Of a stretch of DNA of 64,000 nt, positions 1-64,000 are shown one piece after another (positions within the stretch are counted from its first letter, which is position 1; each line of letters begins with the position of its first letter). The stretch is from NCBI RefSeq assembly GCF_032118995.1, contig NC_092657.1:8495391-8559390 (forward strand), given 5' to 3'. This stretch comes from Asterias amurensis. Lineage: Eukaryota; Echinodermata; Asteroidea; Forcipulatida; Asteriidae. The position numbers and the translations under genes were made by a program. The notes under the pieces were generated by a model, which worked only from the letters and a program-made list of their open reading frames with translations, was not told the DNA's origin and did no database searches.

Positions 1-1192
1 AGAGATGAAGATGTGCACAGGGAACGATGCAACTTGATGCTTAATCTTACTCCTGCTGCCTTTAATTACTGGAGTACAATGTGGGGCATTAATAGTGCTA
101 GTTGTTTGCTTGATATTCCTAATTTTCATGTGTGCTCTTCCTTGGTACATGACCCAATGCATGTATTCTTAGAAGGACTGATTCCATATGAGATGAAGAG
201 TATGCTGTATGAATTCATTGTTGTCCAGAAGTATTTCACACAAAAGTGGCTCAATGGAAAACTAACACCTTACACTTACCTAGAACAGTCTACAAAAGTT
301 GTCCCTATTGACAAAGGCCATTTGCATAGTGATCACCGTATAAAACAGACAGCAGCATCTATGCATACACTTTCGGTCATCCTACCGTTTATTATTGGGC
401 CTTGCATTCCACAAGGTAATGCAAAAGTGGTTAAACTTCCTTTGTTTGGTTAAGATAATGCTTCTCTGTCTCAGTCCATGTGCCGATCGCAATACAGTTG
501 GACAGCTGCAGCAATTGATTTACACTGTATTTCAGCAAGAATACCCACGAGCATCTTTTACGCCAATGATGCACTACTGTGTCCACCTACCTGCTCAGAT
601 TTTGAAGTTTGGCCCAAGTCGGTTTCACTGGTGCATGCGATTTGAGGGGAAACATACACACACCAAGTCAAGTAAGTGGAAAATTTTTAAAAACCTTCCC
701 CTTAGTGTTTGTCGTAAGCATCAGTTGCTTATGTGTCATTTGCAAACCAGTAAGACCAACTTTCTCTATGAAGTGGATGAAGGATCTGAAGTGTCGTTGC
801 ATGATATGTTCCCTCAATTAGTTGATCAGCTATGTGCCGAGGGTAGCTCACCTACATTCAGGGATCCAGCAACAGTTGTTTACTTGTCCGATAATGTAAC
901 AATTCATGGTCACAAGTTTCGAACAGGGTGCTGTGTAAGGTTAGGTTTTAATGAAGATGAGGTTCCACAATTTGGAAAGGTGATGAAAATCCTAGTTAGC
1001 AACCATGACAAATTTGTTGTTTTTGAAGAGATGACTGTTGATCATTTTGAGGAGCAAGGGTTTTGTTTTGTTTTGTGTGGGTCCGGCAGGTGTAAAGTTG
1101 TTGCTTACAAGAACCTGAGTTCCAAATGGCCGCTTAGTTTTCACCTGTATTCTGGTCATAGTGCAGTGATAAATCAGTACTCTCACCTCTGA
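1..1192 (+). pseudogene. TNP2/KDZ-like transposase, C-terminal part, cut by window edge
   Basis: The frame is open from base 1, so the protein starts outside the window. The first part carries HDPMHVFLEGLIPYEMK, the 'D-x-M-H-x-x-x-E-G' signature of a large animal family related to TNP2/KDZ-type DNA transposases. Further on come TPMMHYCVHLPAQILKFGP, WCMRFEGKH and FKNLPLSVCRKHQ, which correspond to the conserved 'P-K-x-H-Y' and 'R-x-E-x-K' blocks. The reading frame changes by one base around 415-440, so the copy is probably inactive. A C-terminal module follows at about 860-1190, with the pattern 'G-x-x-F-x-x-G' and 'P-x-F-G-x-V', and the stop is at 1190-1192. Family membership is recognised from memory and the assignment to a transposon superfamily is tentative. 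Confidence 0.65.
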
Positions 1193-1460
1193 ATGAAGTA
1201 ATGATAACTATTAATCCTTTTGCAGAAAGATAATGACAAAGTAAACATTTGTGGGAAAATTATGAGTGCACTATTTGCACCATCCAAAAAAAGGTCTGAC
1301 AAACTTCATGTTGCACCCACAATATTACACCAAATTTCACTTCATTAGCGAACAAAACGAAGAAAGTATTTTTTTTTAATTTTTAGTATTCTTATGTGAG
1401 CACTTCATATTTTTTTTTACATGTAACACAATCTGGCACAATTCAAACCTCAGAGTAACA

Positions 1461-3546
1461 ATGCCTGTTTACAAAGTTTGGGACTCCAAGAGACTGGCAA
1501 AGAGTATGGTCGTCTGCAACTCTGTGGATGAGCTCAAGGAGAAAGGTGAGTTTCTAATTCCTAGCATTGTACTGAAAGTGGTGTTGTACTGAAGTCTTTT
1601 TTGGGTTGCATACGAAAACTTAAAGGTTATACAGTTGGATATAAGTCCGGTTATATCAGACTGAAATCTGATGAGCACATTGAAATGAAATCAGACAGTT
1701 TATTTATTTTGTTCTTATTCAATTTTGTTATGTTTTAGGAGGGGTCAAATTGAACATACAGGCATTTAGTGTGGTGCTTGAAGAAGATGGTACCAGTGTA
1801 GACGATGATGAGATTCTCATGACAATCCAATTAAAGACGTTGATACGCCTGAGCAGTGGTGAGAAATGGACTGCAGCAGCATCAAAAGCTTTGGATTCTG
1901 GCAAACACAGTGAGGGAGATGGACAAATGTTAACATCTTGCCATGAAACCAGCCTTCCAACCTCTGTAGTCAGCAGTTCGTACTGTGCATGTAGGTACTT
2001 CAGTGTATATTTGTCTGTTTACTTTCAAAACAAATTGTATACAATTTTGTTATTGCTAGTAGTAGTCTACCCTTTTTAGCTGTTCTGACCCTACTGTCGG
2101 AACAAGTATTGTTTTCTTCGATATTTTTTTATTCTTTTTATTAATCAAAAAACTGCACACCTGATTTTCAATTTTTTTTTTCAGTTACAAACCCTTTGAG
2201 CATTTAAGGTTAGACAAGGGTTACCATGGACCCATTTTGACCTTTTTCTGGTTTAAATCTACGAGTCAGTATCGGAATGGAGACCAGGTTTAGGTTTTTA
2301 GGCAGACTTAAGTAAAACGGGCCTGTCAAACGTCAAGAGTCTTCTATATTGAAATCAGACAAACTTTAAAGCTTTGAAGCGCTTAATCGAAGCAAAACAA
2401 CACGGGACAGCTGTGTTTGTTGACAAACACTTAAAGTCTAGTTTATTGTTGTTTTTCACTTTATTTTTTTTTTAATCAGTGTACATTTTTGTGAGCAAAT
2501 TGAATTGGATGTCAGATAGTTTTCATACACTTCAAAGAATTAATTTTCATACATTTCACAGGATTGTGTTCCTAAAAATATTCACTTCATGGGCATTTTC
2601 AAAATAGCTTTGGTCTTATGTTGGACAACTGTACCATTAATATCCGATTCCCTTTTCAGTGAAAACGTCTCGCCAAGATATCAGTCTCCCTGTCTTCAGT
2701 CCTTACCTAAGTGATCAACTAGTTTGTGGTCAAGGAAAAGCTGTTTGGAGCAAACTCATAGATGAATGTGCTCATTTCTATTGGTCAGAAAATGCACACC
2801 AAATATCCCGTGTCCATAAAGCATGAAGGAAATGAGCCATGGGTAAGTCAAGGTGATAATTATTAAGTAGATATTATTAATCACACAAGTGAGTGGAATC
2901 CTGTACCCAACGAGACCGAAGTGCGCATGTGATGTCAAACTTATCTTTAAGAAGGCAATCCACAATTATAAGGCAGTTCCCCGTAATTCCTTATACATAG
3001 AAAATATGGAGTAAATACTTTTTAGCCTTTAATACTTTTTTTTTAAAACTCCCTCTGTGATCCCCATAGCGCTCTATTTTCCCAAGGCTTTGAAAATTGA
3101 ACGCGCCAAGGAATCACCATGGGCACCGTAGTTTTAACCATAGCACTCGAAGCAGACAATATTTGTATATCACACTCCTTGTTGCCAAGGATCGACCAAT
3201 CAGAATCAAGGATTCAAGCCTGCTTGAAGATAAATATTATTAGGACTAGCTTGTAAAATATATCTGATGATTAAATTTGGTCATGAGTTGTGATGAGTCT
3301 TTAACTGCACTTGGTGCAGTGGGAAAGTCTTATAGCCTTGAAGGCATATACGTACTGCACTTCAGTTGACACTTTAGTTTTTTTCAAGTGTAAAAAGTGT
3401 AATTGTTTGTGTAATTGTTAAATATATTATTTATTGTAAAGGTCATGATGGAGTTTTGCATGGTTATAAAGCAAACCTTGGAGCAACTAAATGCAAGAGC
3501 AGACAAACTGATGGCATCAGTTGAGAAGATGACAAAGTGTCGAAAG
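1461..3546 (+). CDS. CIDE-N domain protein, spliced, partial
   Basis: Exon 1 (1461-1545) starts MPVYKVWDSKR and ends at a GTGAGT donor. Exon 2 (1739-1990) follows a TTTTAG acceptor. The two join in phase and give a CIDE-N domain of about 70 residues, including the hallmark VVLEEDGTSVDDDE and ending SSGEKW. In DFF40/DFF45/CIDE proteins this fold mediates head-to-tail homotypic binding. Exon 3 (2660-2842) also joins in phase (SRQDISLPVFSPYL...), but its second half reads on in another frame as YPVSIKHEGNEPW before a GTAAGT donor, so the copy may be damaged. A possible fourth exon (3442-3546) encodes a helical stretch, EQLNARADKLMASVEKM. No nuclease domain of DFF40 is visible. Identity of the CIDE-N domain is firm; the complete gene structure is not. 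Confidence 0.65.
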
Positions 3547-3883
3547 GTGAGGGTAACCTTTGGTGTAATTCTTAGAGAAGCATAATGTACAGAATCAAGT
3601 TCTCATCACCCAGGAGTAAAATGGTTCCTGTGGTTATCTAATACCCTCCGAACCCTATGCAACATTTGTAATTATAATCTATGGTATTAGAGATTATACT
3701 GAAGGTTGCGGCAGTCATTTCTCATTTAGGGTACAAAATACATTCACATGTGAGCAAAAGGGAAAACAAAGAACAAAACACTACACATCTCTATCCCCAA
3801 AATGACCAATCAAACTATCATTATTTTTACCAAGACTGATCATTATCATTACCAAGACTGCAATGTTTTCTCTGGTTAATTAG

Positions 3884-4274
3884 GGAATAACAGTGTGAGG
3901 ACCCGGCCCAATTTCATAGAGCTGCTAAGCACAACAATTTGCTTAGCATGAAATTTCTTCCTTGATTAAAACAGGGTTACCAACCAAATTTCCATGTGTT
4001 GCATATTGCTTGTTACTGGTATTAAGCTATTGTTTGCTTATCCTAAAAATCACGTGGAAATTTGGTTGGTAATCCTGTTGTTATCAATGAAGAAATTTCA
4101 TGCTAAGCAAATTTTTGTGCTTAGCAGCTCTCTGAAATTGCACCCCGGTCTTCAATACGTGGTAATGACCGTGTTGGTGGCTGGCCGCTGTTAACCGACC
4201 AACCGTTAACAGCGGCCAGCCATAAACCCGGTCATTACCTTGTATTGAAGACCGGGTCCTCACACTGTTATTCC
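3884..4274. mobile_element. Palindromic MITE (outer) split by another MITE
   Basis: The left end GGAATAACAGTGTGAGGACC is repeated in inverted form at 4255-4274. The arms continue through GGTCTTCAATACGTGGTAATGACC and the CGGCCAGCC palindrome, so the original element was a near-perfect hairpin of about 150 bp. A second palindromic element sits in its left arm. No coding capacity is seen. Confidence 0.8.
3905..4148. mobile_element. Palindromic MITE (inner), nested in the outer one
   Basis: The left arm contains CAATTTCATAGAGCTGCTAA, AGCATGAAATTTCTTC and CCAACCAAATTTCCA. The right arm carries their inverted copies. The element is about 240 bp long, lies wholly inside an arm of the outer hairpin, and may be flanked by a short CGG duplication. 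Confidence 0.75.
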
Positions 4275-4554
4275 GATTAATAAATACCTTTTGATGAAAA
4301 ACAAACGGTTAAAACGGTCAAAATGTGAAACTTTTTTTTGCGTTTTTGTGAGCCCTGGTGAATGTAAACAAGACCATATATGTACATATGGTTTTAAATG
4401 CGAGCACATGTTCCATCAAAATATTGATACATTTTCAGCGCATTCGGGCGAAGTGCCAATGAAACTAGCAAACACTAGCTGTACACAATATACATGTACG
4501 CTGGTTTAGGGGCCATTTATTCGCTAGTTTCATCACAACAGGAAAGAATATGTC

Positions 4555-5042
4555 ATGGAAACCATGTCAAAAATTGTCAGTACATATGTCGTCCCTTCAA
4601 ATGATGAACTGAGCACCCAGACTCCTCGGTTTCAGTGTCATCATTGTGATAAGTCATACAAAACAAAGAAAGGTCTTCAAAGACACATCCGAGATAAACA
4701 TTCTACAATCAAGTCTGCCAGGACCACCACCACGTCACAACATTCATCTGACGACAGCACTGTTCAGGACCACGTGTTTAACTATTCAAGATGTGCCTTA
4801 AGTATGGGGCTACTTGCTTTAGATTTTACAGATGCAAGGAGACTGGGTGATGGTGAGCGACTAATGATCATCTACAAGCACTTACTTCTCCACTTCAAAG
4901 CTGGCGGAAAACCTAACTATAGTTACCACGTTCTCAGACTACTAGCATTTAAGTCAACTGGGTCCTTTCACCACGATTAGCCCACAGCCTAACATGGAAT
5001 CGATTTGTAAACAAAACAGGAACAATCAGAGGCAAGCATTAA
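4555..5042 (+). pseudogene. C2H2 zinc finger plus DUF6589-like fragment
   Basis: The protein carries one C2H2 finger, FQCHHCDKSYKTKKGLQRH followed by IRDKH. It then reads DHVFNYSRCALSMGLLALDF, DARRLGDGERLMIIYKHLLL and HFKAGGKPNYSYHVLRLLA. This order is typical of a repetitive animal family that I associate with DUF6589, probably of transposon origin. The frame changes near 4940, and the continuation SPRLAHSLTWNRFVNKTG is read in another frame up to a stop at 5040-5042. The copy is therefore a 3'-truncated, frameshifted remnant. The name DUF6589 is from memory and should be tested by a profile search. Confidence 0.55.
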
Positions 5043-6519
5043 AGGGATGCTTCACCATTGGTAATTTAAGTTTGAGCATTTGCTATCTACAATTTAGGAT
5101 GTGTTATTTTGTTTTATGCATTGCACATTCAATGGAACAAAAATTTGTTTTCAACAAATTATCACAGTTTTTTTTTTTTTTGAGGGCGACGGGAATGATG
5201 TAAAACACATAACATTCTAATTGTTTGACTTGACACGAGTATTGGTTTCATATTTATCTTTCAACCAAACTTCTGATTAATATTTGCCTATCTGATCTCT
5301 GAGGAACTACAGAACAGCACCAATCGTCTACACATCCCTTAAAATTAAGCATAGTATACCATGATACATGTACGTACATTTACATTTATCCTTTAAACAA
5401 GGTGCTCAATGCACATTACTTTTGATGATTATTATAATTATATTATTATTTTTTTCGGGGGGGGGGGTTGTAGATTAACATTGTACATTACTTGGGGATA
5501 CTGCTCACAGGGTTCTTGATTAAAGGCATAATGTAGTGATTCCATGACAACACAACATGACAGATAATAATTAAGCAAACACATCTGTATACAATTCTCT
5601 ATAGTTTATTGTATTTCAAGCATACAAATACATAAATGTATGCCCTGGTTATTTTTCCTGAAAAACACACCATTTCCTTATAAATTTTCTTTTTCAGAAA
5701 ATGCTTAGCAGAAAATGCTTCAAAAACTCAATATCATACATGTATGCATATATACATGTAGAATTTCAGTTGTGTGTGATTACACTGCAATGAGTGCCCA
5801 TGCTTTGAAGAACATACTAAAACTAAATGATTACATGTACATTGTATATTATATAATAATTTGAAGATTAACATTGTTGTGTTGGTTAGAAGCCAGTCTA
5901 TGTTGAGGATTTATGTTTGTTAATGTGGGCTTTAATGTACGTGTACAAGTACATGTATATCTCATGTATGAACTACCACCACATTTTGAGAGCATTACTA
6001 CAGTTACATCAAACAATGTTCAAATCATGTAAGATAACAAACAGGAATTCGTCAAGCTAATTTTTTGCTTATCGCCAGTTGACTGTTGTCATGTCATGCT
6101 CAGTTTCAAATTCTCTTTTTCAACTAGGTTGTAGTTAAGATGTTCATGTACATTGTACGCATGTGTGAAGATAATTCACGTTTAACTTGTTTTTAGGCAA
6201 TAAACATAATAAAGTACATGTATATTGTAAATAAACATTAAGGCTACATGTATATAACACACTACAAAGTAAACAAATTTATTAAAGTCTTCTCATTCCA
6301 AATTTTCCCTGCATATAGTGTACAAAATATATACACCTGTGTCATTGATTTTTGAAAGAAAACATTCATTGCGAACATCTTTATTTATTTTGTATACTGG
6401 TCTTTGAAAATTTAACAAAAAAGTCCAGTTCCTAAAACTTCATAAATATTAGACCTATTGTTTCAGACACAAGAATCATAAACTTTTGTTGTGTTTACTA
6501 AAGCTACCATCTCTACATG
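5043..6519. other. Gene-less AT-rich stretch
   Basis: No convincing coding sequence is visible. The stretch holds a short poly-G tract near 5457-5467 and many TACATGTA and ATGTACAT palindromes. Confidence 0.6.
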
Positions 6520-6860
6520 TTAAAGGGACACACTGCCTTGGATCGTGAAAGTTTGTCTGTGAAAAGCGTTTGAAACTGTTCTTATAAAGACAAGTGCATC
6601 TGGTTGGATCATAATTATTATTGGTCCACATAAAATTACCTCAAAATTGCACTGTTTACCTTTGTAAACATACACTCAACAAAAATGCCGACCGTGTAAA
6701 TTTGCACACCAAAAGGAAAACCACGCAACTTCAAGGCATATTTGTGTGGATCATTACATTCTACGTGTACTTTTAAAAAATCTTCTGAACCATGTGCATT
6801 TAATAACAAAGTTTAAAACATTTTTTATAGACCAACCCAATCCAAGGCAATGTGTCAAGT
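6520..6860. mobile_element. MITE with AGGGACACACTGCCTTGG end
   Basis: TTAA at 6520-6523 is followed by AGGGACACACTGCCTTGGAT. The inverted partner CAATCCAAGGCAATGTGTC lies at about 6839-6857. The terminal repeats match over roughly 19 bp with two or three differences, and the outermost bases of the right end have decayed. No coding sequence lies inside. Confidence 0.65.
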
Positions 6861-7682
6861 TGAACAGCTGTACATGTATGAATTTGTGCCCAGGACAATT
6901 TTGTTACTTTTCTGCCTTCAAGTAAATTAAAATTCTTTGTAGTACATTTTGTAATGAGGCCATGTCACATGAGTAAAGTTAAATGCAACCAGTTCCAGGC
7001 AATCTCCAACATGTATTTCTTACTATTTAGGTGATTTTTTGTACAGAAGAAGAATGTCGATTGTGCTGCCCAAATTGTTCCTTGTGTACACAGTCAGTTG
7101 ATTGCCTCCAATTGCCTTGAACATATATTACTCTGTGTGACAATGCCAGTGGTTCCTAATTACAGCTACTGATAATTTTAACAGGCACTACATGTACATG
7201 TATGTGGACAAATGGCAAAAAATAAGAATAAATGAAACCAAGATAAATAGCAAATGATCACTGTTTCCTATTTTTTAAGTATTTTAAATGTGATAACGTA
7301 TTTATCTTCAGGCAAACTTAGCGTGTGACATAGAACACACAAGACCCATGGTAGTTGATATTAGCCGTGCAATATAGGTTTTTATCACCACTCCATTCTG
7401 CGAATCTGAGGATTAGCACGTAGTTGAAGATAAATGTACATGTACTTGTTCATGTGTTATAGGGTTGAACAGAATTTTCAGGCTCTTTATTCTCAATTTG
7501 TCAAAACAACAATTGGAAATCAGACTAAAGTAGGAAGAACATCATGCCTGTAATACATATTGCATCAGATAAAATAGTTAAACTCAAGTTCCTTTCTAGG
7601 TTTAGCTTTACGATAGTGCACTTAAATTTACCCATCAATCGTGTCCTAGGTTATAATTTCTGGAAAATACAGAGAGTTGTTC

Positions 7683-7949
7683 AAGGCACTGGACACGTCA
7701 AGTTGTGGAAAAATAATGGAGGAAAAACATCCTTGCGTGCACCAGTTGTGTGGCTTCAGATGCTTGAATTAGAGACTTCAGCTGAGGTCTTGAAATCAAT
7801 TCAAATATTTTAGTGAGAAATTACTTCTTTCTCGAAACCTACATCACTTAAGAGTGAGCCTTCATCAACAGCATTCCATTTCTTGTTACTGAGTAAATTT
7901 TTATGTTAACATTTAGTGTGAGTTTTTACAAATAGTGTCCAGTGCCTTT
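7683..7949. mobile_element. MITE of the AAGGCACTGGACAC family
   Basis: The left end AAGGCACTGGACACG has the inverted partner GTGTCCAGTGCCTTT at 7935-7949, giving a 267-bp element. An open frame of 89 codons over its left half shows no recognisable domain and is probably chance. The same terminal sequence forms the short hairpin at 26662-26717. Confidence 0.75.
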
Positions 7950-8121
7950 AAATTATAAAACTGAGAAAAAAAGTTTAAGCTTAAAATTGAAAAAACGTAT
8001 AAATTCCATAAAAAAATACTTCATTAAAAAAAAGTATAGGCCTATTGTAAACCAAAGCAGCACTTATACTATAGTATGTTTAATGATTGGAAGGTGGGGT
8101 CTTCGTTAACACTACTTAAAC

Positions 8122-11100
8122 TTAATCACTGTCACTGTAAACAATAACTAGTTCCCTGTACTCATCTGAGACTTCATCTTCGTCGCTCTTACTATCACTT
8201 GAAGAACTATCGCATAAAACATCCGGCATTTTGACTGGCATTTGACTGTTTGACTATAGATGTGGTCATCCTGCTGCTCCTCTGAAGATGTTCCTTTGAC
8301 TTGTGATTGAAACTGAAGTAGTTCTTCTCATATTTTGTCCTGTACTTCATTTGGTACATCTCTCAAGGGGACTTCAGACCCTTTTGGCCCTGAATAAAGG
8401 CCATCCTTTATACTTTGCTCAACAAAATTTGTTGGTGAAGCACAATGGTCTCCTTTACAGGAACATGTACGCGCACAGTTGTCACAGCAGTTGTGTGCCT
8501 TGTTACATGGAGCTGTCTGATGTTGCCCAGGAAACGCCGTATGAATTATGTCTCTCCTGCAGGAATCGGTGTTCAAGAATGATTTCATCTCTTCCTTGAT
8601 GGGGACGCCACTTGCAGATGGATATTTAACCAGGATAGAGTAACTCCGTTGACCATCCCTCCCAGCTCTACCACTTAGCTGAACGTAATCATCGATATCA
8701 GTTGGCGAAGACCCTTAATGTCGACACCTAATCCAAACGCAATTGTTGCAAATAGAACCCTAACAGTTCCATTTGGATCAGAAAAGCTCTTCAGAATGTC
8801 TTCTTGAACTTCTGGTTGTGTGTTCGTGTGGTACATATTGAAATACACATGACCATCTGCAGGGACGTGGCACTTAAACATGGAATAGAGCTCGCTGCAG
8901 GTTTTTCTACTTTGGCAGTAGACTATCACCCGTCCAGTGTTAACACCCTTTTCAGAAATTTTCAGACACAACCAACCCAACACATCTTTAGGTTGTATAC
9001 TTTTGGTTTTTAGGACGGTATGTTTCATGTTGTGGAGTATTGGGCTGGTGTGAATTAGGAAAACATTTTTCAATGACAGACTGTCTGCTACAGCTTTCCT
9101 GACAGTACTGCTGGCTGTGGCAGTCATCGCAATCAATGGCGTATCCATTTGGAGGCGACTCCGCAGTTGTCCTATGTTCCCATATAACTTTCGGAATGCT
9201 GCTGTTTTCCCTGCAGATTGGCCCCTGTAAAATACCAGAAAACGTGCAAGTTAGATACATTCACAGACAGGAGGATTTTATATTTAGTGGATCGTAGTTT
9301 GTAGTAGATTCAAATGTATTGTAATAATCCAATTGTGCATTGCAATATTTAATTGAAGAATTCATTTCATTGTTGTAGTCCACCTCACATAAACAATGCA
9401 ATGTGCAATGTTAAAACTTTGAAACTGAATGTTAACCTTGTCCTTCGGGCCATTAAATTTGTTCATTGCTAGGCTTGTCCCGAGGCTCTTTACTTTATGC
9501 AAGCACCCACTTTGAACTAACTACTTCGCATGAACAACAATACTGGCACGGTACCAGAGATACCGTAACCGTGGGTGTCAAAGAATAATTTTTCAACCTC
9601 GTATACGAGCCAAAACAGGCTTAAGCTTCAATGTACCAACAATATTTCAACCCCATCTCATACTGTACATATCAAGTCTTGCAGTACTGTGCCAGTATTT
9701 TATGTAGTTCGTCGCCCAATATTTGATTCATGCAAATTTTACGACAAATCGAGTTCAAACTTCCACAGACAGGTCAGAGACTTTGAGTATTATTATTTAG
9801 TATAGACTACATTATATATATTATACTTAGGGGTCTTGTCAAAACTCATCCTGGACAGACCATAGGACGAGGCTCGTCCGATGTCACATTTTTGTCGGAC
9901 GGGCCACAGGATGGGAGTTCATACGGAATAAGGTTCCACACGATGAAATGTGTATTCCCGTCCGATACACAGTGCCCAAGGCACCCCACTGAGCGCTCTG
10001 CGGTTTCACTGGCTCATTAAACACTAGATAAACAAACCTGGGGTTTGCGGTTAGGGGCAAGTCTGGACCATCTGGACTGACTGTTTGGAGGTCACTGTAG
10101 GAAAGATTATACTAGCATAGCTCATGTAAACCGTTAACAGTGTTTTATTCTCCATTCCTGAATTGTATAGGTTTATACAAATTAAACTAATGAAAAATAT
10201 AAATATCAAAAGAAAACTTTTTGCAATATTGGTGAAATTATCCACCATCTTGAAAAAAAAACACGGATGCTAATCATGGCCACCCGTTCATACACAGGAA
10301 ATTCCCTTCAAAGATTTCTACCTTTCAAAAATGGACCATAACACTCCAAACTTGTTGGGTCGTGGGGTGATGTTTCCAAGGTTATTTATGGTCTAATATA
10401 CTTTCAGGATAATTTCTATTCAATCACGATACATCAAAAGGGGTACATCATTGTAAAGGTGCTGTTTAATAACATGGATTTCTCAAATAATTAGATTTTA
10501 ATCTAAAGATTTTAAAAGGGGTTGTCCCATTAGATAATTAAATAAGCTTTTATTGACGCAGAAGAACAACATAGACAATAAAGACAATTGCAATTTTGTC
10601 CACAGACTGAAATAAAAACGTTGAAACCCATCCTGTTAAAAAGTTACAAATTGAAATGCACAGAGAGCTTATATGACCAATTTGTCTGTAGTAAATACTC
10701 AAGGTCATTGAAGCCCAGTGTGAAACCGCAAACTGGCCCTCGGAGACCTCCTGCTTGTTTTCCAGTAGATAGCAATCTAAACACTCTGCGGTTTGTAAAC
10801 AAATGATCCCTTGTGAAGGCCAGTCACTGCGAGCTCGTCCTATAGTCCGTCCGATAAAGTTATCACTACAAGGGAATTGAACATGGGACAGAAACCTGGT
10901 CCTGGACGGGTGCCCGTCCGTTGGCTGTCCAGGATGAGTTTTGACAAGGTCCCTTAGTAAATATATTAAAGTTAGTAAATAGTAGTAGGGCCCTATTGTC
11001 TGTTTATACTATTTAAAGCACTGTGTGGTCTATATAATAATGAATGGAATGGTGCTATATGCTTTGGACTTACCATTTAGTAACACAATGGCTTTCGTCG

Positions 11101-11588
11101 ATGAACAAGCCACACACCCGACTGTACACAGATTGAAGTTGCAGCAACTCAGTACCTTTGACACTCAGCAAAGCCTCCGGGCTGGCAAACAATACAGAGT
11201 ATTTTCCCTGACCAGCACATTCTAAAACCTCATCTGAAATCTCTGCAATTGCAATGGCAGCTTCCAGACCAATCGCCTGACATCGTTCCAATTGGTTCAT
11301 GGCTAAGGACTTCAAGGGGACAACAACTATGGCCAGAGATTTTGGAATGTTCGAATCGTCTGCGACAACATTGTTGCCTTGAAGGAAGTCCCAACACATT
11401 GGCGCTGCTTGGAATACAACACTCTTTCCAAAGCCAGTAGGGAGGCAAATAAATACGTCGTGCCCGCGAAGATAGGCATCAAGAGCTTCAGATTGTTGTT
11501 TCTTGAGAGCATTCAAGCCCAGGCGACTGCAGGCATGTTCTTTAGCTTGAAATATATCGGTCTCACTTAGTTTCACGGACGCCGCCAT
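8122..11588 (-). pseudogene. RecQ-type DNA helicase, two exons, decayed
   Basis: Exon 1 (11588-11074) starts MAASVKLSE in a good ATCATGG context. It has the Walker A box LPTGFGKS, motif Ia VVVPLKSLAMNQ, and the DEAH-type box FIDESHCVTKW split by a GTAAGT donor. Exon 2 begins at 9224 (GQSAGKTAAFRKLYGN) and continues with IAMTATAS, VIVYCQSRKTC and VLFATIAFGLGVD. About 20 bases are missing just after GLRQ, which shifts the frame. Motif VI (SGRAGRDGQR) and a cysteine-rich C-terminal zinc region (CRRDIIHTAFPGQ, CNKAHNCCDNC) then follow in another frame. An in-frame stop comes near 8326, and an acidic tail ends SDSD at 8122. The family unwinds 3'-5' DNA in repair. This copy looks like one of the multi-copy, probably transposon-linked RecQ genes rather than a housekeeping orthologue. 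Confidence 0.75.
9830..10953. mobile_element. Non-autonomous Harbinger-like DNA transposon
   Basis: The terminal inverted repeats GGGGTCTTGTCAAAACTCAT and its partner at 10934-10953 match over 29 bp with two differences. Both ends are flanked by TTA (9827-9829 and 10954-10956). A TWA duplication with GGG...CCC ends is typical of PIF/Harbinger. The 1,124-bp body has further internal inverted CGTCCGAT blocks and no transposase. It lies within the intron of the RecQ-like gene, on no particular strand. Confidence 0.8.
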
Positions 11589-11889
11589 GATGATTGTGAT
11601 ATGTGTACACACTACTACTAACTATACGTCGTAACACAGCAACGCGTGACCTTTGACTCCATCAGTTTGAATAGTCACCTTCAACCCGTCACGTGATATG
11701 AATATTGCATGCATTACGAGTCATTTGCATAGTCTGGCCCCGCCTTCGATTTGCAGATAGCCAAGACCATGGTGAGATCATGGTGAGAGAGATCCGAAAA
11801 ATCAGAGAAACAGAGCGCCCGCTAGCATTCGGTCATTACAAAGCGTGTACAGGTTTTGCCGTGCATAGATCGGAACGTTGATTGTGTGT

Positions 11890-12265
11890 GACCGCGCAAC
11901 ACCAATGGTCTTGGAACCAAGACTAATGTTGGTGCAGTATTGGTGCGTTCCAATTATGTAAATTAGCACCAATTTAGCAGCAGTGGTGTCAAATTGGTGT
12001 AGAGAAAATTGGTGCCATTTTGGTGCTTACAATGTTGGTGCAGTTTTGGTGCGTTCCAATTATTTAAATTAGCACCAATATAGCACCAGTGGTGTCAAAT
12101 TGGGGTATAGCAAATTGGTGCCACTTTGGTGTTTTTGATTGGTGCAGTTTAGGTGCGGTCTATAATTAAAACTAGCACTAATTTTGCACTAGTGGTGTCT
12201 CTGAAATTGAAGTTACATCAATAGTGTTTTATATATATATATGTTGCAGTAAATTGGTGGCATTT
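11890..12265. repeat. Degenerate TTGGTGY array
   Basis: TTGGTGC and TTGGTGT recur roughly every 10-25 bases, with longer duplicated blocks such as CAGTATTGGTGCGTTCCAAT and CAGTTTTGGTGCGTTCCAAT. The left edge is a small palindrome around CCAATGGTCTTGG. A related array lies at 27.2-27.7 kb. These may be subterminal repeats of a DNA transposon. Confidence 0.6.
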
Positions 12266-12958
12266 TGGTGAAGGTTGCTATTGGCTGGAGAATTGTTTAT
12301 TTTGAGAGATATAATATGCACTTTTTGCTCATAATATTTAACCCTAGAAAATGTTCTTATTAAATAGTACATACAATAAGAGTATCGTGCGCAAAACTTC
12401 ACCTCTGCTTACGGCGGATAAATGTGGGTATGAATAGGCTGTAATATTCACAATACAGAAAGAAATTCACGTTTTACATAAATTTGCAGGAACAAATTGG
12501 AAGAGGTTTATTTCCACTTAAACTATACAAATAAAGAATGTTAAACCAGAAAGTATTTAAAGTGACTCTAATTTAACTTCATCCCTTCAGTGCAACAAGT
12601 CCATTTAAGCAACAAGGTTGTGTCTTGCACGAAACTGCTCTGTGAGACAGTGTCGTGCCTCTGCGTCCGTTGACTTTGTGTACATTCAGGCTCTTTTAAG
12701 CAAGTTATGACAGGTCGTCATTCAACTGAAAACTTGCATTTCGCAAAGATGTTAACTCCAAAGATAAACAACCAATTTTGGCATATAAGGGTTATAAAAT
12801 GACGTAGAGTAAACATACACCACAATTTTAATAACAAGTCATCATTACTAATGACACTTCAAAAATCTTATAAAGCTTACATCTCCACCGCCCCCCCCCC
12901 CAAAGTTATTAGAAAAATAGACTTGGTAAGCTTAAAGGTGCTGTAAACGCTTGGTAAT
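12266..12958. other. Gene-less stretch before the Gypsy element
   Basis: No coding sequence or structured repeat is recognised, apart from a poly-C tract at about 12891-12901. Confidence 0.5.
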
Positions 12959-13132
12959 TGTAGAATGAGCATATACACATCTATTGTATATTGTCATACT
13001 GCCCTCTTTGTGACTAGTATTGGTTAGGCGTCACATGTAAACACTTGGTGTAAGTGGCCATCTTGGATTTAGTCATGATACATTAAACATCGTACTCGTA
13101 CTCTCAGTCAGAGTCTCTTGCCTATTATTACA
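12959..13132 (+). repeat. Left LTR of the Gypsy element
   Basis: The LTR starts TGTAGAATGAGC and ends CTATTATTACA. It pairs with the copy at 16767-16939. Confidence 0.9.
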
Positions 13133-16100
13133 TGGTGGCAGCGGTGATCTCAACCTAAAACATGTCAACAACTCCACAACAAGCTTGCCAGCCACAGGTC
13201 ACAACTCAACTCCCACTTCCGACTGAATTCGATGGCGGAAACGGACCTTAACAAAGCGAACTGTGGCCAAAATGGATCAGACGTTTCGAGCAGTATCGTG
13301 TTGCTTCGGGTCTCACAAAGAAACCGGACCACGAACAGGTTAGCACTCTTATGTATGCTATGGGAGATTGTGCCGATGACATATTAATAACTTTAAGGAT
13401 CTCGGAAGACACCGCAGAATTTGATGAAGTGGTACAAGCATTGAACAAACAACTATGAAGGTCGCCGAAATATTATTGTGGAGAGGGCTCGCTTCAATAA
13501 ACGCAAGCAACAGCCAGGGGAACCGATGGATGTATTTATTCAAGACCAATACAGGCTGGCAGACCACTGTGAGTATGCTGAACTCAAAGATAGCCTAATC
13601 AGAGACAGGATTGTCGTTGGTGTCACCGATGATAAACTTTCTGATAATCTCCAATCCAAATCTGACCTCACTCTTGGCAGAGCTGTACAGTTTTGCCGGC
13701 AAGCTGAGTCTCGTATACAGAACCGAGATATTGTGAGAGGCGAAACACAACAGACACAAATTGATCACCTCCGGTCCACTGCATCCTATCGCGAGAAAAA
13801 GGGAACGAGTACAGCTGGAAAATCAAAAAGTGCACAGTCTAATCCACATCCCAGCCAGGACACTGCATGTCAGTGGTGTGGGAAAGAACGCCACAAGCGC
13901 TCAAATTGCCCAGCCAAAGAAACAATTTGTGCTATTTGTAAAAAACAGGGACATTACAAGGCTGTTTGCCGCAGTCCAATGTACACATCGACAAGAGTAC
14001 ATGAAGTGCAGGATCACGAATATGACTATGAAGTGCAAGATCACGAATATAATGATGATTTGCCATTTCTTGGTGAAATCTCCAGTAATAAGGATTACTG
14101 GAATGCCGACATATCTGTCAACGGACACAACACACGCTTCAAGTTGGACACAGGAGCGACAGTTTCCGTTGTTAGCGACAATGAGCCATGGTTATCTGGA
14201 CTAACACTTATCTCGACAAGCCAATCCCTTCGCGGGCCATTTGGTATAAGCTCAGCGCCAGAAATTTTTCAACGCACTATGTCATTAATCCTCGAGGGAC
14301 TTGATGAAGTCATCTGTCAAATGGATGAAGTCCTCATCCACAGTACAAATCAGACAGAACACGATAGTCGGGTTTGAGCAACCCTACAACGTCTACAGGA
14401 CGCGGGACTGACACTTAATGACAAATGCGAGTTTTCAAAAGGAACAATCAAGTTCCTTGGCCACATTGTCAATTCATCTGGACTTAGTGTGGACACACGC
14501 AAGACAACAGTAATCTCTCAGTTCCCAGTACCTACTAACATTACAGAGCTACAACGCTTAATGGGTATGGTAAATCAGTTGGGAAAATTCATTCCATCCA
14601 TTGCTGAGTTCAACGAACCACTGAGACAACTACTACGGAAAGACAATTGCTGGTATTGGGGCGATATGCAACAGAAGTCGTTCCAGTGAATCAAAGACAT
14701 GCTAGTTTCGTCTGAAATACTCGCTCACTATGACCCAAACCGCCAAACGATCATCGCAGCCGATGCCTCTCAAGCAGGTATCGGTGCAGTTCTGCTAAAA
14801 ATACAGGATGATGGCAAGCGCCGCCCTATTTGCTACGCATCGCGATCCCTGAGTGACACGGAAAAACGATATGCTGTCATAGAAAAGGAAGCGTTGGCAA
14901 CAACTGTGGCATGTGAGAAATTCAACGACTACGTTGTGGGATTACACTTCACAGTAGAGACCGATCATAAGCCTTTGGTCCCTCTACTAAGTTCTACCGA
15001 ACTCTCCAAAATGCCTCCATGCATTCTACGGTTTCGCCTCAGATTAATGCGGTTCAACCCGATAGTCATGTATGTGCCTGGCAAGCATCAACTCACAGCA
15101 GACGCACTTTCACGAGCTCCAGTCGGTATGCCAGGAAATTCCGTCATCGAACTCATAGCAGAGATCGACAATTTCACATCGTCTGTGTTACATGCATTGC
15201 CTGCTACTTCGCTACGCCTCCGTGACATCGGCCAAGCCCAGCAAGCAGATGAAGAATGCTCGCAAATCAGACAGTACTGTTCACAAGGCTGGCCTACATA
15301 CATGCCCCACTCACCGTTGCTTCGACAATATTTGGAGAGCAGAAACCATCTCGCAATCATCGATGATTTGCTCCTGTACGACGAACGCATTGTGATCCCC
15401 AGAAGAATGCGACTCGAAATCCTCGACTGCATACATCAGGGACACCTTGGCATCACAAAGTGTTGAGCACGTTCACAGACATCAGTATGGTGGCCTGGAC
15501 TGTCAAAAAGTATTGAGCAACTGGTCACAAATTGCACCATATGTGCAAGGGAACGTCCCGAAATCAAGGAACTGCTTATGTCAGCCTCATTTCCATTGCG
15601 CCCGTGGGAAAGTTAGGTACAGATCTTTTTCAGCACCAAGGGAAAGTTTATCTTATAGTGATCGACTACTACTCCAGGTGGATGGAAATCAAACAGCTCA
15701 ATCAACAAAAATCACAGAGCGTGATTAATGTACTGAAACAGATATTTGCAGTCCACAGGATTTCCGACAATGGCCCCCAATTCAGTGCTGAGACTTTTCA
15801 ACAGTTTGCAGCAATCTATGGATTTACACACGTGACCAGCTCGCCAAGGTATCCACAGGCTAATGGTGAGGCAGAGAGAGCCGTTCGCACTGCAAAAGCT
15901 CTTCTGAAGAAGAACTCTGACCCATATCTTGCTCTCCTCACTTATAGATCAACCCCACTACAAAAGTGAGCTACTGATGGGAAGCAATTGAGAACACAAC
16001 TTCCTGTCCTACCAATGACACTCGCGCCAAGTGTGCCAAATCACGCTAAGGTACGCGGAAAGGAAGACGCCTATCGATTGGCCCAAGAGAACTCTTTCGA

Positions 16101-16766
16101 CCGCAGACACAGTGCGCGAGAACTACCCACTCTCCGACCAGGTGACCCTGTGTGGATTCGTGACCAAAAACGCACAGGTCAGATAGTGGAAAAAACTCAC
16201 TCACCCGGGTCATACATTGTTAAAAGTGACCAGGGTACAGAACGACGCAACCGCGGTGCACTAGTTCACACACCCAGCGCAACACCTGAGACTCCAGTCC
16301 CTATGGAACATCACCTGGAAACTCCAAACACTCCCACAATAACTCATGATAACACTCAAACTCCAGCAAACTAATCCACCAGTCGTGGAAACAAAAACTC
16401 GCTCAGGGCGTATCGTGAAACCCCCCGCCCGTTTGGATCTGTGAACTTAAGAACTGTGAACTTAAGAACTGTTGACACGGAAACATTGACTTTGTTGTTG
16501 TTCATTTAAACATTGCCTTTGTTATTGGTTACATTTAATCTGTTGTCGTTTTGCTGTGCAAAATAACCCATTGTTTAGATTCTTTCAAAACAAAACAAAA
16601 GTTGAAAACATCAACTTTCTAAAAAAAAAAAAAAAAAAAAAAAGTTGCTTTGGAAAGTTTGTTGTTGAATTTGTGGGGAAATGAAAATACCCCCCCCCCC
16701 AAAAAAAAAATGGGGAGAAATGCTGTACTTCATTTGGAAAGTTACATAATCAAACTTAAGGGGAGA

Positions 16767-16939
16767 TGTAGAATGAGCATATACACATCTATTGTATATT
16801 GTCATACCGCCCTCTTGTGACTAGTATTGGTTAGGCGTCACATGTAAACACTTGGTGTAAGTGGCCATCTAGGATTTAGTCATGATACAATAAACATCGT
16901 ACTCGTACTCTCAGTCAGAGTCTCGTGCCTATTATTACA
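16767..16939 (+). repeat. Right LTR of the Gypsy element
   Basis: This copy has the same ends as the left LTR and differs from it at about five positions in 174. It follows a purine-rich tract and is followed by the duplicated GTAAT. Confidence 0.9.
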
Positions 16940-16944
16940 GTAAT

Positions 16945-17737
16945 TAGAGCCTACTGATTGTGTTAATCTTGTTTAAATACAGGTATACAATTAAAACTAA
17001 CCTGCGAAAATTTTACTCCAAAATGTGGTCGCGTTCTTGAAATATCACCGAAAAACCAGAGCGAATATTTTCACGCAGGAAGAATATTTCCTGTATACAC
17101 AGTCTGAGAAACCTTATGGCCACAACGCTTCTCAGATTTCTGTTTTAGGGGATAAAAAGTGATATGTTTTTCCGATACTGCAGTTCTTCGAAGGGAAAAT
17201 GTTCTAAAAATGCATTATACTATCCGAAGCTGTTGTACTTCTTACCAAGTAAGTTTTCATTGCCTTTAATTTTCAGAGTCATTAAACTAGTGTTTAGTAT
17301 TAATAAATTTGTTCAAGCAAACATCACGGATTCTAGCATACAGCACGGATTCAAGAGGCCCAGTCACATCATGGAAATACCTCCATGCTCACGCAATCAC
17401 AGTTGTTTTTTTAGAATAATGCCTGAAGGCTGTTAACTTTTGGTTTGCTGCTTGCCTGAGGTGGGACAAGGTGAAGGTAGTTTTATGATTGGCCATGGTG
17501 TATGCTGCATAGTATTCAAAAGGTAAAGAGAATAAAAGTCATTAGGTTTTAATAAACTTGTAATTGTTTTTTAACTGTCTTCATAAGTGTACACAGTAGC
17601 CATAATAAATCAACTAGTTGTTCATGTACATTGCATTAGAACAGCTTCATGAAAGAGCACCTATTTTCAATATTCAATTTAAACTTAGTAACAATCTTTA
17701 AAGGAAGCTTTTAGTACGTAAACTTTTGTTATCTTAC
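16945..17737. other. No gene recognised
   Basis: An open frame at 17164-17436 has no recognisable domain. The missing 3' exon of the BEN-domain gene, which lies to the right on the minus strand, should fall here or further left, but I could not identify it. Confidence 0.4.
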
Positions 17738-19580
17738 CAAATATAGCAGAAAAAATGACAGGGTCTAGCTGGTTTAAACCGGGGCACAGTGTTGCTTGTG
17801 ACAGTGTATTTTGGTCGAACATCAAGCTAAAAAGCCGCCTCACTATTTGTTTACCATCAGTTCGACCACTGAGACTGTTAGCATCCTCTGGGTGTATGTA
17901 AACATCACTCATCGGAGCAAGCTCAGTCATCTTCAAAAATATCAACATGAGAACATGATTTACTTTTAAATAGGACAATTAATTAAATGACCCTTTTGTT
18001 TTTTTATAATAAAATAAAGGGGAGGGGTTTTATAGTGAAGCAATTTTACATTATGAATGCTCCCATAAACAGTTAACATTACTCGAGCACAAATACCCCG
18101 ACTTTGCAACTAGGCATAGTCCTACTGATGCACTTGATTTTAGGATGCAAGCCTAGATTTCACTAAGAACTTTTCTATAAACAAACTGGTATTGCATTAC
18201 GAACCACTATTTCATCAAAGTTTGTTATAAAAAAAAATTTCTCGAAATAAAACAAAGAACTGTGAATTATAAATTTGTTTTTCTTTGATTTGCACTTCGA
18301 CCATAATTTGTATAGCTACATACCTTATATTTCATTGCAGCTTCTGCATCAACAAATCCTGCCTGAGGTCTGCTGTATTCTGTGGTTTTGTCATTGACTG
18401 CAGGATCGATCAGCTCAAAGCGCTGTTGTAGATCAGCTGTAATTAAAACTAAATACGTCACTGTTTGTTTTTATTGAGAGTCTACTCAATCCAAAACAGT
18501 TAATACACATACAAAAGATTGGTTATATACAGCGCTTGGTTTTTACTTTTACCTGATTTGAACCTTTGACCTCTTGATATGCTGTCTCTCATCTGTTTGG
18601 GTACATCATACCAGATTGTTTTGCACATGTATAATTATTACTTGTGTTTTCTACCAACAAAAACTACTGTAAGTTTGCCCTTCGTTGACCGTTTCTTTAC
18701 CTTTTGTAGATTTACGCTTTTGGGGTCTTTCTATTGGTGGCTCTAGTTGCTGCCCTTCATTGAAAGGGATAAAAAAAATTGATTTGGAATCAATATTTTG
18801 TTCAGTCAAAACAATTAATGCAGTTTAAGAACTAAAGATCGCGGTTTGGAACGTGGAAGTTCATGGGATGGTGAATTTTTGCCTACATGTGTACTACTTC
18901 CCATTTTTTTCTGAGTCTTGGGTGCCCTTTTGATCTTTGCTAGAATACATTTTTCTTTGTCCTCTGAAAATTAAAAAATACCCATCTCTTGATAATAAAG
19001 CGAACAATCCAGCTTTCCTTCCCCCTCCCCGCCCCCCCGTCAAGGCCCATCTAAAAAATATTTTTTTTAAAGTAAATCTACAAATCATCACATATTGTGT
19101 CCTTTCTTGATTTTTGTAAAACTTTTATTTAACACTTGCACTTGTTGAAGTGATGCATTGAAAGAGTTGAAGTTTTAACAGGAAGCCAGACGGAGCTACT
19201 AAAAAATATCTAATAAGAATTTTCTCAAAAAATTTGAACTAAGTAACAGTAACAAGATTTAAGCCAAATAGGATGTCAATTAAAAACGAACAAACCAAAA
19301 GGAAAACAAAACTTTGAAGAAGGAAAAAAAAAAAACCAAAAACCAATGACACAAGCAAGGCCTTGTATTTTAAAACCATAAACAATTTAACATATCTTGC
19401 AAGCTGCCATGAACTTACCCGAAATTTCCAGCACTGTAGCTGGGTACATTTTTTTGTCGGAGTACAGAGCCATTACCTCATCCCCAATGTTGATCATCCC
19501 CGAGTCTGACTGAGACTCAGCATTTCCATCTTTAATGACGAGCCGAATGTTATCTTCGATGAAATGAACTGTCACCCACA
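17738..19580 (-). CDS. BEN-domain protein, five exons, incomplete
   Basis: Five minus-strand exons join with consistent phases: 19580-19419, 18963-18898, 18754-18701, 18436-18324 and 17930-17738. The first has VHFIEDNIRLVIKDG and then VGDEVMALYSDKK-like sequence (GDEVMALYSDKKMYPATVLE), a Tudor-like small beta module often placed ahead of BEN domains. The next two exons are short and basic (KIKRAPKTQKK, RPQKRKSTK), resembling a nuclear localisation signal. The last starts MTELAPMSDVYIHPED and reads GRTDGKQIVRRLFSLMFDQ and LCPGLNQLDPVIFSAIF, the N-terminal half of a BEN domain, a DNA-binding or adaptor fold in chromatin proteins. Upstream start and downstream end exons were not found. The acceptors at 17931 and 18755 end in AAG and are weak. 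Phase agreement across all four junctions supports a real gene. Confidence 0.65.
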
Positions 19581-19865
19581 CTGCACATCATAATGGCAAA
19601 AAAAAAAAAAAAAAAAAAGCATTAGGCCTAATATAATATGATAAAGTCGTGACACGTAACCCAGGTATTCAACATTCACTGCAGAATGCCCCGACATTCA
19701 GTAACTTTGCCTTGCCTCGTACTCCCCGTAGTGTTTGCCTGGCCAAATCGTCATCATTGTTGTTGTGACTTTTTTTTATAAGAACTTGGGTGCTATCCTG
19801 TGTGGCTAAACGTACATGACTATTGACACGGCAGTACAGTTAACTGCATGGCTTCTGACTGGCAG

Positions 19866-20010
19866 TGGCACTCTCGATAGAGAACTAGCATGTAGGCCTA
19901 GGTATAAAATCCAGAGGTCGTTGGTTCAAATCCAACTCTAGGGGATAGTAATTTTTTTTCGGCCCCAAATCATTCAATTTAATTAAAAACTTGTGTAGAT
20001 GTTGATTTTT
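19866..20010 (+). mobile_element. tRNA-derived SINE copy
   Basis: A B-box GGTTCAAATCC lies at 19923-19933, preceded by tRNA-like GGTCGTT. It is followed by CGGCCCCAAATCATTCAATT and ATTAAAAAC. The copy at 49221-49345 shares the CCCCAAATCATT...ATTAAAAAC tail, which shows they are one family. Confidence 0.6.
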
Positions 20011-20219
20011 GAGCTTTGAAACTTACATTTACAACTGTTTAGCATGATGTAGTCAATCTAATTTAACAGTCGAATTCCGAACTAAAAAAATACCCTATCT
20101 GAACTAGCTAAAAAGCATGAAAAGAGGTAAGACTAAGTCCTCCAACTCTACTCTAATCCTACTCTCTCTCTCTACTCTCTACATGGGCTAAAGTAGTAGG
20201 AGTAGATTAACTAATGCAC

Positions 20220-21275
20220 GTATCAATTGTAGTCCCGGCCCTGGGGGACCCGGGACTAGGGGCGACTTGGCCGGGGATGTAAAAATGGCTTGGCGTGATA
20301 GTCCCTGCCATGCCCCGCTACGGCCCGGCCGGGCGGGGCACTTATTTTTGGTACATCCCCGGCTATACACAGGCCCCGGCATGCGGGGCATGTTATAACA
20401 ACTTCCGCACGATCCCGGCCCCAACATGCGGGGCATTTATAACAAACCCCGCACTATCCCGGCCCTGACGGTGACTGCTCTATATTCCGCCATCCCTATG
20501 TTCCGACACCCCTATGTTCCGACACCTCTATGTTCCGACACCCCTATATTCCGAAAACTCAACCTATACTCCCGACGCCCCTATGTTCCGACACCCCTAT
20601 ATTCCGACACCCCTATGTTCCGACAACCTGCACCAATATTTTGTGTTTGTCATTGGTTTTTTAAGAAAAACGGTGCGACTTAAAGAAAATTTACCTGACC
20701 GCAATTTAGTCCATAAACGTACCGGTAAACTATTTTTATGTAGCAGTAGAGGGTTGGAATCTTTATTAATTGAAGGCTCATGAAATGTTATCAACACGTC
20801 GGACACGCATCTAACACAAGCAAAGCACCGGTTATCTTAATTTGATTCCATCATTTTTAAAACAGTACAAATTCATCTTATGAATGTTCAAACCTAATCC
20901 CGGCCAAAATTCACCGGGAAACCTGGCTGTAAAACAAGTTGTGTTGTTGTTATTGATCAACAGAGTAATAATGTGCGAAACAACTTGTCGGAACATAGGG
21001 GTGTCGGAACATAGGGGTGTCAGAATACAGTGGTGTCGGAACATAGGGGTGTCAGAATATAGGTTCAGTTGTCGGAACTTAGGGGTGTTGGAATATAGGG
21101 GTGTCGGAATATAGGGCTGTCGGAACATAGGGGTGTCGAAATATAGGCTGAATTGTTGGAACATAGGGGTGCCGGAACATAGGGGTGTCGGAATATAAGT
21201 GTGTAACCGCCCCGACATGCGGGGCATTTGTTACAAACCTTGCACTATCCCGGCCCCGACATGCGGGGCATTTGT
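20220..21275. repeat. GC-rich hairpin and 44-bp minisatellite
   Basis: GCCGGGGATGTA near 20270 and its inverted copy TACATCCCCGGC near 20352 form a hairpin. To its right, a unit of about 44 bp built around CCCGGCCCCGACATGCGGGG, GCATTT and AACAAACCCCGCACTAT occurs in direct orientation before (20370-20468) and after (21210-21275) a foldback-like insert. Confidence 0.65.
20469..21209. mobile_element. Foldback-like element with CCCCTATGTTCCGACA units
   Basis: The left arm (about 20479-20630) is a run of roughly 16-bp units CCCCTATGTTCCGACA, with an ATATTCCG variant. The right arm (about 20985-21205) is the same array in inverted orientation (GTCGGAACATAGGGG). About 360 bp of unique sequence lies between them, with no convincing gene. 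Long inverted arms made of short direct repeats are the architecture of foldback transposons. The element sits inside the 44-bp minisatellite. Confidence 0.7.
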
Positions 21276-21279
21276 TCTG

Positions 21280-22120
21280 TCTGATGGCTATTTACCCCTT
21301 GCTTGCAGCAGAGAGCTGCAGATCGGAACGCTCAGCTGCATATTAATGTGCGTCTATCATTTCCACTGTTTTGGGGGTCAATACCTTGTCAACCTCGTTT
21401 CAAGGTGTACGATTGTGCCGTGCCATTTTTCATATTTCCCAGAATGCTTTGCTCGGTCAATACCCGGCATTTGCATAATAAACATGATTATTTTTCAACA
21501 CAAGGAAGCCGTACATATGATGTAGACCAGTTGCTGAAATGTTCACTCGCGATCGCAGTTGTGCTTGATGAGGTCGTATTGATCAGGACTGAACATTTAA
21601 ATTGTCTTCGTTTTTAAAATCAGCTTTCATTATTAATGCATACATGCATGTTTTTGTTTATATTTCAGTTCCCAGGTTTTATAAGCCCATGATAAGCCCA
21701 AGTCGGTCAAGCTTCAAAAGCGAGTTCAAGAACAAACATTACAACAAAAGGATATTTTCTGAGATATCTTAGTTTTTATTATTAATGTATTGGGAATATT
21801 ACATATAAACAAACATGGTTTGTTAATTTGTTTGCAAGAAATGTGTTGAGTAAACTAGGATATGTGTTGTTTGATTTTATGTTTCTTGACAATGGGGTCC
21901 TTACTCTGGGATCTAGAGTAGAGTGGGCCAGTGCATGTAACGTAACCGTGGGATGATCCCCTACTCTTTACAACAAGGTCTACAACTTTTAACAACAATA
22001 GTAAACATTTTGAAATGCAAAAATCCTTTTCTAAGAAAGGTAGACAGCTTAATCATGGCTGTCAGAGAACATTTAACAAATCAACTTGGAATGAAATTGA
22101 GATATATCACTAATGAGTGA
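21280..22120. other. No gene recognised
   Basis: Two overlapping open frames at 21199-21617 show no known domain, low complexity or splice support. Confidence 0.4.
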
Positions 22121-22145
22121 TAATGGTAAGATCCCTAAGTAAGTG

Positions 22146-22870
22146 GAGTTTCAAATTTGAACTAGAATATTTCAAATAATCTTTACAGGTTCAAATGTAA
22201 TACAGTTTTGTATTAACAGGAAGTTTGGAATGGAAAGCACACTTTTACTAGCTAACCGTGAGCTTTTTAACAAAAAAGTTGGGTTTAAAAAACAACTGAA
22301 TTATTAAATTCTTGATAGCACCATATCATAATATTTACACTCAATGAAGGCAACTGCTTTTAAAAAACCTGAGTATAGTAAGATTAATTAAGGGAGTTTC
22401 AGATATGAACTGGAATATTTCAAACAATTTTTACATGTTCAAATGTAATACATTTTTTTGTATTAACAGGAAGCTTGGAATGAAAAGCACACTTTTACTA
22501 GCTAACCGTGCGCTTTTTTAACCATAAGTGGGGTTTAAAAAACAACTCAATTATCAAATCAAGCACCATATAATATTTACAGTCAATGAAGGTAACTGCT
22601 TTTAAAAAACCTGAGTGAAGTAAGATCCATTAATTAACCGAGTTTCAAATATGAACTAGAATATTTAAAACAATATTTACATGTTCAAATGTAATATTAC
22701 AGGAAGTTTGGAATGGAAAGCACGCTTTTACCAGCTGGCCGTGACCTTTTTAACCAAAGGTTCGTTAAAAATACAACTTAAACCAACTTTTGGAAAGCAC
22801 CATAACATAATGTTTGCAGTCAATAAAATTAATTGCTTAAAAGAATTCTGAGTTTGTTGCAAAAATGGGA
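22146..22870. repeat. Tandem repeat, about 247-bp unit, three copies
   Basis: GAGTTTCAAATTTGAACTAG-like sequence starts copies at 22146, 22394 and 22640, spaced 248 and 246 bp apart. Each copy continues with GGAAGTTTGGAATGGAAAGC and AGCACCATA blocks in the same order. The copies differ from each other at many sites, so the array is old. There is no coding capacity. Confidence 0.8.
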
Positions 22871-23086
22871 TATTACGATAAAATTACTGTAAGTTTAAGC
22901 CTATTGTGTTTAATAACTGATTGGCAAAGTTGGGATGGGTAGCTGCATAGTGCAAATGTTGCATCATCTACATAGTAGATAGTAGGACTGATTGGAGAAC
23001 TTTGCGTGGAGAAACTTTGACATCACTGCTTAGTAACAACTGGTGACTGTTTGTAAGGCTTAACCATGGAGTGACGTCTAGCTTAA

Positions 23087-23285
23087 AGGAGCTGTGACAT
23101 CATGATCAAAGCAGGCCTGTGGCTGCACATGGAATTATGAATTATCACCAAGTTACTGCACACGTGCATCCTTCCTCCATACCATCTATGGAGAGAGCAC
23201 ACACACATTCTGTAACTAGGTGAGAGTTCGTCATTCCATGTACAGCCATAGGCCTACATACTTTGATCATGATGAAACAGTCCCT
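23087..23285. mobile_element. TTAA-flanked MITE, 199 bp
   Basis: TTAA at 23083-23086 and 23286-23289 flanks the element. The left arm AGGAGCTGTGACATCATGAT pairs with a right arm that reads ATCATGATGAAACAGTCCCT. The similarity extends inward through CATGGAAT. No gene lies inside. Confidence 0.8.
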
Positions 23286-23384
23286 TTAATACCACAAGAA
23301 AACTGCAATACCCCTTGTTTCAACATCGTGGTTCAATGTCAGTTCCGGCCTCCTAGCATGGTTTAGATTTAATGGGTAATAACA

Positions 23385-23545
23385 CTATTCAGCTTTGCAA
23401 TTCGGGCACTTCCAGTCCCCCTGGGGCTTTCTGCGAATCCCTACACAAGGGTAATGAAACCAAACATCTCGGCATTCTGGATTATCACATTGAGCCATCC
23501 GCCCATACTCTCCTTGTTGGCAAAGGCAGTACACTGTAGATTCAT
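23385..23545 (-). CDS. PHD-finger C-terminal exon
   Basis: This is a short exon after a TCACAG acceptor. It encodes about 52 residues: VYCLCQQGEYGRMAQC, DNPECRDVWFHYPCVGI and KPQGDWKCPNCKAE, then a stop at 23385-23387. The spacing C-x-C, C-x4-C, H-x2-C, C-x2-C is a complete Cys4-His-Cys3 PHD finger of the ING type, a reader of histone H3 tails. The preceding exons should lie to the right on the minus strand but I could not assign them. The only nearby candidate is a small stretch at about 23650-23695 encoding ELDTANEDCE. The domain is clear; the gene it belongs to is unknown. Confidence 0.65.
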
Positions 23546-23559
23546 CTGTGATTTAAAAT

Positions 23560-25017
23560 CATTTAAATTAGGATTAACATGGTAAGATGTAAGGGGAAGA
23601 AAAAGGGGAAGAAATGTCGGGGCAAGAAAAACTGCGAACTGGGAACAAGCACCTCACAATCTTCATTTGCAGTATCTAGTTCAGTGTGGTAAACTTGTTT
23701 GTTTAGTCATAATCACCCAGTGTGTCGAACTCATCATTCACAGGGAAGACTCTTGTTGATCTCTTTGCAATGTTACAGTTCACTTTTGGTGTGCTTCAAT
23801 CACTATTTTTACAAATTCAACCAGCCATTCATAGTCATCCATACGATCTCAAAAAACAAACAAAAACTAAGCACCCAATATTGTCAAATTTTTATAAAAT
23901 TTCTAGCTTGGTTTTGAAAGTAAAGAATATTGTTGTTTTGAAAGTAAAGTACAATGGCACCTTTTGAATTATTGTCAGTGATCCACAAAACAAATTCTTG
24001 CCAATTTGTCTTATTTCAAAACCTTTCGTCGTCACCAGTTGTCAATGATTTTGGACAGACTCGAACAGTTCATTCATACAAATTTCAGACCAAATTGTAA
24101 ATATAAATTTAAAAATCACAGCGCAACATCTTTTTTACATGAACTATCTAAATCGGTAAACAAGTACACACTTATATTTCTTGCACACTCATGTGACTGT
24201 GATGCTTTGCCGATTTCAGAATATGCGCCACCTTCTTGAACACTCATTTATAGCCATTGTGAGTACATGCTAAATCTCAAACCGATGAATGAACAAAGAA
24301 CCAGCAACAATTCCATCATTATTAGAAACAGAAATTGGTCCCAGCCAGTCACTATATCTCGTCACATATTTGTTGGTGCTAAATATTATTCAACTACGTA
24401 TAGTCTGTTTTTCTCAGAGTGTTCTGTGCACAGCTCCTGAATTTGTATGAAAAAGGTAGGTTATTTTTGTTTATTTATGTGTGCTTTTAGAACCATTTGT
24501 GTAGGCAGTGTAAAGTTACAGTAATACATGTACGGCCTTTATTTAAAACATTATTATGTTTCTGGTAACCAAACTTTTTCTGGGGGGGGGTGCTGCTGGC
24601 AAATTAACCATAGATTTCAACTGATAAAGCACAAAATTTTATATTCTGGTAGTTTTCTTTGTCTCAAAAGTTCAGATTTCAAATGGGGGGAGGGGCTTCG
24701 GCCACTTGTAACAACACATACAAAATATATACTTTGGGGGGGGGGGTGGTAGGTTAAGGCAGAACCTATATGGTGTTAATTGTGTTGGTTTATTTTGGTT
24801 TCATTTACTGCTCTAGCAGATTGGTTGTCAACTTATTGGAGGTACGACTATTTTTTATACAAAAAAACAAAATACATAAACTATGGAAGTGTAATGGTTT
24901 AATAACATAAAATTACACACATTCCTCCATTTTCTTGTCAGTTTTGAAATTAAATTGGGGTTGGCAAATAGAAAAAAAAACTGCATATTGAGTTGCATTT
25001 TTACTTTTTTCTTTCAG
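23560..25017. other. Gene-less stretch, perhaps intronic
   Basis: No domain is recognised. It contains poly-G tracts near 24586 and 24737 and ends at a TCTTTCAG acceptor that would serve the TNP2-like exon to its right. Confidence 0.4.
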
Positions 25018-26504
25018 GAATAAAGCTCTGTTATAACGGAAAGAATCAGCTCTTGTGAGCTATCCTGATGTCCTGTGTGTGCGATGCACCTGCTCGTTGT
25101 CTCGCCCAGATTTTTACACAATTTAATGGTTTTTATGGATGTCCAACTTGCTTGGCACGAGAAAACTCGTCCAAAACACTTAAAGGCACAATGACACATA
25201 CGTACCCATTCGACAACTAAAATATGGCGTGTGGACATGGGCCATTGACGAATCACCCTGATACTGTATCCCATGCAATAGAGGCAGAGACGACTGGGAA
25301 AACAGTATTTGGTGTTAAGGGAGCCACATGGCTACTGAAATGCCCCATGTTTGATGTCATTACAGGGGTGTCTGTGGACTATATGCACTGTGTATGTATT
25401 TGCGTTACAAAAAAATTAATACGTTTGTGGACTAATACCGAGTACAAAAGATGTCCTTGTTATGTTGGATCATCTAAAGAAGAAATAGATAAGCGTCTTC
25501 TTCTTATGACCCCAACCAACCGAATCTCACGATTGCCTCGAACAATAAGTGATCTCCCTAACTGGAAAGCTACAGAATACAGGATTTATGGAATATTACC
25601 TGCATCGTATTTAAACCACTTGGGCTGTTTGGTTCAAGCTGTGTTTATTTTGCTTGAGACATCAATTAGTGCTGATAAATTGAAAGTTGCTCATGAGTCC
25701 ATTATTAGGTTTTGTGCAATGTTTAGTGAACTGTATAATGAATGTTTTGAATCAAGTAATGTTCATGCATTGTTGCATTTATCATTAAAGGTCAGAGACC
25801 TTGGTCCACTCTGGCCACACTCTTGTGTTTTTTTTTCAAAGATCTTAATAAAGATCTCAGAATTTTATTTCACGGTACACAGAATGTTGCTCAACAAATC
25901 ATTCAGGCAGTTTCTGTTCATCAAAAGATACCTGAAATGGTTAATCAACTTTGTGAAAGATCGAAGGTTCTTGCATTCTATGAACAAATGTACAGCTATC
26001 ACAGAATTAAAAGTGTATTAACTGAGGTATGTTTTGGCATTCATGCTATTGGCACTTTGAAACGCTGCACTGTGAAAAAAGAAGTGTATGATAAAATTTT
26101 GGACATGTTCAGCTTTGTCGGGGACTTAATAATATACAAGTTTGAGAGGTTAATGTTAAACAAAACTGTCATTCATTCAAAAGTTTACAAAGCTGTATCT
26201 CGTCGAAATAGTTATACAGTATTTTTCGATTTTGAAAATAGTAAATTAATTGGTCCCATTCAGTACTTTTTACAGTGCAATCTAAATGCATGTATTACAT
26301 ATGTTGCAGTAATTGATGTTCTGGACATACACACCTCTCTTAAACTGTCGGCAGATCATTAAACTGCTGTAACAACAAATAAAAGGCAGTTAGTTGTACC
26401 AGTGAATTCTATCCAGGAAATGTGTGTCTGTTTGCCGTTCACCTTTGACGGAACACAGTTGATTGCCAGATATACGAATGTGTTTGAACATGAACAAGTT
26501 TGAT
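25018..26504 (+). pseudogene. Second TNP2-like transposase, decayed
   Basis: After an acceptor at 25018, the frame gives CDAPARCLAQIFTQFNGFYG, CPTCLARE and TYPF, then an in-frame stop. It resumes with FGVKGATWL, GVSVDYMHCVCICVTKKLIR (the D-x-M-H block), PTNRISRLPR, NWKATEYR, NVHALLHLSLKVRDLGPLW and FHGTQNVAQQI. The frame changes at a run of T near 25830. A further in-frame stop lies at 26360-26362, ahead of a final stretch RQLVVPVNSIQEMC to a stop at about 26504. The block order is that of the large animal TNP2-like family, a different subfamily from the copy at 1-1192. It is clearly inactive, with at least three breaks. Confidence 0.7.
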
Positions 26505-26661
26505 TACAGCCACAATGAAAATAGTTACTATGTTTAACTGCTTCAATTGTTGGATTGCATGATGCAATTGTATTCAATGCAGTTTCCATGAAAAGCATGA
26601 CTGCTAGCAATGTTTTGAGAAAGATGCACATAACTCTGTAAAATTCCTTGAAGATCGGTTC

Positions 26662-26717
26662 AAAGGCACTGGACACGTTTGGTAATTATCAAATTACCAA
26701 ACGTGTCCAGTGCCTTT
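26662..26717. mobile_element. 56-bp perfect hairpin, minimal MITE
   Basis: AAAGGCACTGGACACGTTTG followed by GTAATT is met after a 4-base loop by its exact inverse. The ends match those of the 267-bp MITE at 7683-7949, so this is an internally deleted relative. Confidence 0.8.
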
Positions 26718-26719
26718 AA

Positions 26720-27200
26720 TTTGTTTCGATGATAAAGGGATGTGAATACAAAATTTATGAACAGAGATGGATGTAAACCACTTTGTAAATTAACTTGGAT
26801 GATAGAGATATGAATGCCTTCCACGTAATCATATAATAGTGGTTCTAATAGGTAAACTTAAAACCAAGACAGTACACAAGGTATACAGGAGCTTGTGATG
26901 CTTGATCCCCCTGCTGTAATATATGTAAGTCTACCACTCACAACACTTTTGACAATGATAAAAAAAGTGCAAACCAATTCCAGTTGAATTGTACTCAAAT
27001 CCTTGATTACATTTTTGCAATATACTTTATTCAAGTGGAATGATGAAATAGAATGTATTTAGAGTGTAAAACAACTGAAGCAAGTTTAAGTCGTTTATTT
27101 TGTTTTTAAATACAATAAAGTAATTCCATCGTTTTTTTCGTGTACTGTCTTAAGTGACGGTCCTTTGTGTATCACTTCTGCATAGAGATTTTGTAAAAAG
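26720..27200. other. No gene recognised
   Basis: AT-rich sequence without domains or clear repeats. Confidence 0.4.
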
Positions 27201-27224
27201 TGTTTTGGTATATAATGATCAAGT

Positions 27225-27745
27225 AATTTTGGTGTAATTTTGGTGTAGAATATTGAAGCTATGGTTTTGTTTTTTATGGAAATAACTCGAGTCTTTTTGG
27301 TGTCAACTTGGTGTAAAGAATTTTTGCCTATTTTTATTTGGTGCTATTTTAATTACCGTCATAGTCTTTTTCGTGTCAATTTGGTGTAAAGGTTTTTGCC
27401 TATTTTTATATGGTGCTAATTTGGTGCATGTACTTAATGACAAAATCTTTTTGGTGTCAATTTGGTGTAAAGATTTTTTGCCTATTTTTACTTGGTGCTA
27501 TTTTGGTGCATGTGCATAATGACAAAAATCTTTTTGGTGTCAATTTGGTGTTAAGATTTTTTTCCTATTTTTATTTGGTGCTGTTTTGGTGCATGTGCAT
27601 AAATGATTAAGTGTTCTTGGTGTCAATTTGGTGCAAAGCTGACCAGAATTGTTTTGTTTAAGACATTGGTGTACATTGGTGTACCTTTAGTGTACACCAA
27701 TGGAACACTATATAAGCACCAAAATCATTGGTGTACACCAAAGTT
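27225..27745. repeat. TTGGTGY tandem array, about 81-bp unit
   Basis: TTTTTGGTGTCAATTTGGTG starts copies at 27294, 27367, 27448 and 27531. Each is followed by TTTTTGCCTATTTTTA and TTTGGTGCATGTGCATAA. The right end, at about 27660-27745, becomes palindromic around GTACACCAATG. The motif is shared with 11890-12265. Confidence 0.75.
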
Positions 27746-28039
27746 GGGTAAGGGCATGTAAACGAAAAATAGGGGAAAAAATAGTGAAGCTACTTTTAGG
27801 GAAAAGAAAACTATTTACTGACGCAAGACCCCAATAATCTCAACTCGCTAATAAGGAATTAACAACGACAAAATCCACTCCAATTCCGCCAAATTCTGAC
27901 TCATCGCCCACTTCCAATGTTGAAAGCAAGCAAGCACCACCAAGCTCTATCTCAGAGAGAAAAAGTGTCGATCCAAACTCTGTAAGATTTAAATCCAGGA
28001 GTAGTTTAAATATCGATTCTTTAAATTATCCCTGTAATA

Positions 28040-28262
28040 TAATCTAATACTCTAGTTTCCCTCAGAGTAAAGTTACTGTACTTTTATTACAATACGTACT
28101 TCAGTAAAACTACAATATACTGTAGTATATTAGAAGTAAAACTACAGTTTTATATTTTGAATATACTTTAGTTTTACTTTAAAAATTCACTGTAGTTTTA
28201 CCACAGTTATTCTATAGTTTCACTATAGTTTGTAAAGTTTACTATCATACCTATAGTAAAAA
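28040..28262. repeat. One copy of a 214-bp satellite rich in CTGTAGTTTTAC
   Basis: This is the same unit as the array at 29282-29940. The two parts are separated by about 1 kb of inserted LINE and Gypsy debris. Confidence 0.75.
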
Positions 28263-28837
28263 ACGCGCATGCAAAATTATTCTTGCCAATGACTACGTGC
28301 GCTACTCAGACGCTCTACAATTGTGCAATATTGAAACACTGGTATGCCGTCGTAACCACTTATGCCAATCTTTTGCCAAAACTCTCCCTTCATCAGTCCT
28401 CAATCGACTCTTGCCACAGAGGTATGAAAGTGGGAACCAACTTAGGAACCCCGGACTTCTGGGTCAGTTTAAATGCCGAACAGAGCGCTATAGAAAGAGC
28501 CCTCAACAGAGCGCTATAGAAAGAGCCCTCTCCCTCACCTCACACGCCATTTTAATAACTGATTTGCAATAGAATGCAGCTTTTTATGCGCCCTTTGATT
28601 GTGCCAGCAATATTTTTTAACAATTTTTTTCCCCGCAACTTTCAGAACAATTAATTTATACATTTTAAATATTTGTCTTTCCTTAATCAATTATTTTTTA
28701 AATAATATAAAATGGTGTGATTTTTTCTTAGTTTTTAATCTGTGTATATTTTCCTGTAACTCGACCTCCGGTCGCCATGGGAATTTGTTTTTAAAATAAT
28801 AAACCAATTATCAATGAATGAATGAATGAATGAATAT
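28263..28837 (+). mobile_element. 5'-truncated LINE 3' end (CR1/Jockey group)
   Basis: Directly after the satellite break, the frame reads ACKIILANDYVRYSDALQLC, RRNHLCQSFAKTLPSSVL and CRTERYRKS, the C-terminal tail of a non-LTR reverse transcriptase ORF2. About 270 bp of 3' untranslated sequence follows and ends in about five AATG repeats. A 5' truncation and a short tandem tail are normal for target-primed LINE insertion. The subgroup is not certain. Confidence 0.65.
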
Positions 28838-29044
28838 TTTCCTGCTCATCTCGCCAAGTTAAATTCCCTAGTACTTTTAATGCCCCCTTGTTTTCATGTT
28901 AAACCCAATTTTGTTATGTCTGTAATTGTATTGTTCTATCTGTAAATTATGTAAATTCAATGTAATTTTGCCTATGGCAAAAATAATAGAGCAATAATAA
29001 TAGAGCAAGGAAATGCCTTCATGAAGCCAAAAGAGACAATACAA
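28838..29044. mobile_element. Possible second LINE 3' tail
   Basis: AATGTAATTTTGCCTATGGC followed by AAAAATAATA resembles the 3' end of another non-LTR element. No coding sequence is visible. Confidence 0.3.
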
Positions 29045-29281
29045 TCGTACAGCGGCTGACTGCAGAATTGTTGAGGGAATTTATGTATGGTTACATAACC
29101 CGTTCCATAGCCCCATTTGGAGTAAAGGGAAGAGTAGACAACTTGACATACCTTGGGAAAGACCATATCAATTAGTGAAACAGCTCACTGAATTAATACG
29201 TCTTTTGAATTAAGAATGGACCAAGTAAACTCGTTGTTGTACATGCAGATAGGCTGAAAGTCTATGAAGGACCCTTATAAA
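29045..29281 (+). mobile_element. Ty3/Gypsy integrase-tail relic
   Basis: A fossil fragment of the C-terminal GPY/F region of a Gypsy integrase, recognisable from PWERPYQLVKQLTE and VVVHADRLKVYEGP. It has no LTRs, is old and is broken. It lies inside the debris that splits the 214-bp satellite. Confidence 0.5.
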
Positions 29282-29940
29282 AATTGCCTGTAGTTTTACC
29301 ATAGTTATTCTATTGTTTTACTATAGTTTGTAAAGTTTACTATAATACCTATAGTAAAAATAAAGTTTCCCTCAGAGTAAAGATACTGTAGTTTTATTAC
29401 AATACGTAATTCAGTTAAACTACAATATAACTGTAGTATATTAGAAGTAAAACTACAGTTTTATATTTTGGATAAACTTCAGTTTTACTTTACAAATTCA
29501 CTGTAGTTTTACCATAGTTATTCTATAGTTTCACTATAGTTTGTAAAGTTTACTATTATACCTATAGTAAAAAATAAAGTTTCCCTCAGAGTAAAGTTAC
29601 TGTAGTTTTTATTACAATACGCACTTCAGTAAAACTACAATATACTGTAGTTTATTAGAAGTAAAACTACAGTTTTATATTTTGAATATACTTTAGTTTT
29701 ACTGTTAAAATTCACTGTAGTTTTACCACAGTTATTCTATAGTTTCACTATAGTTTGTAAAGTTTCCTATCATACCTATAGTAAAAAATAAAGTTTCCTC
29801 AGAGTAAAGTTATTGTAGTTTTATTAAAATACGTACTTCAGTAAAACTACAATATAGCTGTAGTTTATCAGAAGTAAAACTATAGTTTTATATTTTGAAT
29901 ATACTTCAGTTTTACTTTATCTAAAACTGAGGTTAAACTT
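29282..29940. repeat. 214-bp satellite, three copies
   Basis: TAAAGTTTCCCTCAGAGTAA marks unit starts at 29361, 29575 and 29789, exactly 214 bp apart. Each unit is full of short partly palindromic ACTGTAGTTTTAC and GTAAAACTACAGTT words. Confidence 0.85.
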
Positions 29941-31535
29941 AAAAAAAAAACTGTAGTAAAACGTAGTACTAAGATTCTACTAAAGAATTCTAGTTTTCTA
30001 TGGATCTAAATTCCTACAATTGCGTTTATTTTTAAAAGTTTCAGGTTGTCTATATTCTATAGAAATTAGTTTCTTAGTTTCTATTATAAACATTTCTTTA
30101 AAAACCTTTTCAAAAGTAGAATCCCAGCTTAAACAAAAATGTTTTTAAACATACTCCCCCCCCCGAGTTCAAGATCTTTGTATTGTAGCTCGAAAAATAA
30201 TGACAGGACACTTTTCCACCAATAGAGGGCGCTATACGATAAGTGGTTGTATAACAGGTCAGCACCTAGACTTCGCTTATGTAAACTGAAGAGCTATGTT
30301 CTGCACAACATGTGGAGCCCGTCTATCTATCAGTCAGAGTCAGTTTCAAACTGTTTCAAACGGCAGACACCAACGGATTCTATATTCTGTGATGATGTTG
30401 TAGTTTTGGTGTATGACAATTGTACATTATGGAGGTATTTCCAGTGAATTGTAAAGGCTGACTGTGTGGGGGCTGATTAAATGTGAATTTCACACTGACA
30501 AATTAAGAGCAAGAGAGAATCGACGTCCGTCAGGTACCGTGACCGTGAGAGTGATGTCGGTGATCATTTTTGTTTGGTAAGTGTTAGATTTTAGCCTAAT
30601 TGTTGTTTTTTGTGTAATTAATCGCTTTGGTTTGGTTGGACTTGGAACCTATGAGGGATACGTTAAAGATTATTCTATTAATTTTAAGTGTTCTTGGTGA
30701 AAAGATTCATACATAATAGGGGGGCCTACTTGATACTCTGTCCATGCTGTCTTGGTCTACCCTGTACCTGTTATTAATATTATTATAATTCAGAATCAGA
30801 GCCACCATTCATGAATTTATCTTTATTAGTTGCAGTGTATAAACTCATGAATGAAGGCCCTGAATTATACTTTTTTTGTAGAAGACTCTTAACACTTCTG
30901 AATGCAGACTCTTGTTGATGCATTCGGCCACACAAGCATGAGAAGAAGCATGACAAGCGGGGCTAGGCATGCTATTGCTAGGCAAAGCGCTGCAGTGAGG
31001 TTAACTAGTTTTCATTTAATTTTGTTATTAAAAAAAATAAAACTGTGGTATGGTATGTTTGTGTTTATGTAATCCTTAATTATTTTTGTTGGCACTACTT
31101 TACTTATTTTCTTGGCTAGGAAAAAAATTGCCTTGGGTCCGACATTTAAACCCAAATTAATATTTGATAGTGTGGGTTTTGTTAAACATTAGTTGTCACG
31201 TTCATAATCATGACAGAAAGTACTTAGACTGGAGTAGTCGATAACCTCTTTCCTCATCTGACTTTACAGACTGGAGAATTGTGCAAACCTAATAGTTTTT
31301 GGCAAATGTTTTATTATTTCTGACACATACTTTCCAATTTCTTCTTTTACAGATCTTGTGCTTCTCTGATAAAGACAACTCAATCAACATCACCATCAAC
31401 AGAAAGCTGGCAATGAAGCATGGCGCGGTGTTTAGGCTACGTCTTCCTCAAGATAATTATTCCAAAAAGAGATTAATCCTGTCCTGTGATATTGCTTAAA
31501 AAGGTGCTGCATGTATTTTATTTACACTGCTTTCT
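29941..31535 (+). other. Stretch with possible small exons, no family recognised
   Basis: Three weak candidates are seen: a 30.25-30.57 kb segment ending MSVIIFVW before a GTAAGT donor; 30904-31000 (MQTLVDAFGHTSMRRSMTSG...) between TTTGTAG and GAGGTTA; and 31353-31497 after a TTTTACAG acceptor. They do not join into anything I know. Confidence 0.25.
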
Positions 31536-31905
31536 GGTAAAACTACAGTTAAGTTAAGGTAATACTATTAAACTAAGGAATACTATAGTTACACTGCAAT
31601 TGTATTGCAGTTTTATTGTAATTATACTGCAGGTTTACTGTAAACAAAGTATTAATGTGGTAAAACTACAGTTATGTTGTGGTAATACTGTAGTTTAACT
31701 AAGTAATACTACAGTTTCACTGCAATCGAATTGCAGTGTTACTGTAATTATACTGCAGGTGTACTGTCCAAAATGAAATGATGTGGTAAAACTACAGTTA
31801 TGTTGTGGTAATACTATATAGTTAAACTAAGTAATACTACAGTTTCAGTACTATCAAACTGTAGTTATACTGTAATTATACTGCAGGTTTACTATACAAA
31901 ATGTT
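31536..31905. repeat. Tandem repeat, about 125-bp unit, three copies
   Basis: GGTAAAACTACAGTTATGTT starts copies at 31536, 31659 and 31785. The units carry TACTGCAGG and TAATACTACAGTTTCA. The GTAAAACTACAGTT word is shared with the 214-bp satellite although unit length and order differ. Confidence 0.8.
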
Positions 31906-32809
31906 CGAAAACAGTATAGATTTACTACAGTTAGTACTATTGTTACAGCAGGTATGTTGATTTTTCTATCTCGGACTTGTCTCTTGAGGGCGCTATTTTC
32001 AGCCGAGCCACAAACAATCGAGCCACATTGTAAAACTAAAGCTAAGATTTCTGAGCCCCTTTTTGCCATCTAAACGTGTCCACATTCCATTCTACCACAG
32101 ACCTTGGACACAGGTAAATACATCTTTGAGTATCATAGTTCCATTTGCAGTAATTTTAGGTGTTTTGGACTATTTGAAAGTCGTGTTTTTTAATGACTTA
32201 TTTAATGAAGTTCTGTAACGTTTTTTGGAGTTGAAATGCACATGTTATAAGCAGTTTCTATTTAGTGATAGATAGTTAGCACAGTTTAATGTTGCTTCAG
32301 TTACTTGAAACTTAATGAGTGTATTGTTCCTTAACTTGCAGTTTTTACGTGAACCTAGTGAACTACGTAGTGAACCTATTGAACCTACTGAACACAGTCA
32401 ATGACAGTAAACAGAGTGAATACATAGATACCTGTACACTTTGTGCATGTCGCCGCCACAACTATAGTATAACTCCAGGATAACTATAGTATAAGTATAA
32501 TTACTGGAGTAATTTTGAAATAAAAGTGTAGTGAAACTTCAATAAAACTAGTTATACTGCAATTAAATTGTATTATTTTTTATAGTAAAACTACAGTGAA
32601 TTGCTATAAGGGGACAGCCTATAAAACAGTGTAATAACAGAAATACAAGGAGTTAAGAGGAGCCAACGAAGTAAATCAAAGAAGATACCGGGAGGAAATA
32701 CGTGGACTAAGCATTCACTTCAAATTAGTTGATTAGACCTATGTTATCCAGGCAGGAGTATAAGTAATATTAATAACAGTGTTTTTCCATTTTAGAGTCT
32801 CGTTTATAC

Positions 32810-33376
32810 AGAACGATAGAATTGGCAGACATGCAAGACATCATGCAGGAGAGAAGGATTTTCACTTGTGAAGAATTTGGATATATGTTTGGGAAGAGAT
32901 ATAATTTCCATCGCGATAAGGCCACCCCCCTCAACTACAGAGTAAGGTACCACTGCCGTCAATGCCACAATCGTATCTGAGAAGTAATCATTTGAAACGG
33001 CACTACGCCACTGACCACCGTCAAAATATTCAGGCTATGGAGTGGGTGCAGCCCCAATTGAAGCAGGTTACTCCAACAGCAGCTCGAGGCAGCTCAGACA
33101 GCTTCACTGGAAGCCGTAGAGGTAGTTATCGATGCCAACATGACAGATGAGGAGGATGAACGAGCGGCGGAGGCTCACAAGCACCAGGAGCCTACAAGGA
33201 GCCCCTATAGAAAAGGGAACCTTATCAGGCCGGATGAGATCCACAACGACGAGGAGGCAAGTGTCTCCAGCGACGAAACCGACGAAGAAGAAATAGAAGA
33301 GATCCCAACAAAGAGAACATGCAGATGGACACTGGAACGCTTGGAGAAGCTGCTGAAGAGAAACTTGTCAATGTAA
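32810..33376 (+). pseudogene. C2H2 finger and acidic-region gene remnant
   Basis: After a CATTTTAG acceptor, the sequence carries parts of two or three zinc-finger motifs in changing frames (CEEFGYMFGKRYNFH, YHCRQC, SYLRSNHLKRHYATDH). It then has a longer open part to 33376 with AAQTASLEAVEVVIDANMTD, EEDERAAEAHKHQEP and SSDETDEEEIEEIPTKR. The mix of DNA-binding fingers and an acidic segment suggests a nuclear protein. At least two frame changes make it a likely pseudogene. I do not recognise the family. It ends shortly before the Gypsy element at 33554. Confidence 0.45.
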
Positions 33377-33553
33377 CGTAGCAATAGACGGTGAAATCAT
33401 ACGACAAGAAGGCGAGAATGGTCAGTCATGACATGACGAAACGCGTGTACAAGATAGCAAGAAACAAGGAGTAAGGCCCTTCAGGTAAAATTTAACTAGG
33501 TAACTTTGGCTCAATTTGACAATTCAAATTTGCCAACCATCCAAATGAGTGAG

Positions 33554-33760
33554 TGTAATGTCTTGATGTTGGGACTTGCACAAGTCTAATGGTTGTTAAG
33601 TGACGTCACGTAGCCCGCACTGGGCGCCGCCATGTTTAGCTCATGTTTACATGTTAGTAACACGGAATGTTGTTCAGCTCACAATAAATGCTTTGAAGTT
33701 CAGAATTACAAATACGATTGAGTTCCAAGTACTTTTAAATATTAGGAGTAGTCTACTACA
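33554..33760 (+). repeat. Left LTR of the young Gypsy element
   Basis: Begins TGTAATGTCTTGATG and ends GTCTACTACA. It contains TGACGTCA, the CREB/ATF palindrome, upstream of an AATAAA signal, as a promoter-bearing LTR would. Confidence 0.9.
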
Positions 33761-36700
33761 AATTGGCGACGAGGATAATTGGTTCATAATGGCTGCCCTG
33801 ATCGGGAAAATCAATGAATTTCGAGAGGGAACGGAGGACTGGACACACTACTTTGAAAGGTTGGAATTTTATTTCGTAGCGAATGATGTCACCACATCGG
33901 CCAAGAAACAAGCCGTTGTTTTAACTGTTATTGGCCCTGAATCATACAAACTTCTTCGAAGTCTGGTCTCTCCTGACAAACCTGGTGACAAACCTTACGA
34001 TGAGTTCATAAAAATAATGACTAAACATCACAACCCTGTACTGTCTGAAATAGTGCAACAGCCGTGAAGTTTAACAGCCGTTTCCGTGAGGAAGGAGAGT
34101 CCATTGCTCAATATGTTGCTGCACTTCGTTCTATTGCAAACTTTTGCAATTATGGTACCTCCTTAAATGATATGCTACGTGATAGGCTTGTCTGCGGTCT
34201 ACGGAATGACCGCATCCAACAAAAACTACTGACTGAGAAGAAACTTTCTCTCGAAAAGGCTTTGTCCATAGCACAAAATTTTGAAACGGCAACAAAGAAC
34301 GTCAAAGACATGAAAGAAATGCAGGTGGCACAACCAAACAGCAATGAAAATAGCAATACAGTGATGAACAAGGTGTTTCATGATAACTCCACACCAAATC
34401 AAGTGAGTTTGAATAAGCAGAGGTGCAAAACTCAACCCTGTTATCGTTGTGGGAAAGACAACCACTCATCAGGTAAGTGTCGGTTTCGATACAATTCATG
34501 TTTTAAGTGCCAGAAGAAAGGCCATATTGCCAGTGTGTGTCGCAGTTCTGATAAAGGGGACCAGGCTTCACATGTAAAGAACATGAATGCTGTACCTACG
34601 ACCAATGATCATGACACACATGAAGTCGAGCAACAACATGACAATCCTGTCTACTCACTCTTTACTTGCAGTCGACCTGGAATGAAACCAATACGAATCA
34701 ATTTATTGGTAAACAAGGACTTTGTGATGGAGGTAGACACAGGGCCATCATTATCACTGGTGTCGGAGCACGTTTTCAAGTGTGGGTGGCCTAACAAACA
34801 ACTAAGTCCATCAGAGGTCAACCTAAGAACATACACGGGTGAACTAGTCACGACGCTTGGCCAATTCACTGTAGAAGTTGTGCATAATTCGCAAGCCTTT
34901 GAACTGTCATTGCTAGTGGTGAAAGGAAATGGCCCAAGCCTCCTTGGTCGAAATTGGCCGGATAACATTAAGTTGGATTGGGAACAAATCCATGTGCTTT
35001 ACGGTAGCAACATGGAGGATGTTCTAGACAGACATGCTGCGGTTTTTAAAGATGAGTTGGGCACGTTGAAAGGTGCGACTGCCAAGATCTATGTTGACAA
35101 GCAGGTTCAACCGCGCTTTTGCAAAGCACGATCGGTTCCATATGCCATGCGAGAGTTAGTAGGGAAAGAACTTGACCGCCTTGTCACTGCTGGAATATTA
35201 GAACCGGTTGAGTTCTCAGAGTGGGCTGCCCCCATCGTGCCTGTAATGAAGGCAGATATATCATCTGTAAGAATCTGCGGTGATTACAAACTAACAGTGA
35301 ATCAGGTATCCAAATTGGATAAGTATCCGATTCCGAAAATTGAAGATTTGATCGCATCCCTGGCTGGAGGACAGAAATTCACGAAGCTGGACCTCTCGCA
35401 AGCTTACCAGCAACTGATATTGGATGAGGAATCACGCAACTATGTGGTGATTAACACTCACAAGGGATTATTTCGTTATACCCGCCTGCCTTTTGGAATC
35501 GCCTCAGCTCCAGCCATTTTTCAGCGCACTATGGAGAATATCCTTCAAGGAATTCCACATGTGATCCTCTACTTGGATGACATTTTGATTTCTGGGTCAG
35601 ATGACCAGTCTCATATTTCAACGCTCGCCACTGTGTTGTCGCGCTTGGAACAGGCAGGACTTACGGCTCAAGTTGAGTAAATGTACTTTCATGGCCCCTT
35701 CTGTGGTGTATCTTGGGCATACCATTGACGCCCAGGGTTTGCACCCTACAGCTGACAAAGTCGAAGCAATTCGCAATGCACCAGCACCTACGAATGTCAC
35801 CGAACTGAGGGCCTACCTAGGGCTGCTCACTTACTATGGCAAATTCCTGCCTCAGCTTTCTACCACGCTAGCTGCTTTGTAACGATTATTGCGCAAGGAT
35901 GTCCAATGGAGATGGGGTACAGAAGAAAAGAGCGCTTTCCAAGCTTCGAAGGAGTTACTTCTCTCTTCGCAGTTATTGGTACATTTCGACCCTGGGAAGG
36001 ACATCGTAGTATCATGTGACGCGTCCCAATACTGAATTGGTGCAGTCCTTGCTCATCGCATGCCCGACGGCTCCGAAAAGCCCATTGGCTTTGCTTCACG
36101 CACCCTCGCTCCAGCAGAGAAAAAGTATGCCCAAATCAAAGGAGGGTTTGGCATGTGTTTTTGGAGTGACACGATTTCATTCATATATCTATGGACGCCA
36201 CTTCACGCTAGTGACAGATCACAAACCTTTGCTCAGTTTGTTCAACGAGGAACGTGCTGTTCCACCCCAAGCTTCCGCACGCATACAGAGATGGGCACTG
36301 ACTTTAGCTACTTATGAATATACGCTTGTGTTTAAGCCCATGGAAGCACATGCAAACGCTGACGCCCTGAGCCGCTTACCCCTGCAAGCATCAACTCCTG
36401 CAGTCCCTCAGCCGGCTGAAACTGTGTTGCTCATGGAGAACATTGCAGCATCTCCTCTCTCCGCCACACATACTCGTGCATGGACTAGATGTGATCCACT
36501 GCTCTCTCAAGTGCTCCCATTGGTGGAGAAAGGATGGACATCTGACGCGAATTTGGGCGACAATTTTAAACCCTATACTTTGCGCAGGACAGAGCTCTCA
36601 GTACAAGAAGGATGTTTGTTGTGGGGGAGTCGTGTTATCGTTCCTATGCAAGGCCGTAAACGTGTGCTAAGGTCACTACACGAAGGACACCCAGGAATGG

Positions 36701-38028
36701 CTAGAATGAAAAGCCTTGCTAGAGGATTTGCTTGGTGGCCCAAAATGGATGCTGACATTGAAGATGAAGTGAAGGCATGCCATAATTGCCAACAGACCCA
36801 ACCTATGCCACCGAAAAATGAACTTCATCCTTGGAGATGGCCCAATAGACCTTGGTCCCGCCTTCATATTGATTACGCAGGGCCATTCATGGGTAAGATG
36901 TTTTTGATCGTGATTGATGCCCATTCGAAATGGATGGAAGTGTTTCCACTGAACAATGCTACATCACAGCAAACCATAGAGAAACTTCGACAAGCATTTG
37001 CTTGCCATGGTTTGCCAGACAAACTAGTTTCTGACAACGGCACACCATTCACAAGCGTAGAGTTCAGGGAATTTATGACGAAGAATGGTATTCTTCATAT
37101 TTGCACAACACCCTATCACCCTTCATCAAATGGACTTGCGGAGAGAGCGGTACGCACATTCAAAAACGCAATGAAACGCATGGACCAAGGAACGGTAGAA
37201 ACCAAGGTGTCACGTTTCCTATTCAAATATAGAATCACGCCGCATAGCTCCACTGGAGTATCACCAGCAGAGTGACTGATGGGGAGACGCTTGCATTCCC
37301 ATTTGGATCAGCTCCGCCCAGATGTGTCCAAAACTGTGGACAAACACTAAATGACACAGAAATATCATCATGACAGTCACGCCAAGGCTCGATCATTCGC
37401 GATTGGAGATACAGTATGGGTGCGAAACTACACCAAAACTGGTTACAATTGGCTACCAGGCATCGTGAGCGATTATGCAGGGCCAGTGTCATACAGGATC
37501 CGTTTGCAGGAGAATGATTCTGTAATAAGGCGTCATGCTGACCAAATTCGTGGAGTTGATAAGATGCCTCAACAACACCCTGTAGGGAAAGACAGGGAGC
37601 AAGTGCCGGATGAGGTTGATGTCACCATTGACAATGAAATTGAAGACCCAAACCAAGAACAACCTCAGCAGATTGACGGTCAGTATCATCCACCGTTGGA
37701 GACCGAACAACCCGTAGGTCGTAACCCGGTCCGCAACCACAATGCCCCAAATCGCTACGGATTTTCGGCCACATAAACTGTTGAGTTTCACAGGATGTCG
37801 CTGCACATTGTTGAGGCAGAATAATCCTCAGTGCATTATTATTTCGGGACAGGGTAGTCCACCCCTGTGCTCGATGTTTTTTATTGTTCATTGCAGTTGA
37901 AGTTTGTTAGAGTTCTTGTTAATCCATGGATCCCCCTAATGCAGTGATTGGGACTAAATAACTTGACTTTCTTTAAAAACTTGACTGCATTATTATTATT
38001 GTTGATGTTTAACATTAGGGTGGAGGAG

Positions 38029-38237
38029 TGTAATGTATTGATGTTGGGACTTGCACAAGTCTAATGGTTGTTAAGTGACGTCACGTAGCCCGCACCGGGC
38101 GCCGCCATGTTTAGCTCATGTTTACATGTTAGTAACACGGAATGTTGTTCAGCTCACAATAAATGCTTTGAAGTTCAGAATTACAAATACGATTGAGTGT
38201 TCCAAGTACTTTTAAATATTAGGAGTAGTCTACTACA
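38029..38237 (+). repeat. Right LTR of the young Gypsy element
   Basis: Near-identical to the left LTR, with two substitutions and one 2-base gap. It follows GGGTGGAGGAG. Confidence 0.9.
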
Positions 38238-38794
38238 GTTTGAAACGTGTTTTGTTTAAGAAGTTTCCCATTGAGATGCCTTACCTGTTTTGTACATAAA
38301 AGTGCAATTTAAGAAGTGTAACCAAATTGTTTAAATTAAAGAGAAATTTCGCAGTTGATTAAGAGGAGCCTTATCCAACTGTATGTACTTTCATGACTTC
38401 TTTGATCTAAAACGTGTAAAATCGTTTAGGTAATTCTATGAAGAGAACATGCCTAAAGTGGGAATGTTTCCACGACTGTAATTGTACAAATTTAAAGTAC
38501 TAAATGTTGAGGATTGTACTGTATTACACATGTATACAGGTTGAGGAATGTAAAAGTCATCGCTACAAACCAGCGGATCTATAAATCCAGTGCAGCTGTT
38601 GGAAATAAATGCTGAAAATACAGTAAATCTACAGTAGAGAAGAAGCTCAAAGGTAAGCCTTACTTCAGTCACACAGCCTTCCCAAAGATTTTCCTGTCCT
38701 CGGCAAATTTAAAACACACAACAACGTGCTGTACAGAATTCCTCAACCTGTATACATTTGGACATAACAAAGAAACAAGAGAAGATAAAAATTG

Positions 38795-38977
38795 TCAAGG
38801 AAGCTTGAACTTGAATGGATACATCAAGGCAACCAGGTGCGTAAGCAAAATGGCTTAGGAATACGAAGCAAGCGTATACTTGGGAAAAAGACTGCCAACA
38901 AAGAGTCACTGCTACGGAAAGGCAAAGATATTTTTGCTCCAAAAGGCGTTCGAAACTACCAGTGCTCAGTGAAATAG
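38795..38977 (+). CDS. Possible exon, uncharacterised GW-x-H...KQVR-type domain
   Basis: The open stretch LELEWIHQGNQVRKQNGLGI, then KTANKESLLRKGKDIFAPKG, follows a pattern I have seen in many uncharacterised invertebrate proteins (W-x-H, Q-V-R, G-x-G, two lysine-rich turns, and a final F-x-P-x-G). Neither a start codon nor a good acceptor is obvious. It ends with a stop at 38975-38977. Confidence 0.3.
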   Translation, partial: SRKLELEWIHQGNQVRKQNGLGIRSKRILGKKTANKESLLRKGKDIFAPKGVRNYQCSVK

Positions 38978-39252
38978 CGTGTGGCATACAGGATTTCTTA
39001 GAATCATCATTTCCTGAAACAAGTACACATCACCGCTGTTTGCAGCGCGACAAGCGGTTGCGCGCACGCGCGGATATTTTAGTTCTATCTAGCGCCCTCT
39101 CGTGGTTAGATTTGGTTATGAGTAAACACGATCGCGTTTTGTCGTAGGCCAGCCAACCGGATGATGTCATTCGACCTCGTATTTAAAGCAAGACGGTCAC
39201 ATGAATATTTAACAAAGGTCATAGTTCGATAGATTTTAAAGCTGGGGAGACA

Positions 39253-39362
39253 ATGGTATCAGGCATGGCTTCGTTTGACAAAGTCCGGGCTGCACAGCTG
39301 ATCCTCAAACTACATCAAAAATATGTCACGATCAGCCAGCTTTTGATGGATCGAGGAACAAG
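39253..39362 (+). CDS. Possible first exon of an unknown gene
   Basis: Starts MVSGMASFDKVRAAQ and continues LILKLHQKYVTISQLLMDRG before a GTAAAT donor. The upstream 200 bp are rich in CpG, fitting a promoter. No downstream exon could be assigned. Confidence 0.3.
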
Positions 39363-40106
39363 GTAAATATTGGTACCTTTGTTGGCGTTTTTAAGGGTCG
39401 ATCATGAGTTTTCTTGGTGACAAAATAAGTTTAGGAGGGAAGACTGACTCATTGTGAACACGTACATGGTACTTAGCACTGAGCAAACCTCAATGGAGCC
39501 TCGTGGCCAGCCATTTAGAAACGGGATTTTTACGCGACACCGTGGTTGCGTTGTCGCCATTGTTAGTGAATTTTCACAGTGTGCTTGGGTTTCAAACGTG
39601 TACAATGGTGTAATAGTGGTCCCATGGAGGTCGCTTGAAGTTTAAATGTTTTGAGCTATTATTTGGGGTTCCATTATTAATGATTGTTAATAATTTTTAA
39701 TAAATAATAAAAAACATTATAAAATTATATTTACTACTATACTAAATTAGTAATAGGGCCTATTCCTAGCTTTCCCCCACAGATTATTATTATTTTTTTT
39801 TATTTAGTTCACTTTATTATTATGTCATTAATTTTCCTAATTAAGCCATGAGTATAAATTTTAAAAACAGCTCAATATTATAGGCCCACACACATGACAC
39901 AAGCATTTAAATAACTCATCACACCACCTGATGAGTAGTAATGGTACAAACAATTCATGTCAAGTCACATTGTTCTGACAAATATATACTTTAATTGATC
40001 TTGTCTTGTAGTACATTCAGACTTGCCTACTTTTTTCAGATATTTTTTCCCTTGGATTTTGTTGAGGTGTTTATTTAATGCTTATTGCTATACTACCTTC
40101 TTGATT

Positions 40107-43100
40107 CTAGGACTTGTCAGGTTGTAAGCGGCGCTTACGTGGTCGTGACTTTGGACGGAGACTTGTTATGGATGGGTTTACGCACAGATGATGTTCCCGC
40201 ATGACGCAGAGGAGTTTGTGAAGTTTGGGGTTCAGTTTTGAAGTGTTTTTGGCACCGTTGAATCGTCTGTTTAGGATGTTGAATGAGCGTGCATGGACTC
40301 TCCCCCCTGCTCACCAAGCAGCCCCAAACCATGCTTCGTGCTGCGAATGAACGGGCAGACATGTTCCTCAAGCATATGCATTTTGGGGGGAATGGTCTTG
40401 GTGGGGAACGTGGTGCGGAAGAAGTCCATGAAGAGCTTGATGCTTTCGTCTAAGAGAGAAAAAAGTAAGTTAAACACTCACATGTAAAAGTGTTCTCATT
40501 TGTATCTTAAGAATGCTGTGCAACCTAAAATGTTAGTGTTATTTTACATTGTTAATTTTGTTTTACCTTTGCATTCAATGACATGTTAAATATTGAACAA
40601 GAAACTCACCAAGGTCTGTGATATCATTATCACTGAAGTATTCCACCTTGTTGTACTTGTTGTGACAGTTGGAGAACAAGGAAAATACAGTAGAGAAGTT
40701 GTGAACAATGGTACTTGCTTTGCTCAATTTGGCTGGACAAAGTTTTCCCACTTCCACAATTACTGCTTCTGTTATTTTTTTGATGTTCATTTCCTGTGTG
40801 ATTGAAAAAACAATATAGTACACAAAATTAAATGGCAAGAAGAAAGTATAAGTTTTGTTCTCTATTTTTCATTGTTGTTTAATATATTACCTTGAGACAT
40901 TTGTGTAGGTGGTTTCCGACAAAAGTGTTCGAGTAGTAGGCCTGGCGTCTAACTTTTATGTCTTGTAGAGTCAGGTCTAGCCTCTTCAACAGGGGGTTGT
41001 GATGATCTTGTAGATTGTCCACTTTTGTGTTTCCAAGAATTTCCTTTAATAATAAGATAAAGACAATGCTAAATTTACACATTTTAACTACTTGTGATAT
41101 TTTTCGTTAATGAAGATAATTTTACAGTGTGAGGACCACATCCTAGTAACGACTGGATTGGTGGGCGGGCCACTGTTGTTTATGAACCAAACCAAAGGGA
41201 CAGTTAATTAAATTGACTGTTACTTCCTTAATTTTCAGCTTTTACCTGTCTACTTAGTTCGTCGGTGAGGCTGCTCATCTGGGCAGTGACATCGGCCACA
41301 ACTTCTGATGCATCAACACCATCATTGAGCAGAGCAATTACTGCAAGCTGCTCTTGAAGGACTTCCATCTCAACACTGATGTTACTTGCTCTTAGCTTGG
41401 CCGTGTGGACCTCAGACAGCTGGGCAATGTGCAGAGGGAATGGTCCTTCTCCAAAGTCAGTTGCACCTGCACTTGAAGTTGCAAGCTCTCCCGCAATTTC
41501 TTCTCCAAGATTCCTGCATTCTGCCTCAAACATGGTGTACAGCTTGAACCAAATACCCAAGCTGATATGTAGAGTAGGTGGGCATACCTGTGAAAATAAA
41601 GTTGTTTTTGTACAGTATTATTTTAAACGTTTAAATCAAATGTCTGTTCGCAGAAACAGGTTGCTATATTGCTAAATGCATTGATTTTCTTAAAGACAGA
41701 CGATGCCTATTATCTGTACAGAGAAATAAATGGTCTACCACATTCATTGCATTTTTTTAAATTTGATATTAATACATTGGTGATGGGGATAGAAAAGAAT
41801 GGCTTGTCAATCGAGTTATTGTAGTTCTTTGCTTTCTTAATTTGTCCTCCAGAAGCCAGAAATTGCTCATGATCATGATGCAGGCTCTCAAGTGATCTGA
41901 TGTTACAAGGATGGCGAACTGCCTTGTCGACTGCCATCTGAGCACTTGTTATGTTGCACCATATGCAGGGATGCCGACCTGAGAAGACAAAGGTACCAAA
42001 CTGTCAAATTTTAAGAGAAAAATCTCACATTATGTAAGGTGGGATCAATCTTACCTTAAAAGAATATTTTGTTGTTACATGGGTTTAGGTTTAGTTAAAG
42101 TGAAGTAACATAACTTACCACTTGCACCAGATATTCCCATCATTCTGCACAAAAATTCATAATCGCCAAACAGATACACCATGAGCTTCTTTCCCCTGGG
42201 AATTATGTAAAATAAGTTCATGTTTAAGTAGGGTTTGAAACTTTGCATGGTTGAAATATGATATAGAAAGGTTCTGAAAAGAACCATTGGTTTAAACTCG
42301 ACGCTTCGATCAGTATGCTCTGATCGTCTTCTGATCATCTTCTCCAGAAGACGATCAGAGCATACTGATCGAAACGTCGAGTTTAAACCAATGGTTCGTT
42401 TCAGAACCACCCCAACTCATTACAGATAGTCATTACATGGTGTTACCGCAAACCTTTCTATATAAGTTCATGTTTATTACTTCCTCCGTCCAAAAGATAT
42501 TTAAGTTAGGAGGCCAAATATTTGATACAACATACCTCCATGTCATCCTCGTTATTGCTTCTATTTCGGTCTTGTACCTATCCAGGGCCATGTGGAGATT
42601 CACTGATGTGTCTGTGGCTTCAAATGCACACAGGACAATTGTGTTGTTCTTGGAGTTGGGGGCTTCTGTATTTTCTATCTCCAGCATAAATTTGAAACTC
42701 CCTCCACCTTTGTCTCCTCCAAGTTTGAGCCAAACTTCATCTTTCGGCTGACCCTGATGCCAGTACAACCTTTCAGATCTGCAGGGAAGGTAATTTCTTT
42801 TAATTTCTACAAATAAAAGATAATAAACACAAGGGCCGCTAGATTTTCTTGTTAGTTGTTTTTTGTTGTTATTATTATTATTCTTGAAAACACTACCTGT
42901 GATATTCCTCCAGCAGATCGATTATGTACTTTTGGAGGTCTGCTATGAAGACACAAGCAGCCGGTTTAGTAACAAGGCCAGTCTGCTCGCTACACATGAA
43001 CGGTAGCCTATCCCCCTCCAGAACATCCTGCCCAACAGAGGCCTTTCCGAGCTTCCTACTTTCCTGCTCATTCGCCATCACAATCTTATACTGACGCAGC

Positions 43101-44832
43101 CACCTATTTAAACAGCATGAAAAAAAAACAAGGTATTATTTATGTATTCGAAAAAACACACAACTTCATAGACCCCTGTACTGTTGATGTCCCGAACTTG
43201 CTATTGAATTGATTACCAACGTGTCTCTGCACAGCTGTCAGAAATCCAGTACTACACCGTAGTAGAGCAAATGTTGACATCATCAGTAGAGACAGCCTAC
43301 TTTGTTGGTACTTCATTACTCCACCTTCTTATACCTCACTTTTGTAGTATAAATATACAAATTATATGAACACAATGTAAGATGAGAGATGAGAAATACA
43401 AATCTTACAACTTGAGCTCTCTTAGTCCAGCCCATGAAAGCCCTAAGTCTGCTTTTAGTGCTAGTTCGTTCAATGCAGGAATGTGTATCCTCAGTTGCAG
43501 CTTTCCTAGGAGATCTTGAAGGGATTTTCTGGAGGCTGTCTTGATCAGATGTCCTAGTTGTACATCAGACTGTCCAGCGCTTATGTCCGACAGATGAGCC
43601 TTTAGGTATTTGGTGCGACGCTGGATGGTTCCTTTGTGGACATCATTGCTTGGCTTGTGAACAGTGGGAACACGCTGAACACACAGGGCCTAGTATTATT
43701 TAGAAAACAAAAACAGGTTGTGGTTGTTGAAACATGTTTTTCACATAAAGGAAACTGCCAAAGAATTGAAACGATAAGGGCAACAAATCATTTTGCTTTT
43801 TTATTGAAGTAGACAGTGAAGATTTCTTTCTTTCAGAGTTAGCGTTAGCGTTATTTAAATAAGTTGTTTATAAGATGCTCAAAATTTGTCAATGAAATTT
43901 ATCACAAAGCAATACTTACTGCCCCCTTAGTTGCTAGCCGCACTGTTCCTCCCGAGTTGACCATACATTTTTTCAGAAGGTGGGATGTCAGTTGCTGTCC
44001 CAGTTTCCCAAGTGGTGCAACATTACCGAGTAGGATGTCTTTATATGCCTCTTCATCTACTGGTATTGACGAGTCAGGATTAGAGCAAGTGTGTTCATGT
44101 GCAGTTCTTAACCAGCTACTCATCTTACACATTGTGCATTTAACCCTTACATTTTGTAGCACATTCATGAAATATTGTTTAGGGGGGTTAATTTCTTTAA
44201 GACTGAAATTGCTTTTGCATACAGTGCATTTAATAGTGCAAGATGATGTTGTGACAAAAATACTCTGCAGGCACGATAAGCAAAAAACGTGTTCACAAGT
44301 AGTCTCGACTGGTCTGGATAACAAGTTGTTGCACAACTTGCAAATAAACAGTGCATCATCAGTAGAGAAGTTCAAATTGGGGTATGGAGTGGTTGTTTCC
44401 GACAACTCATGAAACCTAGCCAACACCTCTTCTTTGTTGTTCTCTTCAGTCTCTTCTAGGTCATCCAGTCTTCGGTACTTTGTTTTGGCTGGCCGACCAC
44501 CTTTGTTACACACCACTCTATTGCAAACACTGCATTCACCTTTAAGTGGATGAACACTCCAGTCATTGGGCATTACCCGTGATGTAGGTAGAAATAAATT
44601 AGAATAACACAGATGGCAGATAAATAGAGGATGGCGAAGACTTTCATCACTAGTCATGTCAATGTGGTACTTCACTTTAATTTTATCTGCATACTGAGAG
44701 CAGGACTTTAAAGGTTTCTTCGTATTTTTGTTCTTGAATGATTGCACCCGGTTGCCACAAACTCTGCATAATTTTTTCAAATTGTTGATGTGATCTTCCA
44801 TTGTTGAGATTACAGGCTTTATGGAGTTTGAT
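40107..44832 (-). CDS. RAG1-N-terminus-like transposase gene (N-RAG-TP type), ten exons
   Basis: Minus-strand exons: 44832-43920, 43689-43409, 43103-42897, 42778-42536, 42195-42119, 41978-41776, 41587-41246, 41043-40891, 40793-40610 and 40449-40107. All nine junctions keep phase, giving about 970 residues from the ATG at 44801. Exon 4 has WLKLGGDKGGGSFKF, PNSKNNT and FEATDTSVNLHMALDRYK. Exon 5 has YLFGDYEFLCRMMGISGASG and runs into RHPCIWC in exon 6. Exon 7 has CPPTLHISLGIW. Exon 10 has IPPKMHMLEEHVCPF and GLGLLGEQGGESMH. The D of GGDKGGG, the D of FGDYEF and the E of EQGGE are plausible catalytic DDE residues (inference). The core is not the vertebrate RAG1 core. The frame shifts once, just after ESMH at about 40310; the continuation ends RPRKRRLQPDKS at 40107. 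It may be an almost intact transposon gene or a domesticated one. Confidence 0.75.
42260..42466. mobile_element. Long-hairpin MITE in intron of the RAG1-like gene
   Basis: GAACCATTGGTTTAAACTCG to CGATCAGTATGCTCTGATCG forms arms of about 53 bp (42281-42397), with the inverted copy differing at only one or two bases. Outer AGAAAGGTT/AACCTTTCT ends extend the structure. It lies between exons 4 and 5 and has no coding capacity. Confidence 0.8.
43920..44832 (-). CDS. Exon 1 of the RAG1-like gene: zinc region and RING finger
   Basis: The exon begins after an ATTTTCAG acceptor. MEDHINNLKKLCRVCGNR (ATG at 44801) parallels the RAG1 N-terminal H-L-K-x-L-C-R-V-C-G-N-R block. It is followed by FICHLCYSNLF and WSVHPLKGECSVC. 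A second cysteine cluster at about residues 152-215 is a RING finger: FICKLCNNLLSRPVETTCEH, VFCLSCLQ, then CTVC, matching the RAG1 RING in spacing and in the P-V-x-x-x-C-x-H-x-F-C core. A following C-x2-C with H-x-H-x-C (CTMCKMSSWLRTAHEHTC) corresponds to the zinc finger after the RAG1 RING. In RAG1 this region is a ubiquitin ligase. The exon ends GTVRLATKGA at a GTAAGT donor. Confidence 0.8.
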
Positions 44833-44849
44833 CTGAAAATATTTTGGTA

Positions 44850-47800
44850 AAATTTAAACAGTTAATATTCAAAGAATTGTTTAATTATCTTAAACACATT
44901 TAGTTATTAACGCCAGTTTATTGTATCTGATGACTTGTTTGCCTTAAAGTAGTAAAATAGTTTTACGTAGAGTCTTTTTGTCTTGGTGTTTAAAAAAATA
45001 TGTAACAAACTTGCAGTAGAGCTGTTTTTTTAGTAAATAAATTGTGCATGTTTTCGGCCATTACTTGTTCAAAATGTAAATTTTATAACTAGATGTGTTG
45101 CTTTGCAAATTAAGATATACTTCATTGTAACTTAAACATCCAGTTGACTCCTTTAAACATATGAAGTCTGTAGGTCTACTAGAAGAAAAAAAACACAAAT
45201 TGAGTTTAGGAATTGCTCGCTTCCCCATCCTGCCTTTTTTTTTTATAAACAAATAATAACTTATTATTTTTAGGCCTACAGTACCAACATTGGTGTGTTT
45301 CATCTGATGACTTGTTAGCCTTTTAAAGTTTAATGTGAATTAAAATATGAGAAACCACTATCCGTTTCCTGGTGAACATAGTCTAAATCTAATATAAACC
45401 AGCTAACCCCAATTTCATATTTTTAGAAATCAAAGTTTTCCCCTCAAAGTCTGAACGCACAGTGAGCAGTTTTTTTTTAATACAAACAAACACTACATTA
45501 TATGGCCAGGCTATTGTGTACAAACGTATGGGCAACGCGCAACGGAATCCCCAGAAATCTTGTTTGCCGTAGTAAAACCTGCGGGGGAATCCCACCATTT
45601 TAAGACAAAGTACGGGGTTTGCTCATATAAAAAGTATCAATTAGGTAAAGGAAGGGCTAACTTATTATATCTTACTTTCCACGTATAAAGAAAAACTCAT
45701 CTTCATGTAGGAAATCCGCCTCCAAATCTGTGAAATTTCAGCCTGCGCTCGTCTCGTTTGGACACAAACTTCGGCACAGATTTCCCCGAATTTCGCGGGG
45801 TTCCGTCATCGCTCAGATGTTTCTTTACTACATAAGTTGCAGACGATAAAGTTCTTCGAGATCCTATTGGTTAATTTCCTTTTTAATATGAATATTCAGT
45901 ATGTAAATGGCGTTTTTTATCAATGAAGCCAAGGCGAAAATACGCTGGAGGTCACGCCTAATGAATATGCATTCTCCAATGACCTCGCTGATATTTCGCG
46001 CATGCGCGCAAACCGCGTGTCGCTCACAGGGCTTATACAGCGGTGACATGGGAATACTTTTGATTTTACAACAGCTTTCAATTCACAGGATAGACTGACA
46101 CGTGCACAGATTGCTCACAGAAAGCGTGAGATAGGAAGGTACCGTCAGCAAAACCATGCACCCTCTCATTTATATGTGCTGCCGCGACCCAAACATCAGA
46201 CTGAGGATGGGAATCATACCCAAGGTCACGGTGGAAGAAAGACCCCATCAGCTAACCCATGTACATGTATCCTCTCATCGCATCTATCGAGGAGAATGGT
46301 TGCTGCAAGAAAGCTTTGTGTTGAAGAAAACTTTCAGTGCTTCTGTCGGACACCAAGAAGTCATATGAAGTAGTACATGTGTTTTAAACTTCCTGGACTG
46401 GGTACCGTCGAATGGGTTAACATTGAGCGACTGATGGACATAAGGATGAAAAGGTATATGCAGGGAGTAAGATCAGAATGAGAACACGAAGGTAAACTGA
46501 AGAGGCAGATCTCGACCTTGACAACGGCTGACGGCCTGGAGTTTGCAAGGCGAATTTGAAAATTTTAAATTTCAAGGGTGCGAGGCTACAGTGCAGGGTA
46601 TCCGTACAATTGAGAGATTGATCCACATCTTGAAATATCGGAATTGGAATTGCCGAGGTTATGGCTACAAGGTTCCTCTCAGCAAGACAAACCTAGTGCA
46701 GGCAGCGGGATTCCTGACCAAGGCAAGTGGAGAGTGGATCTTATTCTGTTGTTTGCATAAGCGAGTTTTATAGTATCTAGGACTCTTTTGTCTTAATCAT
46801 AACATTTTGACCTTCGTGGTTTATTTTGTCAAAATTTCTTAATGAATGGAGCGCACAGAAACTTTTCTAATTAAAATTGAATATTTTCGCGGATTTGGTT
46901 TAATAAATTTTTGAATTATCAATTATGTATGTATATTTTTAACCTATAGATAATGCTAGCAATGTGTAATCAACGTTTTGTATTTTCTATTAAAGACTAT
47001 TTGAGACCTAGTTTACTAACTGGTTAAAATGTTAATAAGAATATTTCACTCCCGTTCCTATAGTGATTTCGACCCGCAGAGACATTCTCAATGAAATTGA
47101 CTTTGGAGTCACGGTTCGCCCTGTAAGAGAGACGGACGATTGGCGGGAATTCAAAGTCAACTTCACTGAGTTCTCCATCCAGTCCCTTCAACCGAACCGA
47201 CCCAGAATATGGACATCTGGACAGCCCCACCTCGCCCAACATGAGCAGTAAGCCAAATTGAAATAGTGTAAATTAATTAAAGTGTTAAACACTAGTTCCA
47301 AAAAAAAATGTTGTACTTGAAGAAGAGGACATCAAAACTCAGAAGTACTAAACTCTTTTGTCAAAGAAAAGCTTAAAGGTGGTTTCCAGGCATGCTTAGG
47401 TAAAGTTTTTATTTGCACACGCGCACGGACGTAAATTTTAAGCTAGAAAATAACGTGCGGTCACATCACGTTGGTCACGCCAGTCGCGTGGAGTACTAGT
47501 TTAACGTAGGCCCCTACTCCGAGTATGAAAGTAAGTTGTGCTTTTGGTTTTTGTATAAAACGTTTTGGAATGTCAATTGCTTGACGGCGACCTTGGTGTC
47601 CATTTCTCCGGCCAAAGAGGTCACCGTCATGGTGTGAAAGTTCACAGACTTATTTATAAAAAATGTTGTCACGTTGTGTGCAGTGGACATATTAACAATG
47701 CCTGTAGTGAACAAACATGACTTGGTTTGTAACTTCTGTGCGTTTTTTTTGTAAACTGATAATTTGACTCTGTCCAAACGATCTAACATTTTAACTTGAA

Positions 47801-48234
47801 TTTTGGTACTAAGTTGTTTCACAGTGACGTATTGGTAATCTCTTATAAATTGATGTGGTACCACCATTGTTTCACGTTCATGATCGATTTATTGAAATTG
47901 AGCGAGAGTCACTGATTTTGAACAGAAGTTTTGGTAAAAACAAAATAGAGATGTTGTGTAAATAGGTTTGAATTTTTCAGATGATTGAAATATTAATACG
48001 TTTTTGATGATCCACAAAATTGTGTTGAAAAAAGGCCTGAGCAAAAACAAATGCTCCTGAAAATATTAATTAGTCAATTCACTGTTTTCATTTGTTTTAA
48101 ATTTATGGCTAAACGCGAGGACGCAGTTATTTAGTTAAGTGTGGGAGAGTGGGGCGAGAGATTTTTAGGCCGAATTTTTGTTAAAAATAGAGCTTTAACC
48201 TCTGACACATGAACTCTCACAAACGTAAACATTG
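44850..48234. other. Mostly no gene recognised
   Basis: The stretch should contain the promoter and any upstream exon of the minus-strand RAG1-like gene, but neither could be pinned down. Open frames at 46080-46373 (AQIAHRKREIGRYRQQ...) have protein-like codon use but no known domain. Confidence 0.35.
47062..47250 (+). CDS. Possible terminal exon, unknown protein
   Basis: After a TTCCTATAG acceptor, the frame reads ISTRRDILNEIDFGVTVRPV, WREFKVNFTEFSIQSLQPNR and ends at a stop in 47248-47250. Residue composition is protein-like and not repetitive. I do not recognise it. Confidence 0.3.
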
Positions 48235-49220
48235 TAAACACTTGCTGCATTGAAGGTTGTCAGAACCGATGAAATCGTGTACAAAAAATCATTTTATTCA
48301 ATACCGGCCACAATTACAAATCAAGGGAATGGAACGAAAGAATTTTCGCAGAAAAGACGTGAGCTCTGGCTGACAAGAATTCACCGAAAAGGCGATCTAA
48401 TTCCGCCTCGCAGTTCAAGTGTTTGCTCAGATCATTTTTACTCAGGTAAGTACGTTTTCGTTATGTACTTCTGACTGTGATAATGTTTTATTCATCACGA
48501 ACTTTACTGTGAATATTTAGGCTCTCCATCACCGAGATTTAGGAATACATTGTATCCGAATTATTTTCGATTGTCGTGCGCATTGTATGATTGTTGTTGT
48601 TCGATATTAAGTAAACATTTGTTTATAATGTTGGACTCGGCCGGTTGTTGTGAACTTGTGGCCGGCTAGTTACTGTGCTTGTTTAGTAATAATGAGTGCT
48701 ATTGTGTAGGTAGTATTATAAACCATAGAGCAAGGTAACTTTGACATGGGTAAATTTAGGCTTTGTTTATTAAATTAAATGGCCACCACACCATGACCTT
48801 CCTTCAAAAATTTATTTGAAAAGAGCAGGAGCATCACATTTAGCAGTTCTGTAATGCTGCCGGTGTTAGGAAGCTAAATTTCCATTGGAAGTTCATCTCA
48901 TTCTAGGGTTAAGTAACTCTAAATGAAAAATCATTTTTAAAACCTTGTTGAACATACTTGGAGTTTGGGGCTGGCCCCATTTTGGGTGGTTATCTTTTTA
49001 AAATTATTAATTACTATTAATCTAACCCAAATTATTGCTATTATTGACAACAAATGTTTAATTTTTGTTGGGGGGAAGGATTTCTTTGAAGGTGAAATCC
49101 GGGGAGATTGTGGTGGGAAGTGGCCTAAGTCCAGTACGCAACCTGACCCGTAAGTTTGTTGTAAATGGGCGACTACTGCCCCCGTATCCTTTTCACTCGC
49201 CCGATAAATAAAATCCGCAA

Positions 49221-49345
49221 GCATAGGGCTAGATCAGTTGGTAAAGTGCTGGCATGTTAATCCGGAGGTCATTGTTTCAAATCCCACTCCATTCATTTGC
49301 TCTTTGTTCAACCCCAAATCATTTTATTAAAAACACATGTTTTTT
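49221..49345 (+). mobile_element. tRNA-derived SINE copy in THAP intron
   Basis: An A-box-like GGGCTAGATCAGTTGGTAAA is followed 30 bases on by a B-box-like TGTTTCAAATCCC, then CAACCCCAAATCATT and ATTAAAAACAC. It shares its tail with the copy at 19866-20010. Confidence 0.65.
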
Positions 49346-49843
49346 GTCCTCCAACAGGCAAGCCATCTTATCTCCATGATTCAACAAGTCCTGATTGGGC
49401 GCCTTTTATTAAACTCGGCTATGACTTCACTTGTGAGTCCAACAAGACACCAAAGTGCCGTAAGTCGCCGTAAGCAGAAGATCTATGCAGAACAGAAATC
49501 ATCCAAAAAAGATAGAGCAGAACCTGCAGCTGGCCATCGTGGCTGCAGTTTTCTTCTCTCAGGCAGCCTACGACCCTCAATGTCTACTACAAAGCAAAGT
49601 GAGTAATCACTTGAGATGCCCGATGAAGCCAAGAAGAGAAAGCTAATGACAGATGAAATAAGTCGACTAACCACTGATAATCAACTCTTGAGACAGCAAA
49701 TCCTAGACAGTCAATTTACTACCGAGTCTTTAACTGATGACCACAAGGTCAAGCATTACACTGGACTGGCCTCATTTACTATTTAATGGCAGTTTTCCAG
49801 TTTTTGGAGCCTCACATAAATGAAAATGGAAGGTCTGCATTAA

Positions 49844-50351
49844 AGGGACACACCGGCTCACCGTTTACGCAATTTAGGGGTGTAGAATCATAAATAATGT
49901 TTTTATAGATGGTTGCTGAAAAAAAAATCATCAAAATGTCACGTATTTAGCGAAAAATGATTTTAAAAAACGAAAGCGGCCATATAACAAGCTTCAGTTA
50001 CACGGACTCTTTGAATGTGAATCTTACGTTAGAATTTACATCATTATTTACATTTTGTAGCGATAATTTGAACACATGATGTTTTTCGTCAATTATTCGT
50101 AAATAATTTTGTTAAAAAAAAGATTTAAATTTGCTTAAGTAAGTTACTTTTAGACGGCTGAAAGTAAGACTAGCCCGGAAGGTCACGTGATTGTTTGTAC
50201 CACTTTTTGGTTAGATTTGTCTTAAAATTCTCAAAACCGGCTAAATTTGATGATTTTTTTTAAGGACTGTTCTTCATTCCTGGAAGACTGTTGAAGTCAC
50301 ATCTTAGTCTATTTTGTAGCCCAAATAGCCCAACTCGGCCGGTGTGTCCCT
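49844..50351. mobile_element. TTAA-flanked MITE inside the transposase ORF
   Basis: TTAA at 49840-49843 and 50352-50355 flanks a 508-bp element. Its ends AGGGACACACCGGC and GGCCGGTGTGTCCCT are inverted repeats. It has no coding capacity. Its start resembles that of the MITE at 6520. The TTAA target fits piggyBac- or Kolobok-type transposases. Confidence 0.85.
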
Positions 50352-51018
50352 TTAACAAAGTTCCAGAAGGTTATTTTAGTATTAATGAAATTAAGGCTTA
50401 AACTGTCTGTGCAAGATCTTGCCTCCAGGTTCTCTGTTTCAAAATCAACTGTTTCTAGAATATTTTTGAATACAATAGAGATGATGTACATCAAGATGAA
50501 AAAACTTATTATTTTTGGCCTGAAAGAGAGGCTCTTAGAAAGATAATGCCAATAGAATTTCGGAAATACTTTAGGGTCAAGGTTGCAATTATTATTGATT
50601 GTTTTGAAGTGTTCATTGAAGACTATCTAATCTTAAAGCTCGTGCTTCCACATGGTCTTCCTACAATCATCATAACACCATCAAATTTCTTATAGGCATC
50701 ACGCCACAAGGTGTTATATCATTTTTGTGAAAGGCATGGGGGGAGGAGCAAGTGATAAATATATCACTGAAAGATGCAACATTTTAGACAAATTGCTTCC
50801 TCGAGTTAGTTTTAGCTGATCGAGGATTTGATAATCAGGACGGTGTCGGTTTGATGTGTGCAAGTGTAAATACCTGATTTTACAAGAGGGAAGGCACAAT
50901 TAAATTCTATTGAAGCTGAAAGAACCCGGAAAATAGCACACTTGCGAATACCAGAGATGCCAACATTTCAAATTCAAAAAGAGTAATTTGCCCTCAGACT
51001 CAGATTATATTTTACAAT

Positions 51019-51585
51019 TTAGCATTGGACAGCCCTATAAAATACATGATGTACTAACCTGTTGTTCCTGACAAGAGATTCGTATGTGGCCTGTTTTGCT
51101 CTATGAAGCACAACTTTGCTGGGTTTGTATTTGCGACAAGGGGTGTACATAGTGCTTTTTTGGACAAGCAGAGCTTCCAGGGTGTCTCTTTGTAAGTTTG
51201 GACGGAATGCTGTTTGATTTTTGCGCACTGTGCTAAATACACGCTCACAACCAGCATTTGAATGTGGGATGACAAGGATACCCATCATTACACCTGCCAA
51301 TTGTCTATATGTAGGCTTGCCCAATGACGAAGTTAATTTGCCAATTTTGAGCCACTGTGCATCTACCCTGCCCATATTCAATATCTCTGGTGTTAATTCC
51401 TCTACCTGGTATAAGGCAAACTCTTGTTCAAGTTGGGTTTCCAATGACCTGTCAGGAAGTAAACAGCTGAACCTGTGTATGAAGTATTCAACAGATTCAA
51501 ATGTCTTTTGTTCTCTTATAGTCCAGGAAATATACCGTTTGACCTCAAACAAATTGCAACAGTTTTTTTTTTTACCACAGTGCAT
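51019..51585 (-). pseudogene. hAT transposase C-terminal fragment
   Basis: The 188-codon frame contains VDAQWLKIGKL, YRQLAGVMMGILVIPHSNAG, CERVFSTVRKNQTAFRPNL and DTLEALLVQKS, the hAT dimerisation region found at the C-terminus of hAT-superfamily DNA transposases. The catalytic N-terminal two thirds are missing. The open part begins only about 20 bases from the left terminal repeat of the element at 51603-56629, so that insertion may have cut the hAT copy. The preserved stretch itself has no stops. Confidence 0.7.
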
Positions 51586-51602
51586 TTTATTGAGGTCTTT
51601 TT

Positions 51603-51680
51603 AATGACATACTAAAAATCCGCAAAAATCCAATTAGTGGAAATATGCTTAATTTGCATATTTCAAAATGGCCGCCATTT
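51603..51680 (+). repeat. Left terminal inverted repeat
   Basis: Starts AATGACATACTAAAAATCCG and ends in GGCCGCCATTT. A partial internal echo, TTTGCATAATTAAAATGGC, occurs near 51824. Confidence 0.75.
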
Positions 51681-51979
51681 CAACAAGTTTTTCATTGATT
51701 TGAATGTAACTCTTGTTTAAGGTAACGTATATCCAAACTAAAATAACTAAAATGCATATTTCATGATAGATAACAAATCCGTGGTTCACGAGATGCGGAA
51801 ACTGTTTGAAAATTTGCCATAATTTGCATAATTAAAATGGCTGCCGTTTTATTTTTTTTAACTTTCTGAATATTATCGGTTTTTTTTTTTTTTTATGGAT
51901 GGACAACCTTGAAATTCCACATTTCTGTATATAAACATTGTCAATCTCTGTAAATTATCAAATTATTTCCTTACATTAT

Positions 51980-53480
51980 TTAAATGTTGACTTTTGAGTC
52001 ACCCTCATCTTCAGAACCATCTAAATCTAGGTCTGGTGGCGGTGAGTTGGCACAACTAGAACCACGGCATTCACCGTACTTTCGGCATGTGCATTTTCTG
52101 TTCATACATTCTTTTGTACACCTACACCTGATGACCTCAAGTAGTGTTGTTGGCGCCGGTGGTTGGTCTGTCTGTTTGGGTAGATACTTGCCATCTACGA
52201 TCTGCCAACCCCAATCTTCTGAAGATATAGTTGTATCATCTGTCAACCCCTTCCACTCTAATATTTGATAATAGACACGGAAACTATGATACTTTGCTGC
52301 TGCTGAGGTTAGTGGCAAAGTAGATGCTTCGACATGGGAAGTGCTTGTTGACACCTTCACACAAAACTTCTTGTACCTCAAAAGATCTAGATCATCTGTT
52401 GAATTACCATTGTAAAGCCAAACCAGAGCCATCTCCCCAGCTTTGATAATGTCCTCTTTCAAAATTGATCCTGTTTGATTGAATACCTTTGCGTGCTCGC
52501 AGAAGTCTGCTTTCCCCATAAATTTCTTTAAGGCCAAACCCTTCCCAAGTCCAAACATACGTGATGTAGTGTCACAACCAAGGAAAGCATGTATGAAGAG
52601 AATGTTGTCACACACGGTGCTTCCCAAAGTTACCTTCAACAGCTTGATGTTCCAAATTCTACTCTTCTTTGAGTTTGTCTTTGGCTCAGGTGCAAAGTAA
52701 ATGTTGTTTGCATTTAGTTCAACATGGAAGATAAGGAGGACAAGAAGGTCGGTGTCATCTCCAACTAGAATGGTACTAATTGATCTCGCAGACTCCACTG
52801 CTTTTCTGACAATCAGGACATCTGCATCATGTCTTGCATGAACTGTGACACATCCAGCCATTTGCAGTCTGTCGCTGAGGAGATGGATAAAATGTTGTTT
52901 GTTTGACGTTGTTCGCAAGGAATTTCTGTTTCCTTGATTTTATAATCATGTCACCAGCAAAGTTTACCGTCAGGCCTGAGCAAGCTCCTGTTCTTCTAAA
53001 ATGAGTAGGGTCCTTCGTAGTAGGACCATCATGGTATCCATCAAAAACTATGGTTGGTCTTCCATATCGTTGAGTAACATATTCAGTATACAGCTTGCAT
53101 ATGTTCTTGTAAGTAGTTGCCCGAGGCCATGGAAGACGATGCAGAAGTGCCCCACCGTCCAAAACATAGTGCACTTGGCCAATGGGCTGTGACTCTTCGT
53201 GCTTAAACACCTTCCATATGGCATCTGCAAGGGCTGGTTAGTAGGCTTGGAGGGGAAGGCAAGACGACTCGAACATTGCAGATTGATAACTACACAACTC
53301 ATAGCTGAAGAGAGACGGAAGATCATCCGTGCGTTCCTTGCCTACAGCCACTAGTCTCTGAAGAAGTAGTTGTGGGTCCACCTGAACAGACTAATTTTTT
53401 ATTTTTTATGGAGGATCTTGAGCCGAGTGTCACAGCTTGGTCTGCTTTATTAAATGTGTATTCCTCCACATTCCTTCCAG
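51980..53480 (-). pseudogene. FEN1/PIN-like nuclease part of the TIR-element gene
   Basis: VHYVLDGGALLHRLPWPR and TIVFDGYHDGPTTKDPTH resemble the N-terminal acidic motif of PIN/XPG nucleases. RHDADVLIVRKAVESA and ILVGDDTDLLVLL resemble the internal E/D-x-D-x-D metal site. LFIHAFLGCDTTSRMFGLGK, LPLTSAAAKYHSFRVYYQI and WGWQIVDGKYLP follow. A cysteine-rich tail, CRCTKECMNRKCTCRKYGEC, then an acidic end SEDEGDSK, close the protein at 51980. The reading frame changes near 52900. The nuclease assignment rests on motif resemblance only, but aspartate spacing and context are convincing. The frame from 53480 to 53220 is damaged. Confidence 0.6.
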
Positions 53481-53504
53481 CCATGGAGTCCAGAATCTTT
53501 TGTC

Positions 53505-55082
53505 CTATGTCTTTGGATTGGTCTCTACATTTACTTTGCTCTCTGTAGTCATTCCATTTGCAATACTATGCAGATCTGATTCTGAGTTAAATGGGCTTCG
53601 TTCTCTGATGTAGTGTAGCAACTGTATTGTGTCTCTCACATCCCTAATCTGTCTTGCATATGATATATCTTTGTGTTGATCACTACTCTCATTCTTAACA
53701 CCTGTGAGGTCTTGCATTGCATCATTTACCAATGCCCTTGATGGCAGTGACAGGAGCCACACATTCCGCTGAGTTTCAGACATTCCAGTTCCTCTGGTTA
53801 GCCCTCCACTTGTCTTGATACTCCTCATTAAGACCTGCTCAATAATGAGATCTGTGGACAAACCTGCCCAGTAACGATCACTTCTCCTCACTACATCTTG
53901 GAACCTTCCGTGAACATCTGCGTGTGAATTTGGTAAATCATGCATCAATTGCCAGTATATATAGGCAGACTTGGCATAAAGCGAGTGTCCAGAAGCAGCA
54001 AAGTATGGTAGCATATCATGGACAGCCTGCAGATGCAGTTCCCAGTTTCCTGTTCTCTCAGCTTTCAGAAACATGCGCAGAATATCTATCATGTCCATGT
54101 ACTGTAGCCAGAGACGTGATGTACGTGTTGTCATGGCCTCCTTTGCTTCCTTCATCAGACTAAGAATCTTGTTAATTACATTTGATAAGCATACTTCATA
54201 TACTGATACAGTGTCAGACATCACACGTTCATAAATGTCTTGAGCTTCTGTCAAATCTGTTGCTCGTACATCTGCTTCGCCACAGGTTACATCAACTTCA
54301 AGAGACTGTTCCTCATCATTACTTGGCAGAGGCGCATTGTACAAGTCTGCAACCAGCATGGTATTGAGGGCAGCATCAACAAGGAGATGGCCAATACTTC
54401 CAAGGAAGCTCATTTCAGTGTGTAGTCCTCCAAGTCTCAAGACAATTTGCTTCATGTCACTGCCATTAGGCTGGTTTCGAATGATTGTCAGTGCCTTCCA
54501 CCATAGTGGCTGGTCAAAAGTCAAAACAGGAGTAACACTGTACTGTGCAGCATGGTCACAAACAAATCGCAGTGTTGAGTACACACAAGATGGGTCACTT
54601 GGATTCATGTCAATCATAGGAAGAAAAGATACTGATGAATGTCCTGGGTATTCACCCTTATTGACCATCTGCATCATGCCAGACCATGAAGGCCTTGGGG
54701 AACGAAGTAGTAATGATGTCTTCCAAAGCACATCAATGTTAATTGTTGGGTCTCTTGTTCTCAAATTCACCATGGGTTGGTACATCAGCTGTTGTACTGT
54801 ACGAGAGGCCTTAAAGTATTCTATGTTGATACGCCCAACAGCAGCAATATCTGCGGCAGTTACATTAACTTTTGGTATAGGCTTACAGGTCATTGTACCT
54901 GGTGTCTTTGTAGCTATTATACCCATTCCATGGAAGGTACCAAATCCATCAATTGTACAAATGTTATGGTCGACATTGTCGGCAACATACTGAATGTACT
55001 GGTCCTGAATATAACCAGGAATTTCTGTTCCTTGTGAAACTGCTGCACTTTTTTCATACTTTTTCACTTCAGGCGAAACCAA
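53505..55082 (-). CDS. Middle part of the TIR-element gene, open for 525 codons
   Basis: The longest uninterrupted coding stretch in the window. It has QYVADNVDHNICTIDGFGTF, RPSWSGMMQMV, FLPMIDMNPSDPSCVYSTL, TPVLTFDQPLWWKAL, IVLRLGGLHTEMSFLGSIGH and LVDAALNTML, a block order I recognise from a widespread, uncharacterised repetitive family. A helical region WLQYMDMIDILRMFLKAERT and NWELHLQAVHDMLPYFAASG follows. It lies between the N-terminal zinc region and the nuclease region. The upstream segment overlaps it in another frame near 55075, so one frame change separates them. Function unknown. Confidence 0.65.
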   Translation of the reverse strand: MVSPEVKKYEKSAAVSQGTEIPGYIQDQYIQYVADNVDHNICTIDGFGTFHGMGIIATKTPGTMTCKPIPKVNVTAADIAAVGRINIEYFKASRTVQQLMYQPMVNLRTRDPTINIDVLWKTSLLLRSPRPSWSGMMQMVNKGEYPGHSSVSFLPMIDMNPSDPSCVYSTLRFVCDHAAQYSVTPVLTFDQPLWWKALTIIRNQPNGSDMKQIVLRLGGLHTEMSFLGSIGHLLVDAALNTMLVADLYNAPLPSNDEEQSLEVDVTCGEADVRATDLTEAQDIYERVMSDTVSVYEVCLSNVINKILSLMKEAKEAMTTRTSRLWLQYMDMIDILRMFLKAERTGNWELHLQAVHDMLPYFAASGHSLYAKSAYIYWQLMHDLPNSHADVHGRFQDVVRRSDRYWAGLSTDLIIEQVLMRSIKTSGGLTRGTGMSETQRNVWLLSLPSRALVNDAMQDLTGVKNESSDQHKDISYARQIRDVRDTIQLLHYIRERSPFNSESDLHSIANGMTTESKVNVETNPKT

Positions 55083-55720
55083 GAGAGTGCACTGTGTCGA
55101 CTAGGAACCGAGATGAAAAATGATGATGCATCAGTATTCCAAGACCAAATTGGAGGGGAGCAATGAGGACCCTTGGCCTTATTGCTTGCATGATGGCGTG
55201 CCCAATGGATGCCAGCTTGATGTCTACATTTTTGCCAGCAAACATAGTCCTTAACAGCCTCTGAAGTGAATCTGGGATAAAATCAAGTGATGCAGTGGTA
55301 GAGGACATTTCTGCCGGACTTGGGTATGCATCAGCGGTGATATCCCGAAACTTGACATCACTGTGAATAAGTTTGGCAGCAGTCTCTATTATTCTCATTT
55401 TCTCCTTTTCCGGTGTCTCATTCTTTGGTTGCTTGTGAAATTCATACAGAATAGAATTTGCTGTGTTGCCAAATGTCACAACACCATGTTTTCCATTAAT
55501 TTCGGTTACAATGATTCTATCTCCGAAGTGTTCTAGTAGTTTCTTTTTCATGTACACCGCACTATAGGCCTCATGCCCTGTATCTTTTAGATAGTCTGTC
55601 ATTTTTGCTACTAGTTCACCTACTGTGGTTTGTTCATCATCATTTTCCTCCAGAAATTCTGCAACCTGTAAGAATGCTGTCATTCTCACCTCTTCTTTGG
55701 GTCTGCCTATTTTTATCTTT
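55069..55720 (-). CDS. N-terminal-middle part of the TIR-element gene
   Basis: The frame KKIKIGRPKEEVRMTAFLQV leads into AEFLEENDDEQTTVGELVAK and SAVYMKKKLLEHFGDRIIVT, a small helical domain. It continues through AYPSPAEMSSTTASLDFIPD and AIMQAIRPRVLIAPLQFGLG to FLVDTVHSLGF, where the frame changes into the next stretch. It lies directly downstream of the zinc-binding N-terminus. Function unknown. Confidence 0.55.
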
Positions 55721-56272
55721 TTGCGGTGCTTGGGTCGTCTTCAGAATAAGCCTGGGGTATCTGTCTTTCTGTTCTGAAATTCACACAACACTGTTAATGA
55801 TAAACAGCATCAGCTGCATGAAGATCATTAACAATTGCAAGTCTACCAAAAACAATCTGAGACCATGGATCATTACGAGATTTGCAAATCTGTGCAATTG
55901 AGTCCTGAAAGTCCTTTGATCTGACAGGGATAACTTCAAACCCTTTGCGTTTGCCATCATACTTGGCAGGATTACCACAGAACATGCAGTGTTTACTGAA
56001 GTCAAAAAGTTCTTTATGAGAATGAAGACTTCAGCACTTCTCAACCTTATTACTCTGTGCAGCTGTCTCATTTGCAATTCGTTTAGGGTCACAGAAATCC
56101 CGACGACAATGCTGATGAACACGTTGTCCAGGATTTGTGGTTATATTGCTACCCCCGTTTTTTACTTGCACGATTAACTCCATCACTACCCTTAGCTCGC
56201 AGCTCAACAGATGGCTTGCCATCATCAAACAAATCATTGCAAATACAGCAGCTCCCCATGACTTGATATTGT
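55721..56272 (-). pseudogene. Zinc-binding N-terminus of the TIR-element gene
   Basis: MGSCCICNDLFDDGKPSVEL (ATG near 56258) and GQRVHQHCRRDFCDP form one C2HC-like cluster. HCMFCGNPAKYDGKRKGFEV, then VNDLHAADAVYH and QCCVNFRT, form a second. Three or four breaks interrupt the frame. Paired zinc clusters followed by HAADAVYH are diagnostic of the family. Confidence 0.55.
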
Positions 56273-56549
56273 ATTGTTAACAGTATTTGTATTCAAAACC
56301 CTTTGCATACGATCACAAACTTCATTGGGAACTGCATGTCACTATAAAAGTGTAGATGCTTGTATTAACAATGTATTACATTATTGTATTACATGTTGTA
56401 TTACTTTTTTGTATTACTTTTTTGTATTACATTGTGGTTAAACCAACTGCGCATGTGCTCTATTCCTTACATTTTGCCTTCAGCCATTTAATGCACCAAA
56501 AATGTCGCCTAGTATGAGATTTAGGACGGAATTAATTAACAAAACCTTT

Positions 56550-56629
56550 AAAATGGCAGCCATTTTGGATTTATGCAAATTAGTCAGACTTCCACTACTT
56601 GGATTTTTGCAGATTTTTAGTATTTCATT
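56550..56629 (-). repeat. Right terminal inverted repeat
   Basis: Read on the minus strand it starts AATGAAATACTAAAAATCTG and ends AATGGCTGCCATTTT, the mirror of the left end. Confidence 0.75.
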
Positions 56630-58660
56630 CTGAAGCAATTACACGAGACAAGTACGTTGGGTACCAAAAAATAGGATTTAGACGAATAAACTAGCTTTGC
56701 CTAGTGGCACCATCAATCTTATATCAAAATCTAGCGACGGGTCTGTTTTGTACCCCACATAAACAACATTAAGAGGAACCAAAAAATAACTACAAAAAGC
56801 CCAGATCATTGAAATGGAAAGGAAGCAATTTTACAGTAACCAATACAATCAGAATCAGTGACATTAAATATTATACAATAAAACAAAATACTACTTACGA
56901 AAACGGCGATGAAACCTAGCTGGGGTTGACAAAGAAAAATACGGCGAAGTTCACCAAACGAAACCAGGAAAAGAAATTACTTAGAAATACCGGCACCCAG
57001 GTACCTGCGTATAGAAAATAGGGCTTGCCACACCTTAGACCAAATTTCTAAGATGCCCGCAGGCGATTGGCTGCGTGCACTGACCTTTGACTTTAAACAC
57101 AATAAGGATTACCTAGTAAACGTAACAGAAACTTGTTAATTATAAACAACAATATAAACACATCTCCGGTGGGAGATGACAAAAAGGCGTATGGTGTTAT
57201 GTGTGTGTGCGTGTGGGTATCACAATACAAACAAACCTCATTTTGTCCGTATTAATACGCGTAGAGAGATTCCATGCGGTGGAAGTTGTACTTGTTATAC
57301 CTCGGTAACAAATTGTGAATTTGAGTCGGTTATTATAGTGATATTAACTGGTGTACATCACCTCGATTGTTCCTATCGTTGGTCAGTTCCAGGGGAGTAT
57401 AAAACGGCCGAGGGAACATTTAGGCCGAGGGACAATCATGTTACCAATGTCCAAAACAATTGTTGCACGCTATGATTTGGGGTTCTGTGTTTTACACAAC
57501 CCGGGGAAAATGGCAACCTTGGCTTCGCAAAATTACAAGGAAAACTGCCAGTTACCGTTGACTTTCATTATATGAGTGGCAGGAAAACAAAGAGGTCGGG
57601 CGAGGTAATAGGAAGGTATGGTCGCGGACATGGTTAGAGTGCATGACTATAAATAGCTTAACGTCGAGTGTTGTAATGGAAGCGCCAACGAGTTTGCTCG
57701 ACTGTGCGACTGAAAACGAAGATCTGATTAAGACTTTACATACCTCCTTTTGAGCAATGCACCTGAAACAAAAGAATAACAAGCAATCCATAGTTGCCTG
57801 AACATACTTGTTAACACCAAATAATGATCAGTGCTTAAAAAACTCAGATGACATTTACCGGCTACAAATATTAACCTGCACTTCCAGACAAACTAATGTT
57901 GAGGAATGGGTCCACTTGGAGTGACCTTGATGCTATTATTTTGTTTGGTCCCATGAGGGTTTGTGTATTCAAATCGTCTTTCTGCTTTGAAGGAGTTGTT
58001 TGGGGGACCAAGTGCACAACAACAAAAACAGCTACACGTAATGGTTAAGTCGTTCAGTGGTCAAGTGCATTCTAAAGCATTACCTTTGCTGGTGTTTAAT
58101 TAATGGATATTCAGATTTGACAAGAGTTTTGAGTAATTTTCCTAGAGAGGTCAAATAAGCAAAGTAACGAAGTTTCCAATTGCATAAATCGATTCTATTA
58201 GAATGTGCAAGTGCTGCATGCTATGTCCCTAGGCCAGGCATTTGGAGCAAATCAATGCCAAAATGTAAAGCTGTACAATGATTAAACGAGAGCAAAGGGA
58301 CACTGGAAGGAAGTTTACCTTGCAAACTTGACATAGCACATCAGATATTTTTTTGGAAATGGAAGAATTTAGTTATAAACTGTACACAAAAGTAACGTTC
58401 AAATGGAGATGAAGACAAGGTAGAGTTAGTTAAAGCAGATAGGACCGAGAGAAGTGTGCATCGGCGTGTTTGATTATTTACAGGCGGTATTTTAGTGAGA
58501 GAGTAACAATTCTCTATGTATTTGTTACCCACTCTTTGAAAACGAGTCAGATGTTGTCGAATGCATGATAAAGTTATGGACAGTTAAAGATATTCGTTTG
58601 CATGGTTCACCTTTAGAAAATACTTCTCTCTAGTTTGTATCTTTTTGCGTGAAATGGTAG
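56630..58660. other. No gene recognised
   Basis: Open frames at 57176-57575 have no domain, no splice support and unusual composition, and look like chance. No repeat structure was seen. Confidence 0.4.
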
Positions 58661-59016
58661 TGTAACGTGGTTTATTTCCTGGTTCTTGTAATTCCTGGTG
58701 CCAAACGCCACACAGAAATGACGGACAATTCAAACTGTTCTAACTAAACTAACAACAAAATTTTAATCACAGTTTCAAGCACACGTCTATCTTAATCAAG
58801 CTTCAACCATCGACTGACACTGTAATCTCCGTTTCCCGCCAACGCTACACCCATTTCCGGTGTTCTTAACAAAACAAGTCTTTTTTTAGTAACGACGCCA
58901 GTCCAAACGTTTCCGGAGTCCAGTTCACTGAGAGTTCATCCCATTGTTCAACTTCCCCGGCGGCTTAATCCTTGCTGCGTCGGCGTAGTATTCCGGCGGC
59001 TGAAGTCTCCGTCACA
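58661..59016 (-). repeat. Presumed 3' LTR of the truncated Gypsy element
   Basis: On the minus strand it begins TGTGACGGAGACTTC after a purine-rich AAGCGGGGATAG tract and ends CCACGTTACA. There is no second copy in the window to confirm it. Confidence 0.5.
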
Positions 59017-61500
59017 CTATCCCCGCTTAAGTTCAGACCTCATTCTCATGTATGAGCTAATTAACGTTAATTTAAAAAACAAGGGGCTTGTATTCACAAA
59101 GAATGTTGATTAATGCTGGAATCGGTCCCCAAATTGGTTACGCAACTCAGCAATGGTACAACAATCCATAAGGAACACAATCCAATAACAAGTTAAAAAA
59201 AAAAGTGAGAAACAATACAATCCCAGTCCAATGTTTTAATTGTTTTTTTTCCTAAGAAGCCAAGCCTTCACGGTTCCAGGTTCTCCACCAAATAGCTCCA
59301 GGCACTCTTGTCCCAATGGAGTGAGTGTGCCTGATGGTCCGAATCCCACCTTGGAGGTGGTCTACGACATCTCAGTCTCGAATTCATCTTTCATGAGAAC
59401 AGGGTTCGTTTGCAGCCCGATCTCGGTTGTTGCTGGCCGGCGGTACTCTGGCGGGGGTTCACATCGCGAAAGTCCCACGGTCTGTATGGACCGAGAGGTG
59501 TACAACACACCATCAATGTCTATTCTCAACCACTCCTGTCGCCGCCGGTGGAAGAACTTCCAGTGCTCTTGTTTGCCAGTGCACTGCTTTCACTGTCGGG
59601 ATTTCTTGACAGGCAATGGGCCGTGCTTCTCCGATGCCGAATAAGGTAGTCTACCCGCCGGTACTTGTTCTCGCAAACTCCGCACGGGTACTTCGGCTCC
59701 CCATGGGCTGACTATTCATGCCTGCGTCTGCTTGACATCGACTTCTACAAGCTTCCACAGACTCGGCATACTAATTCCGCTCGTGTGTTTTTATGCTGGA
59801 AAATAGGTGTTGACTGGTCGATGTTGTGGGGGGAAGTGAGTCACTCTCCACGCGTTGTGAAGTAACTTGGAGAAATCGTGCTGTTTGCGCACCGCCCTTC
59901 CACTCCTTGTCCCTGTGGAAGGGCCGGGCACTGCATTGGCGTCTGCACCGGCGGGGCCATCTGCACCGGCGGTGACTTCCACACCGATGGAGCCTCCCGC
60001 ACCGGCGGAGCCTTCCGCACCGGCGGTGTCATTCACACAAGCAGAGCCGTCGGCACCGGCTGTGTCATTCATACCAGCGGTTTCATCCACACAAACGGGC
60101 GCGGCACCGGCGGTGTCAACCATACCGGCGGTTTCAGTGGGTAAACTGTCTGCACAATTGAAGCTGTCCTCACCGGTTGCTGTTGGGAACAAGGCAGACC
60201 TTTGAAACCCATACCTTTCAACAGTTGCTCAAATGCAGTGCTTCAATCTGTCTACGTGTATAATTATTGGTCTAGCCCAGGGACTTCTCCGTATGCAGTA
60301 TACTACATCAGACAGTCTTGAAATGACAACGGAGGGTCCAGTCCAAGTTAAACTTTTCTTTGGTGATCATCCACTTTTTCTGGCGATATTGTGAAGCCAC
60401 ACTACCGACCGACAGTTATACAGCCGTTGTTTGACATCTGGATCATAGTGTTTCTTTTGCCTTCGCATCTGTGTTTTCGCAGTTTTCCACACTTGCAAAA
60501 CCGTCACCGGCGTAGAAATCTGTACCGCCGGAGGAGCCAAACTGTTGGACGACAGACACGGCCATCTGTTGCCTACCACGAAGCTGCCCAACTTCGAGTT
60601 CAGTCCCATTTTGGATTTCGTCTTTTCTGGCTGCGTGATTGCACTCGGGGAAGCACTTCCTTGATAGGGCATCAGCATTCCCATGTTTGTTGCCTGAGTG
60701 ATGTTCTATTGTGAAGGTGTATATGGAAAGTTTCTGGAGCCACCGAGCGGGTTGTACTTGTGGGTCCGCCACGCCATACAGCCATTTCAGCGGTCGGAAT
60801 CCATTCTTTATCGAAAATGGGACCCATACAGATAGTGAGGATACTTTCTAAATAAAGAAAGTCAACACCAGCAGCTCCCGTCTTGTTACACAGTAATTTC
60901 TCTCACTCTTGGTCATTGCTCTGCTGCCATATACCAACACCCGCTCCTCTGTTCTGTGTCTGTGGGAGAACGGCACCGATAGCGAACCCACTGGCATCGG
61001 TGTCAAGAATAAATTCTGTCCCTTCCATAGGGTATGCAAGAATAGAGGTCGAAGTAAGACACGGTTTCAGAACCTCGAACGCTCCTTGACACTCATCGGT
61101 CAATCTCAGTTCTTTTCCTTTTTCTGTTGTTGATGCAGTGGTCTAGCAATCTTGGTGAAACCCTTTATGAAGCGTCTATAGTAAGACATGAGTCCAAGGA
61201 AGTTCCGTACGTCTGTTTTTGTCATTGGCTGTGGCCAGAGTCTTGAACTGCTCGGATTTTGTCGGGTCGGTTGAAACTCCATCCGCAGAGACCACGTGGC
61301 CAAGAAAAACCGCTTGTTGAAACAGTTTGCACTTTTTTGGTTTCAGGTTTGCCTCTTGCAGTCTTTGCAGGACTAGGCATAATCTCTCCTTGTGGTGTTT
61401 TGCTGAGCCCCACTGCTGTGTTTCTCCATAACCTCCAGTCCACTGTCAACAAAGTGCTTCGTCAGCTTAGTGATGTATTTGTCACTGACCCTTGGAAATA
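58661..61500 (-). mobile_element. Truncated Ty3/Gypsy element, 3' part with LTR
   Basis: A fossil on the minus strand. From right to left it shows a reverse transcriptase C-terminal block (about 61100-61500), RNase H (about 60700-61100), the linker and GPY/F part of integrase (about 60240-60500), a GC-rich alanine/glycine-rich tail with TRSGRAVRK (59791-60192), and a presumed 3' LTR. The 5' part is not in evidence. The element is heavily broken and older than the two complete Gypsy copies. Confidence 0.7.
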
Positions 61501-62209
61501 AATAAATAAATAATAGACCTTTTGTTCTGGCGCTCCTTCTGTTTTTGTTTCCTAGTCTTCGTCATTGGTCCGGCTCGAACTCCACTGGTGGACAACTACC
61601 CAAGCAAAACAATCATTTTTTCTCGGGGTAAAGGGCATTCACTCGGAGACGTGTACGAAAGACGTAGTCATCGGTGAATTTGTGATTCGCCCAGGCCTCT
61701 GTATGGCTTCTTATAACGACATCGGCGAACCCTGATACTTTCCATTTCCTAATAAGCACAAACAAAATAATTATGATAATGATTCATTAAAAGGTTTCAG
61801 TTGCTGCTGAACCTGCGACATCACAGGTTTCCTAAAAAGCCAATGAAAACGAATATACAATTAAAGTATCAGCCTACCCATACGCGGTATAAAACCGCTC
61901 GTTTCAGGTTTTGTGATGGTCAGTTTGGCCTTTGCCACAAACTAACTAGTAGGCCTAAATAATATTATAATTTAAAAAATAATAATAAAAATAAATGCTC
62001 CATCAATCGAACATTTTTTAACAAAAGGCTCGTTTTACTTTTTAGATGACTGAGTAAAAGATTTCATCCATTGATTGATACAGAAAAATATATAGATAAC
62101 CTTTTTTAAGATTCGTTTTTAACAATCTTGCATTTGGCATTTTGAGTGTGGGTGAATATTATTATTGAAAAAAAAAATACAACCAAAAATTAATAAACCT
62201 TTTGGTCAT
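61501..62209. other. No gene recognised
   Basis: Starts with a TAAA microsatellite at 61497-61513. The rest is AT-rich without recognisable coding sequence. Confidence 0.4.
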
Positions 62210-62557
62210 CTTTCGTAATAAAGAATGACATCGGTTCCTGGCTCAGTTACCAAGAAGTTTTCTTCCTCACTGTCGATGTCAATTTCTTCGATTTCTCTTC
62301 CTTCTATTCACTGTCTTGATCTTCGTTGTTATCATCATCACTTTCGTCTTCATGATCGTTGAAATTTGCCTTTTCCTCCGGAGTTAGCGTGACATCTTCA
62401 TCGTCAGAATCGACCCCATCACGTAAGTACTCATTTTATGATTCCAGCACACGTCCTGAGTCTCTGGCATTAAAATCCAGTAACTTGGCATCATTAATGG
62501 TCTCTGAAGTTCGTCTTTCTATGTCTCGATCTTTACTGTTTAAAATCGCGGCCATGG
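62210..62557 (-). pseudogene. Acidic N-terminal fragment of an unknown protein
   Basis: MAAILNSKDRDIERRTSETI leads into NDAKLLDFNARDSGRVLES, one in-frame stop, then LRDGVDSDDEDVTLTPEEKA and DDNNEDQDSE. A second frame continues as EIEEIDIDSEEENFLVTEPG. Codon use and the continued acidic character across the frame change indicate a former gene. The style resembles N-termini of transposon-encoded proteins, but the family is not identified. Confidence 0.4.
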
Positions 62558-63045
62558 TGTTTTTTTTTACGCAATGAACCATGAACCCAGAAGATTACAC
62601 TAGCACTGAAACTCCGCATGCTCCTGTCTGGCCAATCGCTTTGCTTCTTCTATTCCTTTCAGACGCTTCAATGACAAAGGAAGGCACTCTTAGAGTCTTT
62701 TTCATTGGTTTATTTCTTGCAAGTTATTTATTATTGTCCGTTTCAACCAATCAATAAAAAGCCAGCAATACAAGTAAATGACTTCAACTCTCAAAATAGA
62801 TCAAAATGGCGACTTACATGTAAGTTTGAGCGTCGGAACTTGGAGGCAAAGTTTCGCAAAATTTCGCAACTACTTCATTGTTTTAACAAAGTTCCCTCAT
62901 TGTTCGAGTAAAATGCCGGACGTAAATTCCTATATTGTAATATTTTTGAAACTTTTTTGGCTCTCAAACTTCACAGAATGTATTTTTGACATAGTACGTG
63001 CATCTCGACCTATTTTCGGTGACCACTTGATAGCTCGAAGCTTCG

Positions 63046-63978
63046 CTGGTCCGAAGGTTCAATAGTTCTAACCTGTTAGTCCGAAGGTTCGTTGGTCCGA
63101 AGGTTCAATAGTTCAGAGGTCGGACAGTCCGAAGGTTCGATAGTCCGAATGGCCCGTTAGTCCAAAAATAGGATAAGGTTAAATATTCCGAAGGTTCGGT
63201 AGTCCGAATTGACAATTTGGTTCGATAGTCCAAATGGACAATAAGGTTTGACAGTCCGAATTGACAATAAAGTTTGACAGTCCGAATTGACAATAAGGTT
63301 CGTTAGTCTGAATCGACAATAAGGTTTATTATTCCGAATCGACAGTAAGGTTTGATAGTCCGAATAGACAATACACACGAACCATTGCCTGTGTAGAATT
63401 TATTTTGGTTCGCCATAGACGCGGTAACAATTTCACGTTCGAAAGGCGACGCGCAGAAAATGCACACAGGAGCTAGGCTTTAGACATGCTAAATGTCACG
63501 TGCCGACGGCAACAAGTCACGTGACCACCGCAACGCACAGAAAGTGAACAGGGGAGATAGGCCCATGCCAGAACCCGTGTATGTACGCGCGTCCGATATA
63601 GTTATTTCAATTTTTTATCTATGAACAAAACGAACTTCTTATTTAAGTTTCCCTGCGGTGTGCGTCTTTCGAACCTTAATCAAACCGTATTATCGATTCA
63701 GACTATCGAACCTTAGTTCGGACTATCAATCCTTATTGTCAATTCGGACTATCGAACCTTATCGTCGATTCGGAATAATGAACCTTCGAACTGCTGAACC
63801 TCGGTTTTGTTTATAACTATCGAACCTTCGGACCATCTAACCTTTTTTAAATTTGGGCTACCGAACCTTCGGACCAGTTAACCTTCAGATCGATGAACCT
63901 TTGGACTAATGAACCTTCGGACTATCGCATCATATGTTCGGATTAACCAACCCTATTACATTTTCGGACTAATGAACC
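63046..63978. mobile_element. Foldback-like element with TTCGATAGTCCGAA units
   Basis: The left arm (63046-63375) is a run of units like GGTTCGATAGTCCGAATTGA followed by CAATAA. The right arm (about 63667-63978) has the same units in inverted order and orientation (CGAACCTTCGGACTAT, TTATTGTCAATTCGG). About 290 bp of unrelated sequence lies between. The architecture is that of a foldback transposon. It reaches nearly to the window edge, so the outer end may not be complete. Confidence 0.7.
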
Positions 63979-64000
63979 CCCTCTTATGGAACAATTGTGC

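Follow-up and report, generated by a model that had tools for sequence, protein, structure and literature searches.

A probable Chapaev-group DNA transposon with a RAG1-like N-terminus and RING finger in Asterias amurensis

We analysed a 64,000-nucleotide window of Asterias amurensis DNA (contig NC_092657.1 of assembly GCF_032118995.1, forward-strand positions 8,495,391 to 8,559,390). A sequence-only reading had proposed a ten-exon gene at 40107-44832 that fuses a RAG1-like N-terminus to a different DDE-like transposase. Ten exons can indeed be modelled on the minus strand, with GT..AG borders and consistent phases, giving a predicted gene model that holds one frame through all ten exons and comprises 916 codons up to the first stop (Table 1). 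Exon joints were picked from splice consensus and phase. The element that carries this gene probably spans 39031-46045, beyond the interval noted earlier.

Table 1. Features of the element, in window coordinates.
Feature	Coordinates	Strand	Details
Whole element, TIR to TIR	39031..46045	- (transposase)	7,015 bp; ends CACCGCTGT / ACAGCGGTG
Target-site duplication ACAT, left copy	39027..39030	.	identical 4-bp flank
Left terminal inverted repeat	39031..39039	+	CACCGCTGT, then GCG-rich subterminal block to about 39075
Open stretch, other frame	40107..40310	-	RSFNILNRRFNG..., basic tail; frame broken within its first part
Exon 10 to in-frame stop	40271..40449	-	H882-x4-H887 zinc pair; predicted catalytic Glu E908 or E904
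Exon 9	40610..40793	-	splice-consensus/phase model
Exon 8	40891..41043	-	splice-consensus/phase model
Exon 7	41246..41587	-	splice-consensus/phase model
Exon 6	41776..41978	-	zinc pair C568-x2-C571; weak donor site AAT/GTATTA (exon/intron)
Exon 5	42119..42195	-	second predicted catalytic Asp D549 (FGDYEF, 42164-42162)
Exon 4	42536..42778	-	first predicted catalytic Asp D479 (GGDKGG, 42714-42712)
DUF1280 match, exons 2-4, aa 356-525	42574..43506	-	PF06918, E 4.6e-20, 72.6 bits, cut-off 25
Exon 3	42897..43103	-	splice-consensus/phase model
Exon 2	43409..43689	-	splice-consensus/phase model
Exon 1, aa 1-294	43920..44801	-	Chapa/RAG1-like zinc region, RING and following zinc finger
Zinc finger past RING, position of RAG1 ZFA	44085..44138	-	C222-x2-C225 ... 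H235/H237 ... C239
RING finger, aa 154-195	44217..44342	-	zf-C3HC4 PF00097; PDB RAG1 1.4e-7
RAG1-N-terminus-like (Chapa) zinc region	44523..44768	-	C12-x2-C15 ... C62-x2-C65 ... H84-x5-C90-x2-C93
Right terminal inverted repeat	46037..46045	-	GCG-rich subterminal block resembling the left one, from about 45995
Target-site duplication ACAT, right copy	46046..46049	.	identical 4-bp flank

Exon 1 encodes a RAG1-like N-terminus that is collinear with RAG1 over about 240 residues. When exon 1 minus its last residue was used to query the PDB, 89 distinct sequences matched at E<=1, the best 60 of which were listed. The best 13 of the 89 are all RAG1 (E values of 2.9e-8 to 1.9e-6); UHRF1 follows (2.6e-6). 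The 143 amino acids preceding the RING gave five PDB matches at E<=10, of which the top three are RAG1 and the other two unrelated; the whole-sequence E values for RAG1 were 0.0021, 0.79 and 0.79, and the best single stretch reached only 0.41. This zinc region, for which we use the name Chapa (PMC4411706), was covered by four Pfam queries. Two of them exceeded the RAG1_imp_bd cut-off of 23.3 bits (26.2 bits with the 147-aa piece, 26.5 bits with the 98-aa piece), and the longer two stayed below it (17.9 bits with 294 aa, 9.8 bits with 916 aa). The predicted structure of exon 1, made using no alignment, has a mean pLDDT of 34, too low to be informative.

The RING finger matches zf-C3HC4 (cut-off 21) with 22.3 bits in the 294-aa query, 23.9 bits in a 148-aa query and 16.4 bits in the 916-aa query. 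In NCBIfam the sole result was a weak rad18 match (E 0.0051), lying over the RING, and the 92 amino acids from residue 203 onward matched no Pfam family. We judged the affinity of the RING from search scores. Queried together with the next finger, it matches RAG1 best in the PDB, with BRCA1 (2.1e-6) and TRIM31 (3.7e-6) close behind and scoring above some RAG1 chains. The best TRAF matches are TRAF2 (1.6e-4), over the RING only, and TRAF6 (0.0065), over both RING and finger. The alignment to the RAG1 structure 1rmd extends through the post-RING zinc finger. By these scores the piece is closer to RAG1 than to TRAF- or TRIM-type RINGs, and an origin of the RING from the latter is disfavoured, with a margin of only about 4 bits over BRCA1 and TRIM31. 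The RING alone is thus only weakly diagnostic of RAG1 kinship. RING fingers are reported to be lacking in other known transposable elements (PMC4411706), and PMC3630058 describes them in retrotransposons of the Gypsy and Pao types from a fly; because of the latter, we did not classify the element by its RING alone.

The remainder of the protein contains the strong DUF1280 match. DUF1280 proteins have been identified as Chapaev transposases that form one clade with RAG1 (PMC3985635). The RAG1 core family PF12940 is absent from the Pfam match lists of the element's protein, and the 622-aa core has no PDB match at E<=10, in a search whose HMMER filters discard most matches with E values beyond about 0.1. 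Neither search thus returned a known RAG1L or Transib core, in keeping with the proposal that the core is of another type. In the profile search of the ten-exon translation, DUF1280 scored far above its cut-off (4.6e-20) and RAG1_imp_bd stayed below its own (9.8 bits). The blocks GGDKGGGSFK, FGDYEFLCRM and EQGGES, singled out in the sequence-only reading, are all present and bear the predicted catalytic D, D and E. The predicted DDE layout comprises D479, D549, the zinc pairs C568/C571 and H882/H887, and a catalytic Glu that would be E908, or E904. In Chapaev (CMC) transposases, C(2)C and H(3-4)H motifs lie between the second D and the E of the DDE triad (PMC12730594), and the core follows this rule. 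Its D-x18-C-x2-C and H-x4-H-x20-E segments also reproduce part of the zinc and catalytic spacing of RAG1. In residue shuffles this pattern, written after the protein had been seen, recurred in 132 of 20,000 cases in a loose form and in 8 of 20,000 in a GD form.

Exon 10 loses the coding frame just past GEQGGESMHA, beside the predicted catalytic Glu, and the first stop lies at 40273-40271. The gene tail down to 40107 is in a different frame from exon 10. The open stretch in that frame (40107-40310) gave no Pfam match and looks like the displaced C-terminus of the transposase; it may resemble the C-termini of other Chapaevs. The copy, previously described as complete, is thus frame-broken and not intact, and otherwise nearly complete. 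Unless the break reflects an error in the sequence, this copy should not yield a full-length transposase.

Terminal repeats were sought once the gene was known. The sequences CACCGCTGT and ACAGCGGTG each occur once in the window, one at either end of the element; the repeats are short, with 9 bp exact and gapped thereafter. Among 1000 resampled flanks, one yielded a 9-bp inverted pair that starts with CAC and has the same 4 bp on both sides; when the CAC start was dropped, 98 of 1000 yielded a 9-bp pair flanked by matching 4-bp sequences. The real flanks hold 35 9-mer matches when CAC is not required, two of them with equal 4-bp flanks. The clade usually shows CA..TG ends and duplications of 2-5 bp (PMC12730594), and the CAC..GTG ends and 4-bp duplication of this one copy fit that description.

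A search of the 64-kb window, repeated with a positive control, found no second copy of the element. Pattern matches in our sequence collections were likewise not confirmed by tblastn, either for the core (0 of 1 in viral_contigs) or for exon 1 (0 of 7 in viral_contigs and 0 of 56 in genome_contigs). The case for mobility therefore rests on one insertion. Among the 16 of 23 long open reading frames of the window that were run against Pfam, no clear host gene was found, and Rfam gave no match in the window at gathering scores. Several transposon remains lie in the surroundings of the element. The two stretches between the ends and the gene (39031-40106 and 44830-46045), read by eye in sense frames with introns left aside, hold no open frame longer than 92 aa, and none resembling RAG2 was noticed there.

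Judged by the modelled gene with its family matches and motif spacing, and by the repeats and duplication at the ends, all shown here, the locus very probably represents a single, nearly complete, frame-broken cut-and-paste DNA transposon of the Chapaev group (CMC superfamily), with a transposase of the Chapa + RING type. Sequence comparison supports the fusion of a RAG1-type N-terminus to a core unlike that of RAG1 or Transib. In an active copy, the transposase would bind the terminal repeats, which start with CAC, together with the GC-rich blocks inside them, and an RNase H-like DDE core (D479, D549, E908, with zinc pairs C568/C571 and H882/H887) would excise the element. Insertion with a 4-bp stagger would leave the ACAT duplication behind. 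By analogy with RAG1, the zinc module and RING at the N-terminus probably act in dimerisation and as a ubiquitin ligase, the latter assuming that the RING is active.

It is improbable that a Chapaev transposase was domesticated here as a host gene now serving the animal. The 916 stop-free codons, which fill nine exons and part of a tenth, and the lack of a second copy in the 64-kb window would suit such a gene, but the terminal repeats and target duplication persist, the frame is broken beside the predicted catalytic Glu, and transposon remains surround the locus. Still harder to sustain is a RAG1-like (RAGL/ProtoRAG/Transib) element with a diverged core. Such an element would account for the RAG1-like N-terminus and for the D-x18-CxxC and Hx4H layout shared with RAG1, whereas the missing PF12940 and PDB matches, the strong DUF1280 match, a duplication of 4 bp against the 5 bp given for Transib, and the lack of a RAG2-like frame noticed by eye between ends and gene speak against it. 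Equally far-fetched is an exon model that joins two unrelated neighbouring genes: the joints follow from splice consensus and phase and the exon 6 donor is weak, but all ten exons share one frame and one strand inside one pair of ends, and the identical fusion is published for Chapaev (PMC4411706).

Chapaevs in which a RING comes after a RAG1-like Chapa domain, in two subgroups, were described by Kapitonov and Koonin in 2015 (PMC4411706), who cite Kapitonov and Jurka 2007. Membership in this type was tested against RAG1 sequences, and Chapaev proteins were compared by description. The element shares with them a Chapa-like zinc domain, a RING and a Chapaev/DUF1280 core, and with the wider clade CA..TG-type ends and a short target duplication (PMC12730594); no difference in kind was found by description, and this copy has a frame break in its last exon. 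The design is therefore already published, the value first placed on it was too high, and what is new is another copy.

The order of N-terminal zinc region, RING and following zinc finger is the same in vertebrate RAG1 as in the element. Both have C-x2-C and H-x4-H, and 18 residues separate D549 from C568 as they do D708 from C727 in mouse RAG1. The gap from H to E is 20 residues (H887-E908) against 19 in mouse RAG1 (H942-E962), that between the two Asp residues 69 against 107, and that from the second Asp to the Glu 358 (to E908) against 253. The vertebrate core is unmatched by sequence to that of the element, which has transposon ends and no RAG2 partner noticed by eye. Echinoderm RAG1L and TransibSU share the Chapa zinc region (PMC4411706) and have a Transib-type core, unlike the element. 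The RING dimerisation domain is reported to be missing from them (PMC7204232, PMC3124419, PMC9885083), though PMC9885083 elsewhere mentions a ZDD in one N-terminus. N-RAG-TP of Aplysia is, by description, also a transposon with a RAG1 N-terminus-like protein (PMC8355894, PMC2996935, PMC13337447). According to the review PMC8355894, it is RAG1 N-terminal-like throughout, a description that sets it apart from the element.

All three non-core parts of RAG1 (Chapa zinc region, RING and ZFA-like finger) sit on a Chapaev core here, in the order that they have in RAG1. Together with the RAG1-matching spacing of second Asp and zinc ligands, this would fit common descent of both halves. We only tentatively suggest, as the less likely course, that both derive from one RING-bearing Chapaev/Transib ancestor, and not from a late N-RAG-TP fusion, with the RING later lost in echinoderm RAG1L and surviving in Chapaev. 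Chapa + RING Chapaevs have been used to argue that the RAG1 non-core front half existed on transposases outside vertebrates. Their group gains here a well-preserved member that has both of its probable ends and a target duplication, and that adds material to the question of fusion versus descent of the RAG1 front, already raised from Chapaevs (PMC4411706).

Intron 4 carries a fold-back insertion (42212..42476) between two 15-bp direct repeats (42212-42226 and 42462-42476). We considered this repeat as part of the element's ends and rejected it as a separate insertion, foreign to the original element.

We identified a ten-exon gene (40107-44832, minus strand; exons modelled from sequence alone) within the element, most likely a Chapaev-type transposon. 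Every intron has GT..AG borders and the phases are consistent; exon 6 has a weak donor site. The open frame comprises 916 codons and ends at a stop codon at 40273-40271. A second frame is open just upstream of this stop, after GEQGGESMHA, and runs (RSFNILNRRFNG...) to 40107. This second frame has no Pfam match and presumably resembles a displaced transposase C-terminus. The gene copy is thus nearly complete, yet not intact, or else the assembly contains an error at the frame break.

Exon 1 encodes a series of zinc modules (see table). A PDB search with exon 1 minus its final residue returned 89 distinct sequences (E<=1); among the best 60, the top 13 are all RAG1 (2.9e-8 to 1.9e-6), followed by UHRF1 (2.6e-6). 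Alignments to two RAG1 sequences cover residues 7-244. The RING and next finger had 76 PDB matches (E<=0.1), the best 60 of which include RAG1 (1.4e-7), BRCA1 (2.1e-6), TRIM31 (3.7e-6), TRAF2 (1.6e-4), and TRAF6 (0.0065). The 143 residues without the RING had five PDB matches at E<=10: three to RAG1, ranked first (0.0021, 0.79, and 0.79; best single stretch, 0.41), and two to unrelated proteins. Since BRCA1, TRIM31, and TRAF matches accompany RAG1, the RING by itself is weak evidence; the collinear set of zinc modules is strong evidence. The Pfam profile RAG1_imp_bd (cut-off 23.3 bits) scored 26.2 bits in a 147-residue query and 26.5 in a 98-residue query, and fell below cut-off in longer queries (17.9 in 294 residues, 9.8 in 916). 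Structure prediction of exon 1 gave no usable fold (mean pLDDT 34).

The sequence-only reading had proposed that this RAG1-like zinc region and RING are fused to a different DDE-like transposase, and the core agrees with that proposal. Residues 356-525 match DUF1280 (Pfam accession PF06918, E 4.6e-20), the RAG1 core profile is absent from the Pfam lists at E<=10, and the 622-residue core matches no PDB chain at E<=10. The two predicted catalytic aspartates (D479 and D549) are separated by 69 residues, compared to 107 in mouse RAG1, and the second aspartate and the glutamate by 358, compared to 253. The catalytic glutamate is probably E908 rather than E904. In 20,000 residue shuffles, the core layout, a pattern written post hoc with the protein already seen, occurred 132 times in loose form and 8 times with GD and H(3-4)H.

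According to Kapitonov and Koonin 2015 (PMC4411706), the Chapa domain is a truncated RAG1 N-terminal part in TransibSU, named after Chapaev, and two Chapaev subgroups encode Chapa and then a RING. The element fits this published description. The same paper states that other known transposable elements encode neither RING nor Chapa; for the RING, however, PMC3630058 reports otherwise in fly retrotransposons. PMC7204232 and PMC9885083 report the RING dimerisation domain missing in echinoderm or echinoid RAG1L; elsewhere, PMC9885083 places one in the N-terminus of a RAG1L from a sea urchin. Three papers (PMC8355894, PMC2996935, and PMC13337447) mention N-RAG-TP. Our literature searches found no description of this particular element, which is no proof of absence.

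The element probably spans 7,015 bp. Its left end carries CACCGCTGT at 39031, and the reverse complement of this sequence closes the right end at 46045; both occur only once in the window. ACAT lies directly outside both terminal repeats, and GCG-rich blocks lie inward of both ends. Most known elements of this clade have CA..TG ends and duplications of 2-5 bp (PMC12730594), and we therefore applied a CAC condition. In 1000 first-order resamplings of both flanks, a CAC-started 9-bp inverted pair arose in 165, one with equal 4-bp flanks in 1, and an equally flanked pair of any start in 98. The real flanks contain 35 9-mer matches, two with equal 4-bp flanks, one of these CAC-started. No second copy was detected in the rest of the window (blastn E<=1e-3, tblastn E<=1); a control search against the whole window recovered the element, the only copy observed.

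The gene product is most likely a Chapaev-group transposase of the cut-and-paste type. The transposase would bind the ends, cleave through its DDE residues, and reinsert the element with a 4-bp stagger; by analogy with RAG1, the front zinc domain and RING would serve dimerisation and ubiquitin ligation. Anatomy alone is directly observed, and from it we infer activity.

Zinc modules of exon 1 and other features of the window
Feature	Position	Strand	Evidence
Zinc ligands, exon 1	C12-x2-C15, C62-x2-C65, H84-x5-C90-x2-C93	-	protein sequence
RING, exon 1	aa 154-195	-	protein sequence
Finger after RING, exon 1	C222-x2-C225...H...C239	-	protein sequence
DUF6589	4528-4980	+	E 2.8e-11; C2H2 finger just before
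Helicase pieces	8675-11621	-	DEAD 4.5e-16 (11070-11621); Helicase_C 3.6e-10 (8675-9250)
Second retrotransposon, like that at 34049-37275	13445-15969	+	RNase H strong; reverse transcriptase, protease weak
Retrotransposon remains	34049-37275	+	reverse transcriptase, RNase H, integrase; ~1.8 kb from element's left end
hAT dimerisation region	51019-51600	-	E 1.5e-6
DUF6589	53505-55100	-	E 0.005, below cut-off

We take the remains at 34049-37275 to be Gypsy-like. By eye, the open frame at 15517-15969 (+) is integrase-like and the helicase pieces (8675-11621, minus strand) are RecQ-like. Judged by motifs, decayed frames at 1-1192 (+) and 25221-26362 (+) presumably resemble other CMC (EnSpm-like) transposases. 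Their sole Pfam match is a weak, below-cut-off DUF4218 match in 344-1192 (E 0.017), and they are weakly similar to each other in single comparisons (E 0.001 and 0.009).

Intron 4 contains a foldback insertion (42212-42476) with 64-nt arms, 97% complementary, and an 11-nt spacer. The 15-bp direct repeat ATAAGTTCATGTTTA brackets it, with copies at 42212 and 42462; DNA transposons usually leave shorter duplications. Just inside the element's left end, a short plus-strand open frame (39205-39366, MVSGMASFDKVRAAQLILKLHQKYVTISQLLMDRGTR) runs into a possible splice donor and may represent a second, small gene belonging to the element.
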